A stretch of 64,000 nt of DNA from Bacteroidales bacterium. Lineage in GTDB: Bacteria > Bacteroidota > Bacteroidia > Bacteroidales > GCA-2748055. Positions 1 through 64,000 of this stretch are shown piece after piece. The stretch's first letter is position 1; every line of letters begins with the position of its first letter. The DNA lies in assembly GCA_021740585.1 (NCBI GenBank), contig JAIOZM010000008.1, positions 1 through 64,000 on the forward strand, read 5' to 3'. The notes under the pieces were generated by a model, which was not told the DNA's origin, ran no database searches, and saw only the letters and a list, made by a program, of their open reading frames with translations. Made by a program: the position numbers and the translations under genes.

Positions 1-335
1 TTAAGACTGTAAACAACACATTCTGAAGCTATAAAAATGGTCCCATTTGCTGAAATTGAGATCAGAGGTTTGAATGGGAGGTCAATGTAATCCCAGCTCC
101 GGCCAGTAAAAATTCCAATTTTTTTTGCTGAAGAAAAAATCAATGTCCCATTTGAATCAAAAAAATAATCAGTAACATTTTCAGGGAAAACAGATGTAGG
201 AATAGTTAATTCTGATTGAAACAAGCTATTTTCAAAAGGATTTTTTTTAATTTCGGCATAGGAATTTACTGTCAATATTAATGCTCCCTGTAAAAAAAAG
301 CATAGAAACTTGAACAAACCTTTGATAAAATTCAT
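1..335 (-). CDS. N-terminal part of a secreted protein, cut by the window edge
   Basis: A leftward reading frame starts with ATG at 335-333 and stays open for 111 codons to the window edge. The first residues form a signal peptide (MNFIKGLFKFLCFFLQGALI, then TVNSYAE). The rest has short beta-strand-like stretches with motifs such as FDSNGTLIFSS and GRSWDYIDLP, which resemble the blades of the Reg_prop/two-component-regulator propeller proteins of Bacteroidota. Too little is present to name a family. It is divergent from the universal stress protein gene, and a Bacteroidota-type promoter (376-383) lies about 40 bases upstream of the ATG. Secretion is well supported; the propeller assignment is a guess. 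Confidence 0.6.
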   Translation of the reverse strand, partial: MNFIKGLFKFLCFFLQGALILTVNSYAEIKKNPFENSLFQSELTIPTSVFPENVTDYFFDSNGTLIFSSAKKIGIFTGRSWDYIDLPFKPLISISANGTIFIASECVVYSL

Positions 336-375
336 AACTTGTACCTTTGTTCAGAATTGTTTTTGACCCGATGTT

Positions 376-383
376 CAAAAATA
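376..383 (-). promoter_or_regulatory. Candidate Bacteroidota -7 promoter element (TAnnTTTG)
   Basis: On the minus strand this reads TATTTTTG, an exact match to the Bacteroidota sigma-ABfr -7 consensus TAnnTTTG. A TTG that could serve as the -33 element lies 21 bases further upstream. It sits about 40 bases before the ATG of the leftward gene at the window edge. The match is by eye only, and such AT-rich matches also arise by chance. Confidence 0.35.
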
Positions 384-424
384 ACGAATTAAATAGAATA
401 ATAACAATCTTAAATTGGTAGTTC

Positions 425-1261
425 ATGGAAACCATCATCAAACCAATCATTATACCCTGGGATTTTACTCCTGTAGGAGAAAACGCTCTTGCTTATGCCA
501 AGCTTATTGCTGGAATTCTCAATAGGGAAATAATAGTACTGCATTTAGTTGAGAAAGATGAGGATGTTCTTCCTGCCACAGAGAAACTGGATGCGAAAAT
601 TGAAGAATTGCAGAAGGATATAAAACAAAAATTACATTCTTTGGTTAAAGTGGGGAATATTTTTGACACCATACGCGAGGTGGCACATGAATTTAAGGCA
701 GAAGTGGTTATAATGGGTACCCACGGGAGAAAGGGAATGCAGAAGGTTACCGGGAGTTGGGCATTAAAAGTGATGGCTAATTCTAAAGTTCCCTTTTTAA
801 TCGTTCAGGATAAACCGGGCACGGAAGTATTTAAAAAAATAGTTTTCCCCATCGATTTCAGGAAGGAAAACAAGGAAAAGGTTGCCTCTGTGAGTTATCT
901 TTCTAAACATTATAATTCTAAATTCCTGCTCTTTAAGAGAAAATCTGCCGACAGAACTTTTAAACGACGCTTAGCTTCAAATCTTCTCTACGCTGAAAAT
1001 GTTCTTAAAAACAATAGTGTGGAATACGAAATTCATACTGCACAAGGAAAAAAATCATTTGAAAAGGAACTTATTGATTTTACCAAACAGCAGGAAGCTG
1101 ATATGATTTTAATTCTGGTAACCAGAGATATTGGTTTTCTGGATTATATGATTGCAGCACGGGAGCAATATATTATTGCAAATCCTGAAAGAATTCCTGT
1201 GTACTGTATGAATCCTAAACCTGCTAAAATAGCTTCTGGTTTCAGGGCTTTGGGAGGATAG
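425..1261 (+). CDS. Universal stress protein (UspA family, tandem domains)
   Basis: 278 residues, the usual length for a two-domain cytoplasmic Usp protein. The first domain (about 1-130) begins with the family's hydrophobic strand and PWDFTPVGENAL, and carries the nucleotide-binding loop G98-T-H-G101, with G110-S111 eight residues on, so ATP binding by this half is likely. The second domain (about 137-278) starts with KIVFPIDF but lacks a clear glycine loop and is probably degenerate. Usp proteins are made under starvation and stress; the exact role here is not shown. The gene stands alone, with 255 bases before rdgB. No signal peptide is present. ATG 425 is the first start in the frame. Confidence 0.93.
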   Translation: METIIKPIIIPWDFTPVGENALAYAKLIAGILNREIIVLHLVEKDEDVLPATEKLDAKIEELQKDIKQKLHSLVKVGNIFDTIREVAHEFKAEVVIMGTHGRKGMQKVTGSWALKVMANSKVPFLIVQDKPGTEVFKKIVFPIDFRKENKEKVASVSYLSKHYNSKFLLFKRKSADRTFKRRLASNLLYAENVLKNNSVEYEIHTAQGKKSFEKELIDFTKQQEADMILILVTRDIGFLDYMIAAREQYIIANPERIPVYCMNPKPAKIASGFRALGG

Positions 1262-1516
1262 ATTAAATTTTAATTCTCCTTTAAACATACCATACCGAAT
1301 GTTGAAAATGAAATCGTGAGTGTTGAAAAAGGCTCAGAAAATACCTGTGCCTTCCGGCACAAGCCTGCATAATTCAATATATTACATTAGTACACAGAGT
1401 AAAAAAGTAGACTAAGAGCTTAATATTTTGTATTTTGACCCGTCGAAAGGCCTTCTTTTTTTGTCTTTGTTTTATTTTCTAATTTCACCCCCGGATATTC
1501 ACAAAACAAAAATTTA

Positions 1517-2119
1517 ATGGAACTTATCTTTGCCACCAACAATAAGCACAAATTATCAGAGATTAGAAATGTTATTGGCGATAATTATAAAATTATAGGT
1601 CTGTCTGAGGCGGGAATTGAAGGTGATATACCGGAAGATTATAATACTCTCGAAGAAAATGCTTTCCAAAAGGCAAATTTTATTTATGAAAAATACGGAG
1701 GTAATTGCTTTGCTGATGATACAGGATTAGAGGTAGATGCCTTGGATGGCAGACCTGGCGTGTATTCTGCACGTTATTCCCGGATGGGAGATATTCAGTT
1801 TCCGGAATTGGAAGCGAATAAGGGAAATATTAAGAAATTACTTATAGAATTAGACACTAAGGAACTTCGCACAGCGCGTTTTCGTACTGTTATTGCTTTG
1901 ATTCTGAATGAAAGGAAATATTTATTTGAAGGAATCGTTAATGGTATAATTCTTAAACAACCAAGTGGTAGTGGAGGCTTTGGCTATGACCCTGTATTTC
2001 AGGCTCTTGGATATAAAAAGAGTTTTGCCGAAATGGATATTGAACAAAAGAACAGTATAAGTCACCGGGCCATTGCAACCAGAAAACTAGTAGAATTTTT
2101 GAAAACCTGTACTATGTAA
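1517..2119 (+). CDS. rdgB: XTP/dITP diphosphatase (RdgB/HAM1 family)
   Basis: 200 residues, full length for the family. It hydrolyses non-canonical purine nucleoside triphosphates (dITP, XTP) to monophosphates, which keeps them out of DNA and RNA. Visible signatures are FATNNKHKLSEI at 5-16 (triphosphate binding), the catalytic and metal-binding FADDTGLEVDAL with D67-D68, GVYSARYS at 81-88, SGGFGYDP near 150 and ISHRA near the C-terminus. Cytoplasmic and Mg-dependent by family knowledge. It stands upstream of porZ with 98 bases between them, and no shared regulation is visible. Confidence 0.97.
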   Translation: MELIFATNNKHKLSEIRNVIGDNYKIIGLSEAGIEGDIPEDYNTLEENAFQKANFIYEKYGGNCFADDTGLEVDALDGRPGVYSARYSRMGDIQFPELEANKGNIKKLLIELDTKELRTARFRTVIALILNERKYLFEGIVNGIILKQPSGSGGFGYDPVFQALGYKKSFAEMDIEQKNSISHRAIATRKLVEFLKTCTM

Positions 2120-2217
2120 ATTGATACTAATTGGATATTTGCTTAATTGTTTTATCTATTTTTAGTTCCTGATTGATGTACTAATATTTATTTTTCAACG
2201 TATTATACAAAAAATTT

Positions 2218-4506
2218 ATGCGGAGAGTCATCCCGATTTTGATCATTTTAATAAGTTTTTCCACATCCCTGTTTTCTCAGGATTATTTGGGGAGCTGGAC
2301 AAGTTATTTGCCTTATAATAGCGCCTATAAAATAGCCATAGTGAATAATAAAATATTTTGTTCAACAAACGGGGGACTGTTTTATTATGACGATTCAGAC
2401 AACAGTCTGAATAAATTCTCTAAAGAAAACGGACTTTCTGATTCTGATATTTCAACCATTGCTTATTCAAAAACAAATGATGTGTTGATAATTGCCTATG
2501 CCAATGCAAATCTCGATTTGGTATACGGGAATACAATTTTTAACCTGCCCGACATAAAAAGGAAAGCTATTTTGGGCGACAAGAATATATATTCTGTTTA
2601 TTTTTTAAACGATAAGGCATATCTGGCTTGTGGATTCGGAATTGTTGTAATCGATCTGCTTAAGAAAGAGATAAAGGAAACCTATTATATTGGACTTAAT
2701 GGTGAACAAATAAAAGTAAACACAGTTTCGTCAAATGATGAATTCATTTTTGCAGGAACAGATGAAGGATTATTTTATGCCGACCTGAATTCTGCAAACC
2801 TGATTGATTTTAACAACTGGTATAAACATACCAAATTCTCAAATTCAAACGATATAATATCTTCTTTGGCAGCAGAGAATGGGACGGTGTTTTTGGTTTG
2901 GAGAAGCACATCAGCAGGTGAAGATTCAATTTATTATAACAGGAACGGCAGCTGGGAACCCTACCCATATTTTCAACGAAGTATTATTCAATCTATTGCC
3001 TGTAATAATGCGCGTTTGGTAGTTTGTTCGAGATACGATTTAGATGTAATTAACGAAACGGGTCAGGTAGTGAAGCATATGTATGTTGGAAACCCTGCTT
3101 GTGCTAATTATGACGATAATGATGTTATGTGGATTGCTGATAAAGCGGTTGGTTTAATTAAAAACCCTGGTGGGGGAGAGAAAATTAATTTAGTTCCTGA
3201 AGGTCCGGCCGGGCTTAGTATTGCCGGCATGACATTTTCGAAGGGAAAGTTACTGGGCGTAGCCGGAGGAACCACTGCCTCATGGAATAATTTGTTTAGT
3301 ATTGCCGAGCTTTATGAATATGAAAATAAGGATTGGACAAACTGGAGAAACGACAGCATTAAAGATTTGATAGCAGTAAAAATTGATCCATTGGATAATG
3401 ATCATTATTTCGCAGCCTCATGGGGATATGGTTTGCTGGAATTCAGAAATGGGGAATTACAAAATGTATTTAAAGGCGAACCCAGCAGCCTGCAAACTGT
3501 AATACCGGGTAACTATTATCGTTTAGGGGGACTTGATTTCGACCGGGAAGGGAATTTATGGATAGCAAATGGGGGCACAGCTAAACCTTTATCCGTTTAT
3601 AAAACTAACGGAGAGTGGAAATCTTTTGATATTGCAAGTGCCGTAAACGCTCCAAATATGGCTGATATAATCGTTACTGAAAACAATCATAAGTGGATTA
3701 TTCTTCAAGGTGGAAAAGGTTTATTCGTTTTCGATGATAAAAATACCATAGAAAATGAAGATGATGATGAGTGGAAGAAACTGTCTATTGTTGACAGAAA
3801 CGGAGGGGTAATTACCAATGAAGTCTATTCCATTGCCGAAGACCGGGATGGAAATATCTGGGTGGGAACAAATCAGGGTCCTGTCATTTATTATAGTCCC
3901 TATCGCGTTTTTTCTGAAAGTAATTTCTATGCACAACAAATTATTATACCTCGGAACGATGGCTCAGGTTTTGGTGATCCACTGCTGGGAACAGAAAGTA
4001 TTACCAGCATTAAAGTTGATGGAGCTAACCGTAAATGGCTTGGCACCGCCGGAGGTGGAGTCTATCTTGTATCTGATGACGGTTTGGATGAGATCCATGA
4101 ATTTAATACCGAAAACAGCCCATTGCTGTCGAATACAATAACCGACATTGAAATTGACGATAAAACCGGCGAGGTATTTTTTGGGACTGAAAGCGGAATT
4201 ATCTCATACATTGGGGATGCCACTCTGCCCGATGATGTTTTCTCCGATGTTTATGTTTTTCCCAATCCGGTTCGGGAGGATTATTTTGGCGACATTGTTA
4301 TTTCAGGCTTGATTGAAAATACATTTGTTAAAGTAACAGATCTTAATGGAAATATAGTTTTCGAAACAACTTCATTGGGAGGTCAGGCTCTGTGGGATGG
4401 TTTTAATTATGCAGGTGACAGGGTGGCGACAGGCGTTTATCTTGTCTTTTGTACTTCAGAAGACGGCTTACTGACAACAGTAACAAAACTCTTATTTATT
4501 CATTAA
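2218..4506 (+). CDS. porZ: Type IX secretion system component PorZ
   Basis: 762 residues with an N-terminal signal peptide (1-21, ending SLFSQ). The mature N-terminus (YLGSWTSYLPYNSAYKI) and repeated blades containing motifs such as GNIWVGTNQGPV and NRKWLGTAGGGVYLV match the PorZ pattern of two beta-propellers. The last 80 residues are a T9SS type A sorting domain (VFPNPVRED, then GVYLV). By family knowledge PorZ is part of the cell-surface attachment complex that processes T9SS cargo and links it to anionic lipopolysaccharide. The gene ends one base before the recO start, a porZ-recO order that I recall from other Bacteroidota. It is probably the T9SS element serving the sorted enzymes elsewhere in this window. 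Confidence 0.87.
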   Translation: MRRVIPILIILISFSTSLFSQDYLGSWTSYLPYNSAYKIAIVNNKIFCSTNGGLFYYDDSDNSLNKFSKENGLSDSDISTIAYSKTNDVLIIAYANANLDLVYGNTIFNLPDIKRKAILGDKNIYSVYFLNDKAYLACGFGIVVIDLLKKEIKETYYIGLNGEQIKVNTVSSNDEFIFAGTDEGLFYADLNSANLIDFNNWYKHTKFSNSNDIISSLAAENGTVFLVWRSTSAGEDSIYYNRNGSWEPYPYFQRSIIQSIACNNARLVVCSRYDLDVINETGQVVKHMYVGNPACANYDDNDVMWIADKAVGLIKNPGGGEKINLVPEGPAGLSIAGMTFSKGKLLGVAGGTTASWNNLFSIAELYEYENKDWTNWRNDSIKDLIAVKIDPLDNDHYFAASWGYGLLEFRNGELQNVFKGEPSSLQTVIPGNYYRLGGLDFDREGNLWIANGGTAKPLSVYKTNGEWKSFDIASAVNAPNMADIIVTENNHKWIILQGGKGLFVFDDKNTIENEDDDEWKKLSIVDRNGGVITNEVYSIAEDRDGNIWVGTNQGPVIYYSPYRVFSESNFYAQQIIIPRNDGSGFGDPLLGTESITSIKVDGANRKWLGTAGGGVYLVSDDGLDEIHEFNTENSPLLSNTITDIEIDDKTGEVFFGTESGIISYIGDATLPDDVFSDVYVFPNPVREDYFGDIVISGLIENTFVKVTDLNGNIVFETTSLGGQALWDGFNYAGDRVATGVYLVFCTSEDGLLTTVTKLLFIH

Positions 4507-4507
4507 A

Positions 4508-5227
4508 ATGCTTGAAAAAACAAAAGGAATCATTCTTCAAAATATTAAATATGGCGACACAAGTTTAATATGTCATGTTTATACTGAAAATTTTGGAAGA
4601 AAATCCTTCATGTTTAAAGGGGTAAGAACCAAAAAATCGAGACTCAAATCCAACCTCTTACAGAATCTGTTCGTCCTTAATTTTGAAATTTATTATAAGG
4701 AGGGGAGGGATCTTTTACTGGTGAAAGAATTCTCAAATTCCATAAGTTTTAACGATTTTCCTTATAATCCGGTTAAAAGTTCACAAGCCTTATTTCTTTC
4801 TGAAATCCTTTCAAAATGTCTTCAGGAGGAGGTGTCGAACTCAGCCATGTTCAACTTTTTAATCAGCTCAATTGAATACTTTGATTTGCATAGCAAGATT
4901 GCAAATTTTCATCTGGCTTTTCTCATGAAATTAACCCCTTTTCTGGGCATTTTGCCTTCAACCTTAAACAAGACTGATCAGATATTTTTTGATTTAAGAG
5001 ATGGCGCTTTTGTTGATGCAGAGCCGGTTCACCTTGAATATTCAGATAAAAACCTGTCTGCTATTCTGTTTCAGTTTTATAATCTTAATTACGACGATTC
5101 CTTAGAAATAAAGTTAAGCAGGGTTCAGCGAAATGCCTTACTGGATCAAATTCTGAAGTTTTATACCATTCATCATTACAAACTCGACAATTTGAAAAGT
5201 CTGGAGGTACTAAGAGAATTATATTAG
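4508..5227 (+). CDS. recO: DNA repair protein RecO
   Basis: 239 residues. The N-terminal OB-fold is recognisable (KTKGIILQNIKYGDTSLI, then VYTENFGRKSFMFKGVR), followed by the helical RecO C-terminal domain. RecO anneals single strands and, with RecR, loads RecA on SSB-coated DNA in the RecFOR pathway. The four-cysteine zinc motif seen in some RecO proteins is absent, as is common in Bacteroidota. The ATG lies one base after the porZ stop, so the two are very likely cotranscribed. It is convergent with the S41 protease, with only 22 bases between the stops. Confidence 0.93.
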   Translation: MLEKTKGIILQNIKYGDTSLICHVYTENFGRKSFMFKGVRTKKSRLKSNLLQNLFVLNFEIYYKEGRDLLLVKEFSNSISFNDFPYNPVKSSQALFLSEILSKCLQEEVSNSAMFNFLISSIEYFDLHSKIANFHLAFLMKLTPFLGILPSTLNKTDQIFFDLRDGAFVDAEPVHLEYSDKNLSAILFQFYNLNYDDSLEIKLSRVQRNALLDQILKFYTIHHYKLDNLKSLEVLRELY

Positions 5228-5249
5228 ATCCGGAATGAGATTTAACTTG

Positions 5250-6893
5250 TTACTTATCAAATAGTTTCTCGGCCTCCAATAAGGTTTTATCTATGGGTCG
5301 GATAATAGGATAGAAGCCATCGTTATCCATTATATTTCTTGCGATGTAAGCCTTTAACTGGGTGGAGATAATCAAACGGGAAATTTCAATTTCTTTATAA
5401 TCTGGTTTAACTCCTTTTTCACTGGCATAAGCAATAAACTCTTTGAAGTAAGAAGATTTGTCGAGATATTTTTCAAGGCTTTTAAGATCTTTACTTGCCA
5501 TTAACTGAGTGCGGTGATCATCGGTATAATCGAAAGCAAAACGATAAATAAGTCCTAAATTTCTTACCCGGCTAAAATATGCACTTGTTCCAATAGTGTC
5601 GATTGGAATAAAAATATCCGGCATTATTCCGCCACCCCCATATACAACTTTACCCTGTTCGGTAATATATTTAAGCGTATCGCTAAAATGAATGCTATCG
5701 GAATTTTCAAACTCATGATTTACAAAACGATCGTGAATATCGCTGTAATAATCTTCTTTGTCTTCATTATAAGGCTTTTGGATACTTCTGCCTGTAGGTG
5801 TATAATACCTTGCAATGGTGAGTCTTAAAGCCGAACCATCTTTAAACTCGATTTGTTCCTGAACCAGGCCTTTTCCAAAAGAGCGACGTCCGATAATGGT
5901 TCCGCGGTCATTATCCTGAATAGCTCCCGCAAGGATTTCGCTGGCGGATGCCGAAAATTCATCGATGAGAATTATTAATTCATCTTCTTTACATATTCCT
6001 TTAGAGCTCGACCTGAACTCATGCTTAGGTCTGGATTTTCCCTGGGTATAAACAATTAATTTGCCTTCACTCAGAAACTGATCTGCAATATTAATAGCCG
6101 GATCCATGAGGCCACCTCCGTTTCCTCTAAGGTCAAGAATGAGACGGGTCATGCCCTGTTTATGCAATTTATCTATTCCCTCAATAAATTCATTATAAGT
6201 TGTTTGAGCAAAAGTGCTGATTTTCAGGTATCCTATTTCATCAGTTATCATATAGGCTACATCAACCGAATACAGGGGAATATCATCACGGGTAATTTCA
6301 AACTCCAGTAATTTTTTTTCGCCTCTTCGTGAAATGCTTACTTTTACGGTTGTTCCTTTCGGGCCTTTAAGCATTTTTACAATTTCGTCACTGGGAATAT
6401 TCTTTCCGGCAACCAGAGAATCGTCAACCATTATAATTCGGTCACCGGGCATCAAACCTACAATTTCTGAAGGTCCGTTAGGAATGGTATTAATAACAGC
6501 AATGGTATCATTTATCATATTAAACTGAATGCCGATTCCGCTGAAATTCCCTGTTAGAGGTTCATTAAATCTTTGAAGGTCGGGTGCCGGAATGTAAATG
6601 GAATGGGGATCAAGTTTTTCTACCAGAGGAGGAATGGCGGCTTCAGTTAACACAGAAAGATCTACGGTATCGACATATTCATTTTCAATATAACTTAAAA
6701 TGGTAGAAATTTTATTGTTCCGGGGAAGGAGAGAAAAGCTAAGCTCGCCATTATCGCCTTCTTTCATTTTATTAAAAAGGGAAGGGAGAGGTTTTGTTTT
6801 TGAATAATTCGATCCGTACCAATTTCCAATAAGAATACCTGTTATTAATAAAAGGGAGAATAGGAGGGGGAGGATATATTTTTTTGGAGTCAT
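5250..6893 (-). CDS. S41-family C-terminal processing peptidase with PDZ domain
   Basis: 547 residues. A membrane segment at about 8-24 acts as signal anchor or signal peptide, putting the protein in the periplasm. A PDZ domain follows (about 115-195, with GIGIQF and GLMPGDRIIMVDD), then the S41 core: DLRGNGGG at 254-261, SASASE with probable nucleophile S316, and the general-base lysine K341 in GKGLVQ, 25 residues later, the spacing of the Ser-Lys dyad in Prc/CtpA. It is a full-length, apparently active tail-specific protease that trims or degrades exported proteins. It lies 20 bases downstream of the dCMP deaminase gene in the same direction, so the two probably form an operon. Confidence 0.95.
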   Translation of the reverse strand: MTPKKYILPLLFSLLLITGILIGNWYGSNYSKTKPLPSLFNKMKEGDNGELSFSLLPRNNKISTILSYIENEYVDTVDLSVLTEAAIPPLVEKLDPHSIYIPAPDLQRFNEPLTGNFSGIGIQFNMINDTIAVINTIPNGPSEIVGLMPGDRIIMVDDSLVAGKNIPSDEIVKMLKGPKGTTVKVSISRRGEKKLLEFEITRDDIPLYSVDVAYMITDEIGYLKISTFAQTTYNEFIEGIDKLHKQGMTRLILDLRGNGGGLMDPAINIADQFLSEGKLIVYTQGKSRPKHEFRSSSKGICKEDELIILIDEFSASASEILAGAIQDNDRGTIIGRRSFGKGLVQEQIEFKDGSALRLTIARYYTPTGRSIQKPYNEDKEDYYSDIHDRFVNHEFENSDSIHFSDTLKYITEQGKVVYGGGGIMPDIFIPIDTIGTSAYFSRVRNLGLIYRFAFDYTDDHRTQLMASKDLKSLEKYLDKSSYFKEFIAYASEKGVKPDYKEIEISRLIISTQLKAYIARNIMDNDGFYPIIRPIDKTLLEAEKLFDK

Positions 6894-6913
6894 CGGATCA
6901 ATATTTTAAAGAT

Positions 6914-7339
6914 TTATTCTTCTATGGGAAAGTGAAACACACTAATTCCTGCACGTTCTAATAATTTCAAGCCTTCATTCAAATGATAAAGTTCGGAAAA
7001 TACCACCCGGGTAATCCCTGCCTGAATAATTAATTTTGAACATTCTATGCAAGGAGAAGTGGTAACATAAAGGGTACTTTGCTCGCTTGAATTATTAGAT
7101 TTCGCCACTTTAGTTATTGCATTTGCCTCAGCATGAAGCACATAGGGCTTGGTTTTATTATTTTCGTCCTCACAATTATTCTCAAAGCCCTCAGGAGTCC
7201 CGTTATAGCCATCAGAAATAATCATTTTTTCTTTTACCAGAAGGGCGCCCACCTGTCTCCGTTTACAATAAGAATTCTGTGCCCAGATTTTAGCCATCTG
7301 GAGGTATCTTTTATCGAATTTCAATTGTTTTTCGTCCAC
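6914..7339 (-). CDS. dCMP deaminase family protein
   Basis: 141 residues, cytoplasmic. The zinc site of the cytidine/deoxycytidylate deaminase fold is complete: H69-A-E71 (HAEANAI) and C97-x-x-C100 (PCIEC), with E71 as proton shuttle. The N-terminal YLQMAKIWAQNSYCKRRQVGA and the GYNGTPEGFENNCED loop are typical of dCMP deaminases, which convert dCMP to dUMP for dTMP synthesis; a ComE-like deaminase is the alternative. The start is GTG at 7339; no ATG lies further upstream in frame. A TATCTTTG promoter-like element is 27 bases upstream. It heads a two-gene operon with the S41 protease. Confidence 0.93.
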   Translation of the reverse strand: MDEKQLKFDKRYLQMAKIWAQNSYCKRRQVGALLVKEKMIISDGYNGTPEGFENNCEDENNKTKPYVLHAEANAITKVAKSNNSSEQSTLYVTTSPCIECSKLIIQAGITRVVFSELYHLNEGLKLLERAGISVFHFPIEE

Positions 7340-7366
7340 TTTGCGGATTTTTTTTATTCAGAAGAG

Positions 7367-7374
7367 CAAAGATA
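7367..7374 (-). promoter_or_regulatory. Candidate Bacteroidota -7 promoter element (TAnnTTTG)
   Basis: The minus strand reads TATCTTTG, an exact TAnnTTTG match, 27 bases before the GTG start of the dCMP deaminase gene. No convincing -33 TTTG is present, so the call rests on one element and good placement. Confidence 0.35.
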
Positions 7375-7448
7375 ATATAAATCTATGAATATGATAGAAG
7401 TTGAGGGAATGTAAAGCAGGGGGAATAAAAAAATGATTTTTCCACCTG

Positions 7449-7524
7449 ACACTTCCACTAAAAAACAAAAACCCACGCTGAATTGACGTTCCAGGCGGGT
7501 TTATTTTTTTGTATACTGAAGTGT
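7449..7524 (-). terminator. Nested inverted repeat, probable terminator of the PL7 lyase gene
   Basis: An outer perfect 7-base repeat (ACACTTC at 7449-7455, GAAGTGT at 7518-7524) encloses an inner AAACCC/GGGTTT stem (7469-7474 and 7497-7502) flanked by A- and T-runs. Read leftward, the inner stem is followed by a T-rich tract, so it can work as an intrinsic terminator for the PL7 gene ending at 7731. The T-run on the other side means it could also act rightward. Confidence 0.5.
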
Positions 7525-7730
7525 TGACGTTTTTTTCGGAAAAGTTGTAATTGACACATATTATGAGGATTAGGGAATTGATTTTTGACTCATTTTATCC
7601 ATTAATAGTCGCAATACAACTTCCTACCAGCTGCAATTTTTGAAAAGACCTTTGGCCGCATCCATCAGGTGTGTGTAGAAAAAGGAATGCTTGATTATTA
7701 TACACTAGTTACTGGTGCTGGCAAATATTT

Positions 7731-9392
7731 TTATTCCTTTACAAGGCTAAAAACAGTTTTTTTATCAACTGATTCAACAATCAATAGATAAATTCCAGCT
7801 GGCTCTTGTATTTCTATGTTTAACAATTGACTATCCTTATAAGTATTGTGTTGTATCAATCTTCCGGTTAAATCTTTTAAAGTAATCGTAACCCTTTGAT
7901 AGTTATCACCTAAATCAATGGAGAATTTTCCATTCGTAGGGTTAGCGTAAAGTTGAAGCTTATTACCAAAATTATTTTCACTTATTCCTACTCCTTGTAC
8001 AGTATAACAACTGGAAGTATCCGAACATTCATTATTTGTAACAATTACTGAATAATCTCCATTCGTTGATGGCGTAAAGGATTGATTGGTTGCTCCACTA
8101 ATTGGAACATTCCCAGAGCAATCTAACCACTGGTATGTTGCTCCTGCCTCATTTGCAGTAAGTAATGCTCCTTCCTGTATAACAGAAGTATTAACCGTGT
8201 TAGTGGTTAGCATAAGTGTTACCAAAGAATCGCATCCATCTGCATTGGTTAACACGTGGGTTGCTGTTGAATTTGAAGTGGTGTAGGTGTTTCCGTCAAT
8301 CCATGAATATTCACCGCAGGCAGTTTGAATATCGGTTCCTGTATTTGAGTTATTGATATTGACCATAATAATCATTATACTATCTGCTCCAAAATAATTT
8401 GGGATAGTATCCATATAAATGCCACTGCTTTGGTAAGTTTCGTCACCGCTAGGTACGGTATAGCTATCGCATTCTGTTATTCTGAAAATGGAATTTGTGG
8501 GATCACCGGGCTCGCCGGGATTGTTTTCATGGCTAACTTCGAGTCCAGAGTAAATCACTTTAGCTGCAGCGCCTTCATTATCATGCTGCAGGTAGTTCCC
8601 TGCTTTGAAATAATAGGTGTTGTTACTTGGCCAATATTGCAACACTTCCTCCCGATCGAAGACCTCGATTATTTGGCCATTAATCTTAACAATCATTGCT
8701 GCAGTATCCACATCAATGTTACAGGTAAACCATTCTTCACCAACTTCAACATACTTACCATTGTCGCCCTTCTTGTAATCAACCAACCTTTCACCACTTT
8801 TCGTAATAAGTCGTATCACCCCCTTTTCCCAGATGCATTTCAGTAGGGGCTTGTCAGAAGGGAGTTTCCCATGTATCTGCATAAAGAATAGTTTATTCGC
8901 ATTTTCTTCAAAATCGGTAATTTTTACTCTGCCATATAAGTGACCTCCAGTCTGAAGCGTCCAATTGTGCTGGTCAGGCCCCACCATTTCTCGCAACTCT
9001 GTGCGTGCGTAGTCTGTGTTTGGAGTGGTAGCACCCATAAATTTACAATAGAAAGCCTGTCCCTCATCGGTGGTGTAGAAATACTCAGCAAGTTCTGCAG
9101 GCCAAGCCTCTTCGCCTAACACATAGGAGGAGAATTCAGGGTTCAGCACCTCTAGTGCATTCCCGGTTTCGGGGTTTTCCAGAGGAAATGTGATCTTCCA
9201 GAAGTATGGATCAAACACATTGTTGGATTCTAAAGTATTTATTTCAGGATAACCCAGATCAGCAAGGGTATCAGTAACTTTGGTTTGTTTAGTGCTAGCT
9301 AAATCAAAATTTAAATTTTGTGTACTTACCACAGTTGTACATAAATAGCTCATTATAAGCAAACTTGCAATTTCTCGAATTCTCAAATTCAT
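7731..9392 (-). CDS. Secreted PL7-family polysaccharide lyase (alginate-lyase type) with T9SS sorting domain
   Basis: 553 residues with a signal peptide (about 1-24). The catalytic jelly-roll spans about 60-290 and carries the three PL7 signatures: RTELRE at 130-135, QIHG at 172-175 and YFKAGNYLQ at 261-269, including the Gln/His and Tyr/Lys positions used in beta-elimination of uronates. A linker of about 180 residues follows, with the cysteine-containing repeat GCDSLVTL common in secreted flavobacterial proteins. The last 80 residues are a T9SS type A sorting domain (LYANPTNGKFSIDL, then GIYLLIVES). It should be an extracellular endolyase. PL7 enzymes usually cut alginate, but other uronate polymers cannot be excluded, and nothing else in the window points to alginate. 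It is the last of three leftward genes. Confidence 0.9.
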   Translation of the reverse strand: MNLRIREIASLLIMSYLCTTVVSTQNLNFDLASTKQTKVTDTLADLGYPEINTLESNNVFDPYFWKITFPLENPETGNALEVLNPEFSSYVLGEEAWPAELAEYFYTTDEGQAFYCKFMGATTPNTDYARTELREMVGPDQHNWTLQTGGHLYGRVKITDFEENANKLFFMQIHGKLPSDKPLLKCIWEKGVIRLITKSGERLVDYKKGDNGKYVEVGEEWFTCNIDVDTAAMIVKINGQIIEVFDREEVLQYWPSNNTYYFKAGNYLQHDNEGAAAKVIYSGLEVSHENNPGEPGDPTNSIFRITECDSYTVPSGDETYQSSGIYMDTIPNYFGADSIMIIMVNINNSNTGTDIQTACGEYSWIDGNTYTTSNSTATHVLTNADGCDSLVTLMLTTNTVNTSVIQEGALLTANEAGATYQWLDCSGNVPISGATNQSFTPSTNGDYSVIVTNNECSDTSSCYTVQGVGISENNFGNKLQLYANPTNGKFSIDLGDNYQRVTITLKDLTGRLIQHNTYKDSQLLNIEIQEPAGIYLLIVESVDKKTVFSLVKE

Positions 9393-9494
9393 ATCTAATA
9401 AGTATAAATTGTTGTGTCGCTTTTAATAAATTCTGGAAAAACAGTTCTAAAGATCATTTCATAAACGAGTTCATAGATACAAAAATAATAATAA

Positions 9495-10904
9495 CTATTC
9501 ATGCTCCCACTTCAATAACCAGGGATCGTTGGTTCGCTCCTGGAAGGCCTTCATTTTTTCTGTAAACTCCAACACCATTGGCTGAAACTTCTTTTTTTCT
9601 GCCAGATTGTAAATTTCATCAGGATCATTTTCCAGATCGTACAACTCAAATTTCGGACGATGCAAGAACGCTTCAACTGTTCTTTTACCGAACAAACTTT
9701 TTTCACCCTTAGTGTAAACCGACTGCCAAGTATTCGAATCCCACAAATCTGAGGCACTGGGATAATCCAGTTGATAAGCGATATTATAAATGAACTTGTA
9801 CCTTTTCTCCCGAATCACCCTCATAGGGTAGTACATAGTTATCTCGTGAAAAGTATGTGAAGCATAGACTTCGTTCGCGCCCGCCGCTAAAGGGTCCAGC
9901 AATTCTCCACGCAATGACCTGCCATGAAAAGTATTCTCTAAAGGAAATATGCCTGCCAGATCAAGCAATGTTGGTGTCATATCCACCCAACTAAACATAT
10001 TTTCTCTCACTTCTGCCGCATCTTTTTGTCCGGCAAGTTTGACAATACAAGGTAAACTCATCCCTGGCTCATACAAGGTAGTCTTTGCACCAGGAAAAGC
10101 AATACCATTATCAGAAATATAAATAATTACGGTATTATCATACAAACCGGCATCATTTAAAATCTCAATCAAACGCCCAACTCCCTGATCGACCCTCGAA
10201 ACCGACTGGTAGTATTGTGCCAGCTCTGCCCTGCATTCATCTGTATCTGGAAGAAATGGAGGAACAATCACCTCTTCCGGTTTATAGTATTGTTCTATCA
10301 CTCCGGGGTAATGATCATTCTCTAAATTCCCGAATGAGTTGGGCCGAAGGGGTAAATTATCAAATGCCCAGGCACGATGAGGATCACCGGTACAGTAGTA
10401 GAGGAAAAACGGAATCGAATCGGCAGAAATAAACTCTTCACAAACATTAGCCATCTGCACCGGATTCCTTAAGTCTGCACTAAAAACCTGCTGAAAATGA
10501 TATACCGATTCCGGTGCAAGATGGTATTTACCTACCCTTGCTGTGCGATATCCTGCTTTTTCCAGATAATAAGGCAGACTTTTCTCTGTATCAAAAGTGC
10601 TAAAATGATTGTAGGAATGCTCATGTCCGTAATGACCGGTTGCATGGTTGAACTTGCCGGTTAGCAGTACCGAGCGACTGGCACTACAGCTGGCGCTTGT
10701 GCAGAATGCATTTGTAAACCTCATTCCGTCTGAACCAAGGTCGTCGATAGCAGGGGTTTTAATCACTGAATTTCCATAGCACCCAAGGGCATCCTTTCCG
10801 TGATCATCAGATACAATCAGTATTATATTCGGTTTCGATTGTGTGAATGCACAGTTGAACTTAGCGAGACAGATGATCAGTATTGTTAACAGTTTTTTTA
10901 TCAT
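9495..10904 (-). CDS. Sulfatase (S1 family), CxAxR variant
   Basis: 469 residues with a signal peptide (1-21). Sulfatase core: NIILIVSDDHG at 26-36 with metal ligands D33-D34, the sulfatase motif C73-S-A-S-R77 followed by SVLLTG, GKYHL near 125 and a late ISDNG metal motif. C73 should be converted to formylglycine. The motif has Ala where most type I sulfatases have Pro; CxAxR is tolerated in the broader C/S-x-P/A-x-R consensus but is the only such case among the six full sulfatases here. Overall it resembles the N-sulfatase/S1_8-like group. Periplasmic or surface desulfation of an oligosaccharide is the likely role. It lies between the GH28-like and PL7 genes on the same strand. Confidence 0.93.
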   Translation of the reverse strand: MIKKLLTILIICLAKFNCAFTQSKPNIILIVSDDHGKDALGCYGNSVIKTPAIDDLGSDGMRFTNAFCTSASCSASRSVLLTGKFNHATGHYGHEHSYNHFSTFDTEKSLPYYLEKAGYRTARVGKYHLAPESVYHFQQVFSADLRNPVQMANVCEEFISADSIPFFLYYCTGDPHRAWAFDNLPLRPNSFGNLENDHYPGVIEQYYKPEEVIVPPFLPDTDECRAELAQYYQSVSRVDQGVGRLIEILNDAGLYDNTVIIYISDNGIAFPGAKTTLYEPGMSLPCIVKLAGQKDAAEVRENMFSWVDMTPTLLDLAGIFPLENTFHGRSLRGELLDPLAAGANEVYASHTFHEITMYYPMRVIREKRYKFIYNIAYQLDYPSASDLWDSNTWQSVYTKGEKSLFGKRTVEAFLHRPKFELYDLENDPDEIYNLAEKKKFQPMVLEFTEKMKAFQERTNDPWLLKWEHE

Positions 10905-11206
10905 TGAATCAGAATTTAAACATCAGGCGAAATAATCCTTAAAGATCCGGACTGAATCAGAAATAGTTAATTATTTTATTATTTAGATACCTTTAGTAAA
11001 AGTAAGTCAAGCTTTCAGCTTCTATGTTCACTTGCTTCCTTGTTTTGTTCGTAATAGTATAATTTTACAAGGAAGCCATTTACTGAACAGCAAGAATAAG
11101 GATAATCACAAACAGGCTTTGCTGTATTTTATAAATATCCTCTTATTTTATTAATTTATTTCAATACTCTTTAAATTACCCTTAGGTATCTTTATATCGA
11201 TTTTGC
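10905..11206. other. Intergenic region with one long-loop inverted repeat
   Basis: About 300 AT-rich bases between the GH28-like and sulfatase genes, which are on the same strand. The only structure seen is the inverted repeat at 11034-11076. No gene or clear promoter match was found. Confidence 0.5.
11034..11076. repeat. Perfect 10-base inverted repeat with 23-base spacer
   Basis: GCTTCCTTGT at 11034-11043 is repeated inverted as ACAAGGAAGC at 11067-11076. It lies downstream of the leftward GH28-like gene and upstream of the sulfatase gene. It could be a terminator lacking a strong T-run, or a regulator binding site; the sequence does not decide. Confidence 0.45.
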
Positions 11207-13120
11207 CTAGTCGGTTACCTTCAATGGAACCATTACGATTTTTGCAATACTGACTTCTGATTTTGAACCGCGATCAGATTGAAGATCCAAATTAATTTCT
11301 TCTTTTGAATATGTTTTTTCAACGGTTACGGAATTCCAACCCCAGGTTTTATTGCTAAGCTTTAATTGGTAGTCTGTTCCATTTACATTTACATTTATAA
11401 TTTCATCCTCCTTAATAACTTTGTTTAAAATCATTATTTTAAATGGACTTTGAGCTTGTGTAGGTATACTAATTGAAACCGAACCTTCATTTAAGGAATA
11501 TGCAGGTAATCCATCAATTGAATCATCTTTATTAAATTCATAGGATGCATAACCAGCAATATTTTCATAAATTTTATCAGTCAATTGTGTAGTTTCAGAA
11601 AAAGCTTTCTGATCGATAAATAATTTATCTGAATTTATATTGAATTTCGAACAATTGCCACTTTCAACTGTAGCCAAATAATTTGAATTTCCATAATTGC
11701 TGCAATTTTCCATCAAACATATTTGAGTATTTCTAAAATATGCAAGAGGTACATTGCTAATAGTTTTAACTTTAATATTTTGTAATCTGACATCAGAAAC
11801 TCTATCTAGTAATAGGGCATGACGGATATCATTACCGGCAAATTGGATGTCAATCCCATCGAGGACTAATCCTTCAATATTCCGAAAAAAAAACACAGAA
11901 GCAGGTAAATCTTGTCCATACATTTGTCCCATTGGATAATTAGATTCATTAAATGGAATTTCATTGTATGCCAGTGGCTTACCCTTATATGACTCGGTAA
12001 ATGATATTGAAATGTTGTGAAAAGAAATATTCGTTATTTTCTTTTTATTTAACCCGGTTATGTGGCTTGTTTGTTTTGCATTGGTAACAATCACATTGCT
12101 TATGCATATATTATCGACACTCCCGGTCTCCGGGGTTGGCAATCCATTTTTATAGGGTCTGGCACGGTCACCCAATCGTATAAAGAAGGGCACCTTTACA
12201 CTATCCATAATGATATTGTTGAATAATATATTTTTTAGAGTTCCGCCATCTACTGTCATTAGCGCAATACCGGAATGTTCTTTTACATTTGTGATAATGC
12301 AGTTTGAGACGGTTACGTTTTCAAAACCGCCTGTACTTTCAGTACCCATTTTTATGGCTGAAGCTTGTGAGGAGACATTACAATTGATAATATTTATATT
12401 TTTACAAATAGCAGGGCCAGTGCTTTTTAGTACAATTGCATCGTCTCCGGTTACAATTTGACAATTAGAAACTGTAACATTTTGGCATCCATCAATATCC
12501 AGACCATCGCGGTTTTCTCGATGTGAAGCCAGTAATTTTACCCCATCCACCAGCACATTGGAACATCCTAATAAATGACAGGTCCAATTAGCTGGTTCAA
12601 GCATTGTTATATTTCTAATGTTTAAGTTATTACATTGAACAAAACGTGCAATAAAAGGCCTGTTGTTCTGGGGCCGTTTGATATCGTAAATATCACTTAA
12701 GCCATTGCCATCAATTGTTCCCATTCCTTCAATGGAAATGTTTTCAGCATTTTCCGCATAAATTATACTCCGGGTCACATATAATTCGTTTGTTCTCGAA
12801 GGAAATTTTGGTATTATAATTTTGTAATCATCTTTATTACTACTTCCTTGTATTATGGCACCAGCTTCTATTCTTAAAGTTATATTGCTTTTTAAAACGA
12901 TTGAACCTGTAAGATATGTTCCGGAAGGAAACAGAACAGTTCCCCCACCGTCATCGGAGCATTTGTCTATGGCATCTTGAAGAAATTCTGTTTCCAACAC
13001 CTTTCCTTCTCCAGTTGCCCCAAAATTTTTCACATTATAAAACCCATTTTGTCCTGATCCATATTTACAGTTAAACATTACAAGAAACAGGATAATTATT
13101 TTAATATAAGTATTATTCAT
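11207..13120 (-). CDS. Secreted GH28-like beta-helix glycoside hydrolase (non-canonical active site)
   Basis: 637 residues with a signal peptide (about 1-24). The start of the fold, FYNVKNFGATGEGK at 27-40 and GGGTVLFPSGTYLTGSI at 58-74, is typical of GH28/pectate-lyase-like right-handed beta-helices. In GH28 the catalytic aspartates lie in NTD and GDD motifs. Here the first is RDGLD (204-208) and the second is GDDAIVLK (225-232). The usual HG is replaced by SSQASAIKMGTE (about 250-261), so the GH28 histidine is missing. After the helix comes a C-terminal domain (about 530-637) I do not recognise. It may act on galacturonosides or another uronide. It is divergent from the hybrid two-component gene and first in a leftward set with a sulfatase and the PL7 lyase. 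Confidence 0.85.
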   Translation of the reverse strand: MNNTYIKIIILFLVMFNCKYGSGQNGFYNVKNFGATGEGKVLETEFLQDAIDKCSDDGGGTVLFPSGTYLTGSIVLKSNITLRIEAGAIIQGSSNKDDYKIIIPKFPSRTNELYVTRSIIYAENAENISIEGMGTIDGNGLSDIYDIKRPQNNRPFIARFVQCNNLNIRNITMLEPANWTCHLLGCSNVLVDGVKLLASHRENRDGLDIDGCQNVTVSNCQIVTGDDAIVLKSTGPAICKNINIINCNVSSQASAIKMGTESTGGFENVTVSNCIITNVKEHSGIALMTVDGGTLKNILFNNIIMDSVKVPFFIRLGDRARPYKNGLPTPETGSVDNICISNVIVTNAKQTSHITGLNKKKITNISFHNISISFTESYKGKPLAYNEIPFNESNYPMGQMYGQDLPASVFFFRNIEGLVLDGIDIQFAGNDIRHALLLDRVSDVRLQNIKVKTISNVPLAYFRNTQICLMENCSNYGNSNYLATVESGNCSKFNINSDKLFIDQKAFSETTQLTDKIYENIAGYASYEFNKDDSIDGLPAYSLNEGSVSISIPTQAQSPFKIMILNKVIKEDEIINVNVNGTDYQLKLSNKTWGWNSVTVEKTYSKEEINLDLQSDRGSKSEVSIAKIVMVPLKVTD

Positions 13121-13432
13121 TATTAGAATTTAAGATAAGTTATTGATGAAGAATAAAGATAAGCATAACAACTAAATTAAAATTAATAATTTCATTTTCC
13201 AAATATCGGTTCCTGCAGCTCCAGTATCCCTCATTCTGGTACAAATGGGTCTGTTAAAGGAATATAGAGCATTCACTACTCTTAGTTTTGGCCGCTCTGC
13301 GATTCTGCAGAATAAATATTATCTTTGGCTAGATGACTATTTGAAAGAAACAGTATTTATTTCCTGCCGGAGTGAAAGCGCCAAAAAAGGAGTTAAAACA
13401 GAAGTTGAGCTTATGACTTAATTTTGCGAAAA
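13121..13432. other. Divergent intergenic region upstream of the hybrid sensor gene
   Basis: 312 bases between the GH28-like gene (leftward) and the hybrid sensor (rightward). It should hold the promoters of both. An exact TAATTTTG (13419-13426) lies only 6 bases before the ATG at 13433, too close for a typical leader. The right half is occupied by a 58-codon open frame (13245-13421), annotated separately. Confidence 0.5.
13245..13421 (+). CDS. Small open frame of unknown status, possible gene remnant
   Basis: ATG at 13245, 58 codons, stop at 13419-13421. The frame also stays open upstream of the ATG back to a stop near 13171, and its composition looks more like coding sequence than the AT-rich DNA around it (FTTLSFGRSAILQNKYYLWL). 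It has no signal peptide and I recognise no family. It could be a decayed gene end, a short real protein or chance. It ends 11 bases before the hybrid sensor ATG. Confidence 0.25.
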   Translation: MGLLKEYRAFTTLSFGRSAILQNKYYLWLDDYLKETVFISCRSESAKKGVKTEVELMT

Positions 13433-16400
13433 ATGAAAAGATCAATACATATTTTTCAGATTATTTCATTCATTTTTCTTTGTCAATTATCATTTGCACA
13501 ATCAAATGAAAGCTACTTCTTTGAAAAGATTTCCATAAGGGAGGGACTATCTCACATCGGTGTAAATACTATATTTCAGGACTCCAAAGGTTTTATTTGG
13601 GTAGGCACTTATGATGGCTTAAACCGTTATGACGGGATCAACTTCAAGATCTTTCACAATATTCCATATGACTCATCAAGTCTGATTCACAACCGCGTAA
13701 ATTCTATGGTGGAATCTTACGATAGCTTATTATGGATAGGCACTGAAGAGGGACTTTGTTATTTCAATCAAAGCACTGAAAAATTTGGAACCCTGAAATT
13801 GGAGGGATTCATGAATGCCCGAATTAATGTTACAAAGCTTTATGAGGATTCTAAGCACAGGCTATGGATATTAAGCAATAATAACGCAATTTATATTATT
13901 CAGAAAGATCGTTCCTCTTATCACCGGGTTGTTTATCAAAGCAATAGCAGCAATCCAGCCAATTTCTATGATATTGCTTCAGGTCCTGACGGATCGTTTT
14001 ATCTGTGCTCAAATAAAGGTCTTATAGTTATAAATGACGATCTTGAAATTGAACCGGTAATTAGCGATAATCCATTCCTTAAGCAAGAAATGAAATCAAT
14101 TGTCATACAGGATGATTCACTCGCTTGGATAGGATCAAAAGATGGACTATTTCTCACGGAAATTTTGAAGCAAAAGAATACAACCGACTTCAAACCGATC
14201 AAATCAATCCTCAAAGGACAGAAAGTTAACAGTATATTGATAGATAATGAGTCTAATATATGGGTTTCTATGATGGAGAAAGGCTTAAACAAAATAATCC
14301 CAAAAAATGGAGACTATGAAGTAAAGACTTTTAACCCCAATCCTTACGATATAAACTCGCTCCCCAGCAATCGAATCAGGTGCCTTTATGAGGATAGGCA
14401 AGGAATCCTTTGGATTGGCACTCCTGAAAATGGGATGATTAAATTCAAACTCTCTTCCTATGCATTTTTCAACCTAAACAAAGTGAGCGACTATAATTTT
14501 GATTCGGGCTCAGATATTGTACTCTCATTTGCCCAACTAGAGAATAAATACATTCTGATAGGAGCCAGAGATAAAGGGGTCTCCCTCATAAATTGTGAAA
14601 CAAATGAAATCATAAAGGTTCCGTTCAATTTTAACTTAGTCGCTAATAAGTCTGTTTCATCCATTTTGGTTGATTCCAGGAATATTATTTGGTTAAGAAC
14701 CTGGGATGGTCTGTATTATCTTCCGCCGGGAAGCAATGAACTCATTGAGGTGGATAATGTTGAAACCGATCAGGAGGGAATCTGTGAGGACGACGATGGG
14801 AATATTCTTATAGCCACCAGTAAGGGTATCAGGAAATTTTTGATCGGGAGTTCCAATGATATTGCAGGAGTTGAAGTCATTGACCTGCAATTGGATTCTG
14901 AAAATTCCAACATCAGGTCAAAACTTCTTTATAGCGATCCATTTGATGAAACCATATGGATGGGAACTTTTCATCACGGAATGATACACCTCGATCTGAA
15001 CGAGACCAGCTCTTTAAATACGTTGAAATTTAAGCAGTATAAATCAAAGCCTGATGATCAATCTTTACAGAGTAACTTTATTTCTTCCATTATCAGGACT
15101 TCTGAAAGGGATCTATGGATTGGCACCGAAGGCAGCGGTCTGGCCCATGGACTCTTTACAGATGATAGTCTTATTTTCACAACTTATAATGAGACTCATG
15201 GACTCTCCAATAATTCAGTGAAAGCAATCCTGGAAGATGAATCAGGTAATTTATGGGTTAGCACGAATTTCGGATTGAATAAATTCATTATAGAGACCAG
15301 TAAATTTATCGCTTTCGATTTTTATGACGGGCTGGCCAGTGACTTTTTTACAAGCGCTGCTCTGAAATTAAGTGATAACCGAATTATATTGGGAGGTAAC
15401 AACGGATTAACATTATTTGATCCGGATGTAATCCGGGATGATACCATCACTCCGTTACCCGAGTTTGGAAGTTTTAAATTATTCTCTAAAACCATCTTAC
15501 CTAATGATAAAGTCAATAATAAGATACTCCTTACGAAATCCATTTCGGAGCTTGAACATCTCGAACTTGCCTACAACCAGAACACCTTTTCCTTTGAATT
15601 GCTTGCTCTGAATTTTTCTAGTCCAAAAAATAACAGTATTAAATATAGACTGTATGGTTATGACAAGGATTGGATATACTATAATAAAGGACATTATACA
15701 GCCAACTATTCCAGGATCAAACCGGGAAACTACAATTTAGAGTTTTACACCGCTAACAGGCATGGGGTTTGGTCAGATAAATCCAAATCGATAGACATTA
15801 CCATTCTGCCTCCATTTTGGGCAAACACTTATGCTTTTGTCTTCTATATTATAGTTTTTATAACTGTTTCCTTGCTCATTTTAAAAAACAGCCGAAGAAT
15901 CCTGCACTTGAAACAAAAAGTGAAGATTGAAGAGATAGAATTGCTAAAGACCAAGGAACTCAATGAGTCTAAACTCAAATTTTTTATGAATGTGTCCCAT
16001 GAATTTAAAACTCCCATTTCTCTTATCGCCGGTCCGGCTCAATGGCTGTTGAAGCACCACGGATATAATAGCAGCATATCCAAACATCTGACCTTGATAA
16101 AGGGCCAGTCAGATTATCTTGTCAGCTTGTTAGACCAGCTTGTTTATTTTAGAAAAGCTGAATCAGATACACTGAAACTAAAGTGTAAGTACAATGATAT
16201 AGTCTCCTTTATTGAACTTACTAAATCACTATATGAATGGCAAGCAAATGAACAAAGAATTGATTTTAGTTTTTTGCACCCAAACAAAGATGTTTTCCTT
16301 TGGTTCGATTCTAAATGTATGGATATCATCCTTCATAATCTGATCTCGAATGCTTTTAAATTTACAAATCCTGGAGGTAAAATAATACTGTCGTTATATA

Positions 16401-17536
16401 TGGATGCGGATAGTGACTGGGTTTATATTTCCATTAAGGATACCGGAAAAGGTATTTCCCCTGAAAATATTCAGCACATTTTCCAAAGATTTTATAAGGA
16501 GAATTCAGATGTTGCAGGATATGGAATAGGACTCTCGCTGACAAAATCTCTAATTGAGCTCCACGGTGGAAATATTGAAGTAAGCAGTACTCCGGGAAAG
16601 GGAACTAAATTTGTTATTTCTTTCAAAAAAGGGAGCGCACATCTGTCTAAGGAACAGATTATTGAAATGGATAGTCTCAAAAATAAATCCGGGCTGTCGC
16701 TGGACGATGACAAAGGCAAAACTGAGTCTGGTGAATCAATAATAAATGTTTCCCAAAAATCAGAAAAGGAATCGATTCTTCTGGTAGAGGACAATTTAAA
16801 GATGCTTGAATTTTTAAAAGATGTCTTAAAGGATTTTTATAATATTGAAACTGCATGCAACGGCTCAGAGGCAATGGATATAATGAAAAACTGGTTTCCC
16901 GATCTAATCATTTCCGATCTAATGATGCCCGAAATGGATGGAATTACATTGTGTAAGAATATCAAAAGCAACCAGCTGACTTGTCACATACCAGTAGTTC
17001 TGTTGAGTGCAAAGGGTGATATTGAAAGCAGAATTGAAGGCCTGGAACATGGCGCAGATCATTACATTCCCAAACCAGTGGATATAAATCTGTTGCTTGC
17101 AGAGATACAGAGCATTATTAGTAATCGGAACAAAATCAAAGAAAGAATTCGCTTAAAACTACCATTTGATTTCGAAGCGAAGGATGTGCATCCACTTGAT
17201 AAGATTTTTATCGAAAAAGTGAGGGCCATCGTAGAAGAAAGTTATACCGATCCCTATTTCGATAGTAAAGCATTTAGCAAGAAAATCTTTATTAACCGAT
17301 CGCTGTTTTATAAAAAAATGAAAGCAGTTACGAATCAGACGCCTTTTGAATTTTTGAGAGAATATAGAATGAATAAAGCGATTGAACTTATTATGGAGGA
17401 CAAAGCTACGATTTCGGAGGTTAATACTATGGTTGGAATATTGAGTCGACCGCATTTCATAAAATGTTTTAAAGCTACATATGGCACATTGCCAAGTAAA
17501 TTCTTTCAAAAAAACGGCATTGACACTAAGCTTTGA
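13433..17536 (+). CDS. Hybrid two-component system regulator (HTCS) of a polysaccharide utilisation locus
   Basis: 1367 residues; all signalling modules are fused in one chain. Order: signal peptide (1-22); periplasmic Reg_prop beta-propellers (about 25-700, with repeats such as FIWVGTYDGLNRYDG and NLWVSTNFGLNKF); Y_Y_Y domain (about 715-790); transmembrane segment (about 797-820); HisKA with phospho-acceptor H856 in SHEFKTP; HATPase with N-box near 965 and DTGKGI at 1003; receiver domain with D1162 in SDLMMPEMDG; and a C-terminal AraC-type helix-turn-helix. By family knowledge it binds a released oligosaccharide in the periplasm and activates the adjacent PUL. ATG 13433 is chosen over an in-frame TTG at 13424. 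It probably controls the following susC/susD operon and perhaps the divergent genes. Confidence 0.97.
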   Translation: MKRSIHIFQIISFIFLCQLSFAQSNESYFFEKISIREGLSHIGVNTIFQDSKGFIWVGTYDGLNRYDGINFKIFHNIPYDSSSLIHNRVNSMVESYDSLLWIGTEEGLCYFNQSTEKFGTLKLEGFMNARINVTKLYEDSKHRLWILSNNNAIYIIQKDRSSYHRVVYQSNSSNPANFYDIASGPDGSFYLCSNKGLIVINDDLEIEPVISDNPFLKQEMKSIVIQDDSLAWIGSKDGLFLTEILKQKNTTDFKPIKSILKGQKVNSILIDNESNIWVSMMEKGLNKIIPKNGDYEVKTFNPNPYDINSLPSNRIRCLYEDRQGILWIGTPENGMIKFKLSSYAFFNLNKVSDYNFDSGSDIVLSFAQLENKYILIGARDKGVSLINCETNEIIKVPFNFNLVANKSVSSILVDSRNIIWLRTWDGLYYLPPGSNELIEVDNVETDQEGICEDDDGNILIATSKGIRKFLIGSSNDIAGVEVIDLQLDSENSNIRSKLLYSDPFDETIWMGTFHHGMIHLDLNETSSLNTLKFKQYKSKPDDQSLQSNFISSIIRTSERDLWIGTEGSGLAHGLFTDDSLIFTTYNETHGLSNNSVKAILEDESGNLWVSTNFGLNKFIIETSKFIAFDFYDGLASDFFTSAALKLSDNRIILGGNNGLTLFDPDVIRDDTITPLPEFGSFKLFSKTILPNDKVNNKILLTKSISELEHLELAYNQNTFSFELLALNFSSPKNNSIKYRLYGYDKDWIYYNKGHYTANYSRIKPGNYNLEFYTANRHGVWSDKSKSIDITILPPFWANTYAFVFYIIVFITVSLLILKNSRRILHLKQKVKIEEIELLKTKELNESKLKFFMNVSHEFKTPISLIAGPAQWLLKHHGYNSSISKHLTLIKGQSDYLVSLLDQLVYFRKAESDTLKLKCKYNDIVSFIELTKSLYEWQANEQRIDFSFLHPNKDVFLWFDSKCMDIILHNLISNAFKFTNPGGKIILSLYMDADSDWVYISIKDTGKGISPENIQHIFQRFYKENSDVAGYGIGLSLTKSLIELHGGNIEVSSTPGKGTKFVISFKKGSAHLSKEQIIEMDSLKNKSGLSLDDDKGKTESGESIINVSQKSEKESILLVEDNLKMLEFLKDVLKDFYNIETACNGSEAMDIMKNWFPDLIISDLMMPEMDGITLCKNIKSNQLTCHIPVVLLSAKGDIESRIEGLEHGADHYIPKPVDINLLLAEIQSIISNRNKIKERIRLKLPFDFEAKDVHPLDKIFIEKVRAIVEESYTDPYFDSKAFSKKIFINRSLFYKKMKAVTNQTPFEFLREYRMNKAIELIMEDKATISEVNTMVGILSRPHFIKCFKATYGTLPSKFFQKNGIDTKL

Positions 17537-17645
17537 TTATTAATTATAAGTATATCATACCATAACATAATAGGAAGTAATATAAATCCGTAAAGGATCG
17601 AACATTTGAGATACTTGAAAGAACATTGTTAAGGGATAAATGATT

Positions 17646-17653
17646 TAAATTTG
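17646..17653 (+). promoter_or_regulatory. Candidate promoter of the GH110-SusC/D operon (TAnnTTTG)
   Basis: TAAATTTG is an exact match to the Bacteroidota -7 consensus. A TTG (17626-17628) lies 17 bases upstream as a possible -33 element, and the ATG at 17683 follows after 29 bases. The placement at the head of the PUL A operon, just downstream of its regulator gene, makes this the most credible promoter match in the window. Confidence 0.5.
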
Positions 17654-17682
17654 ACTTACAGAACTCACTAACGTAATGAACA

Positions 17683-19623
17683 ATGTTTAAATCGATCTAT
17701 ATATATTCCATTTTACTGGCGGCACTGGTATTTTCCACATTCCAATGCATAGTCGCTGACAAACAGTCTGTAATTTATGCCAAGGATTACGGTTTTGGAG
17801 CATCGAAAGATTGTTCTTCTGCCTCAATTAGAATGATAGAAGCAGCCAGGGAAAAAAACTCGACGAAAATCATTATCGAAAGAGGAACTTACCACTTCTA
17901 CCCGGATAAGGCATTTGAAAAATATTGCAATATCACAAATCATGATGATGGGATTAGGTACACGCCTTTCCCAATTATTGATTTTTCAGATATTGAAATA
18001 GAAGCTGATAGCGCAGAGTTTATTTTTCATGGGATTATCCTTCCCTTTATCATTGACAATTCGGAAAATGTAAAGCTAAGTGGATTTTCCATCGACTGGG
18101 AAGTTCCACTCTACAGTCAGGTAAAGGTAATTGCCACTGATGAGTCAAATCATACCTTTGATATTGAAATTGATCAGGCTTCGCCCTATGGGATTAGAAA
18201 TGGCGAATTGATTTTTTTTAAGGAAGGTTATGAACACAATCTGGAACGTGCCATTTGCTGGAACCCAGAGACTATGGCTGTTGCTTATAATACCTGGGCC
18301 GTAACTCCCTTGACACTAGGTGAGCCGGCAGTGGTAAGATTCCTTGATACTCTGGAATACCAACCATCTAATGGAATCGGGACGTTGCTTCAGGGAAGTT
18401 GGTTCCCACTGCGTGAATTGCAAAATTGTTTGATTGCAGAGGAATTGCAGCCGGGGGTAGTAAGATTATCAGGCCAAAAAAAAGAGCTCCCCAGAAAAGG
18501 CATCATGATTGTTTCAAAAGGTCAGAATGGAATCAATCGCCTTGCTCCGGCTATACATATACGTAATGCCAAAGATGTGGTTATTTCCGAAGTTACTGTG
18601 CATCATGCCGGTGGAATGGGTCTTGTGGCAGAAAGAAGCGAAAACATATTCCTAAATCACTTTAATGTGGCACTAAAAAATGGCAGCGGAAGAATGTTGA
18701 CGACCACTGCGGATGCTACCCATTTTAATAATTGCAGGGGACTTATAAGGATATCTGACTGCCTGTTTGAAAATATGCTTGATGACGCTGCAAATATCCA
18801 TGGAGTTTACGGGATTGTTGAAGATATCATAGACACGCGCACCCTTGGAATATTAATGGGGCACTTTCAACAATTGGGATTCGATTTTGTCGCTCCAGGT
18901 GATCAAATAGGGTTTATCGAGGAAGGTACATCATTTTTCCCATTTGCCAATTCTGAAGTTTCATCAATCCAAAAGATCAACGGTACATATTATATTATTA
19001 AATTCAATGAAGCTTTTGATCCGGCAGTAAAGAAAGGGATTCTTTTGGATAATTTAGATTGGTATCCGGAGGTGGAATTTGTTAATAATATAGTTAGAAA
19101 TAACAGGGCACGGGGATTACTCATAAATACTCGCAAGAAAACCACCTGTGAGGGTAATTATTTCAGCCCTATGGATGAGGCTATTTCATTTCACTTCAAT
19201 TTTGGTGGAGATTGGTACGAATCAGGTTTCTCCGATGAGGTGATCATTCGCAACAACTTCTTTGCCGATTGCAGTTATGCCGGAAGGGAAAGAGCAGTAA
19301 TAAATTTCAGCGGTGATGAATCTCAGGATACATTTATATTTAAAAAAATTGTAATTGAGAATAATAAGTTCAAAACCTTCGACCCATTCTTAATGAATCC
19401 GGTTAAAGTTGATACTCTAATTGTAAGAAATAATAGTATTTCAAAATCAAATACCTATCCCGGATTATTTACTGAAAATCCGGCATTCAGAATCACCCAG
19501 GTGAATTTCTCCCTGTTTTCAGGTAACAAGGTGGAGGATTATGAACCGGGTGATATTATCATTGCCGACAGTATCAGTTTAAAGAAGTTGCATCAGGATA
19601 GTAACAGCTGGAAAAGTCAATGA
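17683..19623 (+). CDS. GH110-type beta-helix alpha-1,3-galactosidase
   Basis: 646 residues with an N-terminal signal sequence (about 1-25; a weak lipobox STFQC ends at C22). The parallel beta-helix carries segments that I recognise from GH110: GTYHFYPDKAFEKYCNITNH at 69-86, TTTADATHF with D344, and MLDDAANIHG with D367-D368. By family knowledge GH110 enzymes are inverting exo-alpha-1,3-galactosidases known from blood-group B antigens and marine galactans. This suggests terminal alpha-1,3-linked galactose in the substrate. Its TGA stop overlaps the next ATG (ATGA at 19620-19623), so it is translationally coupled to SusC. An unclassified relative of GH110 is the main alternative. Confidence 0.8.
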   Translation: MFKSIYIYSILLAALVFSTFQCIVADKQSVIYAKDYGFGASKDCSSASIRMIEAAREKNSTKIIIERGTYHFYPDKAFEKYCNITNHDDGIRYTPFPIIDFSDIEIEADSAEFIFHGIILPFIIDNSENVKLSGFSIDWEVPLYSQVKVIATDESNHTFDIEIDQASPYGIRNGELIFFKEGYEHNLERAICWNPETMAVAYNTWAVTPLTLGEPAVVRFLDTLEYQPSNGIGTLLQGSWFPLRELQNCLIAEELQPGVVRLSGQKKELPRKGIMIVSKGQNGINRLAPAIHIRNAKDVVISEVTVHHAGGMGLVAERSENIFLNHFNVALKNGSGRMLTTTADATHFNNCRGLIRISDCLFENMLDDAANIHGVYGIVEDIIDTRTLGILMGHFQQLGFDFVAPGDQIGFIEEGTSFFPFANSEVSSIQKINGTYYIIKFNEAFDPAVKKGILLDNLDWYPEVEFVNNIVRNNRARGLLINTRKKTTCEGNYFSPMDEAISFHFNFGGDWYESGFSDEVIIRNNFFADCSYAGRERAVINFSGDESQDTFIFKKIVIENNKFKTFDPFLMNPVKVDTLIVRNNSISKSNTYPGLFTENPAFRITQVNFSLFSGNKVEDYEPGDIIIADSISLKKLHQDSNSWKSQ

Positions 19624-22600
19624 TTAATACTTTAATACATATCAGACCTGTTTTTGGGAATTTGTTGAAGAACTTCAAAGTACCCGGATTAATGCACATA
19701 CTGCTGGTAATAATTATGGGTTTTGGTTTCGATAGCGTCCTTTTAGGACAGGTTGAGGTTACAGGTATTGTAATTGATATGGAAACCGGAACAAGCCTGC
19801 CTGGAGTGAATATAGTGGAAAAGGGAACACTAAATGGCAGCGTTACTGATTTGAACGGGAATTATAAAATCACTGTATCAGGAAGCTCATCTGTTCTGGT
19901 ATTCTCTTTTGTTGGTTTTATTTCCCTTGAAGAACCGGTCGGTAACAAATTTGTGATCAACGCCAGCCTAAGTTCTGGTATTTCTCTGGAGGAAGTCCTC
20001 GTTGTGGGCTACGGTACGCAAAAAAAGGAGAGTGTGGTAGGGGCCATCAGCCAGGTTGAGGGTGATGTACTAGTATCTGCAGGAACCAACAATGTGTCTA
20101 CAGCAATCTCTGGAAAACTCTCGGGAGTAGTTACCATTCAAACGGAAGGCAAGCCTGGGGAGGAGGAGCCCAGGATCTATATCCGGGGTGCTGCAACATG
20201 GAATAGTACCAATCCCTTGATTATGGTAGATGGCATCGAAAGATCTAGCTGGTCGGATTTGAATCCAAATGAAATTGAATCTATTTCTGTTCTGAAGGAT
20301 GCTTCTGCCACGGCCGTTTATGGAGCCAAAGGAGGGAACGGAGTGATTCTTATTACCACAAAACGTGGATCCTCAGGAAAACCAGTTTTTAATTTCAGCT
20401 ATACACACACTCTCAAGCAGGTTTCAGATAAATTGACTATGGAGAATGCTTATGAGACCATCACAAGATTTAATACGGCACTTAAAAATGATAACCTATG
20501 GGATCAGCTTTACTCTCAGGATGAAATAGAACATTACCGGTTGCAGGACGAACCTTATCTTTATCCTTCGGTGAACTGGATAGATGAGATGTTCAAAACA
20601 GGGCAATCTACCAGCTCAAATTTAAGCGTTAAAGGAGGAACCAAGATGCTTGATTATTTCGTGTCTCTGGGATATCTTTATGATGGAGATATAATAAACG
20701 TAGAGAAACAGGGTGATTTTGATCCAAGGAATTTTTATAATAGGTACAATCTGAGAACCAACCTCGATTTTAAATTATCCAATTCCACAACACTATCAGC
20801 CAATTTATCCGGAAGTATGCAGATAAGGAACCGACCTTCCGAAATGAACAGGGGCTCGCATTCACTGGTATGGGCAGGGATATACTCATCTGCAGTGAAT
20901 GCTTCTCCTCTATACTATCCTGCATCACTTCTGGAACGCTACCCCGATCCAAATGAACCAGAAGCTGAAGGGATCCGATATGCCTTTTTCAACAACGGGC
21001 ATCTCCACGACAATCCGTATTCAATGTTAAACACTGTTGGATTTGAAAAACAGGAGGAGGGCAATTTGAATACCGACCTGCTGTTGTCACAGGATTTAAG
21101 CTCTTTAATCGATGGACTTTCATTCAAGGCTTCTTTGTCCTACGGATCCAATAGTGAATATCGCAGGATATACGGGGGGGGATCAGGAAATATGATATTG
21201 CCGAGGTACAGGTTAACCGTTTATGAGGATGATTCTTATCTATGGCAAAGGAAACCTGATTACTACGAGGATTTGCCACTTTTTACCTTCAAGGAAGAAT
21301 CTCAGAATTTCTACATCCGTAATCTTTATTATGATAGTCGCTTGAATTATGACAAGGTATTTGCGGGAGATCACTATGTTACTGCAATGGCTATTTTCAG
21401 AAGGAAACAGATAAATATTGTAAGCCAGGAGCCGTTCAGGGAAGAAGCCTGGTCAGGGCGGGTAACCTATGCCTATAAATTAAAATATTTATTTGAAACC
21501 AATCTGGGTTATAACGGTTCGGAATCTTTTGCCCCGGGCAAACGGTTCGGATTTTTCCCTGCCTTTGCCGTCGGCTGGAACATTGCAGAAGAACCATTCT
21601 TCAAAGATAACTTATCTTTTATTGATAGATTCAAATTACGATATTCCTTCGGAGTAGTTGGCGTGGATAATGTGAGTCGTTGGTTGTACTACCAGAGTTA
21701 CTATGAAGGTAGGATTGCAGATACAGATATGATAGTAAATGGCAATGGTCTGGGCGCCTTTGGAGCATGGTATTCCACCAATAAGGGATATTTTGAAGGC
21801 CCAATTGCCAATACGCTGGCACAATGGGAAACTGCTCTGAAACAAAATCTTGGAATCGAAATAGGAATCTCAGGCAGTCTGAATGTGAGTCTCGACCTAT
21901 TTAAAGAAGAACGTGACAATATCCTTCAAACACCCAATACCGTACCTGAAATCGCATCACTCGAATTTAAAGAGTTGAACATCGGGAAAACTAAGAGTCA
22001 TGGCTACGAAATGGAGATATCGTATAAAAACGATCTTAGCTCAAATCTATCTCTGCTTCTTAACAGTAAATTGAGTTTCACAGAAAACCGTGTAATCTTC
22101 AGGGACGATCCTCCGGGATTGCCTGAGCATCAGAGGCAGGAAGGTTTTCCAATAGGCATGCCAAGGACCTATTTATCTGATGGCAGATATGAATCAGTGG
22201 ATGATATCAATAATTATGTATCACCCGGTACTACCTCCTCCGCCATCGGAGCAGAAGGCTATCCCACACTTTATTTCTATGCTATAGGTGATGAAAAGTA
22301 TATCGATTATAACAGCGATGGTATAATCGATGCCAACGATGCAGTGGCAGATCTCTATCCTGCCTATCCCAGATATCATTTATCCTTTTCAGGTACTTTA
22401 AAGTATAAAGCATTTTCGTTCAGAACCCTGCTTACTGCGCAAATCAATAAAACTTCCAGACTGGAAGCCGAATTCATTCTTCCTTTTACAAATACCTTTC
22501 CTGTGTTGTATGAGCATGAAGTGGACTTCTATTCTTCAGATAACCAGTTATCATTTTTCCCCTTGCCTCACACAGGAGTTTATGGTCAATACAATTATCT

Positions 22601-22853
22601 GAACCCAATTTATTCCACTCCGGTATCATCCTTTCTTAGATTAAAGGAAATTGAATTGTCCTATGCTTTAAACTTCAAAAAAACCAGCTCTATTGAGAAG
22701 TTACATCTCTTCGTTAGTGGTAATAATATTCTGACATTTTCACCAAATACATTTTTTGGCGATCCGGAAAAGCCATTGTTAAGGCCGGGATTGGATGGAT
22801 CCTATCCTTTGCTTAGAAGATATAATCTGGGTATAAGACTAAGTATTAAATAG
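19620..22853 (+). CDS. SusC-like TonB-dependent outer-membrane transporter (PUL A, pair 1)
   Basis: 1077 residues. After the N-terminal signal sequence comes a carboxypeptidase-regulatory-like domain (VEVTGIVIDMETGTSLPGV, about 46-125). The typical GYGTQKKESVVGAI, the plug domain (LIMVDGIER, then LKDASATAVYGAKGGNGVI) and a 22-strand-type barrel ending in an aromatic-rich tail follow. It imports oligosaccharides across the outer membrane with its SusD lid. The ATG at 19620 overlaps the preceding stop; a second ATG at 19692 would give a more ordinary signal peptide and may be the real start. The stop is 8 bases before susD. Confidence 0.96.
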   Translation: MINTLIHIRPVFGNLLKNFKVPGLMHILLVIIMGFGFDSVLLGQVEVTGIVIDMETGTSLPGVNIVEKGTLNGSVTDLNGNYKITVSGSSSVLVFSFVGFISLEEPVGNKFVINASLSSGISLEEVLVVGYGTQKKESVVGAISQVEGDVLVSAGTNNVSTAISGKLSGVVTIQTEGKPGEEEPRIYIRGAATWNSTNPLIMVDGIERSSWSDLNPNEIESISVLKDASATAVYGAKGGNGVILITTKRGSSGKPVFNFSYTHTLKQVSDKLTMENAYETITRFNTALKNDNLWDQLYSQDEIEHYRLQDEPYLYPSVNWIDEMFKTGQSTSSNLSVKGGTKMLDYFVSLGYLYDGDIINVEKQGDFDPRNFYNRYNLRTNLDFKLSNSTTLSANLSGSMQIRNRPSEMNRGSHSLVWAGIYSSAVNASPLYYPASLLERYPDPNEPEAEGIRYAFFNNGHLHDNPYSMLNTVGFEKQEEGNLNTDLLLSQDLSSLIDGLSFKASLSYGSNSEYRRIYGGGSGNMILPRYRLTVYEDDSYLWQRKPDYYEDLPLFTFKEESQNFYIRNLYYDSRLNYDKVFAGDHYVTAMAIFRRKQINIVSQEPFREEAWSGRVTYAYKLKYLFETNLGYNGSESFAPGKRFGFFPAFAVGWNIAEEPFFKDNLSFIDRFKLRYSFGVVGVDNVSRWLYYQSYYEGRIADTDMIVNGNGLGAFGAWYSTNKGYFEGPIANTLAQWETALKQNLGIEIGISGSLNVSLDLFKEERDNILQTPNTVPEIASLEFKELNIGKTKSHGYEMEISYKNDLSSNLSLLLNSKLSFTENRVIFRDDPPGLPEHQRQEGFPIGMPRTYLSDGRYESVDDINNYVSPGTTSSAIGAEGYPTLYFYAIGDEKYIDYNSDGIIDANDAVADLYPAYPRYHLSFSGTLKYKAFSFRTLLTAQINKTSRLEAEFILPFTNTFPVLYEHEVDFYSSDNQLSFFPLPHTGVYGQYNYLNPIYSTPVSSFLRLKEIELSYALNFKKTSSIEKLHLFVSGNNILTFSPNTFFGDPEKPLLRPGLDGSYPLLRRYNLGIRLSIK

Positions 22854-22861
22854 TAGAGATT

Positions 22862-24787
22862 ATGAAATTTAAATTCATCATAGTATATATATTCATAGTT
22901 GGAACATTTCTGTTTTCCTGCGAAGATTATCTCGATGTGCCCCGGGAAACGACTGAAATTTTGCACGAAGATATATTCACTTCGTATCTGGAAACTAAAA
23001 ACTATTTGAATCAGGTATATGCTAATATCCATATTTTCGCACATTCTCCTGACCAGAACTATGCGCATGTTGGTTGGTGGTCGATGTACCCAATGGCCGC
23101 CTGTGATGAATATATACACCCGGGGAGCAGGGATGGAGCTCCAAGAATGGGTGAAGAGTGGTGGTTTGATGTGGATCAGTTTAACGAGAGATTTTGTGAA
23201 CCTGATAGGCTGGATCACAATAGATGGCCATTCTGGGTATCCACATGGCAGGCTATTCGTGCAGCCTCTGTTGTGATCAGCAATGCATCCTTGATTACAG
23301 ATGCTACTGACAAGCAGATTAATGAGATCATAGGACAAGCCTATTATGGACGTGCTTTCACCTATTGGTATTTACTTGCTATTCATGGAGGTATGCCCTA
23401 TTTTAAGGAACCCATTGATGCCAATGATAATCCCGACTATACCCGACTATCCTATCATGAAACAGTTAATAATATTATTTCTGACCTCGATTCTGCAGCA
23501 AAGTATCTTCCATCCAGTTGGGAAATTCCGGGAAGTGATCCCTTTGCAACTGAAGATTACGGCAGGTATACTTCAGCAGCAGCAAAAGGACTTAAAGGAA
23601 GAGCCTTACTTTTTGACGCATCCCCATTAAGCTATCATTCGGATGAAATTATGGGATACCCTACAATTAATAACGAACAGGAGCGATGGGAAAAGGCAGC
23701 GGAAGCCTGCTGGGAAGCCATTGAATTTGCGGAAGCTAAGGGATATGAGTTGCTTCCCGGTGATAGCTTGAACTACAAGAAGATATTCAGAGGTGAATGG
23801 GCAACCAGGGAATATCTTCACACTATTACGAATATTAATAGGTCTTCGGGATATAACATCAATCACCGTGAACTAACCAGTATGTTTTTCCCTGGAATAC
23901 TTGTTGGACCCATATACGATAAGAATCGAGGGGTGGATGTTAGTCAGGATATGGTTGATAAATTTGAAGCTGTTGAAACAGATGGAAGCGGAAACATTAT
24001 CAGGGCACTCCCTATAGAAGATGCACGCTCCGAAGGTTTTTACAACGATCAGAACCCTTACATTAACAGGGATCCGCGGTTTCGCTATGATATTATCTAT
24101 CATGGTAGTTTAAAACCCGGATATGGAACAGGTAGAACAGATACGACCTGGAATTTTTCGAGGGAGTCCATAAAACCAGGTTTTTTCAATGATGATTTTG
24201 ATAAAAATTCTCCTTTTCAGAATAATAAATCTGGTTATTATACAAGGAAATACTGGCAAGGAGAATCTGAAGTCCTATATAATATCAATGGACCATGGAC
24301 CTGGATTATTATGAGGATGGCAGAATTGTACCTCAATTATGCTGAAGCCGCAAATCAGGCCTATGGTCCACAGGGAAGAGCGCCAGGTGCAAATATGACG
24401 GCTCTTGAAGCTTTAAATGCTATTCGGAATCGTGTGGGTATGCCAGATGTTGATACCAGGTATACCGGAAGCAAGGAGAGTTTGCACGAAAGGATTCTCA
24501 ATGAAAGAGCAGTTGAATTGTGCTTCGAATTCATTAACAGGTATACTGATGTAAGAAGATGGAGGATTATTGAAACGGAAGAGTATCAGAATACCCCAAA
24601 CATTATTTATATAACAAGTACAAGCGACTTAATTAATTATCCGACAGGTTATGTGTACGAGAAAAGACCCTATATGGTTAATAACGTATTGTATCGAAGG
24701 ACCTTTCAGTTAAAGCATTATTTTCTTCCCCTGAGCAAGGCTGATATTCAAAAAGTTCCTGAATTCAGACAGAATCCGGGTTATTAA
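22862..24787 (+). CDS. SusD/RagB-like surface glycan-binding lipoprotein (PUL A, pair 1)
   Basis: 641 residues, long for the family. A lipoprotein signal ends at C20 (FLFSC), followed by EDYLDVPRE, the usual SusD N-terminus. The TPR-like helices (GQAYYGRAFTYWYLL) and the C-terminal pattern LNERAVELCFEFINRYTDVRRW are typical of RagB/SusD. It should cap the SusC pore on the cell surface and bind the glycan. It lies 8 bases after SusC and 30 bases before the second SusC gene, in one operon. Confidence 0.96.
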   Translation: MKFKFIIVYIFIVGTFLFSCEDYLDVPRETTEILHEDIFTSYLETKNYLNQVYANIHIFAHSPDQNYAHVGWWSMYPMAACDEYIHPGSRDGAPRMGEEWWFDVDQFNERFCEPDRLDHNRWPFWVSTWQAIRAASVVISNASLITDATDKQINEIIGQAYYGRAFTYWYLLAIHGGMPYFKEPIDANDNPDYTRLSYHETVNNIISDLDSAAKYLPSSWEIPGSDPFATEDYGRYTSAAAKGLKGRALLFDASPLSYHSDEIMGYPTINNEQERWEKAAEACWEAIEFAEAKGYELLPGDSLNYKKIFRGEWATREYLHTITNINRSSGYNINHRELTSMFFPGILVGPIYDKNRGVDVSQDMVDKFEAVETDGSGNIIRALPIEDARSEGFYNDQNPYINRDPRFRYDIIYHGSLKPGYGTGRTDTTWNFSRESIKPGFFNDDFDKNSPFQNNKSGYYTRKYWQGESEVLYNINGPWTWIIMRMAELYLNYAEAANQAYGPQGRAPGANMTALEALNAIRNRVGMPDVDTRYTGSKESLHERILNERAVELCFEFINRYTDVRRWRIIETEEYQNTPNIIYITSTSDLINYPTGYVYEKRPYMVNNVLYRRTFQLKHYFLPLSKADIQKVPEFRQNPGY

Positions 24788-24817
24788 TTTAAGTGATTTG
24801 TATAGAAATAATTTAAA

Positions 24818-27637
24818 ATGAACATTGCTACAAGAAATATTAAGATAATCATACTGGCATCTGTATTGATATGGATGGCTAATGAGGGCGTAGCGCAAAC
24901 TGATAAACTCATAATAGAAGACAGCCTCCTCCATAAGACCACTTACCAAATAGACCCATTTGAAGTTCCTTTTTTTAGCTATGATCCAAACAGAACTTCT
25001 GCACCCGTAACCTTGATAGATGGGAAAGTACTTCAGAAGACATCATCTTTTGATTTGAGGGAAAGCCTATTGGGGATGATACCTAATGCCGTATTTATGC
25101 CAGTCTCCAATCGGCCCGGGGCACAAAAAGCAAGTATGCAGATCAGAGCGTCTTCATACCTGATCCTTGTTGATGGAGTCCCCAGACCTATAGACGAAAT
25201 ATCACCATTTGAAGTAGCGTCTGTCAATGTATTGAGAGGATTGTCTTCCACAGCAATGTACGGATCAGATGCCCGCAATGGAATCATCAATTTTCAAACT
25301 AAAAACGGAAATGCTGATAGTAGTTTTATGGATATCAATATAGAATATGGCTTAAGTACTGTCATAGACCGCTACTTGCCTGGATGGCTCAATTCTTTTG
25401 AATATGCAAACCTCTATAATGAAGCAACTATAAACGACGGAGTATCAACTTTTTTTTATAGTGAAGATGCGCTTTCTTACTATCAAAACAGAAGTGCCCA
25501 ACTTAGATATCCAGATGAAGACATGTACAACCAAATATTCAATAAGAGCATGGCTTACAGAAGGGTGAACCTGAGTCATGGCGGCGGAAATGAAAGTGTA
25601 AATTTCTTTCTGAATATGACATACCAAGGAGAAGGTGAAAATCTATATAAGATCAAGTCCCTGACTTCAAATTCTATAGGTATCCGGACGAAGCTTTCTG
25701 TTAAAGTTTCAGATTTTTTAAGTCTTAAGGCAGGTGTATTTGGCAATCTGAATATCTTGAATACTCCCAATTCAGAAGAGCAGATATGGCCGGTACTCAG
25801 CAGTTATCCGTCTAACGCATACCCAATTCTTATCGCTCCTGACACATTCGGTACCAGCCTGAACTACCCAATTAACCCTATAGGCGATCTGTCCAATTAT
25901 TTGTCAACCAGGGAATACGACCTTGTTGGTCGATTTAATACCAGTCTGGATTTCGATTTCTCAAAATGGATATCCGGACTGAAAGCCTCTGCTTTTTTAG
26001 CCTATGATATAAATACCATTTCGTCCTTCGCTGAAAGGCCGGCATTAACCTATGCCCTTTATGAACCCGTTTTCAGTGGAGAAAGTATATACCCCGATAG
26101 CTTGATACAATACGGACTGAATAATCCCGGTGCGGGTATTTCACAAACGAGTACTAACTATCACAACCAATTCTTTAATTATGTAAAAATTGGATATGAA
26201 AAAGACATTGGCAGACACAGGATTATTACAGGAGTGGTAAATAAATTACAAACCCAAAAATCCTATTGGAAGGACGCGAGAAGTCAGGATCTGATAAGCC
26301 AGGATATGAGTTTCAGTATGATGTATACCTTTAATAATCGTTACGGACTCGATTATATAATGTCGTATACTGGTTTGATGAACCTGCCGCAGGACAAGAG
26401 ATTTAAAATGTATCCCACTATTGGTGCCTCCTGGATAATTAGCGAAGAACCCTTTATGGCGAATGTTGCCTTTCTGGAGCTTCTGAAGTTCCGGGCATCA
26501 TACGGAACAATGGGATTCTACAACAGTGAAGATGCTTTTCTTTATAATACATACTGGAGTGAAGGAAGCTGGACTGTTTTTAACAACCGCTTTGAATCAT
26601 CGAGGCAGAATTACAGAGGAACATACCTGATACAGCTGGGCAATGAAAACATTGACAGGGCTACACAGACTGAATTTAATGCCGGAACCGATGCTATTTT
26701 ATTCTCAGGGCGTCTCAGTATTGGAATGGATTATTACGAAATACAGCGTGAAGGTATGATTATGTTGTCACCAATACCATCCATACTAGGGACTCGGAAT
26801 TATTGGGATAATATCGGTGCAGAACAGCACAGAGGCTTTGATCTTTCCTTAGCTTTTAGAAATCTTTCCACTGAAACTTTCTCTTATTCGGTCGGATTAA
26901 ATGCAGGATATAATATATCGGAAGTGTTGGCGTCCAATGAAGTCGATTTTCCCTATGAATGGATGAAAAGAGTGGGCAATCCTGCAGATGCAATTTATGG
27001 ACTGGTTGCAGAGGGATTACTATCTGAAAATGATCTTAATAATGAACCGATCCAGACATTTGGAGAAGTTAAGCAGGGAAATATCAAGTATAAAGACTTG
27101 AATGATGATGGACTGGTGATGAGTGCAATTGATGAAAAGATGATCGGGCATTATGACCCACGCATAAGCTACAGCATACATTTTAATCTTTCATACAAAA
27201 ACTTTGGACTGTTTATTCTCGGATACGGACTTGCCGACTACGATGTGAATATTCGTAACAACCCATACTATTATGCCTATGGAAACAATAAATATTCTGA
27301 GTTTGTATTGAATAACAGTTGGTCACCGGAAAACCCGAATTCTGAAGCCAGACACCCCAGACTAACGGCAGGTACCAATAGTAATGATAACAGGAATTCC
27401 TCCTACTGGCTGGTTGACGGTGGATTTTTTAGCATACAAAAACTGGAGTTTTCATACAAGATACCTGAAACATTTTTGGTTAAAAACGATTTGGCTGACC
27501 TCACTTTCTTCATCAGGGGTAAAAACCTGTATAGCATTTCAAAGGAGAAAGAACTTGATCCTGCAAACAGGAATTTCGGGGTATTAACATATCCTTCGAT
27601 GCGCACATTTGTCCTCGGATTATCCCTTTCATTTTAA
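24818..27637 (+). CDS. SusC-like TonB-dependent transporter lacking the N-terminal regulatory domain (PUL A, pair 2)
   Basis: 939 residues, about 140 shorter than its neighbour. The signal peptide (1-26, ending EGVAQ) is followed by about 35 residues and then directly by the plug domain (APVTLIDGKVLQKT, SYLILVDGVPRP, VLRGLSSTAMYGSDARNGII). The carboxypeptidase-regulatory-like domain and the GYGT motif present in the other two SusC proteins are absent. The barrel and C-terminus are complete, so it is a minimal family member rather than a truncated gene. It pairs with the SusD that follows, starting 10 bases later. How it contacts TonB is unclear without the usual box region. Confidence 0.93.
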   Translation: MNIATRNIKIIILASVLIWMANEGVAQTDKLIIEDSLLHKTTYQIDPFEVPFFSYDPNRTSAPVTLIDGKVLQKTSSFDLRESLLGMIPNAVFMPVSNRPGAQKASMQIRASSYLILVDGVPRPIDEISPFEVASVNVLRGLSSTAMYGSDARNGIINFQTKNGNADSSFMDINIEYGLSTVIDRYLPGWLNSFEYANLYNEATINDGVSTFFYSEDALSYYQNRSAQLRYPDEDMYNQIFNKSMAYRRVNLSHGGGNESVNFFLNMTYQGEGENLYKIKSLTSNSIGIRTKLSVKVSDFLSLKAGVFGNLNILNTPNSEEQIWPVLSSYPSNAYPILIAPDTFGTSLNYPINPIGDLSNYLSTREYDLVGRFNTSLDFDFSKWISGLKASAFLAYDINTISSFAERPALTYALYEPVFSGESIYPDSLIQYGLNNPGAGISQTSTNYHNQFFNYVKIGYEKDIGRHRIITGVVNKLQTQKSYWKDARSQDLISQDMSFSMMYTFNNRYGLDYIMSYTGLMNLPQDKRFKMYPTIGASWIISEEPFMANVAFLELLKFRASYGTMGFYNSEDAFLYNTYWSEGSWTVFNNRFESSRQNYRGTYLIQLGNENIDRATQTEFNAGTDAILFSGRLSIGMDYYEIQREGMIMLSPIPSILGTRNYWDNIGAEQHRGFDLSLAFRNLSTETFSYSVGLNAGYNISEVLASNEVDFPYEWMKRVGNPADAIYGLVAEGLLSENDLNNEPIQTFGEVKQGNIKYKDLNDDGLVMSAIDEKMIGHYDPRISYSIHFNLSYKNFGLFILGYGLADYDVNIRNNPYYYAYGNNKYSEFVLNNSWSPENPNSEARHPRLTAGTNSNDNRNSSYWLVDGGFFSIQKLEFSYKIPETFLVKNDLADLTFFIRGKNLYSISKEKELDPANRNFGVLTYPSMRTFVLGLSLSF

Positions 27638-27647
27638 AAAGAAATTA

Positions 27648-29354
27648 ATGAAGATTATAAGCTGGATATTAATTTTACTTCTTTCCATGATAAGTTTTCA
27701 TAGCTGTACGGATTTATTGGAGCCTCATCCATTTGAGGAAACAGCAGATGAGGAGTATTTATGGAGCACTCCATCCTATGCAGAGGGTGTGCTGATGCAG
27801 GCTTTCCAAGACCTTCATCCCAGTTCGTGGAGAGTTGCCTCCAATGAAATGATGGCTGTCCTTACAGATGATGCTGTGTCCAGCAATCTCTCAAGCCTTC
27901 CGGGAAATTTTGCAATGGGATTACAATCACCCTATTATAATCTGAATTATCTGGATACCTGGGATCTGGATTATGAGAACCTCTACTATATAAACGAATT
28001 TCTTGAGCATATAGGCAGCACAAAATATGACCCGGATTCAATAACCAATCAACGGTTTATTAATAAGTATAGAGGAGACGCCTTTTTCATTAGGGCATGG
28101 TATCACTGGAAATTATTAAAGCGATTCGGAGGCATGTCGGGTGAAGATGTTATGGGGATACCGATTGTAAGGAAAGTTATTACCCTGGAAGAGTCATACG
28201 ACCTGCCCAGAAATACTTATATGGAGACGGTTAACGCCATAATAGAAGATTGCGAATCTGCCTTGAAATATGTTCCGGATCAATATACTGGTGATGATCT
28301 TGTTTCTGGGGTCCAGTATTATGGTGCCCCCACAAAAAGCGTGGTCAAATCCTTGATGGGGATAGTTTATACCTATGCAGCAAGTCCAGCTTACAACCTA
28401 AATAATAATATTGACCTCTGGGATAGTGCAGCTTCAAAACTATCACAAGTAATTATGATGCTTGACGGTGCACCCAATACAGCCGCTCTAATACAAAAAA
28501 ACTTTCATGATCCTGAAAATACACATGTGATTTGGCGCCCCGCTTATCAGGAGTCAAACTATAATAACGAAATCTACAATTACCCACCTTCATTGAGAGG
28601 TAATGGTTATACAAATCCCTCACAGAACCTGGTGGACGCTTTCCCCGATAATTTGGGCTATCCCATTTCGGAGTCAAAAATTTATGATCCTGCAAATCCG
28701 TATCTTAATCGTGATAAACGCTTTTATGAATCCATCGTGTATAATGGATCAATTATAGGATTGGATTCGAGCATCATAGAAACTTTTACAGGAGGCAAAG
28801 ATTCAAGGGCGATATTCAGTGAGTCAGGAACCCGAACCGGTTACTACCTTAAAAAGCTGCTTTCGCTGCATGTAACGCTCTATCCTGAACAAAAAGGCGT
28901 TGAGCCCACATTTTATGTTGCGATTAGCAAAACAGATATTTATCTGCTTTATGCTGAGGCCATGAATGAACTAGCCGGCCCTTATGACAGTCGTTATGGT
29001 CTGTCTGCAAGAAATGCTTTGTTAAAGATCAGGAAGCGGGCAGGGATTGTGTCGGACCAATACCTGCTTTTAACCGCTTCAAAAGGGAAGGAGGCTTTCA
29101 GGGAATTGATCAGGAATGAGCGAAGGGTGGAACTCTGCTTTGAAGACCATAGGTATTGGGATCTTCGAAGATGGGGTGAGATTGAAAAACTAAACAATGA
29201 TGTTTATGGAATAACAATCCTGAAAGAGACAGATTCCACATTTACTTATAATCTTAAATTGATTGAATCCAGGAAATATAAAAGCATATATAACCCATTG
29301 CCTTATGAGGAGGTGTTAAGGATGAAAAATTTAACCCAGAACGAAGGATGGTAA
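27648..29354 (+). CDS. SusD/RagB-like surface lipoprotein (PUL A, pair 2)
   Basis: 568 residues from ATG 27648; a longer frame from a TTG at 27609 would overlap the SusC barrel end and is less likely. The lipoprotein signal ends at C20 (SFHSC), followed by TDLLEPHP. SusD helices are seen in FFIRAWYHWKLLKRFGG and the C-terminal RNERRVELCFEDHRYWDLRRW. It is divergent in sequence from the SusD at 22862, so the two pairs probably bind different glycans or different parts of one. It is in operon with the preceding SusC and the next lipoprotein. Confidence 0.95.
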   Translation: MKIISWILILLLSMISFHSCTDLLEPHPFEETADEEYLWSTPSYAEGVLMQAFQDLHPSSWRVASNEMMAVLTDDAVSSNLSSLPGNFAMGLQSPYYNLNYLDTWDLDYENLYYINEFLEHIGSTKYDPDSITNQRFINKYRGDAFFIRAWYHWKLLKRFGGMSGEDVMGIPIVRKVITLEESYDLPRNTYMETVNAIIEDCESALKYVPDQYTGDDLVSGVQYYGAPTKSVVKSLMGIVYTYAASPAYNLNNNIDLWDSAASKLSQVIMMLDGAPNTAALIQKNFHDPENTHVIWRPAYQESNYNNEIYNYPPSLRGNGYTNPSQNLVDAFPDNLGYPISESKIYDPANPYLNRDKRFYESIVYNGSIIGLDSSIIETFTGGKDSRAIFSESGTRTGYYLKKLLSLHVTLYPEQKGVEPTFYVAISKTDIYLLYAEAMNELAGPYDSRYGLSARNALLKIRKRAGIVSDQYLLLTASKGKEAFRELIRNERRVELCFEDHRYWDLRRWGEIEKLNNDVYGITILKETDSTFTYNLKLIESRKYKSIYNPLPYEEVLRMKNLTQNEGW

Positions 29355-29379
29355 CCTCAAGAATTATAAACCGGAATTG

Positions 29380-30312
29380 ATGAAAAAGAGAGAGACAATA
29401 ATAAAATGGACTGAGGTCCTGCTTCTGCTGGTACTGGTTAGTGGATGCGCCTATGATGATTATAGGGAGGATTATCCTTATACTTCTGTCTACTTCACTA
29501 ATCAGATAATTAAGAGGAATTTTGTTGAAGATGAGATCAATACTATAAAAATAGGAGTCATGCTGGGAGGTAAAAGGATGAATACGATGGAAGAGTGGGC
29601 TCGCTTTACAATTGAGGATACAGCAGGTCTCGAAGCAACTCCATATAAACTTTTGCCTGATAAATATTATACTTTGAGTAGCTACAATGAAATGGTTATT
29701 CATTCCGGGACCGCAATGGGTGAAGTATCTATGGAAATCGATCCCTCCTTTTTTCAAGATTCATTGGCATTTGTTAACCATTATGCATTGGTCTTTAAAA
29801 TAGAAGATGCATCTACCGATTCCATACTTTTCATGAAAGATTCCTTGCTCCTCCTCGTCGGTTTTGAATCCAGATATTTTGGTAACTATTACCATAATGG
29901 ACTGTGCATCAGAAAAGATATGGTTAATGAATCTATTATCGACACTATTTTTTATCACCAGGAAGAGCCGGTAACCAACAATATTAACTTATGGCCCCTG
30001 TTAACAGGAGGCAGCAAAACAGTGTATTCAAAAGGCATAGGATATTTTGCTCCAAGCAATCTGACAGGTTTTTATATCAGGGTGGAGGATGATTATTCCC
30101 TTAAGATCTCAGAAGATCCAGATTTGAAATTGAAAGGATATGACTGGAAAATAAAGCAAGTTGACGAGGAGAATCTCTATGACCCTAAAAAGCGAATGTT
30201 TATTCTGAACTATGAATTCATTGATTTTCTAAAGGGATATTATTGCTATGCAACAGATACATTAAAATTCAGAAACAGAATCCTTGACGGAGTAAACCAA
30301 TGGGATCTTTAA
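29380..30312 (+). CDS. DUF1735-type surface glycan-binding lipoprotein
   Basis: 310 residues from ATG 29380. The lipoprotein signal ends at C23 (LVSGC). The following YTSVYFTNQIIKRNFVEDE and the IKIGVMLGGKRMN stretch match the BT_3987-like DUF1735 N-terminal domain found in proteins encoded right after susC/susD. The C-terminal half is beta-rich and unrecognised. By position it is a SusE/SusF-like surface glycan-binding protein that holds polysaccharide at the cell surface. It has no catalytic motif. It lies 25 bases after the second SusD and 52 bases before the Ig-repeat protein. Confidence 0.85.
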   Translation: MKKRETIIKWTEVLLLLVLVSGCAYDDYREDYPYTSVYFTNQIIKRNFVEDEINTIKIGVMLGGKRMNTMEEWARFTIEDTAGLEATPYKLLPDKYYTLSSYNEMVIHSGTAMGEVSMEIDPSFFQDSLAFVNHYALVFKIEDASTDSILFMKDSLLLLVGFESRYFGNYYHNGLCIRKDMVNESIIDTIFYHQEEPVTNNINLWPLLTGGSKTVYSKGIGYFAPSNLTGFYIRVEDDYSLKISEDPDLKLKGYDWKIKQVDEENLYDPKKRMFILNYEFIDFLKGYYCYATDTLKFRNRILDGVNQWDL

Positions 30313-30364
30313 TATATAACCTATATGTAAAAGTGTAATTAATTTCTACTAAAACTCAATTGTT

Positions 30365-32233
30365 ATGAAAAAAAAATTACTATCAATGTTTATTTGTTCC
30401 TTTTTAAGCGGAGCGCTTCTTTTTGGTCAGCAATATGCTGATACCCTCTCATTCGGTATGCTTGACACTCAGGCAGATCTGGACGGATATCCTGAATTTC
30501 CTTTTAATTACGAAAGCGGTTCAACTTTTCCCGTTGATCAGACATTTACCTTTACAGCTGGAGAGGTCGGTTCCACGAAGGATGTGGATGTGAATGTTGT
30601 AATAACTGTGGAAGGTCACAAGATAGATCGGACAACTCGTGAGGTCATCGATAGCACTGTTTATTTCAACTACAGGGATGGCAAATACATTTCAATTTCT
30701 CCTTGGGCGAGTGATACCGAGGAAGGGGTATCTAACGGTGATTACCGGCAAATAAACGATGATGAAATGTTAACCCTCACCTTTAAAACGGTTAATAATA
30801 CCCCACCCAATGAAGTTTATCCTCCTGTTCAAATGAGTTTATTCGGTATTGGTGCATGGGGAAATACATTAGCTGCCACTGAGGTTTATTTGAATGATAA
30901 TCTTGTTGGCTATTGGATTGCAAGTGGAACAACTGTAAGGCTTGTGACACCAATAGTAACCGATCCCATTTCGAAGGAGCCAACAAAAATTGTGATTAAG
31001 GAGGGGGATGTTCTTCAGTTGAAAGGTGTTTCTAGCCCACTCCCAACCTATTACAGGCTCGTCGGCCTGGCTATGCTTATGGAGTCCACCCTAGCTCCAA
31101 CCACCCTGAATCTCACTGTAGAAGGAGGTAATGCTGTAATATCTGATCTTGCAGACAGCCTCAGGATCCTTGGCGAGGTGCTTCCCGCCGATGCTTCCGA
31201 TAAGAGAATAATATGGTCTGTGCAGGATAATGGCACAGGGGCAACGATAAATCCGGGTGGGGTACTGATTGCAAATCCAAGGCAGTCAGGTAATGGAACC
31301 GTTAAAGTTATTGGGACTCTGGCCGGTGACGGAAGTGTTACTGCCTCAGTTGATGTGACCATCTCCGGTCAGTACGATGTACCGGTGAGCTCTATTACGG
31401 TATCCTCCGCAGGAAATGATACTATTATTGAAATTGGGGGCACTCTTCAGATGAGAGCCAAAGTGCTACCTGAAATAGCAGCTGAAAAGAGTGTTACCTG
31501 GTCAATATTAGACAATGATGGTACAGGAACAACTATAGATGAGAACGGCTTGGTTCAGGCTAATCCCAGAGACGAGGGAAATGGTACTGTACAGGTTATC
31601 GCTACAGCCAAGGACGCCTCGGGTGTTGCAGATACTCTCAATGTTGTAATCAAAAATCAAGCTACCACCTTTATAGAAGTAATTACAATTACCTATCCCG
31701 GTGACTTCCCTGAAATAACAGAAAATGGTGGGACTCTCCAGCTTTCTGTAGAGATTATCCCCGAAACTGCATCTGAAAAATCTGTGGTATGGTCGGTTAA
31801 TGAAAATGGTACAGGAGCAATTATTGATCAGAACGGTTTGCTAACTGCCTCGGGACAAGACGATGGCAATGGTTCCGTAGAGGTCATTGCTACTTCAACT
31901 GACGGATCAGGTATATTCGGTTCGCTTGACGTATCAATTGTTGCACAGGCAACTCCGGTATCGGTAAATGAAATCGGGGCAAATGATAAGATACTTCTTT
32001 TCCCGAACCCGCTCATTGAGGGTCAGAAATTAATAGTGAAAATGAACGGTCCTTCCACTCTAATTGAATCTGTAGGGGTTTATCAGATCAATGGTCAGGA
32101 AATTGCCCGGAGTCAGGAAAATTCAGGCAAAGCTCATTCTGTTGAAATTTCAGTTCCGGGCGAAAAGGGTATCTACCTTGTCAAGGTGATCACTACCAGA
32201 GGGTCATTTGTACAGAAAATTGTGAAGAACTAG
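30365..32233 (+). CDS. T9SS-sorted protein with three bacterial Ig-like (Big_2) repeats
   Basis: 622 residues with a signal peptide (1-22). The N-terminal part (about 23-245) is a beta-rich region of unknown family. Three repeats follow (about 246-336, 338-430, 436-528), each with a W-S-V/I stretch, NGTGATI-like, LxANPR-like and GNGTVxVIAT-like motifs, typical of Big_2 domains. The last 80 residues are a T9SS type A sorting domain (LLFPNPLIEGQ). No catalytic motif was seen. Its place right after SusC/SusD and a DUF1735 lipoprotein suggests a secreted or surface-attached glycan-binding protein; the unknown N-terminal part is the likely binding module. It probably ends the operon begun at 17683. 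Confidence 0.85.
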   Translation: MKKKLLSMFICSFLSGALLFGQQYADTLSFGMLDTQADLDGYPEFPFNYESGSTFPVDQTFTFTAGEVGSTKDVDVNVVITVEGHKIDRTTREVIDSTVYFNYRDGKYISISPWASDTEEGVSNGDYRQINDDEMLTLTFKTVNNTPPNEVYPPVQMSLFGIGAWGNTLAATEVYLNDNLVGYWIASGTTVRLVTPIVTDPISKEPTKIVIKEGDVLQLKGVSSPLPTYYRLVGLAMLMESTLAPTTLNLTVEGGNAVISDLADSLRILGEVLPADASDKRIIWSVQDNGTGATINPGGVLIANPRQSGNGTVKVIGTLAGDGSVTASVDVTISGQYDVPVSSITVSSAGNDTIIEIGGTLQMRAKVLPEIAAEKSVTWSILDNDGTGTTIDENGLVQANPRDEGNGTVQVIATAKDASGVADTLNVVIKNQATTFIEVITITYPGDFPEITENGGTLQLSVEIIPETASEKSVVWSVNENGTGAIIDQNGLLTASGQDDGNGSVEVIATSTDGSGIFGSLDVSIVAQATPVSVNEIGANDKILLFPNPLIEGQKLIVKMNGPSTLIESVGVYQINGQEIARSQENSGKAHSVEISVPGEKGIYLVKVITTRGSFVQKIVKN

Positions 32234-32285
32234 TTATTCGCAAAATACCTGACTTTAAACATAATTCTTGATTCCTATCTGCATT

Positions 32286-32308
32286 CCCTTAAATTAAAAG
32301 TTTAAGGG
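32286..32308. repeat. Perfect 8-base inverted repeat
   Basis: CCCTTAAA (32286-32293) and TTTAAGGG (32301-32308) flank a 7-base spacer, 53 bases after the stop of the Ig-repeat gene. It may be the terminator of that operon, although no T-run follows directly. Confidence 0.4.
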
Positions 32309-32322
32309 TATTGCAGATTTGA

Positions 32323-32330
32323 TAATTTTG
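32323..32330 (+). promoter_or_regulatory. Candidate -7 promoter element upstream of the beta-helix gene
   Basis: TAATTTTG matches TAnnTTTG exactly and lies 79 bases before the ATG at 32410, which leaves a leader that contains the 22-base palindrome at 32352-32373. No clear -33 element was found at the usual distance. Confidence 0.35.
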
Positions 32331-32351
32331 TTAGCAATAAAATTTATAATG

Positions 32352-32373
32352 GAGAAACCTTTTAAGGTTTCTC
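32352..32373. repeat. Perfect 22-base palindrome, possible operator or leader hairpin
   Basis: GAGAAACCTT, a 2-base TT centre and AAGGTTTCTC form a perfect inverted repeat 36 bases before the beta-helix gene start and about 20 bases after a candidate -7 element. No T-run follows on either strand, so a classic terminator is unlikely. A dimeric regulator site or a stable leader hairpin fits better. Confidence 0.5.
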
Positions 32374-32409
32374 AAAAGATTATTATCGTATTTTAATACA
32401 ATAAGGAAA

Positions 32410-34152
32410 ATGCTAAATCCAACCAGAATTCATACAATATTATTGTTCTTGATATTTGGGGCGCGTCTGCTGTCTGACAATCAATTAGCCGGTCAGACAA
32501 TCCATTGGGATGTTACCCGGGTGTTCGGAGTAAGCACAGACAATGCCAGTCCCGGAACTGTTCTTGCCATTGATTCTGCGAGGAAATACTTTGAACTGAA
32601 TCCGTACGACACCATTGTCCTTAACTACCCTGAGGGTATTTTTGAATTTCTTGGGGAGTACCCATCTATCAACTTTGGAGATGCGTTTATCCCGGGAGTA
32701 AGCAGTATGCTGGAATTCAGGGGTGAGGGATATAACAAGACGACTTTTATAACTGTGGATAGGCGGGCGGATGCCATCTGGGGCAAGGATGTCTATAGAG
32801 TAAGTTTCAGCGGAATCCATTTTACACGTGATTATTGCACGGTAACACAAGGAGATGTAGTAAGGGTTTCTCCTGGAATTGTAGTCCTGGAATTACATGA
32901 AGGGTTTCCCACGCCGGATTCACTCATTCAATACGGTCGTCGTAATTCAAGTGGCCTCTATATGAAGAAATATAACGATGACAGGTATGATCCTCATATC
33001 ATTGTTGAAGATAATGATCAGATTCCCTGGGATACTGCAAATACAATTCAGCTTTCGGACAGGATCTGGCAATTTGGACTTCTTAAAGATGATAAAGTTG
33101 CTCCTTATCAGAAAGGAGATATCATAGGCGTAAAATTGAAGCATGGAGGTCAGGCCTACTATTTCTCAGGGGGAGATAATATTGCCTTTGACAGCTGCAA
33201 ATGGACATGGAAAACAAGAGGTGTTTTGAGGGGAGGTATCAGCAATATACGATTTAGCAATTGTTTGATAGATAGAGGCTCTGAAGTGGGAGGAAGAACA
33301 CCATGTCTGGCTTCACCAGGAGGTGGTCCGCAATGCGGACAGCCGAACGATCCCAGGATCACCAATGTAATAATTGAAAACTGCACCATAAAATCCACGG
33401 GAGATGACAATTGCGCTCTTTTTAATGTGGATGGAGGGATCGTTAGAAATTGCTATTTCAGCGATGGTTTTGCACTTGGAACCCGCGTTACCCAGAGCTA
33501 CCAAATTTGTCTGGAGAATAATACATACATCAGATGCTCACCGGGTTGGGTCACTGGTGAAACAGGAGGGGATACAGCCAGCTATTGTTTTGATGTGGAT
33601 TTTGAATCTCCGGATAAACCAACAAATCTTTCGGCATCAGAAATTACACCTAGTTCGTTCACCCTTAGCTGGAGCCCATCCAATGATAATACCGGTATAA
33701 GTCATTATAACATTTTCCTGGCTGACAGAATAATTGGCAATACCAGCGATACCCTCTATAAAATAAACGGATTGAATAGCTCTGTATATTATGTATTCAG
33801 GGTTGTGGCTATTGACTTTGCCGGAAACAGTTCAGAATTTAGTAAGAACTTTGATATTACCCTGCCCGATGAGCCTTTGATGGCAGAAGAATCAGAATGC
33901 TCTTCCATTTCATCTTCCGGAATAAGCATCTATCCCAATCCGTCAACAAATAAGCAAATCTTTGTTGAAGTCAGCCCTGAGCTGCAGGGTGGAAAACTGT
34001 CATTTTTTGATCTCTATGGACGAAACAAACTCGAATTGCCATCTTCCCATAAAAGAAGCTTCATTGATATATCTATGCTTCCAAAGGGTCCCTATATCCT
34101 CGTAGTAGGAAATAATAAAAATATTGGATCAGAATTGCTGATTGTTTATTAA
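32410..34152 (+). CDS. Beta-helix protein of unclassified family with FN3 and T9SS domains
   Basis: 580 residues with a signal peptide (about 1-29). Residues 30-390 form a right-handed beta-helix by pattern (alternating V/I, N and C turns), starting IHWDVTRVFGVST. A conserved block at 295-342 contains PCLASPGGGPQCGQPNDPR and then GDDNCALFNVDG; the GDD recalls the acidic turn of GH28 but the rest does not fit GH28 or GH110. An FN3 domain (about 400-487, from PDKPTNLSASEITPSSFTLS) and a T9SS sorting domain (about 505-580, IYPNPSTNKQIF) follow. Residues 30-350 align without gaps in register with the lipoprotein at 62227-63438. A secreted glycoside hydrolase or lyase is likely, but no activity can be assigned. 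Confidence 0.8.
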   Translation: MLNPTRIHTILLFLIFGARLLSDNQLAGQTIHWDVTRVFGVSTDNASPGTVLAIDSARKYFELNPYDTIVLNYPEGIFEFLGEYPSINFGDAFIPGVSSMLEFRGEGYNKTTFITVDRRADAIWGKDVYRVSFSGIHFTRDYCTVTQGDVVRVSPGIVVLELHEGFPTPDSLIQYGRRNSSGLYMKKYNDDRYDPHIIVEDNDQIPWDTANTIQLSDRIWQFGLLKDDKVAPYQKGDIIGVKLKHGGQAYYFSGGDNIAFDSCKWTWKTRGVLRGGISNIRFSNCLIDRGSEVGGRTPCLASPGGGPQCGQPNDPRITNVIIENCTIKSTGDDNCALFNVDGGIVRNCYFSDGFALGTRVTQSYQICLENNTYIRCSPGWVTGETGGDTASYCFDVDFESPDKPTNLSASEITPSSFTLSWSPSNDNTGISHYNIFLADRIIGNTSDTLYKINGLNSSVYYVFRVVAIDFAGNSSEFSKNFDITLPDEPLMAEESECSSISSSGISIYPNPSTNKQIFVEVSPELQGGKLSFFDLYGRNKLELPSSHKRSFIDISMLPKGPYILVVGNNKNIGSELLIVY

Positions 34153-34200
34153 ACAGATGAATGAAATTATTAATTGAAGCTAAACCAAAAATTCGAACTA

Positions 34201-36090
34201 ATGTTAAGAAAACTATTTTCGATTATTTTTTACTCAGTCATAATGCAGACTTTGTTTTCACAAGCAGATATATATCCTGTTATGCAGGGCGTTGATTTAA
34301 GTCCCGATTTTACCGTGAGAATTGACGATGGCAGTGGGTTCAAAGCTGTCCCTGTTCAGGATATTGTGGATGTTTGTTTTGTCAATTTTGCAATGACAGG
34401 CAGTGTGCAAATAGAGATAACAGTTAATCAGTCAATTGAGAGTTGGAGGATAGGACCCGAAAAGTTTGGGATAATACCGGAAATTAATGATCAGACTATG
34501 AGCTTTGCACTGGATAATCCTGCAAAATTGATAGTCCTGATTAATGAAGGAGCAGGAAACCACACCCTGGGACTTGACGGACTTTGCATTTTGGCAGACA
34601 ATCCGGAGACGGATCCTCCTCAGTTAAGCGATCCTGATGTGGTGAATATTATGGACTACGAGGTTGATCCTTTAGGGAATGTGCTGGCAACATCTTTGAT
34701 TCAACAAGCATTCAATGACCATAATGGACAGGGTAAAATCATATATTTCCCTGCGGGCATCTATAAATCCGGAATGCTGCATATGCGAAGCAATCAGTCT
34801 CTCTATCTGGCTCCTGGGGCTGTATTGATGGGGTCATCAGATTTTAATGACTATCAACAAATAGCGGGTGAAGGGAGTGCAAGTGAAAAGTATCTGATCG
34901 GTTCATGGAAATCCAATAATATTAAGATCTTTGGAAGGGGAATTATTAATGGGAACGGAACGGCTCTTCGTTTGCAAGATCCTGAGGGAGCCGATTTTAA
35001 GACGCATAACATTCAATTTCAGGGTAGTAATAATGTAACCATAGAAGGTATTATCTCACTGGATGCTGGGTCATGGAGCATTGAACCCATCTATTGTGAC
35101 AGTATCCTTATCAGGAATGTTAAAGTGATGAGTGATTTGCGATATTATGAATCAAAACTCAATACTGATGGAATTGATTTGAATAAGTGTAGACATTTGC
35201 TTATTGAAGACTGTCTGATCTGGTCAGGAGATGATGCAATCACGCCTAAACAGGATAATACCTATAACAGTGAATTTCCATTCAGGAATATAAACGATCA
35301 TGTCTATAGAAATATGACAATATTTACACGAAAGGCTGCGATCAAAATCGGTAGTGAAACTTACGGGCCAGGGAAGGAATTCTATGATATGCTGTTCCAG
35401 GATTTCAATATAGTATATGCCGATCGCGCTATGAATATTTGGTCGGAATTTGGTGCAATCATCAATTATATCACTTTTAAAGATTTCAATATTGAAAAAA
35501 TAAGCACAGAATACAAGCAATCGCATATACATTGCTGGATAAACAACGAAGGGAATTCAATTAAAAATATTAAATTCATCAATATTCAAGCGAAAGAACC
35601 GGCACCTCTTGGAAGTTCATTTATTGGTGATAATCTGAACAAAACAATAAATGGTAAACTGGTTCAATATTACAATATTCATTTCTCAAATTATACTATA
35701 GCAGGAGAACCCGTACTCTCGCTGGAGGATTCAAATGCAAAATTTAACTTACATGATGATTCACAAAGCGCTGATCCTTCAGCATTCTCATTTGAATCAG
35801 GTACTGTTTCTACTGATGAAAACCGAATATTTCCCTCTGGGTCGCTATCGGTATATCCAAACCCATTTGACAAAAGTTGTAACATCTCCTTTGAAATTGA
35901 GAGGAAGGATCATGTACAGATTGTTGTAAAGAATCTTGAAGGGCAGATACTTGACGAGATTATAGATACAGAGCTATGTGAAGGAACATATAACGTGGAA
36001 TGGATATGTGGAGCAGGTTTTAGTGGTATTTATCTGGTCTATTTGTTTGTTGGAGGTGCCAGACAAATACACAAAATAGTAAAATTTTGA
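34201..36090 (+). CDS. T9SS-sorted beta-helix glycoside hydrolase, GH28/GH49-like
   Basis: 629 residues from ATG 34201; a TTG nine codons upstream is less likely. Signal peptide about 1-21. An N-terminal beta-sandwich (about 25-135) precedes a right-handed beta-helix (about 155-520) and a T9SS sorting domain (about 553-629, VYPNPFDKSCNISF). This sandwich-plus-helix layout recalls GH49. Acidic motifs are NTDG at 321-324 and GDD at 343-345. The GH28 histidine motif is absent, replaced by TRKAAIKIGSE. Probably an extracellular endo- or exo-glycosidase, substrate unknown. It follows the unclassified beta-helix gene by 48 bases and probably shares its transcript. Confidence 0.82.
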   Translation: MLRKLFSIIFYSVIMQTLFSQADIYPVMQGVDLSPDFTVRIDDGSGFKAVPVQDIVDVCFVNFAMTGSVQIEITVNQSIESWRIGPEKFGIIPEINDQTMSFALDNPAKLIVLINEGAGNHTLGLDGLCILADNPETDPPQLSDPDVVNIMDYEVDPLGNVLATSLIQQAFNDHNGQGKIIYFPAGIYKSGMLHMRSNQSLYLAPGAVLMGSSDFNDYQQIAGEGSASEKYLIGSWKSNNIKIFGRGIINGNGTALRLQDPEGADFKTHNIQFQGSNNVTIEGIISLDAGSWSIEPIYCDSILIRNVKVMSDLRYYESKLNTDGIDLNKCRHLLIEDCLIWSGDDAITPKQDNTYNSEFPFRNINDHVYRNMTIFTRKAAIKIGSETYGPGKEFYDMLFQDFNIVYADRAMNIWSEFGAIINYITFKDFNIEKISTEYKQSHIHCWINNEGNSIKNIKFINIQAKEPAPLGSSFIGDNLNKTINGKLVQYYNIHFSNYTIAGEPVLSLEDSNAKFNLHDDSQSADPSAFSFESGTVSTDENRIFPSGSLSVYPNPFDKSCNISFEIERKDHVQIVVKNLEGQILDEIIDTELCEGTYNVEWICGAGFSGIYLVYLFVGGARQIHKIVKF

Positions 36091-36299
36091 TCCTATTTGA
36101 TCAATCTGATTAAGAAGTCTGAACTTTTAGTTCAATCTTCCAAAGTACAAACCTAAGGAGCCCAAATGTTATTGAAAACGATGCTGCCAAGGTTTAAGTA
36201 ACATTAAGAAAATGTATCAAAATTGTAAGAGGTTCTAATAGGAAATAAGCATAAATTAGTACCCGAAAATATTAATAACATTATAAATACCTATTGATT

Positions 36300-37694
36300 A
36301 TGAAAACATCCAGACGTCAATTCCTGACATCATTAAGTCTCCTTGCCGCAACTTCAGCAATTCCGTTGAGTGCATTCAGCTTCGGATTAAAGTCTAAACT
36401 AAAAGTAGCCCTTGTTGGAACAGGTGTCAGGGGGACTAGTTTCTGGGGTCAGCGTCTTGTTGAAAACTATTCAGACATTTTAGAGTTTGTTGGTCTTTGT
36501 GATATCAATCCGGGTAGGCTTAAATATGCGCTTGAGTATATCGGAGTAAATTGTCCGACTTTCATCGATTTTGAAAAGATGATTCTGGAAACAAACCCCG
36601 ATCTTGTTATTGTAACAACAAAGGATTCAACTCATCATCAATTTATAATCAAAGGACTGGATATGGGATGTGATGTACTTACCGAGAAACCCTTGACTAT
36701 TGATGAGCAGAAAACACAAGCCATTCTCGATGCTGAGAGAAGATCAGGTAAAAACCTGATCGTGGGATTCAATTACCGTTGGAGCCCTTACAGCACAAAG
36801 ATCAAAGAGCTCTTGATGCAAAATGCAATTGGTAAAATTACCTCCGTCGACTTTCACTGGTACCTGAACACCTATCATGGGGCTTCTTATTTCCGAAGAT
36901 GGCACGGACAAAGAGAATCAAGTGGTACACTATGGGTGCATAAGGCAACCCACCATTTCGATCTGCTCAATTGGTGGATCAATTCTGAACCCTATGAAGT
37001 GTTTGCTTATGGCGACCTGGAATATTATGGTTCTAAGGGTCCCTTCAGGGGAGATAATTGCAGGACTTGCCCGCATAAATCAGAATGTTCCTTCTTCTGG
37101 GATATCACTAAGGATAAGCAAGCGATGAAATTATATGTGGAAAATGAAAAATATGACGGATACATCAGAGATAACTGCCTTTTCAGGGAGGAGATCAATA
37201 TTTACGATAAGATGTCGGCACAGGTGAAATATGCAAACAATGTAACGCTTAATTATTCACTGACTACCTATTCACCTTATGAAGGATGGCGAGTAGCCTT
37301 CAACGGTACCGAGGGAAGAATGGAAGCATGGCTGGATATTCCCTATCTTAAAGAGGGTTCCGTTAACCAGGCCGAACTGCACACCGCCGAGATGGATCAG
37401 TCGGGTACGAATGAGCCTGAGTATGAACCGATCATTACCCACAGGTTATGGAAGGACTTCGAGGTGGTTAAGGTACCGGTTGAAAGGGGCGGACATGGTG
37501 GTGGTGACGAACGGCTACATGATAAGATCTTTAAAAATCCGGATTTGGAAGATCCCTATGAAAGGGCTGCCGGAAGCAGAGATGGCGCCATGTCTGTACT
37601 TATTGGTGTTGCGGCGCGAAAGAGCATCGAATCAGGAGTACCAGTGCGGATTGCCAAACTTACAGATCTGGAGCCCAGAAAAGAGAGGATATAG
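36300..37694 (+). CDS. Tat-exported Gfo/Idh/MocA oxidoreductase with cysteine cluster
   Basis: 464 residues from ATG 36300. The N-terminus (TSRRQFLTSLSLLAA) is a good twin-arginine signal, so the enzyme is probably folded with its nicotinamide cofactor and then exported. Rossmann motif GTGVRG at 40-45, EKP at 129-131 and KATHHFD at 215-221 are typical of the family. A cysteine set C254-x2-C257-x5-C263 in NCRTCPHKSEC lies in the C-terminal domain and may bind metal; related sets occur in some family members. Role: oxidation or reduction of a sugar or uronate released by the PUL. It lies 209 bases after the GH28/49-like gene. Confidence 0.92.
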   Translation: MKTSRRQFLTSLSLLAATSAIPLSAFSFGLKSKLKVALVGTGVRGTSFWGQRLVENYSDILEFVGLCDINPGRLKYALEYIGVNCPTFIDFEKMILETNPDLVIVTTKDSTHHQFIIKGLDMGCDVLTEKPLTIDEQKTQAILDAERRSGKNLIVGFNYRWSPYSTKIKELLMQNAIGKITSVDFHWYLNTYHGASYFRRWHGQRESSGTLWVHKATHHFDLLNWWINSEPYEVFAYGDLEYYGSKGPFRGDNCRTCPHKSECSFFWDITKDKQAMKLYVENEKYDGYIRDNCLFREEINIYDKMSAQVKYANNVTLNYSLTTYSPYEGWRVAFNGTEGRMEAWLDIPYLKEGSVNQAELHTAEMDQSGTNEPEYEPIITHRLWKDFEVVKVPVERGGHGGGDERLHDKIFKNPDLEDPYERAAGSRDGAMSVLIGVAARKSIESGVPVRIAKLTDLEPRKERI

Positions 37695-38697
37695 TTGCAA
37701 TGACACGCACACATCAAATTATATGCTGTCTGTTCATCGCTCTCGCTCTCACCTGTCGGCCTTAGCCACTGGAAAGGTTGGCTTTTTTAGAGAATGGAAT
37801 AAGTGTTCATCGCTCTCGCTTGTAGGCCGAAGCCTTGGTGAAGGTTGGCTCTTCACTCTCACTCTGTTTTTTGTACTCCCAACCGGACAAAGTTTGAACC
37901 AGATTCTTTCTAGTGATATTAATCTGATTCTCAATCTGAATAAGCATTCTCTCAGATCAGACCCTGATCTATATATCCCTTAATAACCTTCATAATTTCC
38001 TATTATTCATTTATCATAAAATATTTATATCATGAAAATCAAATCTATTAATCTAATGATAATTCTGACAAACGTTTAGCATTTTACTTATAATTACAGA
38101 GAATATTAATGTTGATGATGCCCATCTTAAGTTTTCACTTAATTTATCCTTGCGAAACTGATTTTTTGCATCAGTCTTCGATTCGCTTGTTACCTTTCCA
38201 ATTTTGTCACTAGTTATAACGTATAAGTGGTAAAAACGGACAACCTGCACTCAAGAGAATGTGTTTTGTTCGCGGTAGAACGAAGTCAAAGCAGGCAACA
38301 TTTAGTTCGAGAAAACAACAGGCATGTGGCAATCATTTGATGCCATCAGGAACCTCTTGTGGAACGCTTAATGCAATGCAACTGAATTCGAAGTGCGTCC
38401 AAAACTATAGAAAGGAAATCCCAAAAATAAAAGAGCTCTATCAAATCTCTAATTCAAAGAAAAAACAAACAGAATTATAATAATTTAAATCCAACCTACC
38501 AATATCTGTACATAATGCTAATAATCAATCTGTTATGTAGATAATAATTATTCAATTCTCTGTATATTAAACAGTATTTTTTTTATTTGCGGGGTATTTC
38601 AACTTACCAATTTATCAGAACTGATATTTCACTTATTTTTTTTATTTATCGAATATTTGGTAATATTGTATTTCGACACCTTAATCTATTGACCATT
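37695..38697. other. 1-kb intergenic region between PUL A and PUL B, with degenerate repeats
   Basis: No supportable gene. The first 290 bases contain the imperfect direct repeat at 37731-37850. A frame open from 37411 to 37983 is mostly antisense-free overlap with the oxidoreductase end and then crosses this repeat, giving a low-complexity SLGEGWLFTLT-like product. A 73-codon frame at 38259-38480 has no recognisable family. The last 200 bases, AT-rich with TTTTTT runs, should contain the promoter of the ECF sigma gene. Confidence 0.5.
37731..37850. repeat. Imperfect direct repeat, two copies about 73 bases apart
   Basis: Copy 1 (37731-37782) and copy 2 (37804-37850) both start with TGTTCATCGCTCTCGCT and share GGCC, AGCC and AAGGTTGGC segments. 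Each copy can fold into a short AGCC/GGCT hairpin, and copy 1 is followed by T6. The pattern recalls the dispersed intergenic palindromic repeats of Bacteroidota, whose false translations contain SLGEG. It may also act as a terminator for PUL A. Confidence 0.45.
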
Positions 38698-39270
38698 ATG
38701 AACGCAACCGAAAAAGAGATGATCAGGAAACTCATTGATGGAGATGTCCTAACTTTTGAAGAAGTGTTTATTAAATATAACCGGAAAATATATACACTTT
38801 CCTATCGGTGGCTTAAAAATAGTGATGACGCGGAAGGCATAGTACAGGAGGTTTTTATGAAGCTATGGGAAAGCAGTAAAAAATTGAAAACAGACAGTAA
38901 CCTCAACGCCTGGCTTTTCACAGTAACCTTCAATGCCATAAGAAAACGATTCAGGAAACTGGAAACTGAAAAAAAACATATCAATGGCTATTCTGCTTTA
39001 ATGGAAAATCAACATGAAAAGATTTCAGAAACAGATTATTTCGATTTGCTGGAAAAAACTGATGCTCTAATTGATAAATTACCTCCTCAACAGAAAAAAG
39101 TGATACTTCTGCGGAAAGAAAAAGGACTTACTGCTAAGGAGATGGCAGAAGAATTAAATCTCTCAAGAAAAACAGTTGAAAATCACCTAAACCTAGCCCG
39201 TGCGTTCCTTAAAAAAGCCATGATCAGCGAAGGATTGCTTTCCCTGATGTTCTATTGGATGTTTTCTTGA
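38698..39270 (+). CDS. ECF RNA polymerase sigma-70 factor
   Basis: 190 residues from ATG 38698; the frame continues 37 codons upstream but that part is AT-rich and hydrophobic, unlike a sigma N-terminus. Region 2 is seen as FEEVFIKYNRKIYTLSYRWL and SDDAEGIVQEVFMKLW. Region 4 follows: LPPQQKKVILLRKEKGLTAKEMAEELNLSRKTVENH in overlapping pieces, with the helix-turn-helix for -35 recognition. It belongs to the Bacteroidetes family-1 type that works with a FecR anti-sigma factor and an STN-bearing SusC, all encoded next to it. It likely activates the susC/susD and sulfatase genes of PUL B when substrate is sensed. Confidence 0.95.
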   Translation: MNATEKEMIRKLIDGDVLTFEEVFIKYNRKIYTLSYRWLKNSDDAEGIVQEVFMKLWESSKKLKTDSNLNAWLFTVTFNAIRKRFRKLETEKKHINGYSALMENQHEKISETDYFDLLEKTDALIDKLPPQQKKVILLRKEKGLTAKEMAEELNLSRKTVENHLNLARAFLKKAMISEGLLSLMFYWMFS

Positions 39271-39758
39271 TAACATCATGTTGCCTTTTTTTATGATAAG
39301 CTTTCATCAAATAACAATATGTTTTAATAAGATGATGAACCTGAAGGGCTCAACGTTTTTTACTTTCAGTCAAAAATTATTATCTAATCAATTTGTATAA
39401 ATTAAGCTAATAATTTTTGTAGACGGTTCATTCATCTATATAATCCTGTTTGATATCTAAAAACAGATCAACTATATAAAGATTAAAAAAAATTCTTTTA
39501 TCAATTATCCATTATAGGGTTCTTCAAATTCCTTAAATTATCAGAATTTTTTTCCTCCACTGGGTATTTAACAGAAGTTATGGATTTATATAAAAAAGGA
39601 GTTGTCCAAAATCTTTATTCTAAATGAAAGACACAATTTTTGGTAAGTCATTTGTTCATTCGGGGAATCAGATTACAATTTACTTGTATAACAGATACAC
39701 TGTTCAGATCTCTTTCTTTTTTGTTTTTAAAGAGTGGCTGAAGGCATAAAAAAAGAAA
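39271..39758. other. Intergenic region between sigma and anti-sigma genes
   Basis: 488 very AT-rich bases. No open frame of credible composition on either strand, no hairpin with a T-run and no exact TAnnTTTG was found. Such sigma/FecR pairs are usually closer together, so this probably contains a separate promoter for the anti-sigma gene. Confidence 0.5.
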
Positions 39759-40814
39759 ATGAAGATAGATTATCAAATCATAAAGAGGTACCTTGATACT
39801 GAAGGATCACAGAAAGATAAATCGCTTATCATCTCCTGGTTTAATAGCATCCATTTAGAAAAAGAATTAAGGGAGGCATCAAATAAATACTGGGATGAGA
39901 TCCCTGAAAACACCGTGCCACAGAATTATAATGAATCGAAAGTACTCGGAAATATTTACAGGAAAATCAAGATTAAGGAAGGAAGAATCATTTCAATCTC
40001 TTCAAAATCTGCAAGAATTTTCAATTTCCTTACAAAGGTAGCAGCCATTTTATTTATCCCTCTACTGGTTCACAATTTCATTGTAAATTTCTCCCATAAC
40101 GCTTCTACAAATGAAATAGCCTACAGAGAAATTTACTCGCCCTTTGGGGCACGCACCATGTTTTATTTGCCAGATGGATCGCATGGATGGCTGAATGGAG
40201 GCTCGTCATTAAAGTTTCCTGAACGATTTGAGGGAAATAGCCGAAAGGTTTCGATGAATGGAGAGGCCTATTTTGATGTGGTTTCCAATCCGAAAAAGCC
40301 ATTTATTGTGTCAGGAAAGCATCTGGAAATTATTGCGAAAGGAACTTCTTTCAATGTCTCTGCCTGGGATGATGCGCCTGAAACAGAAGTGGTTCTGGTG
40401 GAAGGTAAGTTGGAAATATATTGTGAAAAGAAAGATGAGAAGAAACGAATAGCTATATTAAATCCCGGTCAACTACTTCACTATCTTCCTGATCAAACAG
40501 GAAGCTATATAATAAATACAGATGCGGATAAGTATGTATCCTGGACAGAAGGTAAGCTGGTATTCAAGGAAGATCCATTCACAGATGTCGTGAAGCGAAT
40601 TAACCGATGGTATAACGTAAACATAGTTATAAAAGATGAGATCCTTAAAACCTATAAATATGTGGCAACTTTCGAAGATGAAACACTTGATGAAATTTTA
40701 AAGATGCTTAAGATTTCAGCCCCAATGAGTTATCGGGAAATAAAAAGAGTTCAATCTGAGGATGGCACTTTTGGGAAAAGGAATATTGAGGTATACTATA
40801 AACCATTTAATTAA
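39759..40814 (+). CDS. FecR-type anti-sigma factor
   Basis: 351 residues. The cytoplasmic N-terminal part (1-85) should bind the sigma factor. A transmembrane segment (about 88-112, FLTKVAAILFIPLLVHNFIV) is followed by the periplasmic FecR domain (about 122-225, with FYLPDGSHGWLNGGSSLKFP and GEAYFDV) and a C-terminal DUF4974 domain (about 268-350, KLVFKEDPFTDVVKRI). The DUF4974 part is thought to meet the STN domain of the cognate SusC in the periplasm, which is encoded 228 bases downstream. It holds the sigma factor inactive until the transporter is loaded. Confidence 0.96.
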   Translation: MKIDYQIIKRYLDTEGSQKDKSLIISWFNSIHLEKELREASNKYWDEIPENTVPQNYNESKVLGNIYRKIKIKEGRIISISSKSARIFNFLTKVAAILFIPLLVHNFIVNFSHNASTNEIAYREIYSPFGARTMFYLPDGSHGWLNGGSSLKFPERFEGNSRKVSMNGEAYFDVVSNPKKPFIVSGKHLEIIAKGTSFNVSAWDDAPETEVVLVEGKLEIYCEKKDEKKRIAILNPGQLLHYLPDQTGSYIINTDADKYVSWTEGKLVFKEDPFTDVVKRINRWYNVNIVIKDEILKTYKYVATFEDETLDEILKMLKISAPMSYREIKRVQSEDGTFGKRNIEVYYKPFN

Positions 40815-40946
40815 TGACTTATCTCCGATTGAACCTAAAAATAACAAAAATGTGATTGCATTAATTCTCTTAACCAAAAAAATATGCTTGTTGGAAAAAA
40901 TTAATTTTAACCCTACTAACAAATTGATTAAGGAATAAACTAAAAA

Positions 40947-40972
40947 AGGGAAAGCGTTCTAGCGCTTTCCCT
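40947..40972 (+). terminator. Strong hairpin between anti-sigma and SusC genes
   Basis: AGGGAAAGCG (40947-40956), a 6-base TTCTAG loop and CGCTTTCCCT (40963-40972) form a perfect 10-base GC-containing stem. The following AAAAGATTTTCAG is only partly T-rich. It can be the terminator of the anti-sigma transcript or an attenuator ahead of susC, whose ATG is 70 bases further on. Confidence 0.55.
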
Positions 40973-41042
40973 AAAAGATTTTCAGTTCACAATCTAACTT
41001 AGAAAAGCGATCAGATTTACTTACTGAAAAACATTCAAATCT

Positions 41043-44000
41043 ATGAAAAAAACATTAATCTTAACAGTATATTACCAAAAAATATACTGCTCTAAAATCT
41101 TAAAAATCATGAGAATTGCACTTTTGCTTTTGCTAATAAATGTATCTCATATTTTTGCGGGCAACTTATACTCGCAAACTGGAAAACTAACCCTGAATCT
41201 TCGGGATAAAACCTTGAGCGAGATTCTCAATCAAATAGAGAATCAAACCGATTTCACTTTTCTGTATAATTCTGAGATTCTTGACCTAAATCGCAAGACT
41301 GATATTAGGGTTAAGGATGAGCAAATCAATAATATACTTAACAAATTATTTAAAAATACGAATATCAAATACGTAGTATACAACAAACAGATCATTTTAT
41401 CGAACAATGAAATTATTTCAGGATTAAAATCTGAAACACAACCAACCATTTTAATAAGCGGGACGGTTACCGATGAGAATGGCGATCCCATGATTGGGGC
41501 CACTGTTGTAATAAAAGGTACTACGCAAGGAGCTATTACAGATGTGGGCGGGCGCTATGAACTTAACGCACTTCCCGGTGCAGCATTCTTGGTTTTCACC
41601 TATGTTGGATATATTAGCAAGGAAATAGCTATTGAAGGAAGAACAGATATTAGCGTATCACTTGCTCAGGAACTATTAGGACTAGATGAAGTTGTTGTGG
41701 TAGGTTATGGCACGATGAAGAAAAGAGATATTACAGGTTCGGTAGTTTCCATCAATGAGGAGTCTTTGAGCCTCAGACCCAATACAAATCTTGAACAAAT
41801 GCTTCAGGGGAGTGCAGCTGGATTGAGCATTAACGTCAACGGGAACAACGCTGAAGGAACCAAAAATACCATGCTTATCAGGGGACAAAACTCAATTACC
41901 GCTTCCAATAATCCATTGATAATACTTGATGGTGTACCTTTCGAAGGTCAACTTTCAGAAATTAATCCCAATGATATTAGTTCACTGGAAGTACTAAAAG
42001 ATGCTTCTTCCTCAGCCATATACGGAGCCAGGGGAGCCAACGGGGTCATTCTTATTTCGACAAAAAAAGGGATAGACGGGAAAATGGTTACTTCCTATGA
42101 CGGATATTTCGGGATTGAACAAATGATAAACATACCTCTACTATTGGACGGAAAAACATTTTATGAACTGAAGCAGAAAAGAGGGTTAGTTACAACCCCT
42201 ATTGAAGATGAGGGATATGAATCAGGTCGTGACACTGACTGGCTTGGAATAGCAACTCAGCCAGGAAACAGGCAGCAGCATAATTTGTCCATAAGAGGGG
42301 GAAATAAACAAACAAATTATTTTATATCGACCTCTTACAATAGTGTCAAAGGGGTTGCAGTTAATGATAAATTTGAACGCTACCTCTTCAGGATTAATTT
42401 GAATCACAAACTGACTGACTGGCTTACTTTCGGTACCAATACACAATACGGGTATTATGACAGGAGTGGAATTGAAGCTGAGTTTGTATGGACTTATGAA
42501 ATGAATCCATTAGCCATCCCATATTATGAAGACGGCTCAATTCGGATGTATACCTGGGAGGATGCTACCTACAGTGTCAATCCTCTGGATTATACTTTAC
42601 GCGACAATAGTGATATTACAAGACGATTTTTTACAAACAATTTCTTTCTTGTCGATTTACCTTTTCTGGATGGGCTTTCCTTTAAATTTAATACCGGTTA
42701 CGATTTCAATTCAAATCTTTATCAGGAGTATAGGGGAAGAGACACTTATGACGGGATCCGCAGAGGCGGTCAGCTTAGCAACAGAAACAATTATGATGAA
42801 AACTGGCTGATTGAAAATATACTGAGCTACAAAGCCGATATCGGAATGCATAGACTATTCCTTACCGCTCTATATAGTGCACAGAACGAATGGAACCACA
42901 GCGAAAGAATTAATGCAGAGGGATTCCCAAATGATGCAATGAGTTACTACCAGGCAGCGGAAGCCTTGCTGAGGGAACCTTCTTCTTCCTATTCAGAAAA
43001 TGCCCATATTTCCCAGATGTTGAGGGCCAATTATAGCTTTGATTCAAGGTATCTGCTCACGCTAACTGCACGAAGAGATGGGTACTCCGCTTTTGGTAAG
43101 GAAAGGAAGTTCGGATTGTTTCCCTCTTTTGCTCTGGGATGGAATATTGCCAATGAAAGATTTATGAAAAATATTGATCCCATTGAAGCCCTAAAATTTA
43201 GGATCTCATTCGGGATTAATGGTAATGAGGCCATCTCTCCTTACTCTACACTTCCAAATCTGTCAACAATATTTTATATAGATGTGAATGACAATCCACT
43301 TGTTGGATTCTACCCTAATAAGCTTGGAGACCCGACACTGGGATGGGAAACAACAAAATCATTGAATATGGGGCTTGATTTTAACCTATTCAAGAACAGG
43401 ATTATAGGTCTGCTTGATCTGTACAGTTCAAATACCACGGATCTCCTGTTGTCAAAATCTATTTCAAGTGTAAATGGGGTAAAAAGTATCGTTGAAAATA
43501 TTGGAGAAACTAAAAACATGGGCATTGAATTTCAGTTAAGCTCTTTCAATATATCGAAAAAGGATTTTATATGGAAAACTGATTTTAATATAAGCCATTA
43601 CCAGAATGAAATTGTCCAGGTGGGCCTCACCGATGAGGAGGGCAATTATATCGATGATATCGGGAACAAATGGTTTATCGGTTCTCCTATCAATGTCTAT
43701 TATGACTATGTTTTTGACGGTATCTGGCAGGAAACAAACCTCAATACACCGCAGGGTCCGGTCAGGGCAGGCGATATTCGTGTAAAAGATACCAATGGGG
43801 ATGGAGTAATAAGTACTTCTGATAAAAAGATACAGGGAAAGCAAATACCTGATTTTGTTGCAGGTATGACAAATACCTTTAAATACAAAAATTGGAGCTT
43901 CAGCTTTTTCCTTAATTCAATTTACGGTATAGAGAAGAAAAATCCTTTCCTGGATACCGGTGATAGTGATTTCAGAAAGAACAGGTATCCTGTTAACTAC

Positions 44001-44306
44001 TGGACCACGGAAAATCCAAACAATGATTATCCTAGGCTGGATGAAAGTTCACGTACAAATTCATATGGAATTTCATTTTTAAGGGATGCCAGTTTCCTCA
44101 GATTGCAGGAATTAACACTCTCCTATACATTCTCAGAGAAAATCTTACCTTCTTCGAAAACAGGTATTTCGAACCTCGAAGTATATGCAAACTTTAAGAA
44201 TCTTTTTACACTTACAAAATGGACTGCCATGGATCCGGAATTCAACGATCAGTATGAAAGACCACAGACAGCCATATATCAATTTGGAATCAGGTTCAGT
44301 CTCTAA
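41043..44306 (+). CDS. SusC-like TonB-dependent transducer with STN signalling domain (PUL B)
   Basis: 1087 residues. Signal sequence about 1-40, preceded by a long basic N-region; ATG at 41109 (IMRIALLLLL) is an alternative start. An STN domain (about 46-122, KLTLNLRDKTLSEILNQIE) marks it as a transducer that signals to FecR. A carboxypeptidase-regulatory-like domain (about 134-212), the motif DEVVVVGYGTMKKRDITGSV, the plug (LKDASSSAIYGARGANGVI) and a complete barrel ending YQFGIRFSL follow. It imports oligosaccharide and reports occupancy to the sigma/anti-sigma pair. The susD gene starts 18 bases after its stop. Confidence 0.97.
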   Translation: MKKTLILTVYYQKIYCSKILKIMRIALLLLLINVSHIFAGNLYSQTGKLTLNLRDKTLSEILNQIENQTDFTFLYNSEILDLNRKTDIRVKDEQINNILNKLFKNTNIKYVVYNKQIILSNNEIISGLKSETQPTILISGTVTDENGDPMIGATVVIKGTTQGAITDVGGRYELNALPGAAFLVFTYVGYISKEIAIEGRTDISVSLAQELLGLDEVVVVGYGTMKKRDITGSVVSINEESLSLRPNTNLEQMLQGSAAGLSINVNGNNAEGTKNTMLIRGQNSITASNNPLIILDGVPFEGQLSEINPNDISSLEVLKDASSSAIYGARGANGVILISTKKGIDGKMVTSYDGYFGIEQMINIPLLLDGKTFYELKQKRGLVTTPIEDEGYESGRDTDWLGIATQPGNRQQHNLSIRGGNKQTNYFISTSYNSVKGVAVNDKFERYLFRINLNHKLTDWLTFGTNTQYGYYDRSGIEAEFVWTYEMNPLAIPYYEDGSIRMYTWEDATYSVNPLDYTLRDNSDITRRFFTNNFFLVDLPFLDGLSFKFNTGYDFNSNLYQEYRGRDTYDGIRRGGQLSNRNNYDENWLIENILSYKADIGMHRLFLTALYSAQNEWNHSERINAEGFPNDAMSYYQAAEALLREPSSSYSENAHISQMLRANYSFDSRYLLTLTARRDGYSAFGKERKFGLFPSFALGWNIANERFMKNIDPIEALKFRISFGINGNEAISPYSTLPNLSTIFYIDVNDNPLVGFYPNKLGDPTLGWETTKSLNMGLDFNLFKNRIIGLLDLYSSNTTDLLLSKSISSVNGVKSIVENIGETKNMGIEFQLSSFNISKKDFIWKTDFNISHYQNEIVQVGLTDEEGNYIDDIGNKWFIGSPINVYYDYVFDGIWQETNLNTPQGPVRAGDIRVKDTNGDGVISTSDKKIQGKQIPDFVAGMTNTFKYKNWSFSFFLNSIYGIEKKNPFLDTGDSDFRKNRYPVNYWTTENPNNDYPRLDESSRTNSYGISFLRDASFLRLQELTLSYTFSEKILPSSKTGISNLEVYANFKNLFTLTKWTAMDPEFNDQYERPQTAIYQFGIRFSL

Positions 44307-44324
44307 TGCTAAAATATCTTAAAA

Positions 44325-45983
44325 ATGAAAAAACTTAATATCTTATTCATATTAACACTGTTAGCAATTTCATCCTGCAATGAAGATGAATTCTTAACAG
44401 AGACTCCAATGGATGACATATTCGCTGAAAATCTTTATCTGAATTATGACGGATTCATGAATGGATTGAATGGTCTTTATGCATTGGTTAGGCAGGAGTT
44501 GGAGAAAGGTTCAGGACAGGACGGTCCGGCCTTTCTATGGATTATTGGCGTGGACAATGCATACGCCAACAATGAGCGTGGTGCTTCGCGTGGTTTTAAT
44601 GATTATAATTTCATGAATTCTGAAAACGACGACTTAGAAATAGCTTTCAACTGGCTATATAGCGTTATTAATTCAGCAAATACAATAATTGATTATGCTG
44701 AAGGCAAAATAGAATGGCAGGGTGAAAGTGAAGCAGAGAGTATAGAAAATAAAAATAAGGTAATTGCTCATGCCAGATTAATAAGGGCATGGGCATACCG
44801 GCATCTCACAGGATGCTGGGGTGCCGTCCCTTTGAACATACAAAGTGGTAAAGGCTACAGGTCAGACTGGGAGCGCACACCGGTAGGGGATATACAGGCT
44901 GTTATGGAACAGGATTGGATCTTTGCACGGAATAACCTGGATATGGTGGAGATGACCGGGTTCGCCAACAGTGCCGTTGCCAGTCATTACCTGGCAGAAT
45001 TGTATTTAACTCAGGGCCGTTTTGAGGAATCTATCGATGAAGCTAAAAGGGTAATCAACAGCAATGATTATCAGCTTATGACGGAAAGATTCGGTCCTCC
45101 ATACAGCCATATCCCTAATCCTCCCCCGGCCGATTCCGGAGTGGTTTTTATGGACCTTTTCGCCCATCCTACCCGTGAAGATGGTAATTTGGAAGTACTA
45201 TGGACCATTAACAATGCCCATGAAACTTTTATCGGCTCAATGGAAGGTATGAGAAAAAATACCTGGAACAATTACTACTCGAAAGCTGATAAGCTTAAAA
45301 AACTGGATGCTTATATATTATACAGGTATAATGGAGGCAGAGGAAGGTGCCTGGCAGCTATTTCTGATTCAGCCTATAGCTGGTATGAATCTTTCGATGA
45401 CAGGTTTTCAGAATACGCCTTTAAGAAGTATTATGTGTATCCCAAGAACGAAGAAGCCGAAACTGACTTCGAGATTGTCGAATATACAAAAATAGAGTAT
45501 GGGACACGGGATGACCTTTTTGATAACTTTTTATGGCCTTGGCCCAGAAAATATGAAAGTATCGATCCTTATTATCCTGCTAATTCACAGGATCCTTCTA
45601 ACATTAGACCTGAAATGTACCTGAGGCTGGCTGATACTTACCTTATACTTGCTGAAGCGCTGTATAAAAATGAAAATTTGCAGGAATCTGCAGATTATCT
45701 CAATGAAATCAGGCAAAGGTCAAATGCATCACCCATCGATGCATCCGATGTCACTATAGAATTTATTCTGAAAGAAAGATCCCGCGAATTAATTTCGGAG
45801 GAACATCGAAGGTATGCTCTTACACGCAATAATCTCCTGGTAGAGTGGGCGGTAAAATATAATCCGACCATTGAAGGCGTGGGCATTAACATTTTTGAAT
45901 ACAATAATTTATTACCTCTCCCTCAAACGGTTATTGATGCAAACACTGACCGGACTATGCTACAAAATCCTGGTTATTATTAA
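44325..45983 (+). CDS. SusD/RagB-like surface lipoprotein (PUL B)
   Basis: 552 residues. The lipoprotein signal ends at C18 (AISSC), followed by NEDEFLTETPMD, a standard SusD N-terminus. Helical repeats (ARLIRAWAYRHLTGCWG) and a C-terminal ILKERSRELISEEHRRYALTR fit the family. It forms the lid of the STN-bearing SusC. The first sulfatase of the series follows after 91 bases. Confidence 0.96.
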   Translation: MKKLNILFILTLLAISSCNEDEFLTETPMDDIFAENLYLNYDGFMNGLNGLYALVRQELEKGSGQDGPAFLWIIGVDNAYANNERGASRGFNDYNFMNSENDDLEIAFNWLYSVINSANTIIDYAEGKIEWQGESEAESIENKNKVIAHARLIRAWAYRHLTGCWGAVPLNIQSGKGYRSDWERTPVGDIQAVMEQDWIFARNNLDMVEMTGFANSAVASHYLAELYLTQGRFEESIDEAKRVINSNDYQLMTERFGPPYSHIPNPPPADSGVVFMDLFAHPTREDGNLEVLWTINNAHETFIGSMEGMRKNTWNNYYSKADKLKKLDAYILYRYNGGRGRCLAAISDSAYSWYESFDDRFSEYAFKKYYVYPKNEEAETDFEIVEYTKIEYGTRDDLFDNFLWPWPRKYESIDPYYPANSQDPSNIRPEMYLRLADTYLILAEALYKNENLQESADYLNEIRQRSNASPIDASDVTIEFILKERSRELISEEHRRYALTRNNLLVEWAVKYNPTIEGVGINIFEYNNLLPLPQTVIDANTDRTMLQNPGYY

Positions 45984-46074
45984 TAATACTAAGCAAACTT
46001 TAATACAAATATTAATTGCAGCTATCAGTGTTATAAAAGAAAGTTCCTGATTGCTTAATAAACAAACTGATATC

Positions 46075-47544
46075 ATGATACGACCACTTATTTTACTTTT
46101 ATTACCTACAGCACTTTGCTCAGGCTCTTGTGCAAAAGTAAACCCTGACGGGAATTCCAAACCTAACACTCATTTTAATGGGAATTCCAAACCTAATATC
46201 CTTTTTATAATGACCGACCAACAGCAGTTCTTTACCATGAAAGCCTATGGTAATAATGTTATCCAGACTCCAGCTCTGGACAAACTAGCCGGTCAGTCAT
46301 ATGTTTTTCAAAAGGCATATTGTACCCAGGCTGTTTGTACGCCTTCAAGATCATCCTTGCTTACAGGGCTGTATCCGCATACTAACGGATGCATATCCAA
46401 TAATGTACCCCTGGAAGAAGAGATAAAAACCCTACCTGAAATTGTCGATGATCCGGAATATCGCACAGCCTATATGGGAAAATGGCATCTGGGAGATGAG
46501 GTATTCCAACAACATGGTTTTGAGACATGGGTATCAATGGAAGATGGATATAACAAATATTACAGGGCAGATAAGGACCAAAATGTCAGAAGTTCCTATT
46601 ATCATTGGTTGTTTGAAAAGGGTTATGAACCAAATGATGAAAAAGGCAATGAATTCAGCCGAAGTTTTGCTGCAAAACTTCCACTGGAGGATTGCAAACC
46701 AAAATTTCTCGAGGAAAAAGCAATTGAATACCTTGATCAGGTGAAAGATGAACCCTTTATTCTTTATGTCAGTTTTCTTGAACCGCATCCCCCGTTCTAT
46801 GGCCCGCTGGATAATTTCTATTCTCCAGATGAAATACTGCTGCCAGGCAATTTTAATCATAAATTAACCGAGGATGATCCACTGTCATATAGAGAGAAAG
46901 TGGCAGGCGAAGTGGCGGAAAAATATGATACAACGGAACAAGGATGGCGCGAACTAAAAGCAAAATACTGGGGACTAATAACTGAGATTGATATGAGTGT
47001 TGGGGCGATATTGGATAAACTTGAATCGCTGGGACTTTCTGACAATACCATTGTAGTATTCACGGCCGACCATGGTGAAATGATGAGTTCTCATGGGCTT
47101 GCCCATAAAGGCGTACATTACGAAGAATCTGCGCGAATTCCGTTTCTACTGAAGGTGCCATGGTTAAACAGTTCTCAAAAGAACATTGAAGAGCGTGTTA
47201 GCCAGATAGATATGGTTCCTACACTACTGGATCTAATAGGAAAACAGGCGCCTGAATATCTCCAGGGGGAAAGCCTTATACCTGCTTTGAAAGGAGAAAA
47301 GTCTGCAGTCAGGGATATTTTTGTGGAAAGCGGAAATTTTTTAACAGTGGTAGCCACCGATGGATGGAAATTGATTTTAGGCAGAAAGGATAAATCACAG
47401 CTTTTTAATCTTAATAACGATCCGTTGGAAATAAATAATTTATATTACAGCGATGGATATGAGGAAAAGATTTCAGAACTGAAAAATAAAATTCTGAAGT
47501 GGCAAGAGCTAACAAACCATAATGTTTCTTTTACCGGAGAATAA
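46075..47544 (+). CDS. Sulfatase lipoprotein (S1 family)
   Basis: 489 residues from ATG 46075; a TTG eight codons earlier is less likely. Lipoprotein-type N-terminus with cysteines at 15 and 19 (ALCSGSC). The linker contains a short tandem duplication (NGNSKPN twice, see 46150-46196). Core: NILFIMTDQQ at 41-50, motif C88-T-P-S-R92 followed by SSLLTG, GKWHLGD, and FTADHGEMMSSHGLAHKG with metal ligands in the DHG stretch. The TDQQ and DHGEMMSSHG motifs place it with choline-sulfatase/glycan-6-O-sulfatase-like members. It probably removes sulfate from oligosaccharides in the periplasm or at the surface. Confidence 0.95.
   Translation: MIRPLILLLLPTALCSGSCAKVNPDGNSKPNTHFNGNSKPNILFIMTDQQQFFTMKAYGNNVIQTPALDKLAGQSYVFQKAYCTQAVCTPSRSSLLTGLYPHTNGCISNNVPLEEEIKTLPEIVDDPEYRTAYMGKWHLGDEVFQQHGFETWVSMEDGYNKYYRADKDQNVRSSYYHWLFEKGYEPNDEKGNEFSRSFAAKLPLEDCKPKFLEEKAIEYLDQVKDEPFILYVSFLEPHPPFYGPLDNFYSPDEILLPGNFNHKLTEDDPLSYREKVAGEVAEKYDTTEQGWRELKAKYWGLITEIDMSVGAILDKLESLGLSDNTIVVFTADHGEMMSSHGLAHKGVHYEESARIPFLLKVPWLNSSQKNIEERVSQIDMVPTLLDLIGKQAPEYLQGESLIPALKGEKSAVRDIFVESGNFLTVVATDGWKLILGRKDKSQLFNLNNDPLEINNLYYSDGYEEKISELKNKILKWQELTNHNVSFTGE
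46150..46196 (+). repeat. 17-base direct repeat inside a sulfatase gene
   Basis: GGGAATTCCAAACCTAA occurs at 46150-46166 and again at 46180-46196, 30 bases apart and therefore in frame. It duplicates about ten residues of the linker between lipoprotein signal and sulfatase domain. It looks like a recent slippage-type duplication. Confidence 0.8.
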
Positions 47545-47589
47545 CTTTTCGGGAATATTAATAAATTATTCTAATTTTCCATTTCGAAT

Positions 47590-49050
47590 ATGAAGTGTAA
47601 GATTCCTATACTCGTATTAGGGCTAGCTGTTTTGGGAACCGAATGTAAAAAACCCGAACCCTTGCCAAATATCATATTTATCCTGAGTGATGATTTGAGC
47701 TGGGGGGATTTAGGTTGCTTTGGTCAGAAAAAAATTGAAACTCCTAATATCGACAAAATTGCCATAGAAGGAATAAAATTTACCAATGCTTATGCAGGTA
47801 ACGCTGTTTGTGCTCCATCGCGTTCATCACTAATGGAGGGGAAACATCCCGGACATGCCCGTGTACGGGGAAATAGTTATGAGGAATACCGCGAATCATT
47901 ACAACCGGATGATTATATAGTTCCCATGTTGCTTAAACAGGCAGGATATAATACGGGATTATTTGGTAAATGGGGTCTGGCTCTTTTTAACCAGCCAGGA
48001 ATCCCAAATAATATGGGATTCGATGATTTTTTTGGTTATCTGAATCAACAGCAAGCACATTGCTATTATCCTGAATTTTTATATCACAACAGGGACAGGG
48101 TTTATTATCCGGGGAACGGTGAATTTTACAAAACCGAAAATTATAAGCGCCAATGCAAATACAACGAAAATGGAAAGGCTTTGCCCGGGGGCATTGAAAA
48201 GCCCGGTGAGGCTAAATATGCTTTTGATGAGTATTGCAAAAAATCTCTGGATTTTATCAGGGAAAATAAAAATGAACCTTTTTTCCTTTACCTGGCTTAT
48301 ACCATTCCGCATGGTGACTATATAGTCCCCGAACTTGGAAAATATAAAGACAGACCTTGGCCGATACGACAAAAAGAGTATGCATCAATGGTTACCCGCA
48401 TGGATACAGAAGTTGGTAAATTGATGAATTTACTGGATAGCCTGGGATTGGATGATAATACACTTATATTTTTTGCTTCAGACAATGGACCGAATAATCC
48501 TGAAATTATTGACTTCTTTAATTCAGGTTCTCCCACAAGGGGAGGTAAAGGGGATTCTTACGATGGTTCGTTTCATGTTCCTGCTATAGCACGATGGCCA
48601 GGTCATATTAAACCAAATCAGGTAAGTGATCATATCTGGGCTTTCTGGGATTTTCTGCCAACTGTGGCTGAAATTCTGGGAATAGAACCTCCTTCAGACA
48701 TAGATGGCATCTCTTTGCTCCCTACCCTACTAGGAAAAGGAGAACAAAAAAAGCATGATTTTCTTTACTGGGAGTACAAACAGTGTCAATCGGTTAGATA
48801 CGGTGAATATTTTGCACATAAACCAAATATGGGAAAAATTGAACTATATAAACTGACCACCGATCCGCAACAGTCCGAGGATTTAAGCAATCAATATCCG
48901 GACATTGTGAATGAAATTAAAAGAATTATGAATGATTCTCATACACCCAGCAATATATGGCCTAGTCCGGATGAGACTATGGAGGAATTTCAACAGCGTA
49001 TTAAAAAACTTGGAATAGATGAATTACCTGAAAATGCTAAAGTGTATTAA
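47590..49050 (+). CDS. Arylsulfatase-like lipoprotein (S1 family)
   Basis: 486 residues. The lipoprotein signal ends at C19 (LGTEC). Core: NIIFILSDDLSWGDLG with D34-D35, sulfatase motif C74-A-P-S-R78 followed by SSLMEG, GKWGL near 126 and FASDNGPN with the second metal pair. All residues needed for formylglycine chemistry are present. It resembles the S1_16/S1_20 arylsulfatase-like group by its CFGQKKIETPNIDKIA and C-terminal PSDIDGISLLPTL motifs. It lies 45 bases after the previous sulfatase and 26 bases before the deleted sulfatase remnant, in one operon. Confidence 0.95.
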   Translation: MKCKIPILVLGLAVLGTECKKPEPLPNIIFILSDDLSWGDLGCFGQKKIETPNIDKIAIEGIKFTNAYAGNAVCAPSRSSLMEGKHPGHARVRGNSYEEYRESLQPDDYIVPMLLKQAGYNTGLFGKWGLALFNQPGIPNNMGFDDFFGYLNQQQAHCYYPEFLYHNRDRVYYPGNGEFYKTENYKRQCKYNENGKALPGGIEKPGEAKYAFDEYCKKSLDFIRENKNEPFFLYLAYTIPHGDYIVPELGKYKDRPWPIRQKEYASMVTRMDTEVGKLMNLLDSLGLDDNTLIFFASDNGPNNPEIIDFFNSGSPTRGGKGDSYDGSFHVPAIARWPGHIKPNQVSDHIWAFWDFLPTVAEILGIEPPSDIDGISLLPTLLGKGEQKKHDFLYWEYKQCQSVRYGEYFAHKPNMGKIELYKLTTDPQQSEDLSNQYPDIVNEIKRIMNDSHTPSNIWPSPDETMEEFQQRIKKLGIDELPENAKVY

Positions 49051-49076
49051 TCAAAAAAAGTATAAAATAAATTTTT

Positions 49077-49340
49077 ATGGAAAAATCAACAATTATTAAG
49101 TGGATTGCTCCGTCATTACTTTTATTTAGTTCTTGCCACACATATGCAATTGATAAAAAAGCTATTGATAAACTAAACATTATCACTTTCATCACTGACG
49201 ATCTTGGCTTGGCCGATGTAGCTTACAAGAGTAATGATTTATCATCACAAGAAACCATAATTGCCATTCAACTGCTGGAAGAGTTAAAAGAATGGACGGC
49301 AGAGGTTTACGCCCCAATTCCCAATGTTTTTACTAAATAA
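49077..49340 (+). pseudogene. Sulfatase remnant with large in-frame internal deletion
   Basis: An 87-residue frame that keeps both ends of a sulfatase. Residues 1-20 are a lipoprotein signal (LLLFSSC), 33-57 resemble the sulfatase start (LNIITFITDDLGLADVAY, metal pair D41-D42), and 66-83 (LLEELKEWTAEVYAPIPN) match the extreme C-terminus of sulfatases, including the neighbour at 49406 (KLQKWRHEVYAQMPVPN). About 370 central residues, with the catalytic cysteine, are missing. The junction is near residue 58. It can have no sulfatase activity. The frame is intact, so a short protein may still be made and exported. Confidence 0.75.
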
Positions 49341-49405
49341 CCAACTGGAGAAATAATCAAAGCGGATAATTAGAGATATATCCATTAAAACTTTTAATTT
49401 TTAAG

Positions 49406-50791
49406 ATGAATTCAAAATTTAAAATCTCGTTGTTTGCCTTCGGTTTTTCATTTATTGTGGGAACAGGTTGCACTATGGAAAAATCACCTCCCAATATCAT
49501 TTTTATCCTGGCAGATGACCTGGGCTTTTCTCAGCTCGGTTGTTACGGAAGCAGTTATTATCGAACACCAAATATCGATAATCTTTCAGCAGAGGGCATT
49601 CGATTTATCAATGCCTATGCAGCAGCAGCGGTATGCTCACCCACCAGAGCCAGTATTATGACCGGCAAATATCCCGCAAAACTGCATCTTACAGATTTTA
49701 TAACAGGTAACGATCGGGAGGATTATCCACTGCATCAGCCTGAGTGGCAGAAATTTTTGCCACTTGAACACATCACTTTTGCTGAATTGCTCCAGAAAAA
49801 AGGATACAAAACGGCTTTATTCGGAAAATGGCACCTAAGTCCGGAGAAAACGCCGCCTTTAAGTCTTCCCTATAATCCGGATAAACAAGGTTTCGATGAA
49901 ACTTTTATCACTTACAAACCCTCTGGGAAAATGATCCAACCATGGCAGGATGCTGAAAATGACGCACACAACGTGGATACGATCACCAATCTGGCCCTTG
50001 ATTTTATGAAACGGAACAGAAATAACCCTTTTTTCCTTTTCGTATCGCATAATACAATCCATGACCCACTGAAGGAAAAGTACGAAACCATCAGGAAATA
50101 TGAAGAATTAAAAGCTATCGGCGAACCGGAAAACAATCCGGTAATTGCAGCCATGATTGAACGACTCGACCAGAGTTGCGGGAGAATATTCGAAAAGGTC
50201 CAGGAACTGGGGCTTGAGAACAATACTATTATTATCTTCTTTTCAGATAACGGAGGGAGTCAGGCTTATGCGGCACAGACACCCTTCAGGGCAGGTAAAG
50301 GATGGCTTTATGAAGGGGGAATCAGGGAACCCCTGATTGTTAAGTGGAAAGGGGAAATAAAACCGGGAACCATCTCCGAATCTTTAGTTAGTTCCATTGA
50401 TCTTTTTCCAACATTTCTTGAACTGGCTGAAGCGAATGGCTATAATCCTGAAGATATTGACGGGAAGAGCCTGGTTCCCATCCTGTATGACCCTTCAATA
50501 GAAATCCATCAAACGCTTTTCTGGCACTATCCGCATTACCACAGTGGTTCCGGCATGGTTCCGGCAGGCGCACTAAGAAGTGGAAATTGGAAACTTATTG
50601 AATGGTATGAAAAGAGTTTGCTTGGTGAAGAAGAACAGGCTTATGAGTTGTTTAATTTGGAAACGGATGAAGGAGAAACAACAAATCTTGCTGACAGCCT
50701 GACAACTATAACAGGCGAACTCACGATTAAACTGCAAAAATGGCGGCACGAAGTGTACGCCCAAATGCCTGTTCCAAATGATAATTATTAA
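49406..50791 (+). CDS. Sulfatase lipoprotein (S1 family)
   Basis: 461 residues. The lipoprotein signal ends at C22 (VGTGC). Core: NIIFILADDLGFSQLGCYG with D37-D38, motif C77-S-P-T-R81 followed by ASIMTGKYPAKLHLTDFI, which is the usual form in S1_16/S1_17-type sulfatases of marine Bacteroidota, GKWHLSP near 143, and FFSDNGGSQ as the second metal motif. All key residues are present. It lies 65 bases after the deleted remnant, which shares its C-terminal sequence pattern and is probably a former tandem paralogue. The next sulfatase starts 10 bases after its stop. Confidence 0.95.
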   Translation: MNSKFKISLFAFGFSFIVGTGCTMEKSPPNIIFILADDLGFSQLGCYGSSYYRTPNIDNLSAEGIRFINAYAAAAVCSPTRASIMTGKYPAKLHLTDFITGNDREDYPLHQPEWQKFLPLEHITFAELLQKKGYKTALFGKWHLSPEKTPPLSLPYNPDKQGFDETFITYKPSGKMIQPWQDAENDAHNVDTITNLALDFMKRNRNNPFFLFVSHNTIHDPLKEKYETIRKYEELKAIGEPENNPVIAAMIERLDQSCGRIFEKVQELGLENNTIIIFFSDNGGSQAYAAQTPFRAGKGWLYEGGIREPLIVKWKGEIKPGTISESLVSSIDLFPTFLELAEANGYNPEDIDGKSLVPILYDPSIEIHQTLFWHYPHYHSGSGMVPAGALRSGNWKLIEWYEKSLLGEEEQAYELFNLETDEGETTNLADSLTTITGELTIKLQKWRHEVYAQMPVPNDNY

Positions 50792-50801
50792 ATCTACGCG
50801 A

Positions 50802-52412
50802 ATGAAAAAAATAACAGTTATACTGCCGTCGGTTTTTGTTTTAGCTATAATTAGTTGCAATAGATCTGAGCAAAATCAGTCAACACTACCAAATATTTTG
50901 TTTGCCATAAGCGATGACCAGTCCTTCGCACATACCAGTTTTATTGGATGCAATTTCGTTGAAACTCCCGCATTCGACCGTATTGCCAGTGAAGGGATTT
51001 ATTTTCGTAACTGTTACGCCGGATCACCCGGATGTGCTCCTTCCCGCGGTTCTATCGTTACCGGACGGTATCATTGGCAAAATGAACAGTCGGGTCAACA
51101 TGGCTCCTCATGGATGAAAAAATATGTCCCCTTTATTGATTTGTTGGAGACTAATGGATATGTTACCGGACGAACAGGAAAGGGTGTTGATCCATTTGAA
51201 TACGCTAGAGGTGATAGGGACTCTCTTTGGAGAATGACCAATGCCGGAGGAATCGAGCATAGTAATTTTCAATATAAAAAAGATACACAGGAGGATGAGC
51301 GCCCGACAGATGAGATTGGTCCTGTCAATTATTTTGAAAATTTTAAATACTTCGTTGATAATATTCGAAAGGATAAGCCTTTCTTTTTCTGGTATGGAGC
51401 AAAAGAACCACACAGATTGTACGAACAGGATTCATGGAAAAGAACCAATAAAACAATGGATATGGTAACTATTCCGGGATTTTTTCCGGATGATGAAATA
51501 GTCAGGGGAGATCTGCTGGATTACGCCGTTGAAATAGAATGGTTTGATCTTCACCTGCAACGTATGCTGGATTATCTTGAATCCATCGGAGAGCTCGAAA
51601 ATACAATTGTAATTGTGACTAGCGATAATGGCATGCCTTTTCCGAGAGCAAAAGCAAACAGTTATGAATATGGAGTGCATGTGCCTTTTGCAGTAAGGTA
51701 TCCTAAGAAATTTCAGGGTAACCGGATTATTGAAGACCCCATTGGTTTTGCAGATATCGCCCCTACTATTCTTGAGCTTACAAAGACCAGTCCTGAAGGA
51801 ATGCAGGCGATTTCAGGTAAAAGCTTCTTAAATATTCTCAAATCCAAAAAACAGGGAACCGTCGATAGTTCGAGAGAATATGTTTTTACCGGTCGCGAAA
51901 GGCATTCGTCTTCTCGTTATAAGAATTGGGGGTATCCCCAGCGTGCGATTAGAAGTAAGGATTTTCTGCTAATCTGGAATATGAAACCTGAACGCTGGCC
52001 TGCCGGAGCACCGCAAAGCATTAAACAAGGTACAACCAATGAATTGTTACCCATGTTCGGTCTTGATAAAGAAGGAAAATTGCATTCAGACTGGGCCTTT
52101 ACAGATATTGATCCTTCCCCTACCAAATCCTTTATAATAGAAAATCATGGAAATGAAGATATAGGAACATATTTAGATCTGGCGGTTGAAAAGCGACCTG
52201 AATTTGAACTATATGAGGTAAAAATGGATCCTTTCTGTTTAAAAAACCTAGCTGGTAATGCTGATTATGCTGGAATTGAAAATAAAATGAAAAAGGCACT
52301 TAAAGAAGAACTGAAAAAATCATCAGATCCCCGTGTTGTAGGACCTGATAAGGAGATCTTTGATTCCTATATCCGATATAGCCCTATGCGGGAATTTCCA
52401 AAGCCAGATTGA
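50802..52412 (+). CDS. Sulfatase lipoprotein, N-sulfatase/S1_8-like
   Basis: 536 residues from ATG 50802; an ATG at 50778 lies inside the preceding gene and is less likely. The lipoprotein signal ends at C19 (AIISC). Core: NILFAISDDQSFAHTS with D38-D39, motif C78-A-P-S-R82 followed by GSIVTG, GKGVDPF, KEPHR, and TSDNGMPFPRAK, the last typical of the S1_8/heparan N-sulfatase-like group. It is similar in these motifs to the sulfatase at 9495 (ISDNGIAFPGAK), so the two may recognise related sugars. It is followed by an SGNH hydrolase gene after 79 bases. Confidence 0.94.
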   Translation: MKKITVILPSVFVLAIISCNRSEQNQSTLPNILFAISDDQSFAHTSFIGCNFVETPAFDRIASEGIYFRNCYAGSPGCAPSRGSIVTGRYHWQNEQSGQHGSSWMKKYVPFIDLLETNGYVTGRTGKGVDPFEYARGDRDSLWRMTNAGGIEHSNFQYKKDTQEDERPTDEIGPVNYFENFKYFVDNIRKDKPFFFWYGAKEPHRLYEQDSWKRTNKTMDMVTIPGFFPDDEIVRGDLLDYAVEIEWFDLHLQRMLDYLESIGELENTIVIVTSDNGMPFPRAKANSYEYGVHVPFAVRYPKKFQGNRIIEDPIGFADIAPTILELTKTSPEGMQAISGKSFLNILKSKKQGTVDSSREYVFTGRERHSSSRYKNWGYPQRAIRSKDFLLIWNMKPERWPAGAPQSIKQGTTNELLPMFGLDKEGKLHSDWAFTDIDPSPTKSFIIENHGNEDIGTYLDLAVEKRPEFELYEVKMDPFCLKNLAGNADYAGIENKMKKALKEELKKSSDPRVVGPDKEIFDSYIRYSPMREFPKPD

Positions 52413-52491
52413 AAAATACAAATTAAATCTTCTTTCCTGAAGGAATAGCTATTTGATTTGGAAAATCATTTATAGATAAAAAAATTTAAAA

Positions 52492-53274
52492 ATGAAAAAA
52501 AAATATTACCCGGTATTTATTCTAATTATTTTCATCACTTTCTTTGAGGATATCACTTACGGGCAATCTGAAGAAAAAAAAATTGAGGAGTCATATTATT
52601 TTAATGAAGAATTATGGACAAGAACACTGGATCCAAATCTGGTTAACAAGGATGCTTTCCTGTTTGTGTCCCATAATATTGACATACCAAATTTTTTATT
52701 GATTGGGAATTCCATATCTATTGGATATACGCCAACAGTGCGCGAAGGACTTGCCGGTGTTGCCAATTTATTTCGTATTCCTGAAAATGGAGGAGATACA
52801 TATTATTTCCTTGAAAACTATGAAAAGTGGCTTTCGTCTGTTAATTGGAATATCATACATCTTAATTTCGGTTTGCACGACCTCAAGCGAATAGATGAAA
52901 ATGGAAAACGGAATTCAAGCCTGGAAAGGAATAATTCACCAGAGGTTTACAGGTCGAATCTTCGAAAAATATTTGAAATCCTTACTTCCACAACCGAGGC
53001 GCAAATCATCTGGGCATCAACAACATTTATCCCCGAAGGATCAGAGGGGCGAATCTCTGGTGATGAAGTATTGTATAACCAGATCGCTCTTGAGGTGCTA
53101 AAAGATTTTCCTGAAATTCAAATAAATGACCTATACACTGCCTCTCTTGATATCAAAACCTTGCAGCAGAAGGCAAATGTTCATTATTTGGAAAAAGGCT
53201 ACGAGAAGCTTGGGACGGTGGTTGCTGATTATCTGAAAGCGTGTCATAATTTGTCAACAGGTCATGATTACTAA
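52492..53274 (+). CDS. SGNH/GDSL-family hydrolase, probable carbohydrate esterase-like
   Basis: 260 residues with a signal peptide (about 1-24, ITYGQ). SGNH blocks: LIGNSISIGY with nucleophile candidate S74 (block I), G89 in EGLAGVAN (block II), LNFGLHDLKR with N125 (block III) and NVHYLEKGYEKLG with H231 (block V). The Asp that normally precedes this His in the Ser-His-Asp triad is not seen; the positions are Ala228 and Asn229. The protein may use a dyad or be impaired. Family members remove acetyl or other ester groups from glycans. Its place in the sulfatase operon suggests removal of an O-acyl group from the same polysaccharide. Confidence 0.85.
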   Translation: MKKKYYPVFILIIFITFFEDITYGQSEEKKIEESYYFNEELWTRTLDPNLVNKDAFLFVSHNIDIPNFLLIGNSISIGYTPTVREGLAGVANLFRIPENGGDTYYFLENYEKWLSSVNWNIIHLNFGLHDLKRIDENGKRNSSLERNNSPEVYRSNLRKIFEILTSTTEAQIIWASTTFIPEGSEGRISGDEVLYNQIALEVLKDFPEIQINDLYTASLDIKTLQQKANVHYLEKGYEKLGTVVADYLKACHNLSTGHDY

Positions 53275-53318
53275 AAGGATTGTGTAGGCAAAACAAGAAT
53301 TAAATTGTTATCAAATAA

Positions 53319-55220
53319 ATGCTCATGAATTTACGAAAAATTACTTTTTCCCTGTTGGTTATGACACCAATTACTTCCGGATGGACACAATCAAAACCTG
53401 AAGACAAAGCATCTTTCAGACCAAATATTCTATGGATAGTTATAGAAGATATGTCTGAGCATTGGAGTTGTTATGGTGAAACCACAATACAAACCCCTAA
53501 CATCGACAAACTGGCTGAAGAAGGCGAATTGTTTGTGAATGCATTTGTTACAGCTCCTGTATGTTCTCCTTGCCGTTCGGCTTTAATTACAGGTATGTAC
53601 CAAACTACCTCGGGAGCCCATAATCACCGCAGCCAGATTGAGAAAGGGAAAGGCGGAGGCAACAAAGCATATTACAACAGCTACCAATTACCTGAAGAAT
53701 TGCCTTTTTTACCCAAGCTTTTTAAAGAAGCAGGTTATTACACTGTCCTGGGAAACCATGAGTCAATCCTTGATAATCTATACAGGGACGGGCAATTGGC
53801 CAAAACCGATTACAATTTTGAATGGGATCGCTCCATGTACGATTCCAACAACTGGGATCATCGACAACCTGGACAACCCTTTTTTGCCCAAATTCAGCTT
53901 AATGGAGGTAAATACAGAAATGCTCAAGTTCCAAACCCTGTGAATCCGTATATTGTTAAATTACCTCCATATTACCCTGATGACGAAGTCTTGCGAAAAG
54001 ACTGGGCTGAATACCTGAACTCAGTTTTATATCTTGACGGGGAAGTGAAAAAGATATACGACAAGTTGGAAGCAGAAGGCATTGCTGAAAATACCGCTGT
54101 TTTTCTTTTTACCGACCATGGGATAAGCCATTTGCGGGGGAAACAGTATTTATATGATGAAGGAATAAAGATTCCTATGATTGTAAGATTGCCGGAAGTA
54201 GCCCGTCCAGGAAATCTAAGAAATGACATGGTGACTCAAATTGATATTTCTGCAACCTCGCTATATCTGGCCGGTATTCCCATTCCAGGAACAATGCAGG
54301 GACAATCGTTTTACGGCAAAAACTACCAGCCTGCTGAGTATGTATTTGCAGCCCGTGACCGGTGTGATGAAACAGTTGATTTGATTCGTACATTACGTGA
54401 CCACAGGTTTAAATATATCAGCAACTTTTTCCCACATAAACCACACGCCCAGCCAAACACTTATAAGGATGAGAAAGAAATTATACAGTACATGAGACAG
54501 TTATATGCCAAAGACGAGCTTAATAAAGAAACCAACCGGTATTTTGAACCAACACGTCCAACAGAAGAATTGTATGATCTGGAAAATGATCCCTGGGAAA
54601 TGAATAACCTCGCCGGAGAACCGGCATATAAGGATACTTTATTGAAAATGCGGGAGATGATGGTTTCTCTGATACTGGAAACAAAAGACCTTGGTTTTAT
54701 TCCCGAACCAGTTTTAGAAGACATGGGGAAACAATATGGAAACAAATATTACATTCTTAAGCATGAAGAAAACCTGAATTTGATAAAAGAATGTATGAAT
54801 GTAATGGAAATGGATGATGAAAAAAATTTACAAGATCTGAAAAAAGCACTTAACCATGAAAGTGCAGCAATCAGATTTTGGGCTGCCTACGGACTGGGGA
54901 ATATCCCTGAGTGGGCGAATGAGGCTGTTCCATCGCTGCAGTCGGCCTTAAATGACGAATCTGATGGAGTTAGAATAGCAGCGGCCAGAGCTTTATGCAG
55001 ATTGGGGCAAACAGAACCTGCATTGGAGATTCTTGCTGCCAATCTGGAAAATCCCAACCTGATAGTGGGTTTGTATGCTGCATTATTTATCGAAGATTTA
55101 GACAAAGATTCAATCCTTAAAATTCTTCCTGCCATTGAAAAAGCAACTGAAAGCCCTTATGAGTTTACCAAAAGAACGGCAGTGAGGATAAGTAGTAAAT
55201 TTAATGGAAAATATAATTGA
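53319..55220 (+). CDS. Sulfatase (S1_8-like) with C-terminal HEAT-like repeats
   Basis: 633 residues with a signal peptide (about 1-24). Sulfatase core: NILWIVIEDMSEHWSCYG with metal residues E43-D44, motif C82-S-P-C-R86 followed by SALITG, and FTDHGISHLRGKQYLYDEG. E-D in place of D-D is common in this subgroup. After the sulfatase domain (to about 490), residues about 510-633 form three or more HEAT-like helical repeats (SAAIRFWAAYGLGNIP, DGVRIAAARALCRLG, LIVGLYAALFIEDL). Such C-terminal repeats probably bind protein or glycan. It is 100-150 residues longer than the other sulfatases here. A DUF6807 gene follows after 48 bases. Confidence 0.93.
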   Translation: MLMNLRKITFSLLVMTPITSGWTQSKPEDKASFRPNILWIVIEDMSEHWSCYGETTIQTPNIDKLAEEGELFVNAFVTAPVCSPCRSALITGMYQTTSGAHNHRSQIEKGKGGGNKAYYNSYQLPEELPFLPKLFKEAGYYTVLGNHESILDNLYRDGQLAKTDYNFEWDRSMYDSNNWDHRQPGQPFFAQIQLNGGKYRNAQVPNPVNPYIVKLPPYYPDDEVLRKDWAEYLNSVLYLDGEVKKIYDKLEAEGIAENTAVFLFTDHGISHLRGKQYLYDEGIKIPMIVRLPEVARPGNLRNDMVTQIDISATSLYLAGIPIPGTMQGQSFYGKNYQPAEYVFAARDRCDETVDLIRTLRDHRFKYISNFFPHKPHAQPNTYKDEKEIIQYMRQLYAKDELNKETNRYFEPTRPTEELYDLENDPWEMNNLAGEPAYKDTLLKMREMMVSLILETKDLGFIPEPVLEDMGKQYGNKYYILKHEENLNLIKECMNVMEMDDEKNLQDLKKALNHESAAIRFWAAYGLGNIPEWANEAVPSLQSALNDESDGVRIAAARALCRLGQTEPALEILAANLENPNLIVGLYAALFIEDLDKDSILKILPAIEKATESPYEFTKRTAVRISSKFNGKYN

Positions 55221-55268
55221 TTATAGTATTTAAATTCCTGAACTAATAAAAATATTAAAAACAAAAAG

Positions 55269-56285
55269 ATGAAAGTAATTTTAAGCATTTTAGTTGTGTT
55301 GTGTTTTGGTTTAAGTTCATTTTCCGTTAAAGGGAAGATCGATTTCAAACACAATGAAGCGAACAAAAAAGTTGATGTTTATTTTGGCGACAGCTACTTT
55401 ACCTCCTACATCTATCCCGACGACATGGAGAAACAGGTGCTTTATCCTATTATGACCGCTTCGGGGAAGAACATAACAAGGGGATATCCGATTAATCCAA
55501 AACCTTTTGAACGCACTGACCACCCACACCATTTGGGATTATGGCTAAATTTTGGCGATGTTAACGGATTGGATTTTTGGAACAACTCCTTTGCCATCAA
55601 ACCTGAAGACAAAGCTAATTACGGATCCATAAAATTTAAGGAAATTGCGAAAACCAATGCGAAAACCGGAACTTTGGTTACAATGTCAGATTGGGTAGAT
55701 ATCAACAATGAGGTTCTTTTAAACGAAAAAACAAGCTTTGTTTTCAGCGAGGAAAACGGGGTTCGTAAAATTGAACGAATAACGGAACTCACGGCTCGGA
55801 AAAAGGTTACATTCAGGGAAAATAAGGAAGGACTTTTAGGCCTGCGAATGGACAGGGCATTTGAAGAACCAGCAGATAAGCCGACCATGTTTCTTGATGC
55901 GAATGGAAATGCTACGGCAATCCCAGTATTAAATAACGAAGGTGTAAACGGCGTTTACCGTAACACTGAAGGATTTACAAAAGGCGATGTGTGGGGAAAA
56001 CGAAGTGCATGGGTGGCATTGTGTGCCAAAAAAGAAGGTGAGGTAATTACTGTAGTTATTTTCGATCATCCTGAAAATCCCAATTATCCAGCTTGGTCAC
56101 ATGCCCGAGGATATGGGCTTTTCGCTTCTAATAATTTTGGCGGCCAGGCAATAGATAAAAATGCAAGTCCAGTGAAACTAGAGCTTCAATCTGGAGAAAA
56201 ATTAGTCTTGAAGCATTTAGTTGTCGTTGGCGGGGACCTGACCGATGAAGAAATTACAGAGATTTCTGAGAACTTTAAAGACTAA
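55269..56285 (+). CDS. DUF6807 (PmoA-like) secreted protein
   Basis: 338 residues with a signal peptide (1-20, SSFSVKG). The region ERTDHPHHLGLWLNFGDVNG (81-100) with the DHPHH histidine cluster at 84-88 is the signature of the DUF6807 family, often misnamed methane oxygenase PmoA. The family has a beta-rich fold and occurs next to Gfo/Idh/MocA oxidoreductases and sugar isomerases in Bacteroidota and Planctomycetota; no activity is established to my knowledge. The histidines suggest metal or sugar binding. It opens the group of five genes to 60705 that seem to form an exported sugar-processing module. Confidence 0.85.
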   Translation: MKVILSILVVLCFGLSSFSVKGKIDFKHNEANKKVDVYFGDSYFTSYIYPDDMEKQVLYPIMTASGKNITRGYPINPKPFERTDHPHHLGLWLNFGDVNGLDFWNNSFAIKPEDKANYGSIKFKEIAKTNAKTGTLVTMSDWVDINNEVLLNEKTSFVFSEENGVRKIERITELTARKKVTFRENKEGLLGLRMDRAFEEPADKPTMFLDANGNATAIPVLNNEGVNGVYRNTEGFTKGDVWGKRSAWVALCAKKEGEVITVVIFDHPENPNYPAWSHARGYGLFASNNFGGQAIDKNASPVKLELQSGEKLVLKHLVVVGGDLTDEEITEISENFKD

Positions 56286-56302
56286 ACCAATAAAAGACGA
56301 AT

Positions 56303-57172
56303 ATGCTAAAAAAACCTGTTTTTAAGGTAATTGTTTATTTAATCACTTTGAATAATTACTCATGCAATTCTCAAAAATCGAATACTTTCCTCGCCGAAAT
56401 TGGCGTGTGTACCAGCGTTTCCAATGCCGATATGCTGGCTAAGTATGGTTATGCCTATATCGAGGAAGGCGTAAGCCGATTTTTAATGCCAACGAAAAGT
56501 GAGGAGGTATTTAACGAGGTTTTGCAACAGGCACTAAATGCCCCTATTCCTATAAAAGTCTGTAACAGCTTTATACCAAAAAATATGAAAAGTGTGGGAA
56601 CTGAAGCAGTTCATCCTGAAATACTGGAATATATGGAGATCGCATTCCTAAGGGCACAAAAAGCCGGTGTGAAATACATTGTTTTTGGCAGTGGAGGCTC
56701 TCGAGCTATTCCCGATGGATTTTCCCATGACGAAGCACTACGACAGTTTATTGACCTTTGCAGTCAAATGGCCCCAATTGCAGCCAGATATGATGTAGTT
56801 GTTGTTTTGGAACCGCTTAATAGTAAAGAATGTAACTTTATAAATACGGTTACCGAAGGCGGCAAGATAGTAGAGGAAGTAAATCATCCCAATTTCAGGC
56901 TTCTCGCTGACTTTTACCACATGCTCATGAATGGAGAAGAACCAGAAAGTATTGAAAAATATGGTCATCTGATTCAGCACACTCACCTTGCTGAAAAAGA
57001 TGAACGGGCTGCTCCGGGATCACACAACGAAGACTTTACAGCCTATTTCAAAGCATTAAAAAATGTTGGTTATAAAGGAAAGATATCCATCGAATGCAAA
57101 TGGGAGAGCTTGGAAACACAAGCGCCCACAGCAATCAAGGCAATTAGAAATCAGTTATCAACTCAAAAATAA
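56303..57172 (+). CDS. Sugar phosphate isomerase/epimerase-like TIM-barrel lipoprotein
   Basis: 289 residues. The N-terminus is hydrophobic and ends at a probable lipobox cysteine C21 (NNYSC). The rest is a xylose-isomerase-like (AP endonuclease 2) TIM barrel with a complete metal-site pattern: E170 (VVVLEPLN), D203-x-x-H206 (LLADFYHM), H228 (THLAEKD) and E264 (ISIECKW). Family members isomerise, epimerise or eliminate on keto- or aldo-sugars. Export as a lipoprotein argues against a sugar-phosphate substrate. It is 17 bases after DUF6807 and 5 bases before an oxidoreductase gene, so the three are cotranscribed. Confidence 0.88.
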   Translation: MLKKPVFKVIVYLITLNNYSCNSQKSNTFLAEIGVCTSVSNADMLAKYGYAYIEEGVSRFLMPTKSEEVFNEVLQQALNAPIPIKVCNSFIPKNMKSVGTEAVHPEILEYMEIAFLRAQKAGVKYIVFGSGGSRAIPDGFSHDEALRQFIDLCSQMAPIAARYDVVVVLEPLNSKECNFINTVTEGGKIVEEVNHPNFRLLADFYHMLMNGEEPESIEKYGHLIQHTHLAEKDERAAPGSHNEDFTAYFKALKNVGYKGKISIECKWESLETQAPTAIKAIRNQLSTQK

Positions 57173-57177
57173 AAAGC

Positions 57178-58533
57178 ATGAAAAGTTCAAGACGATCATT
57201 CATTAAGAAAGCAGCCACAGGTGCATTGGTTGCAACTATTGCACCCATCGCTTTAAAAGGAGAAACCATTAATGCACCTACTATTCTAACTGCTGGAGCA
57301 AAAGGTGCAAATGACAGAATACGTATAGCTGTTCTTGGCGTTTATGGCAGGGGTAAAACGCACATTGAAGAAATTATGGGTCTCACAGAAAAAGCAAATG
57401 TGGAGGTGGCCACACTCTGCGATCCCGATATGGACGTCTTGCAGGAAAGTGCCAAAGAATTTGAAAAAACATACGGAAGAAAGGTTAACATCGAACAGGA
57501 TTTTCGAAAGGCTTACGACGATAAAACAATCGATGCAGTGACACTGGCAACACCAAATCACTGGCATGCCCTGCAAACCATCTGGGCTTGTCAGGCCGGA
57601 AAAGATGTATATGTAGAAAAACCTGCCACACACAATGTATACGAAGGCAAAAAAATGATAGAGGCTGCATATAAATACAACCGTATTGTTCAGCACGGAG
57701 TTCAATTACGCAGTTCTATGGCCATTCGTGAAGCGATGAAGCATCTTGAAGAAGGTTTGATTGGCCGCGTTTATATGGCACGAGGGCTGGTTTTCCGTTG
57801 GCGCAATGACATCGGTGATAAGGGTATCTCACAAGTACCTCCTGGCCTGAACTATGATTTATGGACTGGTCCTGCATCATTACGCCCCTTCTCCAGAAAT
57901 CTCGTGCATTATAATTGGCACTGGCACTGGGATTACGGAAATGGAGATGTAGGCAACCAGGGAATCCATGAAACTGATCTGTGCATGTGGGGCCTGGGAG
58001 TAAACAGTCTGCCCGAAAGAATCTCTGCAATGGGTGGCAAATTTCTTTGGGATGACTGCAAGGAAGTGCCCGAAATCCTTACCTCCACTTACCATTATCC
58101 AAAAGAAAAGAAAATAATCCAGTTCGAAGTTAGAAACTGGTGCACAAATCTAGAAGACGGTGTAGGTGTAGGGAATATATTCTACGGAGACAAAGGTTAC
58201 ATGGTGATAAAAGGCTATGATACTTACGAAACTTACCTTGGAAAAGGCAGGGAGCCTGGTCCGGCCCGCTCCGAGAAAGGTGAGCTTACCCTTCATTTTC
58301 AAAACTGGTTCGACTCGGTTCGTGCCCGCGATATGAGCATACAGAATGCTCCAGTGCAAACAGGTCATTTATCTTCTTCTCTGGCTCACCTCGGTAATAT
58401 TTCCTATCGCCTTGGTCGACAGCTTGAATTTGACCCTGTTTCTGAAAGATTTATTGGAGAAGGGGAAAATGAAGCCAATGCCATGCTAAGCAGAAATTAC
58501 CGGGCACCTTTCATTTTACCAGAAATTGTTTAA
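57178..58533 (+). CDS. Tat-exported Gfo/Idh/MocA oxidoreductase
   Basis: 451 residues. Twin-arginine signal: SSRRSFIKKAATGALVATIA. Nucleotide-binding turn IRIAVLGVYGRG at 48-59, the family motif EKPATHNVYEG with E147-K148-P149, and NHWH at 127-130. The C-terminal domain contains GNGDVGNQGIHETDLCMWGLG, typical of the Tat-exported Bacteroidota/Planctomycetota subgroup. Probable NAD(P)-dependent oxidation of a sugar hydroxyl in the periplasm; some relatives (GH109) use the cofactor for glycoside cleavage, which cannot be ruled out. It is 5 bases after the TIM-barrel gene and 33 bases before DoxX. Confidence 0.92.
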   Translation: MKSSRRSFIKKAATGALVATIAPIALKGETINAPTILTAGAKGANDRIRIAVLGVYGRGKTHIEEIMGLTEKANVEVATLCDPDMDVLQESAKEFEKTYGRKVNIEQDFRKAYDDKTIDAVTLATPNHWHALQTIWACQAGKDVYVEKPATHNVYEGKKMIEAAYKYNRIVQHGVQLRSSMAIREAMKHLEEGLIGRVYMARGLVFRWRNDIGDKGISQVPPGLNYDLWTGPASLRPFSRNLVHYNWHWHWDYGNGDVGNQGIHETDLCMWGLGVNSLPERISAMGGKFLWDDCKEVPEILTSTYHYPKEKKIIQFEVRNWCTNLEDGVGVGNIFYGDKGYMVIKGYDTYETYLGKGREPGPARSEKGELTLHFQNWFDSVRARDMSIQNAPVQTGHLSSSLAHLGNISYRLGRQLEFDPVSERFIGEGENEANAMLSRNYRAPFILPEIV

Positions 58534-58566
58534 AGTAGTAAAACAACCTATTCTTATTCAAAATAT

Positions 58567-59049
58567 ATGGTCAGTATTAATAATCAAAAATGGCAGACAG
58601 GAATCCTGGTTGCCCTGCGCTTCCTCATAGGTTGGCACCTCCTGTATGAGGGCCTCTTCAAACTGCTGCACCCTGATTGGTCGTCATTGGGGTTCTTGGC
58701 AGAATCCAAATGGATACTCTCGGGATTCGCTGAATGGATTATTTCTAACAGCAGTGTACTGAATATTGTGGATGCCCTGAATACCTGGGGGCTCATCGCC
58801 ATCGGTCTCGGTCTCATTCTCAGTCTGTTTACCCGGATTGCAGCATTCGCCGGCACAGGCCTGCTGCTGCTCTACTATCTGATGAATCCGCCCTTTATTG
58901 GCATGGGACATGCCATACCGCTGGAAGGAAACTACCTGATCGTGAATAAAACATTGATTGAGGCTGTTGCCATGCTGCTGTTTGCAATCTTCCCGGCTGC
59001 ACATTGCTACGGACTCGACAGCCTGATCAATAAACGTAAAAAGAATTAA
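58567..59049 (+). CDS. DoxX-family inner-membrane protein
   Basis: 160 residues with four predicted membrane segments (about 10-28, 60-82, 88-106, 120-142). The start LVALRFLIGWHLLYEGLFKLLHPDW is typical of DoxX/DoxD. The family includes the quinone-reducing subunit of thiosulfate:quinone oxidoreductase, so electron transfer to quinone is possible, though most members are uncharacterised. It is 6 bases before a Tat-exported oxidoreductase, and both genes are more GC-rich than their neighbours (see findings). The position suggests reoxidation of the exported oxidoreductases, as inference. Confidence 0.88.
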   Translation: MVSINNQKWQTGILVALRFLIGWHLLYEGLFKLLHPDWSSLGFLAESKWILSGFAEWIISNSSVLNIVDALNTWGLIAIGLGLILSLFTRIAAFAGTGLLLLYYLMNPPFIGMGHAIPLEGNYLIVNKTLIEAVAMLLFAIFPAAHCYGLDSLINKRKKN

Positions 59050-59055
59050 AAATAT

Positions 59056-60705
59056 ATGGCCTCAGAGATGAATGATAAAAATGACAAGAGAGGACGGTTG
59101 GAAAACAGCATCAGTAAGGCTGGAAACATGAGCGGGCAGAATCAGAATAACCCCTCTCCCGGCAGAAGAAAAGTACTGAAGGCGCTTGCCGGACTACCGG
59201 TAGTGGGACTACTCGGACTTCAGGTGCTCAGAAAAACCAACTACGATAACAAACACAGCCTACAAAGGCAGCTTGTTGATGAACTCGGACTCAGCGACCT
59301 GATGTCGAGCGTAAAACCTGTAACTGCTTCCGAAGGAGAGACCCTCAGGATCGGGATTGCCGGATTCGGGGTGCGGGGTGGACAGCTGGCCGCCTCCCTC
59401 GGCTTTATGGAGAAAAGCGAATTCGATAAAAAGTCGGCCGCGGGATCCCTTGATGCACATATTAGCCAGGGGAACCTGAATGTCGCCATTACCGGGATCT
59501 GCGATGTATTCGATTTGCATGCTGAACGAGGAATTGCAGTTGCGCAGCACGACATCTTCACCGGTGGGGAGATCGCCAAAAAACACCCGGTAAAAAGGTA
59601 CATGACATTCCACGATATGCTGGCCGATAAAAACATTGATGCAGTGATTATCTCCACACCCGACCACCACCATGCCTGGATGACCACCGATGCAGCCAAA
59701 GCGGGAAAGCATATATACACTGAAAAAGCAATTATCAGAAGAGAAGAGGAGATCGAACCTCTCTATAAGGCAGTCAAAAGCAGCAACAAGGTATTCCAGG
59801 CAGGCCATCAGTACCCGCAAAATTCAGTTTTCCAGCAGGCCAAGGAGATCCTCGATCGCGGTATGCTTGGAGATGTTTCTCACCTTGAGACCACAACAAA
59901 CCGCAACTCTGAAGAGGGCGCCTGGATCAGGCACCTCGATAGCAATGGCAAACCCAAACCGGGCGATAAAAAGTCCATCGACTGGAAGCAGTGGCTGGGT
60001 AACTCATCCTATGTGCCATTCAGCACCCAAAGGTACTATAGCTGGGCGCGCTATTTTGACTATGATACCGGACTTTACGGACAGTTGTTTTCGCATGAAT
60101 ATGATGCGATGAACCAGTTGTTGGGGATAGGGATCCCCGATACCGTTGTGGCAACCGGCGGACAATATTACTACACCGATTTTGGCGATATCCCCGATGT
60201 ACTGCATACCAATTTCGAATTCCCGGATAAAGGCTATACCCTCACCTATAGCGCCAACCTCACCTCATCCAAATTCAGACCACGGTCAATTTACGGGAAG
60301 GATGCTTGGATGGCCGTTGGTGGCGACCTGACTGTCACCCCCGATGGACGTTCAGAAAAATACGGGGATATGATAAAACGGGGACTGGTGAACCCTTCAG
60401 CACCCATGATTGAGATAAAAAGGGGCGCACTCACCGCAAGTGCCGTCGATGCCGTCAGCTCCGCCTCAACCAGATACTATGAAGACAGAGGACTCGTCTC
60501 AACGAACATTGGTGGCCGCATCTGGGATGTCAATCACCTCCACCTGAAAGAGTGGATCGACTGCATCCGCAATGGTGGCACACCCTCAGCGAATATTGAA
60601 AAAGCTTATGAAGTAGGCGTTACCATCGCTATGGCAGACATCTCCTACAGGGAAAAGTGCCGGACAAAATGGGATCCCGTACAGAGAAAGATTATTCGGT
60701 TATAG
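59056..60705 (+). CDS. Tat-exported Gfo/Idh/MocA oxidoreductase, long form
   Basis: 549 residues, about 100 longer than the relative at 57178. The first 35 residues are polar; the twin-arginine motif follows at 36-46 (GRRKVLKALAG). ATG at 59128 (MSGQNQ) is an alternative start with a more usual n-region. Rossmann motif IAGFGVRG at 101-108. The usual EKP is EKA at 223-225. TPDHHHAW at 201-208 matches the family's substrate-side motif. Probable exported sugar or uronate dehydrogenase, paired with DoxX. The sequence is about 50-55 percent GC in sampled lines, unlike the rest of the operon. The canonical GH28 gene follows after 20 bases. Confidence 0.9.
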   Translation: MASEMNDKNDKRGRLENSISKAGNMSGQNQNNPSPGRRKVLKALAGLPVVGLLGLQVLRKTNYDNKHSLQRQLVDELGLSDLMSSVKPVTASEGETLRIGIAGFGVRGGQLAASLGFMEKSEFDKKSAAGSLDAHISQGNLNVAITGICDVFDLHAERGIAVAQHDIFTGGEIAKKHPVKRYMTFHDMLADKNIDAVIISTPDHHHAWMTTDAAKAGKHIYTEKAIIRREEEIEPLYKAVKSSNKVFQAGHQYPQNSVFQQAKEILDRGMLGDVSHLETTTNRNSEEGAWIRHLDSNGKPKPGDKKSIDWKQWLGNSSYVPFSTQRYYSWARYFDYDTGLYGQLFSHEYDAMNQLLGIGIPDTVVATGGQYYYTDFGDIPDVLHTNFEFPDKGYTLTYSANLTSSKFRPRSIYGKDAWMAVGGDLTVTPDGRSEKYGDMIKRGLVNPSAPMIEIKRGALTASAVDAVSSASTRYYEDRGLVSTNIGGRIWDVNHLHLKEWIDCIRNGGTPSANIEKAYEVGVTIAMADISYREKCRTKWDPVQRKIIRL

Positions 60706-60725
60706 CAACTTAAAAATTTAAATTA

Positions 60726-62204
60726 ATGAAAAAAACTTATATGAAAATTGTATTTGCGCTATTGCTAATATTGGCAATAAATAATACCGGAATTTCTCAA
60801 ATATATAATGTAAAGGAATTTGGTGTTATTCCTGATGGAAAAACAATTAATACTGAGGCCATTCAAAAAGCCATCGATGAGTGTGAAAAATTTGGAGGTG
60901 GAAAAGTTATATTTCCGGCAGGGGAATACCTTACCGGACCACTCTTTTTAAAGAGTAATGTGCATATTGAAATCATGGCCGGAGCAAAAATATATGCCAT
61001 TGAAGATATCAATAGTTACCCGGTGATTGATGGACTCTGGGAAGGCATACCCCGAAAGGTATACGCTTCTTTGTTTACAGGTCACAACTTAAATAATATA
61101 TCTATCACAGGCAGAGGGATTATCGACGGAAAGGGTCAAAAATGGTGGGAGCTTGCATTGATCACAAAGGATATGCGTAAAAAGGCCGGCATTGTAGAAA
61201 GGGAACCTGAAAATCCTCCCGGAAGTCCAATAAAATATCGTCGTCCCAGGGTAATCAATCTATATAATTGTAAAAATATCCTGATCCGTGACGTTACCAT
61301 TCTTAATTCACCTTCATGGACGGTTCATCCGGTCTATTGTGAAAATGTAACCATCGACAACATCTCTATTATTCAACCCTATGAATCACCAAATACAGAT
61401 GGAATAAATCCGGAAAGCTGTAAAAATGTAAGGATCAGCGATTGCTTTGTGGATTGCGGAGATGACTGCGTAACTATTAAATCGGGGTATAATGAGATAG
61501 GACGAAAAATAAATATACCCTGTGAGAATATAGTGATTACCAACTGCACCTTTGCGCATGGGCGCAGCGCGGTCGGGATCGGAAGCGAAACATCGGGGGG
61601 CGTTAAAAATGTACTGATCAGTAATTGCGTTTTCCAGAATACCTACCGTGGTCTTCGGATAAAAACAGGACGCGGTCGTGGAAATACAGTGGAAAACATT
61701 AGGGCAACCAACATAATAATGGATAATGTTGGAACAGGAATTTCCATTGATATGTATTATGATGATAAAGATGAGTCGAAAAATCCAGTGGATGAAACCA
61801 CCCCATTCTTTAAAAATATTAGGTACAGCCATATTTCAGGCATAAACATTAAGAAGGCAGGAGAAATATTTGGTTTGCCGGAAGCCCCGGTTGACGGATT
61901 AACTTTTGAAGATGTCGTTTTTTCAGCTGAGACCGGTATGGAAGTAAAGTTTGTTAAAGACCTCAGTTTTCGTGAGGTGGAAATCTATGTTCAGGAAGGA
62001 ACTGCCCTCACCATAAGAGATTCCGATGGGATTTATATAAGGAACTTTTGTTCAAAAAACTACAATACTGAAGTACCAGCTATTGAGGTTGAAAATACGA
62101 GAAAAGCTATTTTCAATAATGAAAATTTTTCAGGGAAACCAGAAGAATTCCTTCGGAAGAAAGGTAATAACAACGAAGTTAGAATAGTAAATTTTAAGAA
62201 ATAA
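60726..62204 (+). CDS. GH28 polygalacturonase-family hydrolase with complete active site
   Basis: 492 residues with a signal peptide (about 1-25, GISQ). The N-terminal IYNVKEFGVIPDGKT and GGGKVIFPAGEYLTGPL are standard GH28. All catalytic motifs are present: NTD at 223-225, GDD at 245-247, H278-G279 and R311-I-K313. By family knowledge the aspartates catalyse inverting hydrolysis of alpha-1,4-linked galacturonides, with Arg and Lys binding the carboxylate. Exo- or endo-action and rhamnogalacturonan versus homogalacturonan preference cannot be told. With the GH78 gene downstream it suggests alternating rhamnose and galacturonic acid. The next gene starts 22 bases later. Confidence 0.96.
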   Translation: MKKTYMKIVFALLLILAINNTGISQIYNVKEFGVIPDGKTINTEAIQKAIDECEKFGGGKVIFPAGEYLTGPLFLKSNVHIEIMAGAKIYAIEDINSYPVIDGLWEGIPRKVYASLFTGHNLNNISITGRGIIDGKGQKWWELALITKDMRKKAGIVEREPENPPGSPIKYRRPRVINLYNCKNILIRDVTILNSPSWTVHPVYCENVTIDNISIIQPYESPNTDGINPESCKNVRISDCFVDCGDDCVTIKSGYNEIGRKINIPCENIVITNCTFAHGRSAVGIGSETSGGVKNVLISNCVFQNTYRGLRIKTGRGRGNTVENIRATNIIMDNVGTGISIDMYYDDKDESKNPVDETTPFFKNIRYSHISGINIKKAGEIFGLPEAPVDGLTFEDVVFSAETGMEVKFVKDLSFREVEIYVQEGTALTIRDSDGIYIRNFCSKNYNTEVPAIEVENTRKAIFNNENFSGKPEEFLRKKGNNNEVRIVNFKK

Positions 62205-62226
62205 TATATTTAAAATAGAATTCCTA

Positions 62227-63438
62227 ATGAGAGTAGCCTATTTATTTGCAATTGTAATTTTCCTTTCTTGTTCCCGTGATGAGAGTAAAGAGAGTAAACA
62301 TATAATTTGGAATGTAGAAACCAAATTCGGAGTATCCAAGGAAAATGCCAAACCAGGTACTGATATGGCTTTGGCCGCTGTTGCAGAGCATTTTAAGAAC
62401 AATACGGGAGACCAGATTGTACTGAAATACAACAGCGGTACGTATCTTTTCCTGGGATCTAATCCTGCAATCGATTTGCCGGGTGATTTTGATCCTGGCC
62501 CAAATGGACGACTAATCATAGAAGGTGAAGGCATGCGAAATACTATATTTATAACTTCAGATGGTTCTACCCCGGATATCGATGGTCAAAATGTTCACAG
62601 GCTAACCTTTCGGGATATCAATTTTGCCCGGAATTACCTTACTGTAACCCAGGGAACAGTCGTTTCCGTAAATCCCGAAGCTGAGGAATTAATTTTAGAG
62701 CTTCACTCTGGATTTCCAACACCTGAAGAGATATGGAGTGTGCCAGGAAAACGATTGTCTCAGGGTAAATACTTAAGAAAATATACAGATGATAAAAGCG
62801 ACCCGAAAGTTATATTGGAAAATAATCCTCAAGTTCATTATAACCCGGAAAAAACTTACCAATTAGACGGTACTATGTGGGTATTTAAAATTGATGGAAA
62901 GTGGAGTGTAGCCAGAGATGAATACAAGTTAGGGGATATTATCGGCGTGAAGTGTAAACATGGAGGCAATACATACCAATTTAATGGGGGTAGCGACATC
63001 GTTTTTGAGGATTGTTTATGGACACATCGTTCCAGAGGAGTATTTCAAAATGGATGCACAAACATTAGGTTTTCACGGTGCAGGATTGAAAGAATAACTA
63101 CTAATAACGGAAGAGTGCCTTGTCTCGCAACTCCCGGTGGTGGTCCGCAAATTGGACAACCCAATCACCCTCGAATTGGTGATGTTGTTATTGAAGATTG
63201 TAATTTTAATTCCTGTGGCGATGATAATATTGCATTGTTCAATGTAGATGGTGCTATTATTCGTAATACATATGCATCTAACTCATTTGCCGCAAATATT
63301 AAGTTATATCGGTGTACTGATATAGTTATTGAAAACACAGAGGTTGAAAATGGATATTATATTATCAGGGAGGATTATGATGGGGATGAATACTTTTTGT
63401 ATGGTCTTCAAAACACAATCGTGAATCCCACTCAATAG
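62227..63438 (+). CDS. Beta-helix lipoprotein of unclassified family (paralogue of 32410-34152)
   Basis: 403 residues. The lipoprotein signal ends at C15 (IFLSC). The mature part from residue 26 (IIWNVETKFGVS) is a right-handed beta-helix and aligns with the protein at 32410 over about 320 residues in the same register; the block PCLATPGGGPQIGQPNHPR and GDDNIALFNVDG falls at 295-342 in both. It lacks the FN3 and T9SS domains of that paralogue, so it should sit in the periplasm or be membrane anchored, while the other is sorted to the surface. Likely a glycan-active enzyme of unknown specificity. It follows the canonical GH28 by 22 bases. Confidence 0.82.
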   Translation: MRVAYLFAIVIFLSCSRDESKESKHIIWNVETKFGVSKENAKPGTDMALAAVAEHFKNNTGDQIVLKYNSGTYLFLGSNPAIDLPGDFDPGPNGRLIIEGEGMRNTIFITSDGSTPDIDGQNVHRLTFRDINFARNYLTVTQGTVVSVNPEAEELILELHSGFPTPEEIWSVPGKRLSQGKYLRKYTDDKSDPKVILENNPQVHYNPEKTYQLDGTMWVFKIDGKWSVARDEYKLGDIIGVKCKHGGNTYQFNGGSDIVFEDCLWTHRSRGVFQNGCTNIRFSRCRIERITTNNGRVPCLATPGGGPQIGQPNHPRIGDVVIEDCNFNSCGDDNIALFNVDGAIIRNTYASNSFAANIKLYRCTDIVIENTEVENGYYIIREDYDGDEYFLYGLQNTIVNPTQ

Positions 63439-63574
63439 AATTCTAATGCTAAGACATGAGCCGAGCCATGACAAGAAAACAAGCACTATGTTCGTGATAA
63501 TTTCACATTTTGGGGTGAGTGTCTTTGAGAAGCTGTCATGAAGAGCTAAATCTGACCAATGAAAAAATAAACAG

Positions 63575-64000
63575 ATGAAAAACGCTTTATTCCGAATATG
63601 GTTCCAGATCATTGGAGCAGGATTTAAAACCCTAAAAAAGTTGAAAGGGCCATCCCTTGTCATCATTCTTATCCTGGTATTATCTTTTACAAACTGTTCG
63701 AAAGGGCTATTCAATAAAATACCCTCACCCACCGGACTGTTGTGTGAACTCCTCCGTGAACCGGAAAAGGCAGTTATAACAGATAGTATCCCTGAATTTA
63801 GCTGGATATTTCCAAAAGAGGGAATAAATCAAAAATCTTACCATATCCTGCTAGCATCATCAAAGCGTTGGCTTAAAAAAGGAAAGGTGGATTACTGGGA
63901 TAGCGATGTGGTTTGGTCAGCAAAATCGATTAATGTGCCTTATTCAGGAAAAACACTCAAATCCGAAACCACTTATTATTGGAAAGTTAGAGTCACCGGT
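63575..64000 (+). CDS. N-terminal part of a GH78 alpha-L-rhamnosidase, cut by the window edge
   Basis: 142 codons to the window edge. A long basic n-region and hydrophobic core end at a lipobox cysteine C41 (LSFTNC). The mature start (LLCELLREPEKAV, then IPEFSWIFP, SYHILLASS and LKSETTYYWKVRV) is the N-terminal Ig-like domain that opens bacterial alpha-L-rhamnosidases (GH78). The catalytic barrel lies outside the window, so this rests on the N-terminal domain alone. Rhamnosidase next to GH28 and sulfatases supports a rhamnose-containing acidic substrate. It is 136 bases after the beta-helix lipoprotein, with no terminator visible between. Confidence 0.8.
   Translation, partial: MKNALFRIWFQIIGAGFKTLKKLKGPSLVIILILVLSFTNCSKGLFNKIPSPTGLLCELLREPEKAVITDSIPEFSWIFPKEGINQKSYHILLASSKRWLKKGKVDYWDSDVVWSAKSINVPYSGKTLKSETTYYWKVRVTG

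Follow-up and report, generated by a model that had tools for sequence, protein, structure and literature searches.

An unclassified beta-helix family, very probably related to GH110 glycosidases, in two PULs of a Bacteroidales genome

The described proteins closest to the family reported here are the GH110 alpha-1,3-galactosidases, represented by PdGH110B (7jw4 and 7jwf), PdGH110A (9beh), AgaBb (8yk1) and 8pvs. In PdGH110B, whose residue numbers we checked on the 7jw4 and 7jwf sequences, D344 is the acid, D321 and D345 assist the water and the sugar is held by N85, R265, N348, R451, R453, E480, W486 and E488 (PMC7939477). In GH110, GH28, GH49 and GH87 alike, each of the three Asp is presumed to take part (PMC7939477). 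GH110 shares with our family a right-handed beta-helix, a domain-I-like barrel after the early turns (probable in the family), an Asp pair in register with D344/D345 and an NxxG after that pair, at 11-18% identity. Unlike the family, it also possesses D321, barrel domain II, the RAR and WYES motifs and the C-terminal turns of the galactose -1 pocket, whereas the block GRxPCLAxPGGGPQxGxPNxxR is the family's own. GH28 polygalacturonases (clan GH-N) have the same superfold and likewise an Asp pair after a beta-strand, and they neighbor family members in both PULs described below and in a second genome; however, they lack the barrel insert, and their three-Asp NTDG/GDD/GHG/RIK signature was not seen in the family.

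Two family members occur in the window, the whole 64,000-nucleotide stretch analyzed here (contig JAIOZM010000008.1). The features on which the comparison draws are as follows.

17683..19623, +, true GH110 of the first PUL, used as an internal comparison; both GLAA-B barrel domains and three catalytic Asp
32410..34152, +, T9SS form, 580 aa; signal peptide, beta-helix domain, FN3 and T9SS sorting tail (ORF and Pfam)
32491..33534, +, family domain of the T9SS form, residues ~28-375; GH110-like right-handed beta-helix with domain-I-like barrel insert, as predicted from alignment and model
33295..33435, +, T9SS form residues 296-342, block GRTPCLASPGGGPQCGQPNDPR...GDDNCALFNVDG (alignment, conservation)
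33403-33408, +, T9SS form Asp pair D332/D333
33613..33849, +, fibronectin type III domain (PF00041; Pfam)
33928..34125, +, T9SS C-terminal sorting domain (PF18962/TIGR04183; Pfam, NCBIfam)
34174..36090, +, GH28-like protein immediately 3' of the T9SS form
60726..62204, +, GH28 immediately 5' of the lipoprotein form
62227..63438, +, lipoprotein form, 403 aa, beta-helix domain only (ORF, BLASTP)
62269..62283, +, putative lipidated Cys15 followed by SRDE, resembling a surface lipoprotein export signal (read from sequence; signal definition in PMC5080379)
63112..63252, +, lipoprotein form residues 296-342, GRVPCLATPGGGPQIGQPNHPR...GDDNIALFNVDG (BLASTP, alignment)
63220-63225, +, lipoprotein form Asp pair D332/D333

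Both ORFs were recovered, and BLASTP aligned their products over 370 residues, with 46% of positions identical and 62% positive (E=3e-109), bearing out the in-register match from about residue 30 to 350 described in the first-pass annotation. The two motif blocks reported there also lie at matching positions in both paralogs, with PCLAxPGGGPQxGQPNxPR at residues 298-316 and GDDNxALFNVDG at residues 331-342. According to Pfam, only the 32410 product carries FN3 (residues 402-480, E=7e-12) and a Por_Secre_tail (residues 507-572, E=6e-7). The start of the 62227 product, MRVAYLFAIVIFLSC-SRDE, looks like a lipoprotein signal that ends at Cys15, and the described division into one FN3- and T9SS-bearing copy and one lipoprotein-like copy without these domains thus holds.

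The first PUL contains a PL7, a sulfatase, a GH28, a hybrid two-component regulator, the GH110, two SusCD pairs, the T9SS form and a second GH28. Its GH110, at 17683-19623, carries the ADATHF and LDDAAN motifs. The two SusC/SusD-like pairs follow the GH110 directly in tandem (19620-29354). The second PUL comprises five sulfatases, a GH28 and the lipoprotein form, with a GH78-type rhamnosidase and another GH28-like protein 3' of the latter, the rhamnosidase being assigned by sequence reading. Because it has its own sigma/anti-sigma pair (38587, 39759; read from the sequence, not by profile) and its own SusC/SusD pair (41043/44325; SusD likewise by reading), the two copies belong to different PULs, as first proposed. 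Within this second locus, one sulfatase (53319-55220) unusually carries HEAT repeats (PF13646) fused at its C terminus. The protein encoded at 52492-53274 looks SGNH/GDSL-like by eye (LIGNSISIGY, LNFGLHDL) and had no Pfam match at E<=0.001. Between the sulfatases and the GH28, the interval 55269-60705 encodes a DUF6807 protein, a TIM-barrel epimerase-like protein, two Gfo/Idh/MocA oxidoreductases and DoxX; together they might form an oxidative route for sugars within the PUL. We infer that the target glycan is likely an acidic, partly sulfated polysaccharide; pectin-, ulvan- and alginate-like substrates were weighed, and settling on any one of them would be guesswork.

The surface lipoprotein export signal of Bacteroidetes follows the pattern C-X-K-(D/E)2, or has D/E after a polar residue (PMC5080379). 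C15-S-R-D-E-S fits the pattern of a polar or positive residue with two D/E at +4/+5, R replacing K. Because the lipoprotein's CSRDES start resembles this signal, both family copies may be surface proteins. For the same reason, and because the two PULs differ in gene content, the earlier idea of a surface endo-enzyme and a periplasmic partner acting on one substrate found no support.

Across ~1,100 distinct Bacteroidota genomes searched, the family occurred only in the genome of the window and in a second MAG (G533), which holds one further member on contig JANTGP010000103.1. A pattern scan across GTDB matched this contig alone, and neither pattern scans of genome and viral contigs nor plasmid tblastn revealed additional members; outside Bacteroidota, the rarity is that seen in 8-residue pattern scans only. 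The G533 member is a T9SS form, 71% identical to that of the window, and is followed by a GH28 72% identical to the window's; a PL7 (69%) comes next on the contig, whereas the window's PL7 lies elsewhere in the first PUL. Between the two T9SS orthologs, the family domain has a pN of 0.12 versus a pS of 0.76, indicating strongly purifying selection, and amino acid identity is 79% in the domain versus 55% in the tail. Between the paralogs, conservation peaks at residues 298-323 (76%). Given this selection and the conserved block, the family is real and under constraint and no chance resemblance.

Searches of established families returned little. Apart from FN3 and the T9SS tail in the 32410 product, Pfam (24,736 models) gave only the generic Beta_helix, NCBIfam gave nothing for the family domain and PDB sequences yielded no match, either in direct searches or with the family profile in HMMER. 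Neither protein matched the GLAA-B barrel models PF23763/PF23764 at E<=1, both of which match the window's true GH110, nor Glyco_hydro_28 (PF00295) at E<=1, which the neighboring GH28s match strongly. On inspection, GDD was the sole element of the NTDG/GDD/GHG/RIK signature present, in line with the first-pass view that GH28 motifs do not fit. For GH49, GH87, PL1 and PL6, there was no Pfam or NCBIfam match, and structural matches spanned only part of the model. Judged against Pfam, NCBIfam and PDB, the proposal of an unclassified beta-helix family and candidate new family therefore stands.

A relaxed genome search led to a protein from Bacteroidales genome G459 (L045/L058) at E=0.016, not significant by itself. 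This protein is collinear with the family over ~260 residues, through the helix and the inserted barrel, and hits GH110 crystal structures with E=1.8e-7; PF23763 does not detect this bridging protein. The weak matches L030-L057 were mostly generic repeats (GH28-like, NosD-like), with only L045 and its clade aligning through the insert. Its paralogs L067, L068 and L069 share with the family the TQG entry to the barrel insert, which reads DPxxxTQG in the clade and is followed by H-x-GYP in L058, L067 and L069; helix architecture and DD pair are also as in the family. Unlike the family, to which it shows 14-20% identity, the clade keeps a long C-terminal part and D321 (ADA/ADG in L058, L067 and L068; an aligned Asp in L069).

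Profile-profile comparison of the family with this bridging clade scored 70.9 over 232 columns (probability 96%), against 55.0 for the best of 200 block shuffles. Against 16 GH110-like proteins, the score was 70.3 (best shuffle 61.9). The comparison with GH28 reached 47.9 over 83 columns of repeats, and closer kinship to GH28 was rejected because the match spans repeats only. For the barrel insert by itself, the score against the bridging clade was 41.3, exceeded by one of 150 shuffles (45.1); the 16 GH110-like proteins gave 37.0, above a best shuffle of 33.3, and GH110 proper gave 22.4, within the shuffles. The specific signal is the long collinear match, and the insert alone lies at or marginally above shuffles. 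A tree built on the shared columns places the family at the end of a long branch (1.7 substitutions per site), apart from GH110 proper.

AlphaFold2 models with the three family rows alone reached a pLDDT of 41, which rose to 81 (pTM 0.83) with 16 GH110-like rows added. For the latter model, the top 15 Foldseek matches were all GH110. The comparison of structures suggested in the first-pass annotation points the same way, in a model with GH110 rows in its alignment: VIA-align matched GH110 over 336-344 residues (Z 26.7 at 344 residues), versus ~230 residues for other beta-helix families, AlgE4/AlgE6 and an alginate epimerase/lyase among them (Z 22-24). This model is supportive, not independent, because the GH110-like rows bias it. 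The poor model built without them had 7jwf, a GH110, at rank 1 (E=0.06). On the profile comparison, the intermediate clade and the fold model, the family very probably descends from within the GH110-like superfamily.

Residue by residue, however, the family departs from GH110. In a 19-row alignment, the only invariant columns were G46, G211, D307 and D308 (first-row numbering); the last two correspond to D344/D345 of GH110 and to D332/D333 of the family, so that the acid/base pair is present and aligned in all rows. D321, kept in the true GH110s and bridging proteins aligned here, has no counterpart in the three members, where the ADATHF position holds Q, Q and N or a gap; the only conserved acid between R296 and D332 is the strand residue Glu323. 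Of the -1/+1 subsite, N85, R265, R451, R453, E480, W486 and E488 are missing. In the family, RAR is replaced by FAA/FAL and KHR by KHG, and the WYES turn is absent; allowing for a three-residue insertion, the N of FNVDG may be the equivalent of N348 in two of the three members. Barrel domain II is absent, the helix turns resuming directly after the Asp pair; barrel domain I is collinear in the alignment and in the VIA-align match, in a model that used GH110 rows and with an isolated insert score near shuffles. Around the Asp pair, the family's own invariants are R296, Q308, N313, R316 and D341, and an invariant family-specific block, GRxPCLAxPGGGPQxGxPNxxR, sits at the active-site turn. Between the paralogs, nothing is better conserved than this block with the Asp pair, as one would expect of an active site. 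The first-pass statement that the motifs do not fit GH110 was therefore correct at the level of residues and missed the kinship evident in collinear alignment, Asp pair and model. By these residues, the family is not a GH110 and plausibly keeps part of its machinery; it is best read as a new branch, at family level, within the GH110/clan GH-N-like superfamily, and probably acts on glycans together with GH28.

Our leading explanation, in which we place about even confidence, is a rare unclassified family derived from GH110-like beta-helix glycosidases and acting as a surface glycan hydrolase beside GH28. Its ancestor would have been a GH110-like right-handed beta-helix glycosidase with clan GH-N-like machinery. 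The scaffold would then have been shortened, keeping the inserted barrel that resembles GH110 domain I and losing domain II together with the C-terminal turns from which GH110 forms its galactose pocket, while the active-site turn was rebuilt around the retained D332/D333. Acid/base catalysis by this pair would most likely cleave a glycosidic linkage within an acidic, partly sulfated polysaccharide, with D341 (NVDG) possibly replacing the lost third Asp, and cleavage would take place at the cell surface next to the GH28 enzyme. The narrower claim of a new GH family in the clan GH-N superfamily, working with the Asp pair and the rebuilt PGGGPQ-QPN loop (perhaps with D341) and no third Asp on a sulfated or uronate-rich polysaccharide to which no known enzyme has yet been tied, is offered tentatively. 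GH110 and its clan relatives have one three-Asp inverting machinery in common, and a slim branch with two of the three Asp under strong purifying selection would illustrate either a re-engineering of this machinery or the passage from enzyme to binding protein. The pairing with GH28 at every locus seen would offer a route into a poorly known acidic glycan pathway.

With D321 lacking a counterpart and all three Asp presumed to take part, activity could be lost. The family might then be a non-catalytic glycan-binding protein from a GH110-like enzyme, its cleft re-tuned for binding and the protein working at the surface with SusD and surface glycan-binding proteins, an alternative that we regard as a serious rival at well below even confidence. 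Besides the third Asp, nearly all GH110 subsite residues are gone, surface binding proteins typically combine such a compact domain with FN3 and T9SS modules or with a lipid anchor, and the first-PUL gene sits within a SusCD-DUF1735 stretch. The xylan-binding CBM89 sets a precedent for a right-handed beta-helix as a pure binding module (PMC8810776). Compared by description only, it resembles the family in fold, in belonging to a Bacteroidota carbohydrate system and in having no intact known catalytic triad, but it is a 14-turn helix fused to GH10 for which no GH110-like Asp pair is reported. Against binding alone, none of the three members has lost the Asp pair, which lies in the most conserved part of the protein, and the neighbors conserved with the family are hydrolases plus a lyase.

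We consider it improbable that the family is a polysaccharide lyase or a C5-epimerase acting on a uronate polymer. The fold is common to AlgE epimerases and PL6 lyases, AlgE4/AlgE6 are structural neighbors of the model, and PL7 and GH28 nearby suggest a uronate substrate, PL7 being in the same locus both here and in G533; yet the structural matches are much shorter than those to GH110, no lyase or epimerase family in Pfam or NCBIfam matched the sequence, and the YG-DPH-type epimerase motif was not seen. Equally hard to credit is a generic repeat resemblance with no special GH110 tie: single generic beta-helix proteins do score as high on the C-terminal repeats as single GH110-like proteins, and identity to any GH110-like protein is just 11-20%, but the full-length collinear profile score exceeds all shuffles, the TQG...GYP barrel entry is shared, the Asp pair is invariant and in register, and fold confidence rises greatly with GH110-like rows.

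Upstream of the T9SS form, TAATTTTG at 32323-32330 matches the Bacteroidetes promoter element TAnnTTTG, and a palindrome, GAGAAACC-TTTTAA-GGTTTCTC, lies at ~32352-32373. The four GH110-like beta-helix paralogs of the one Bacteroidales genome G459 (L058, L067, L068 and L069) show ADA(L/F)HS or similar where GH110 has ADATHF. In L058, the only one of them scanned, Pfam gave the generic Beta_helix only, and the clade may constitute a second unclassified family.
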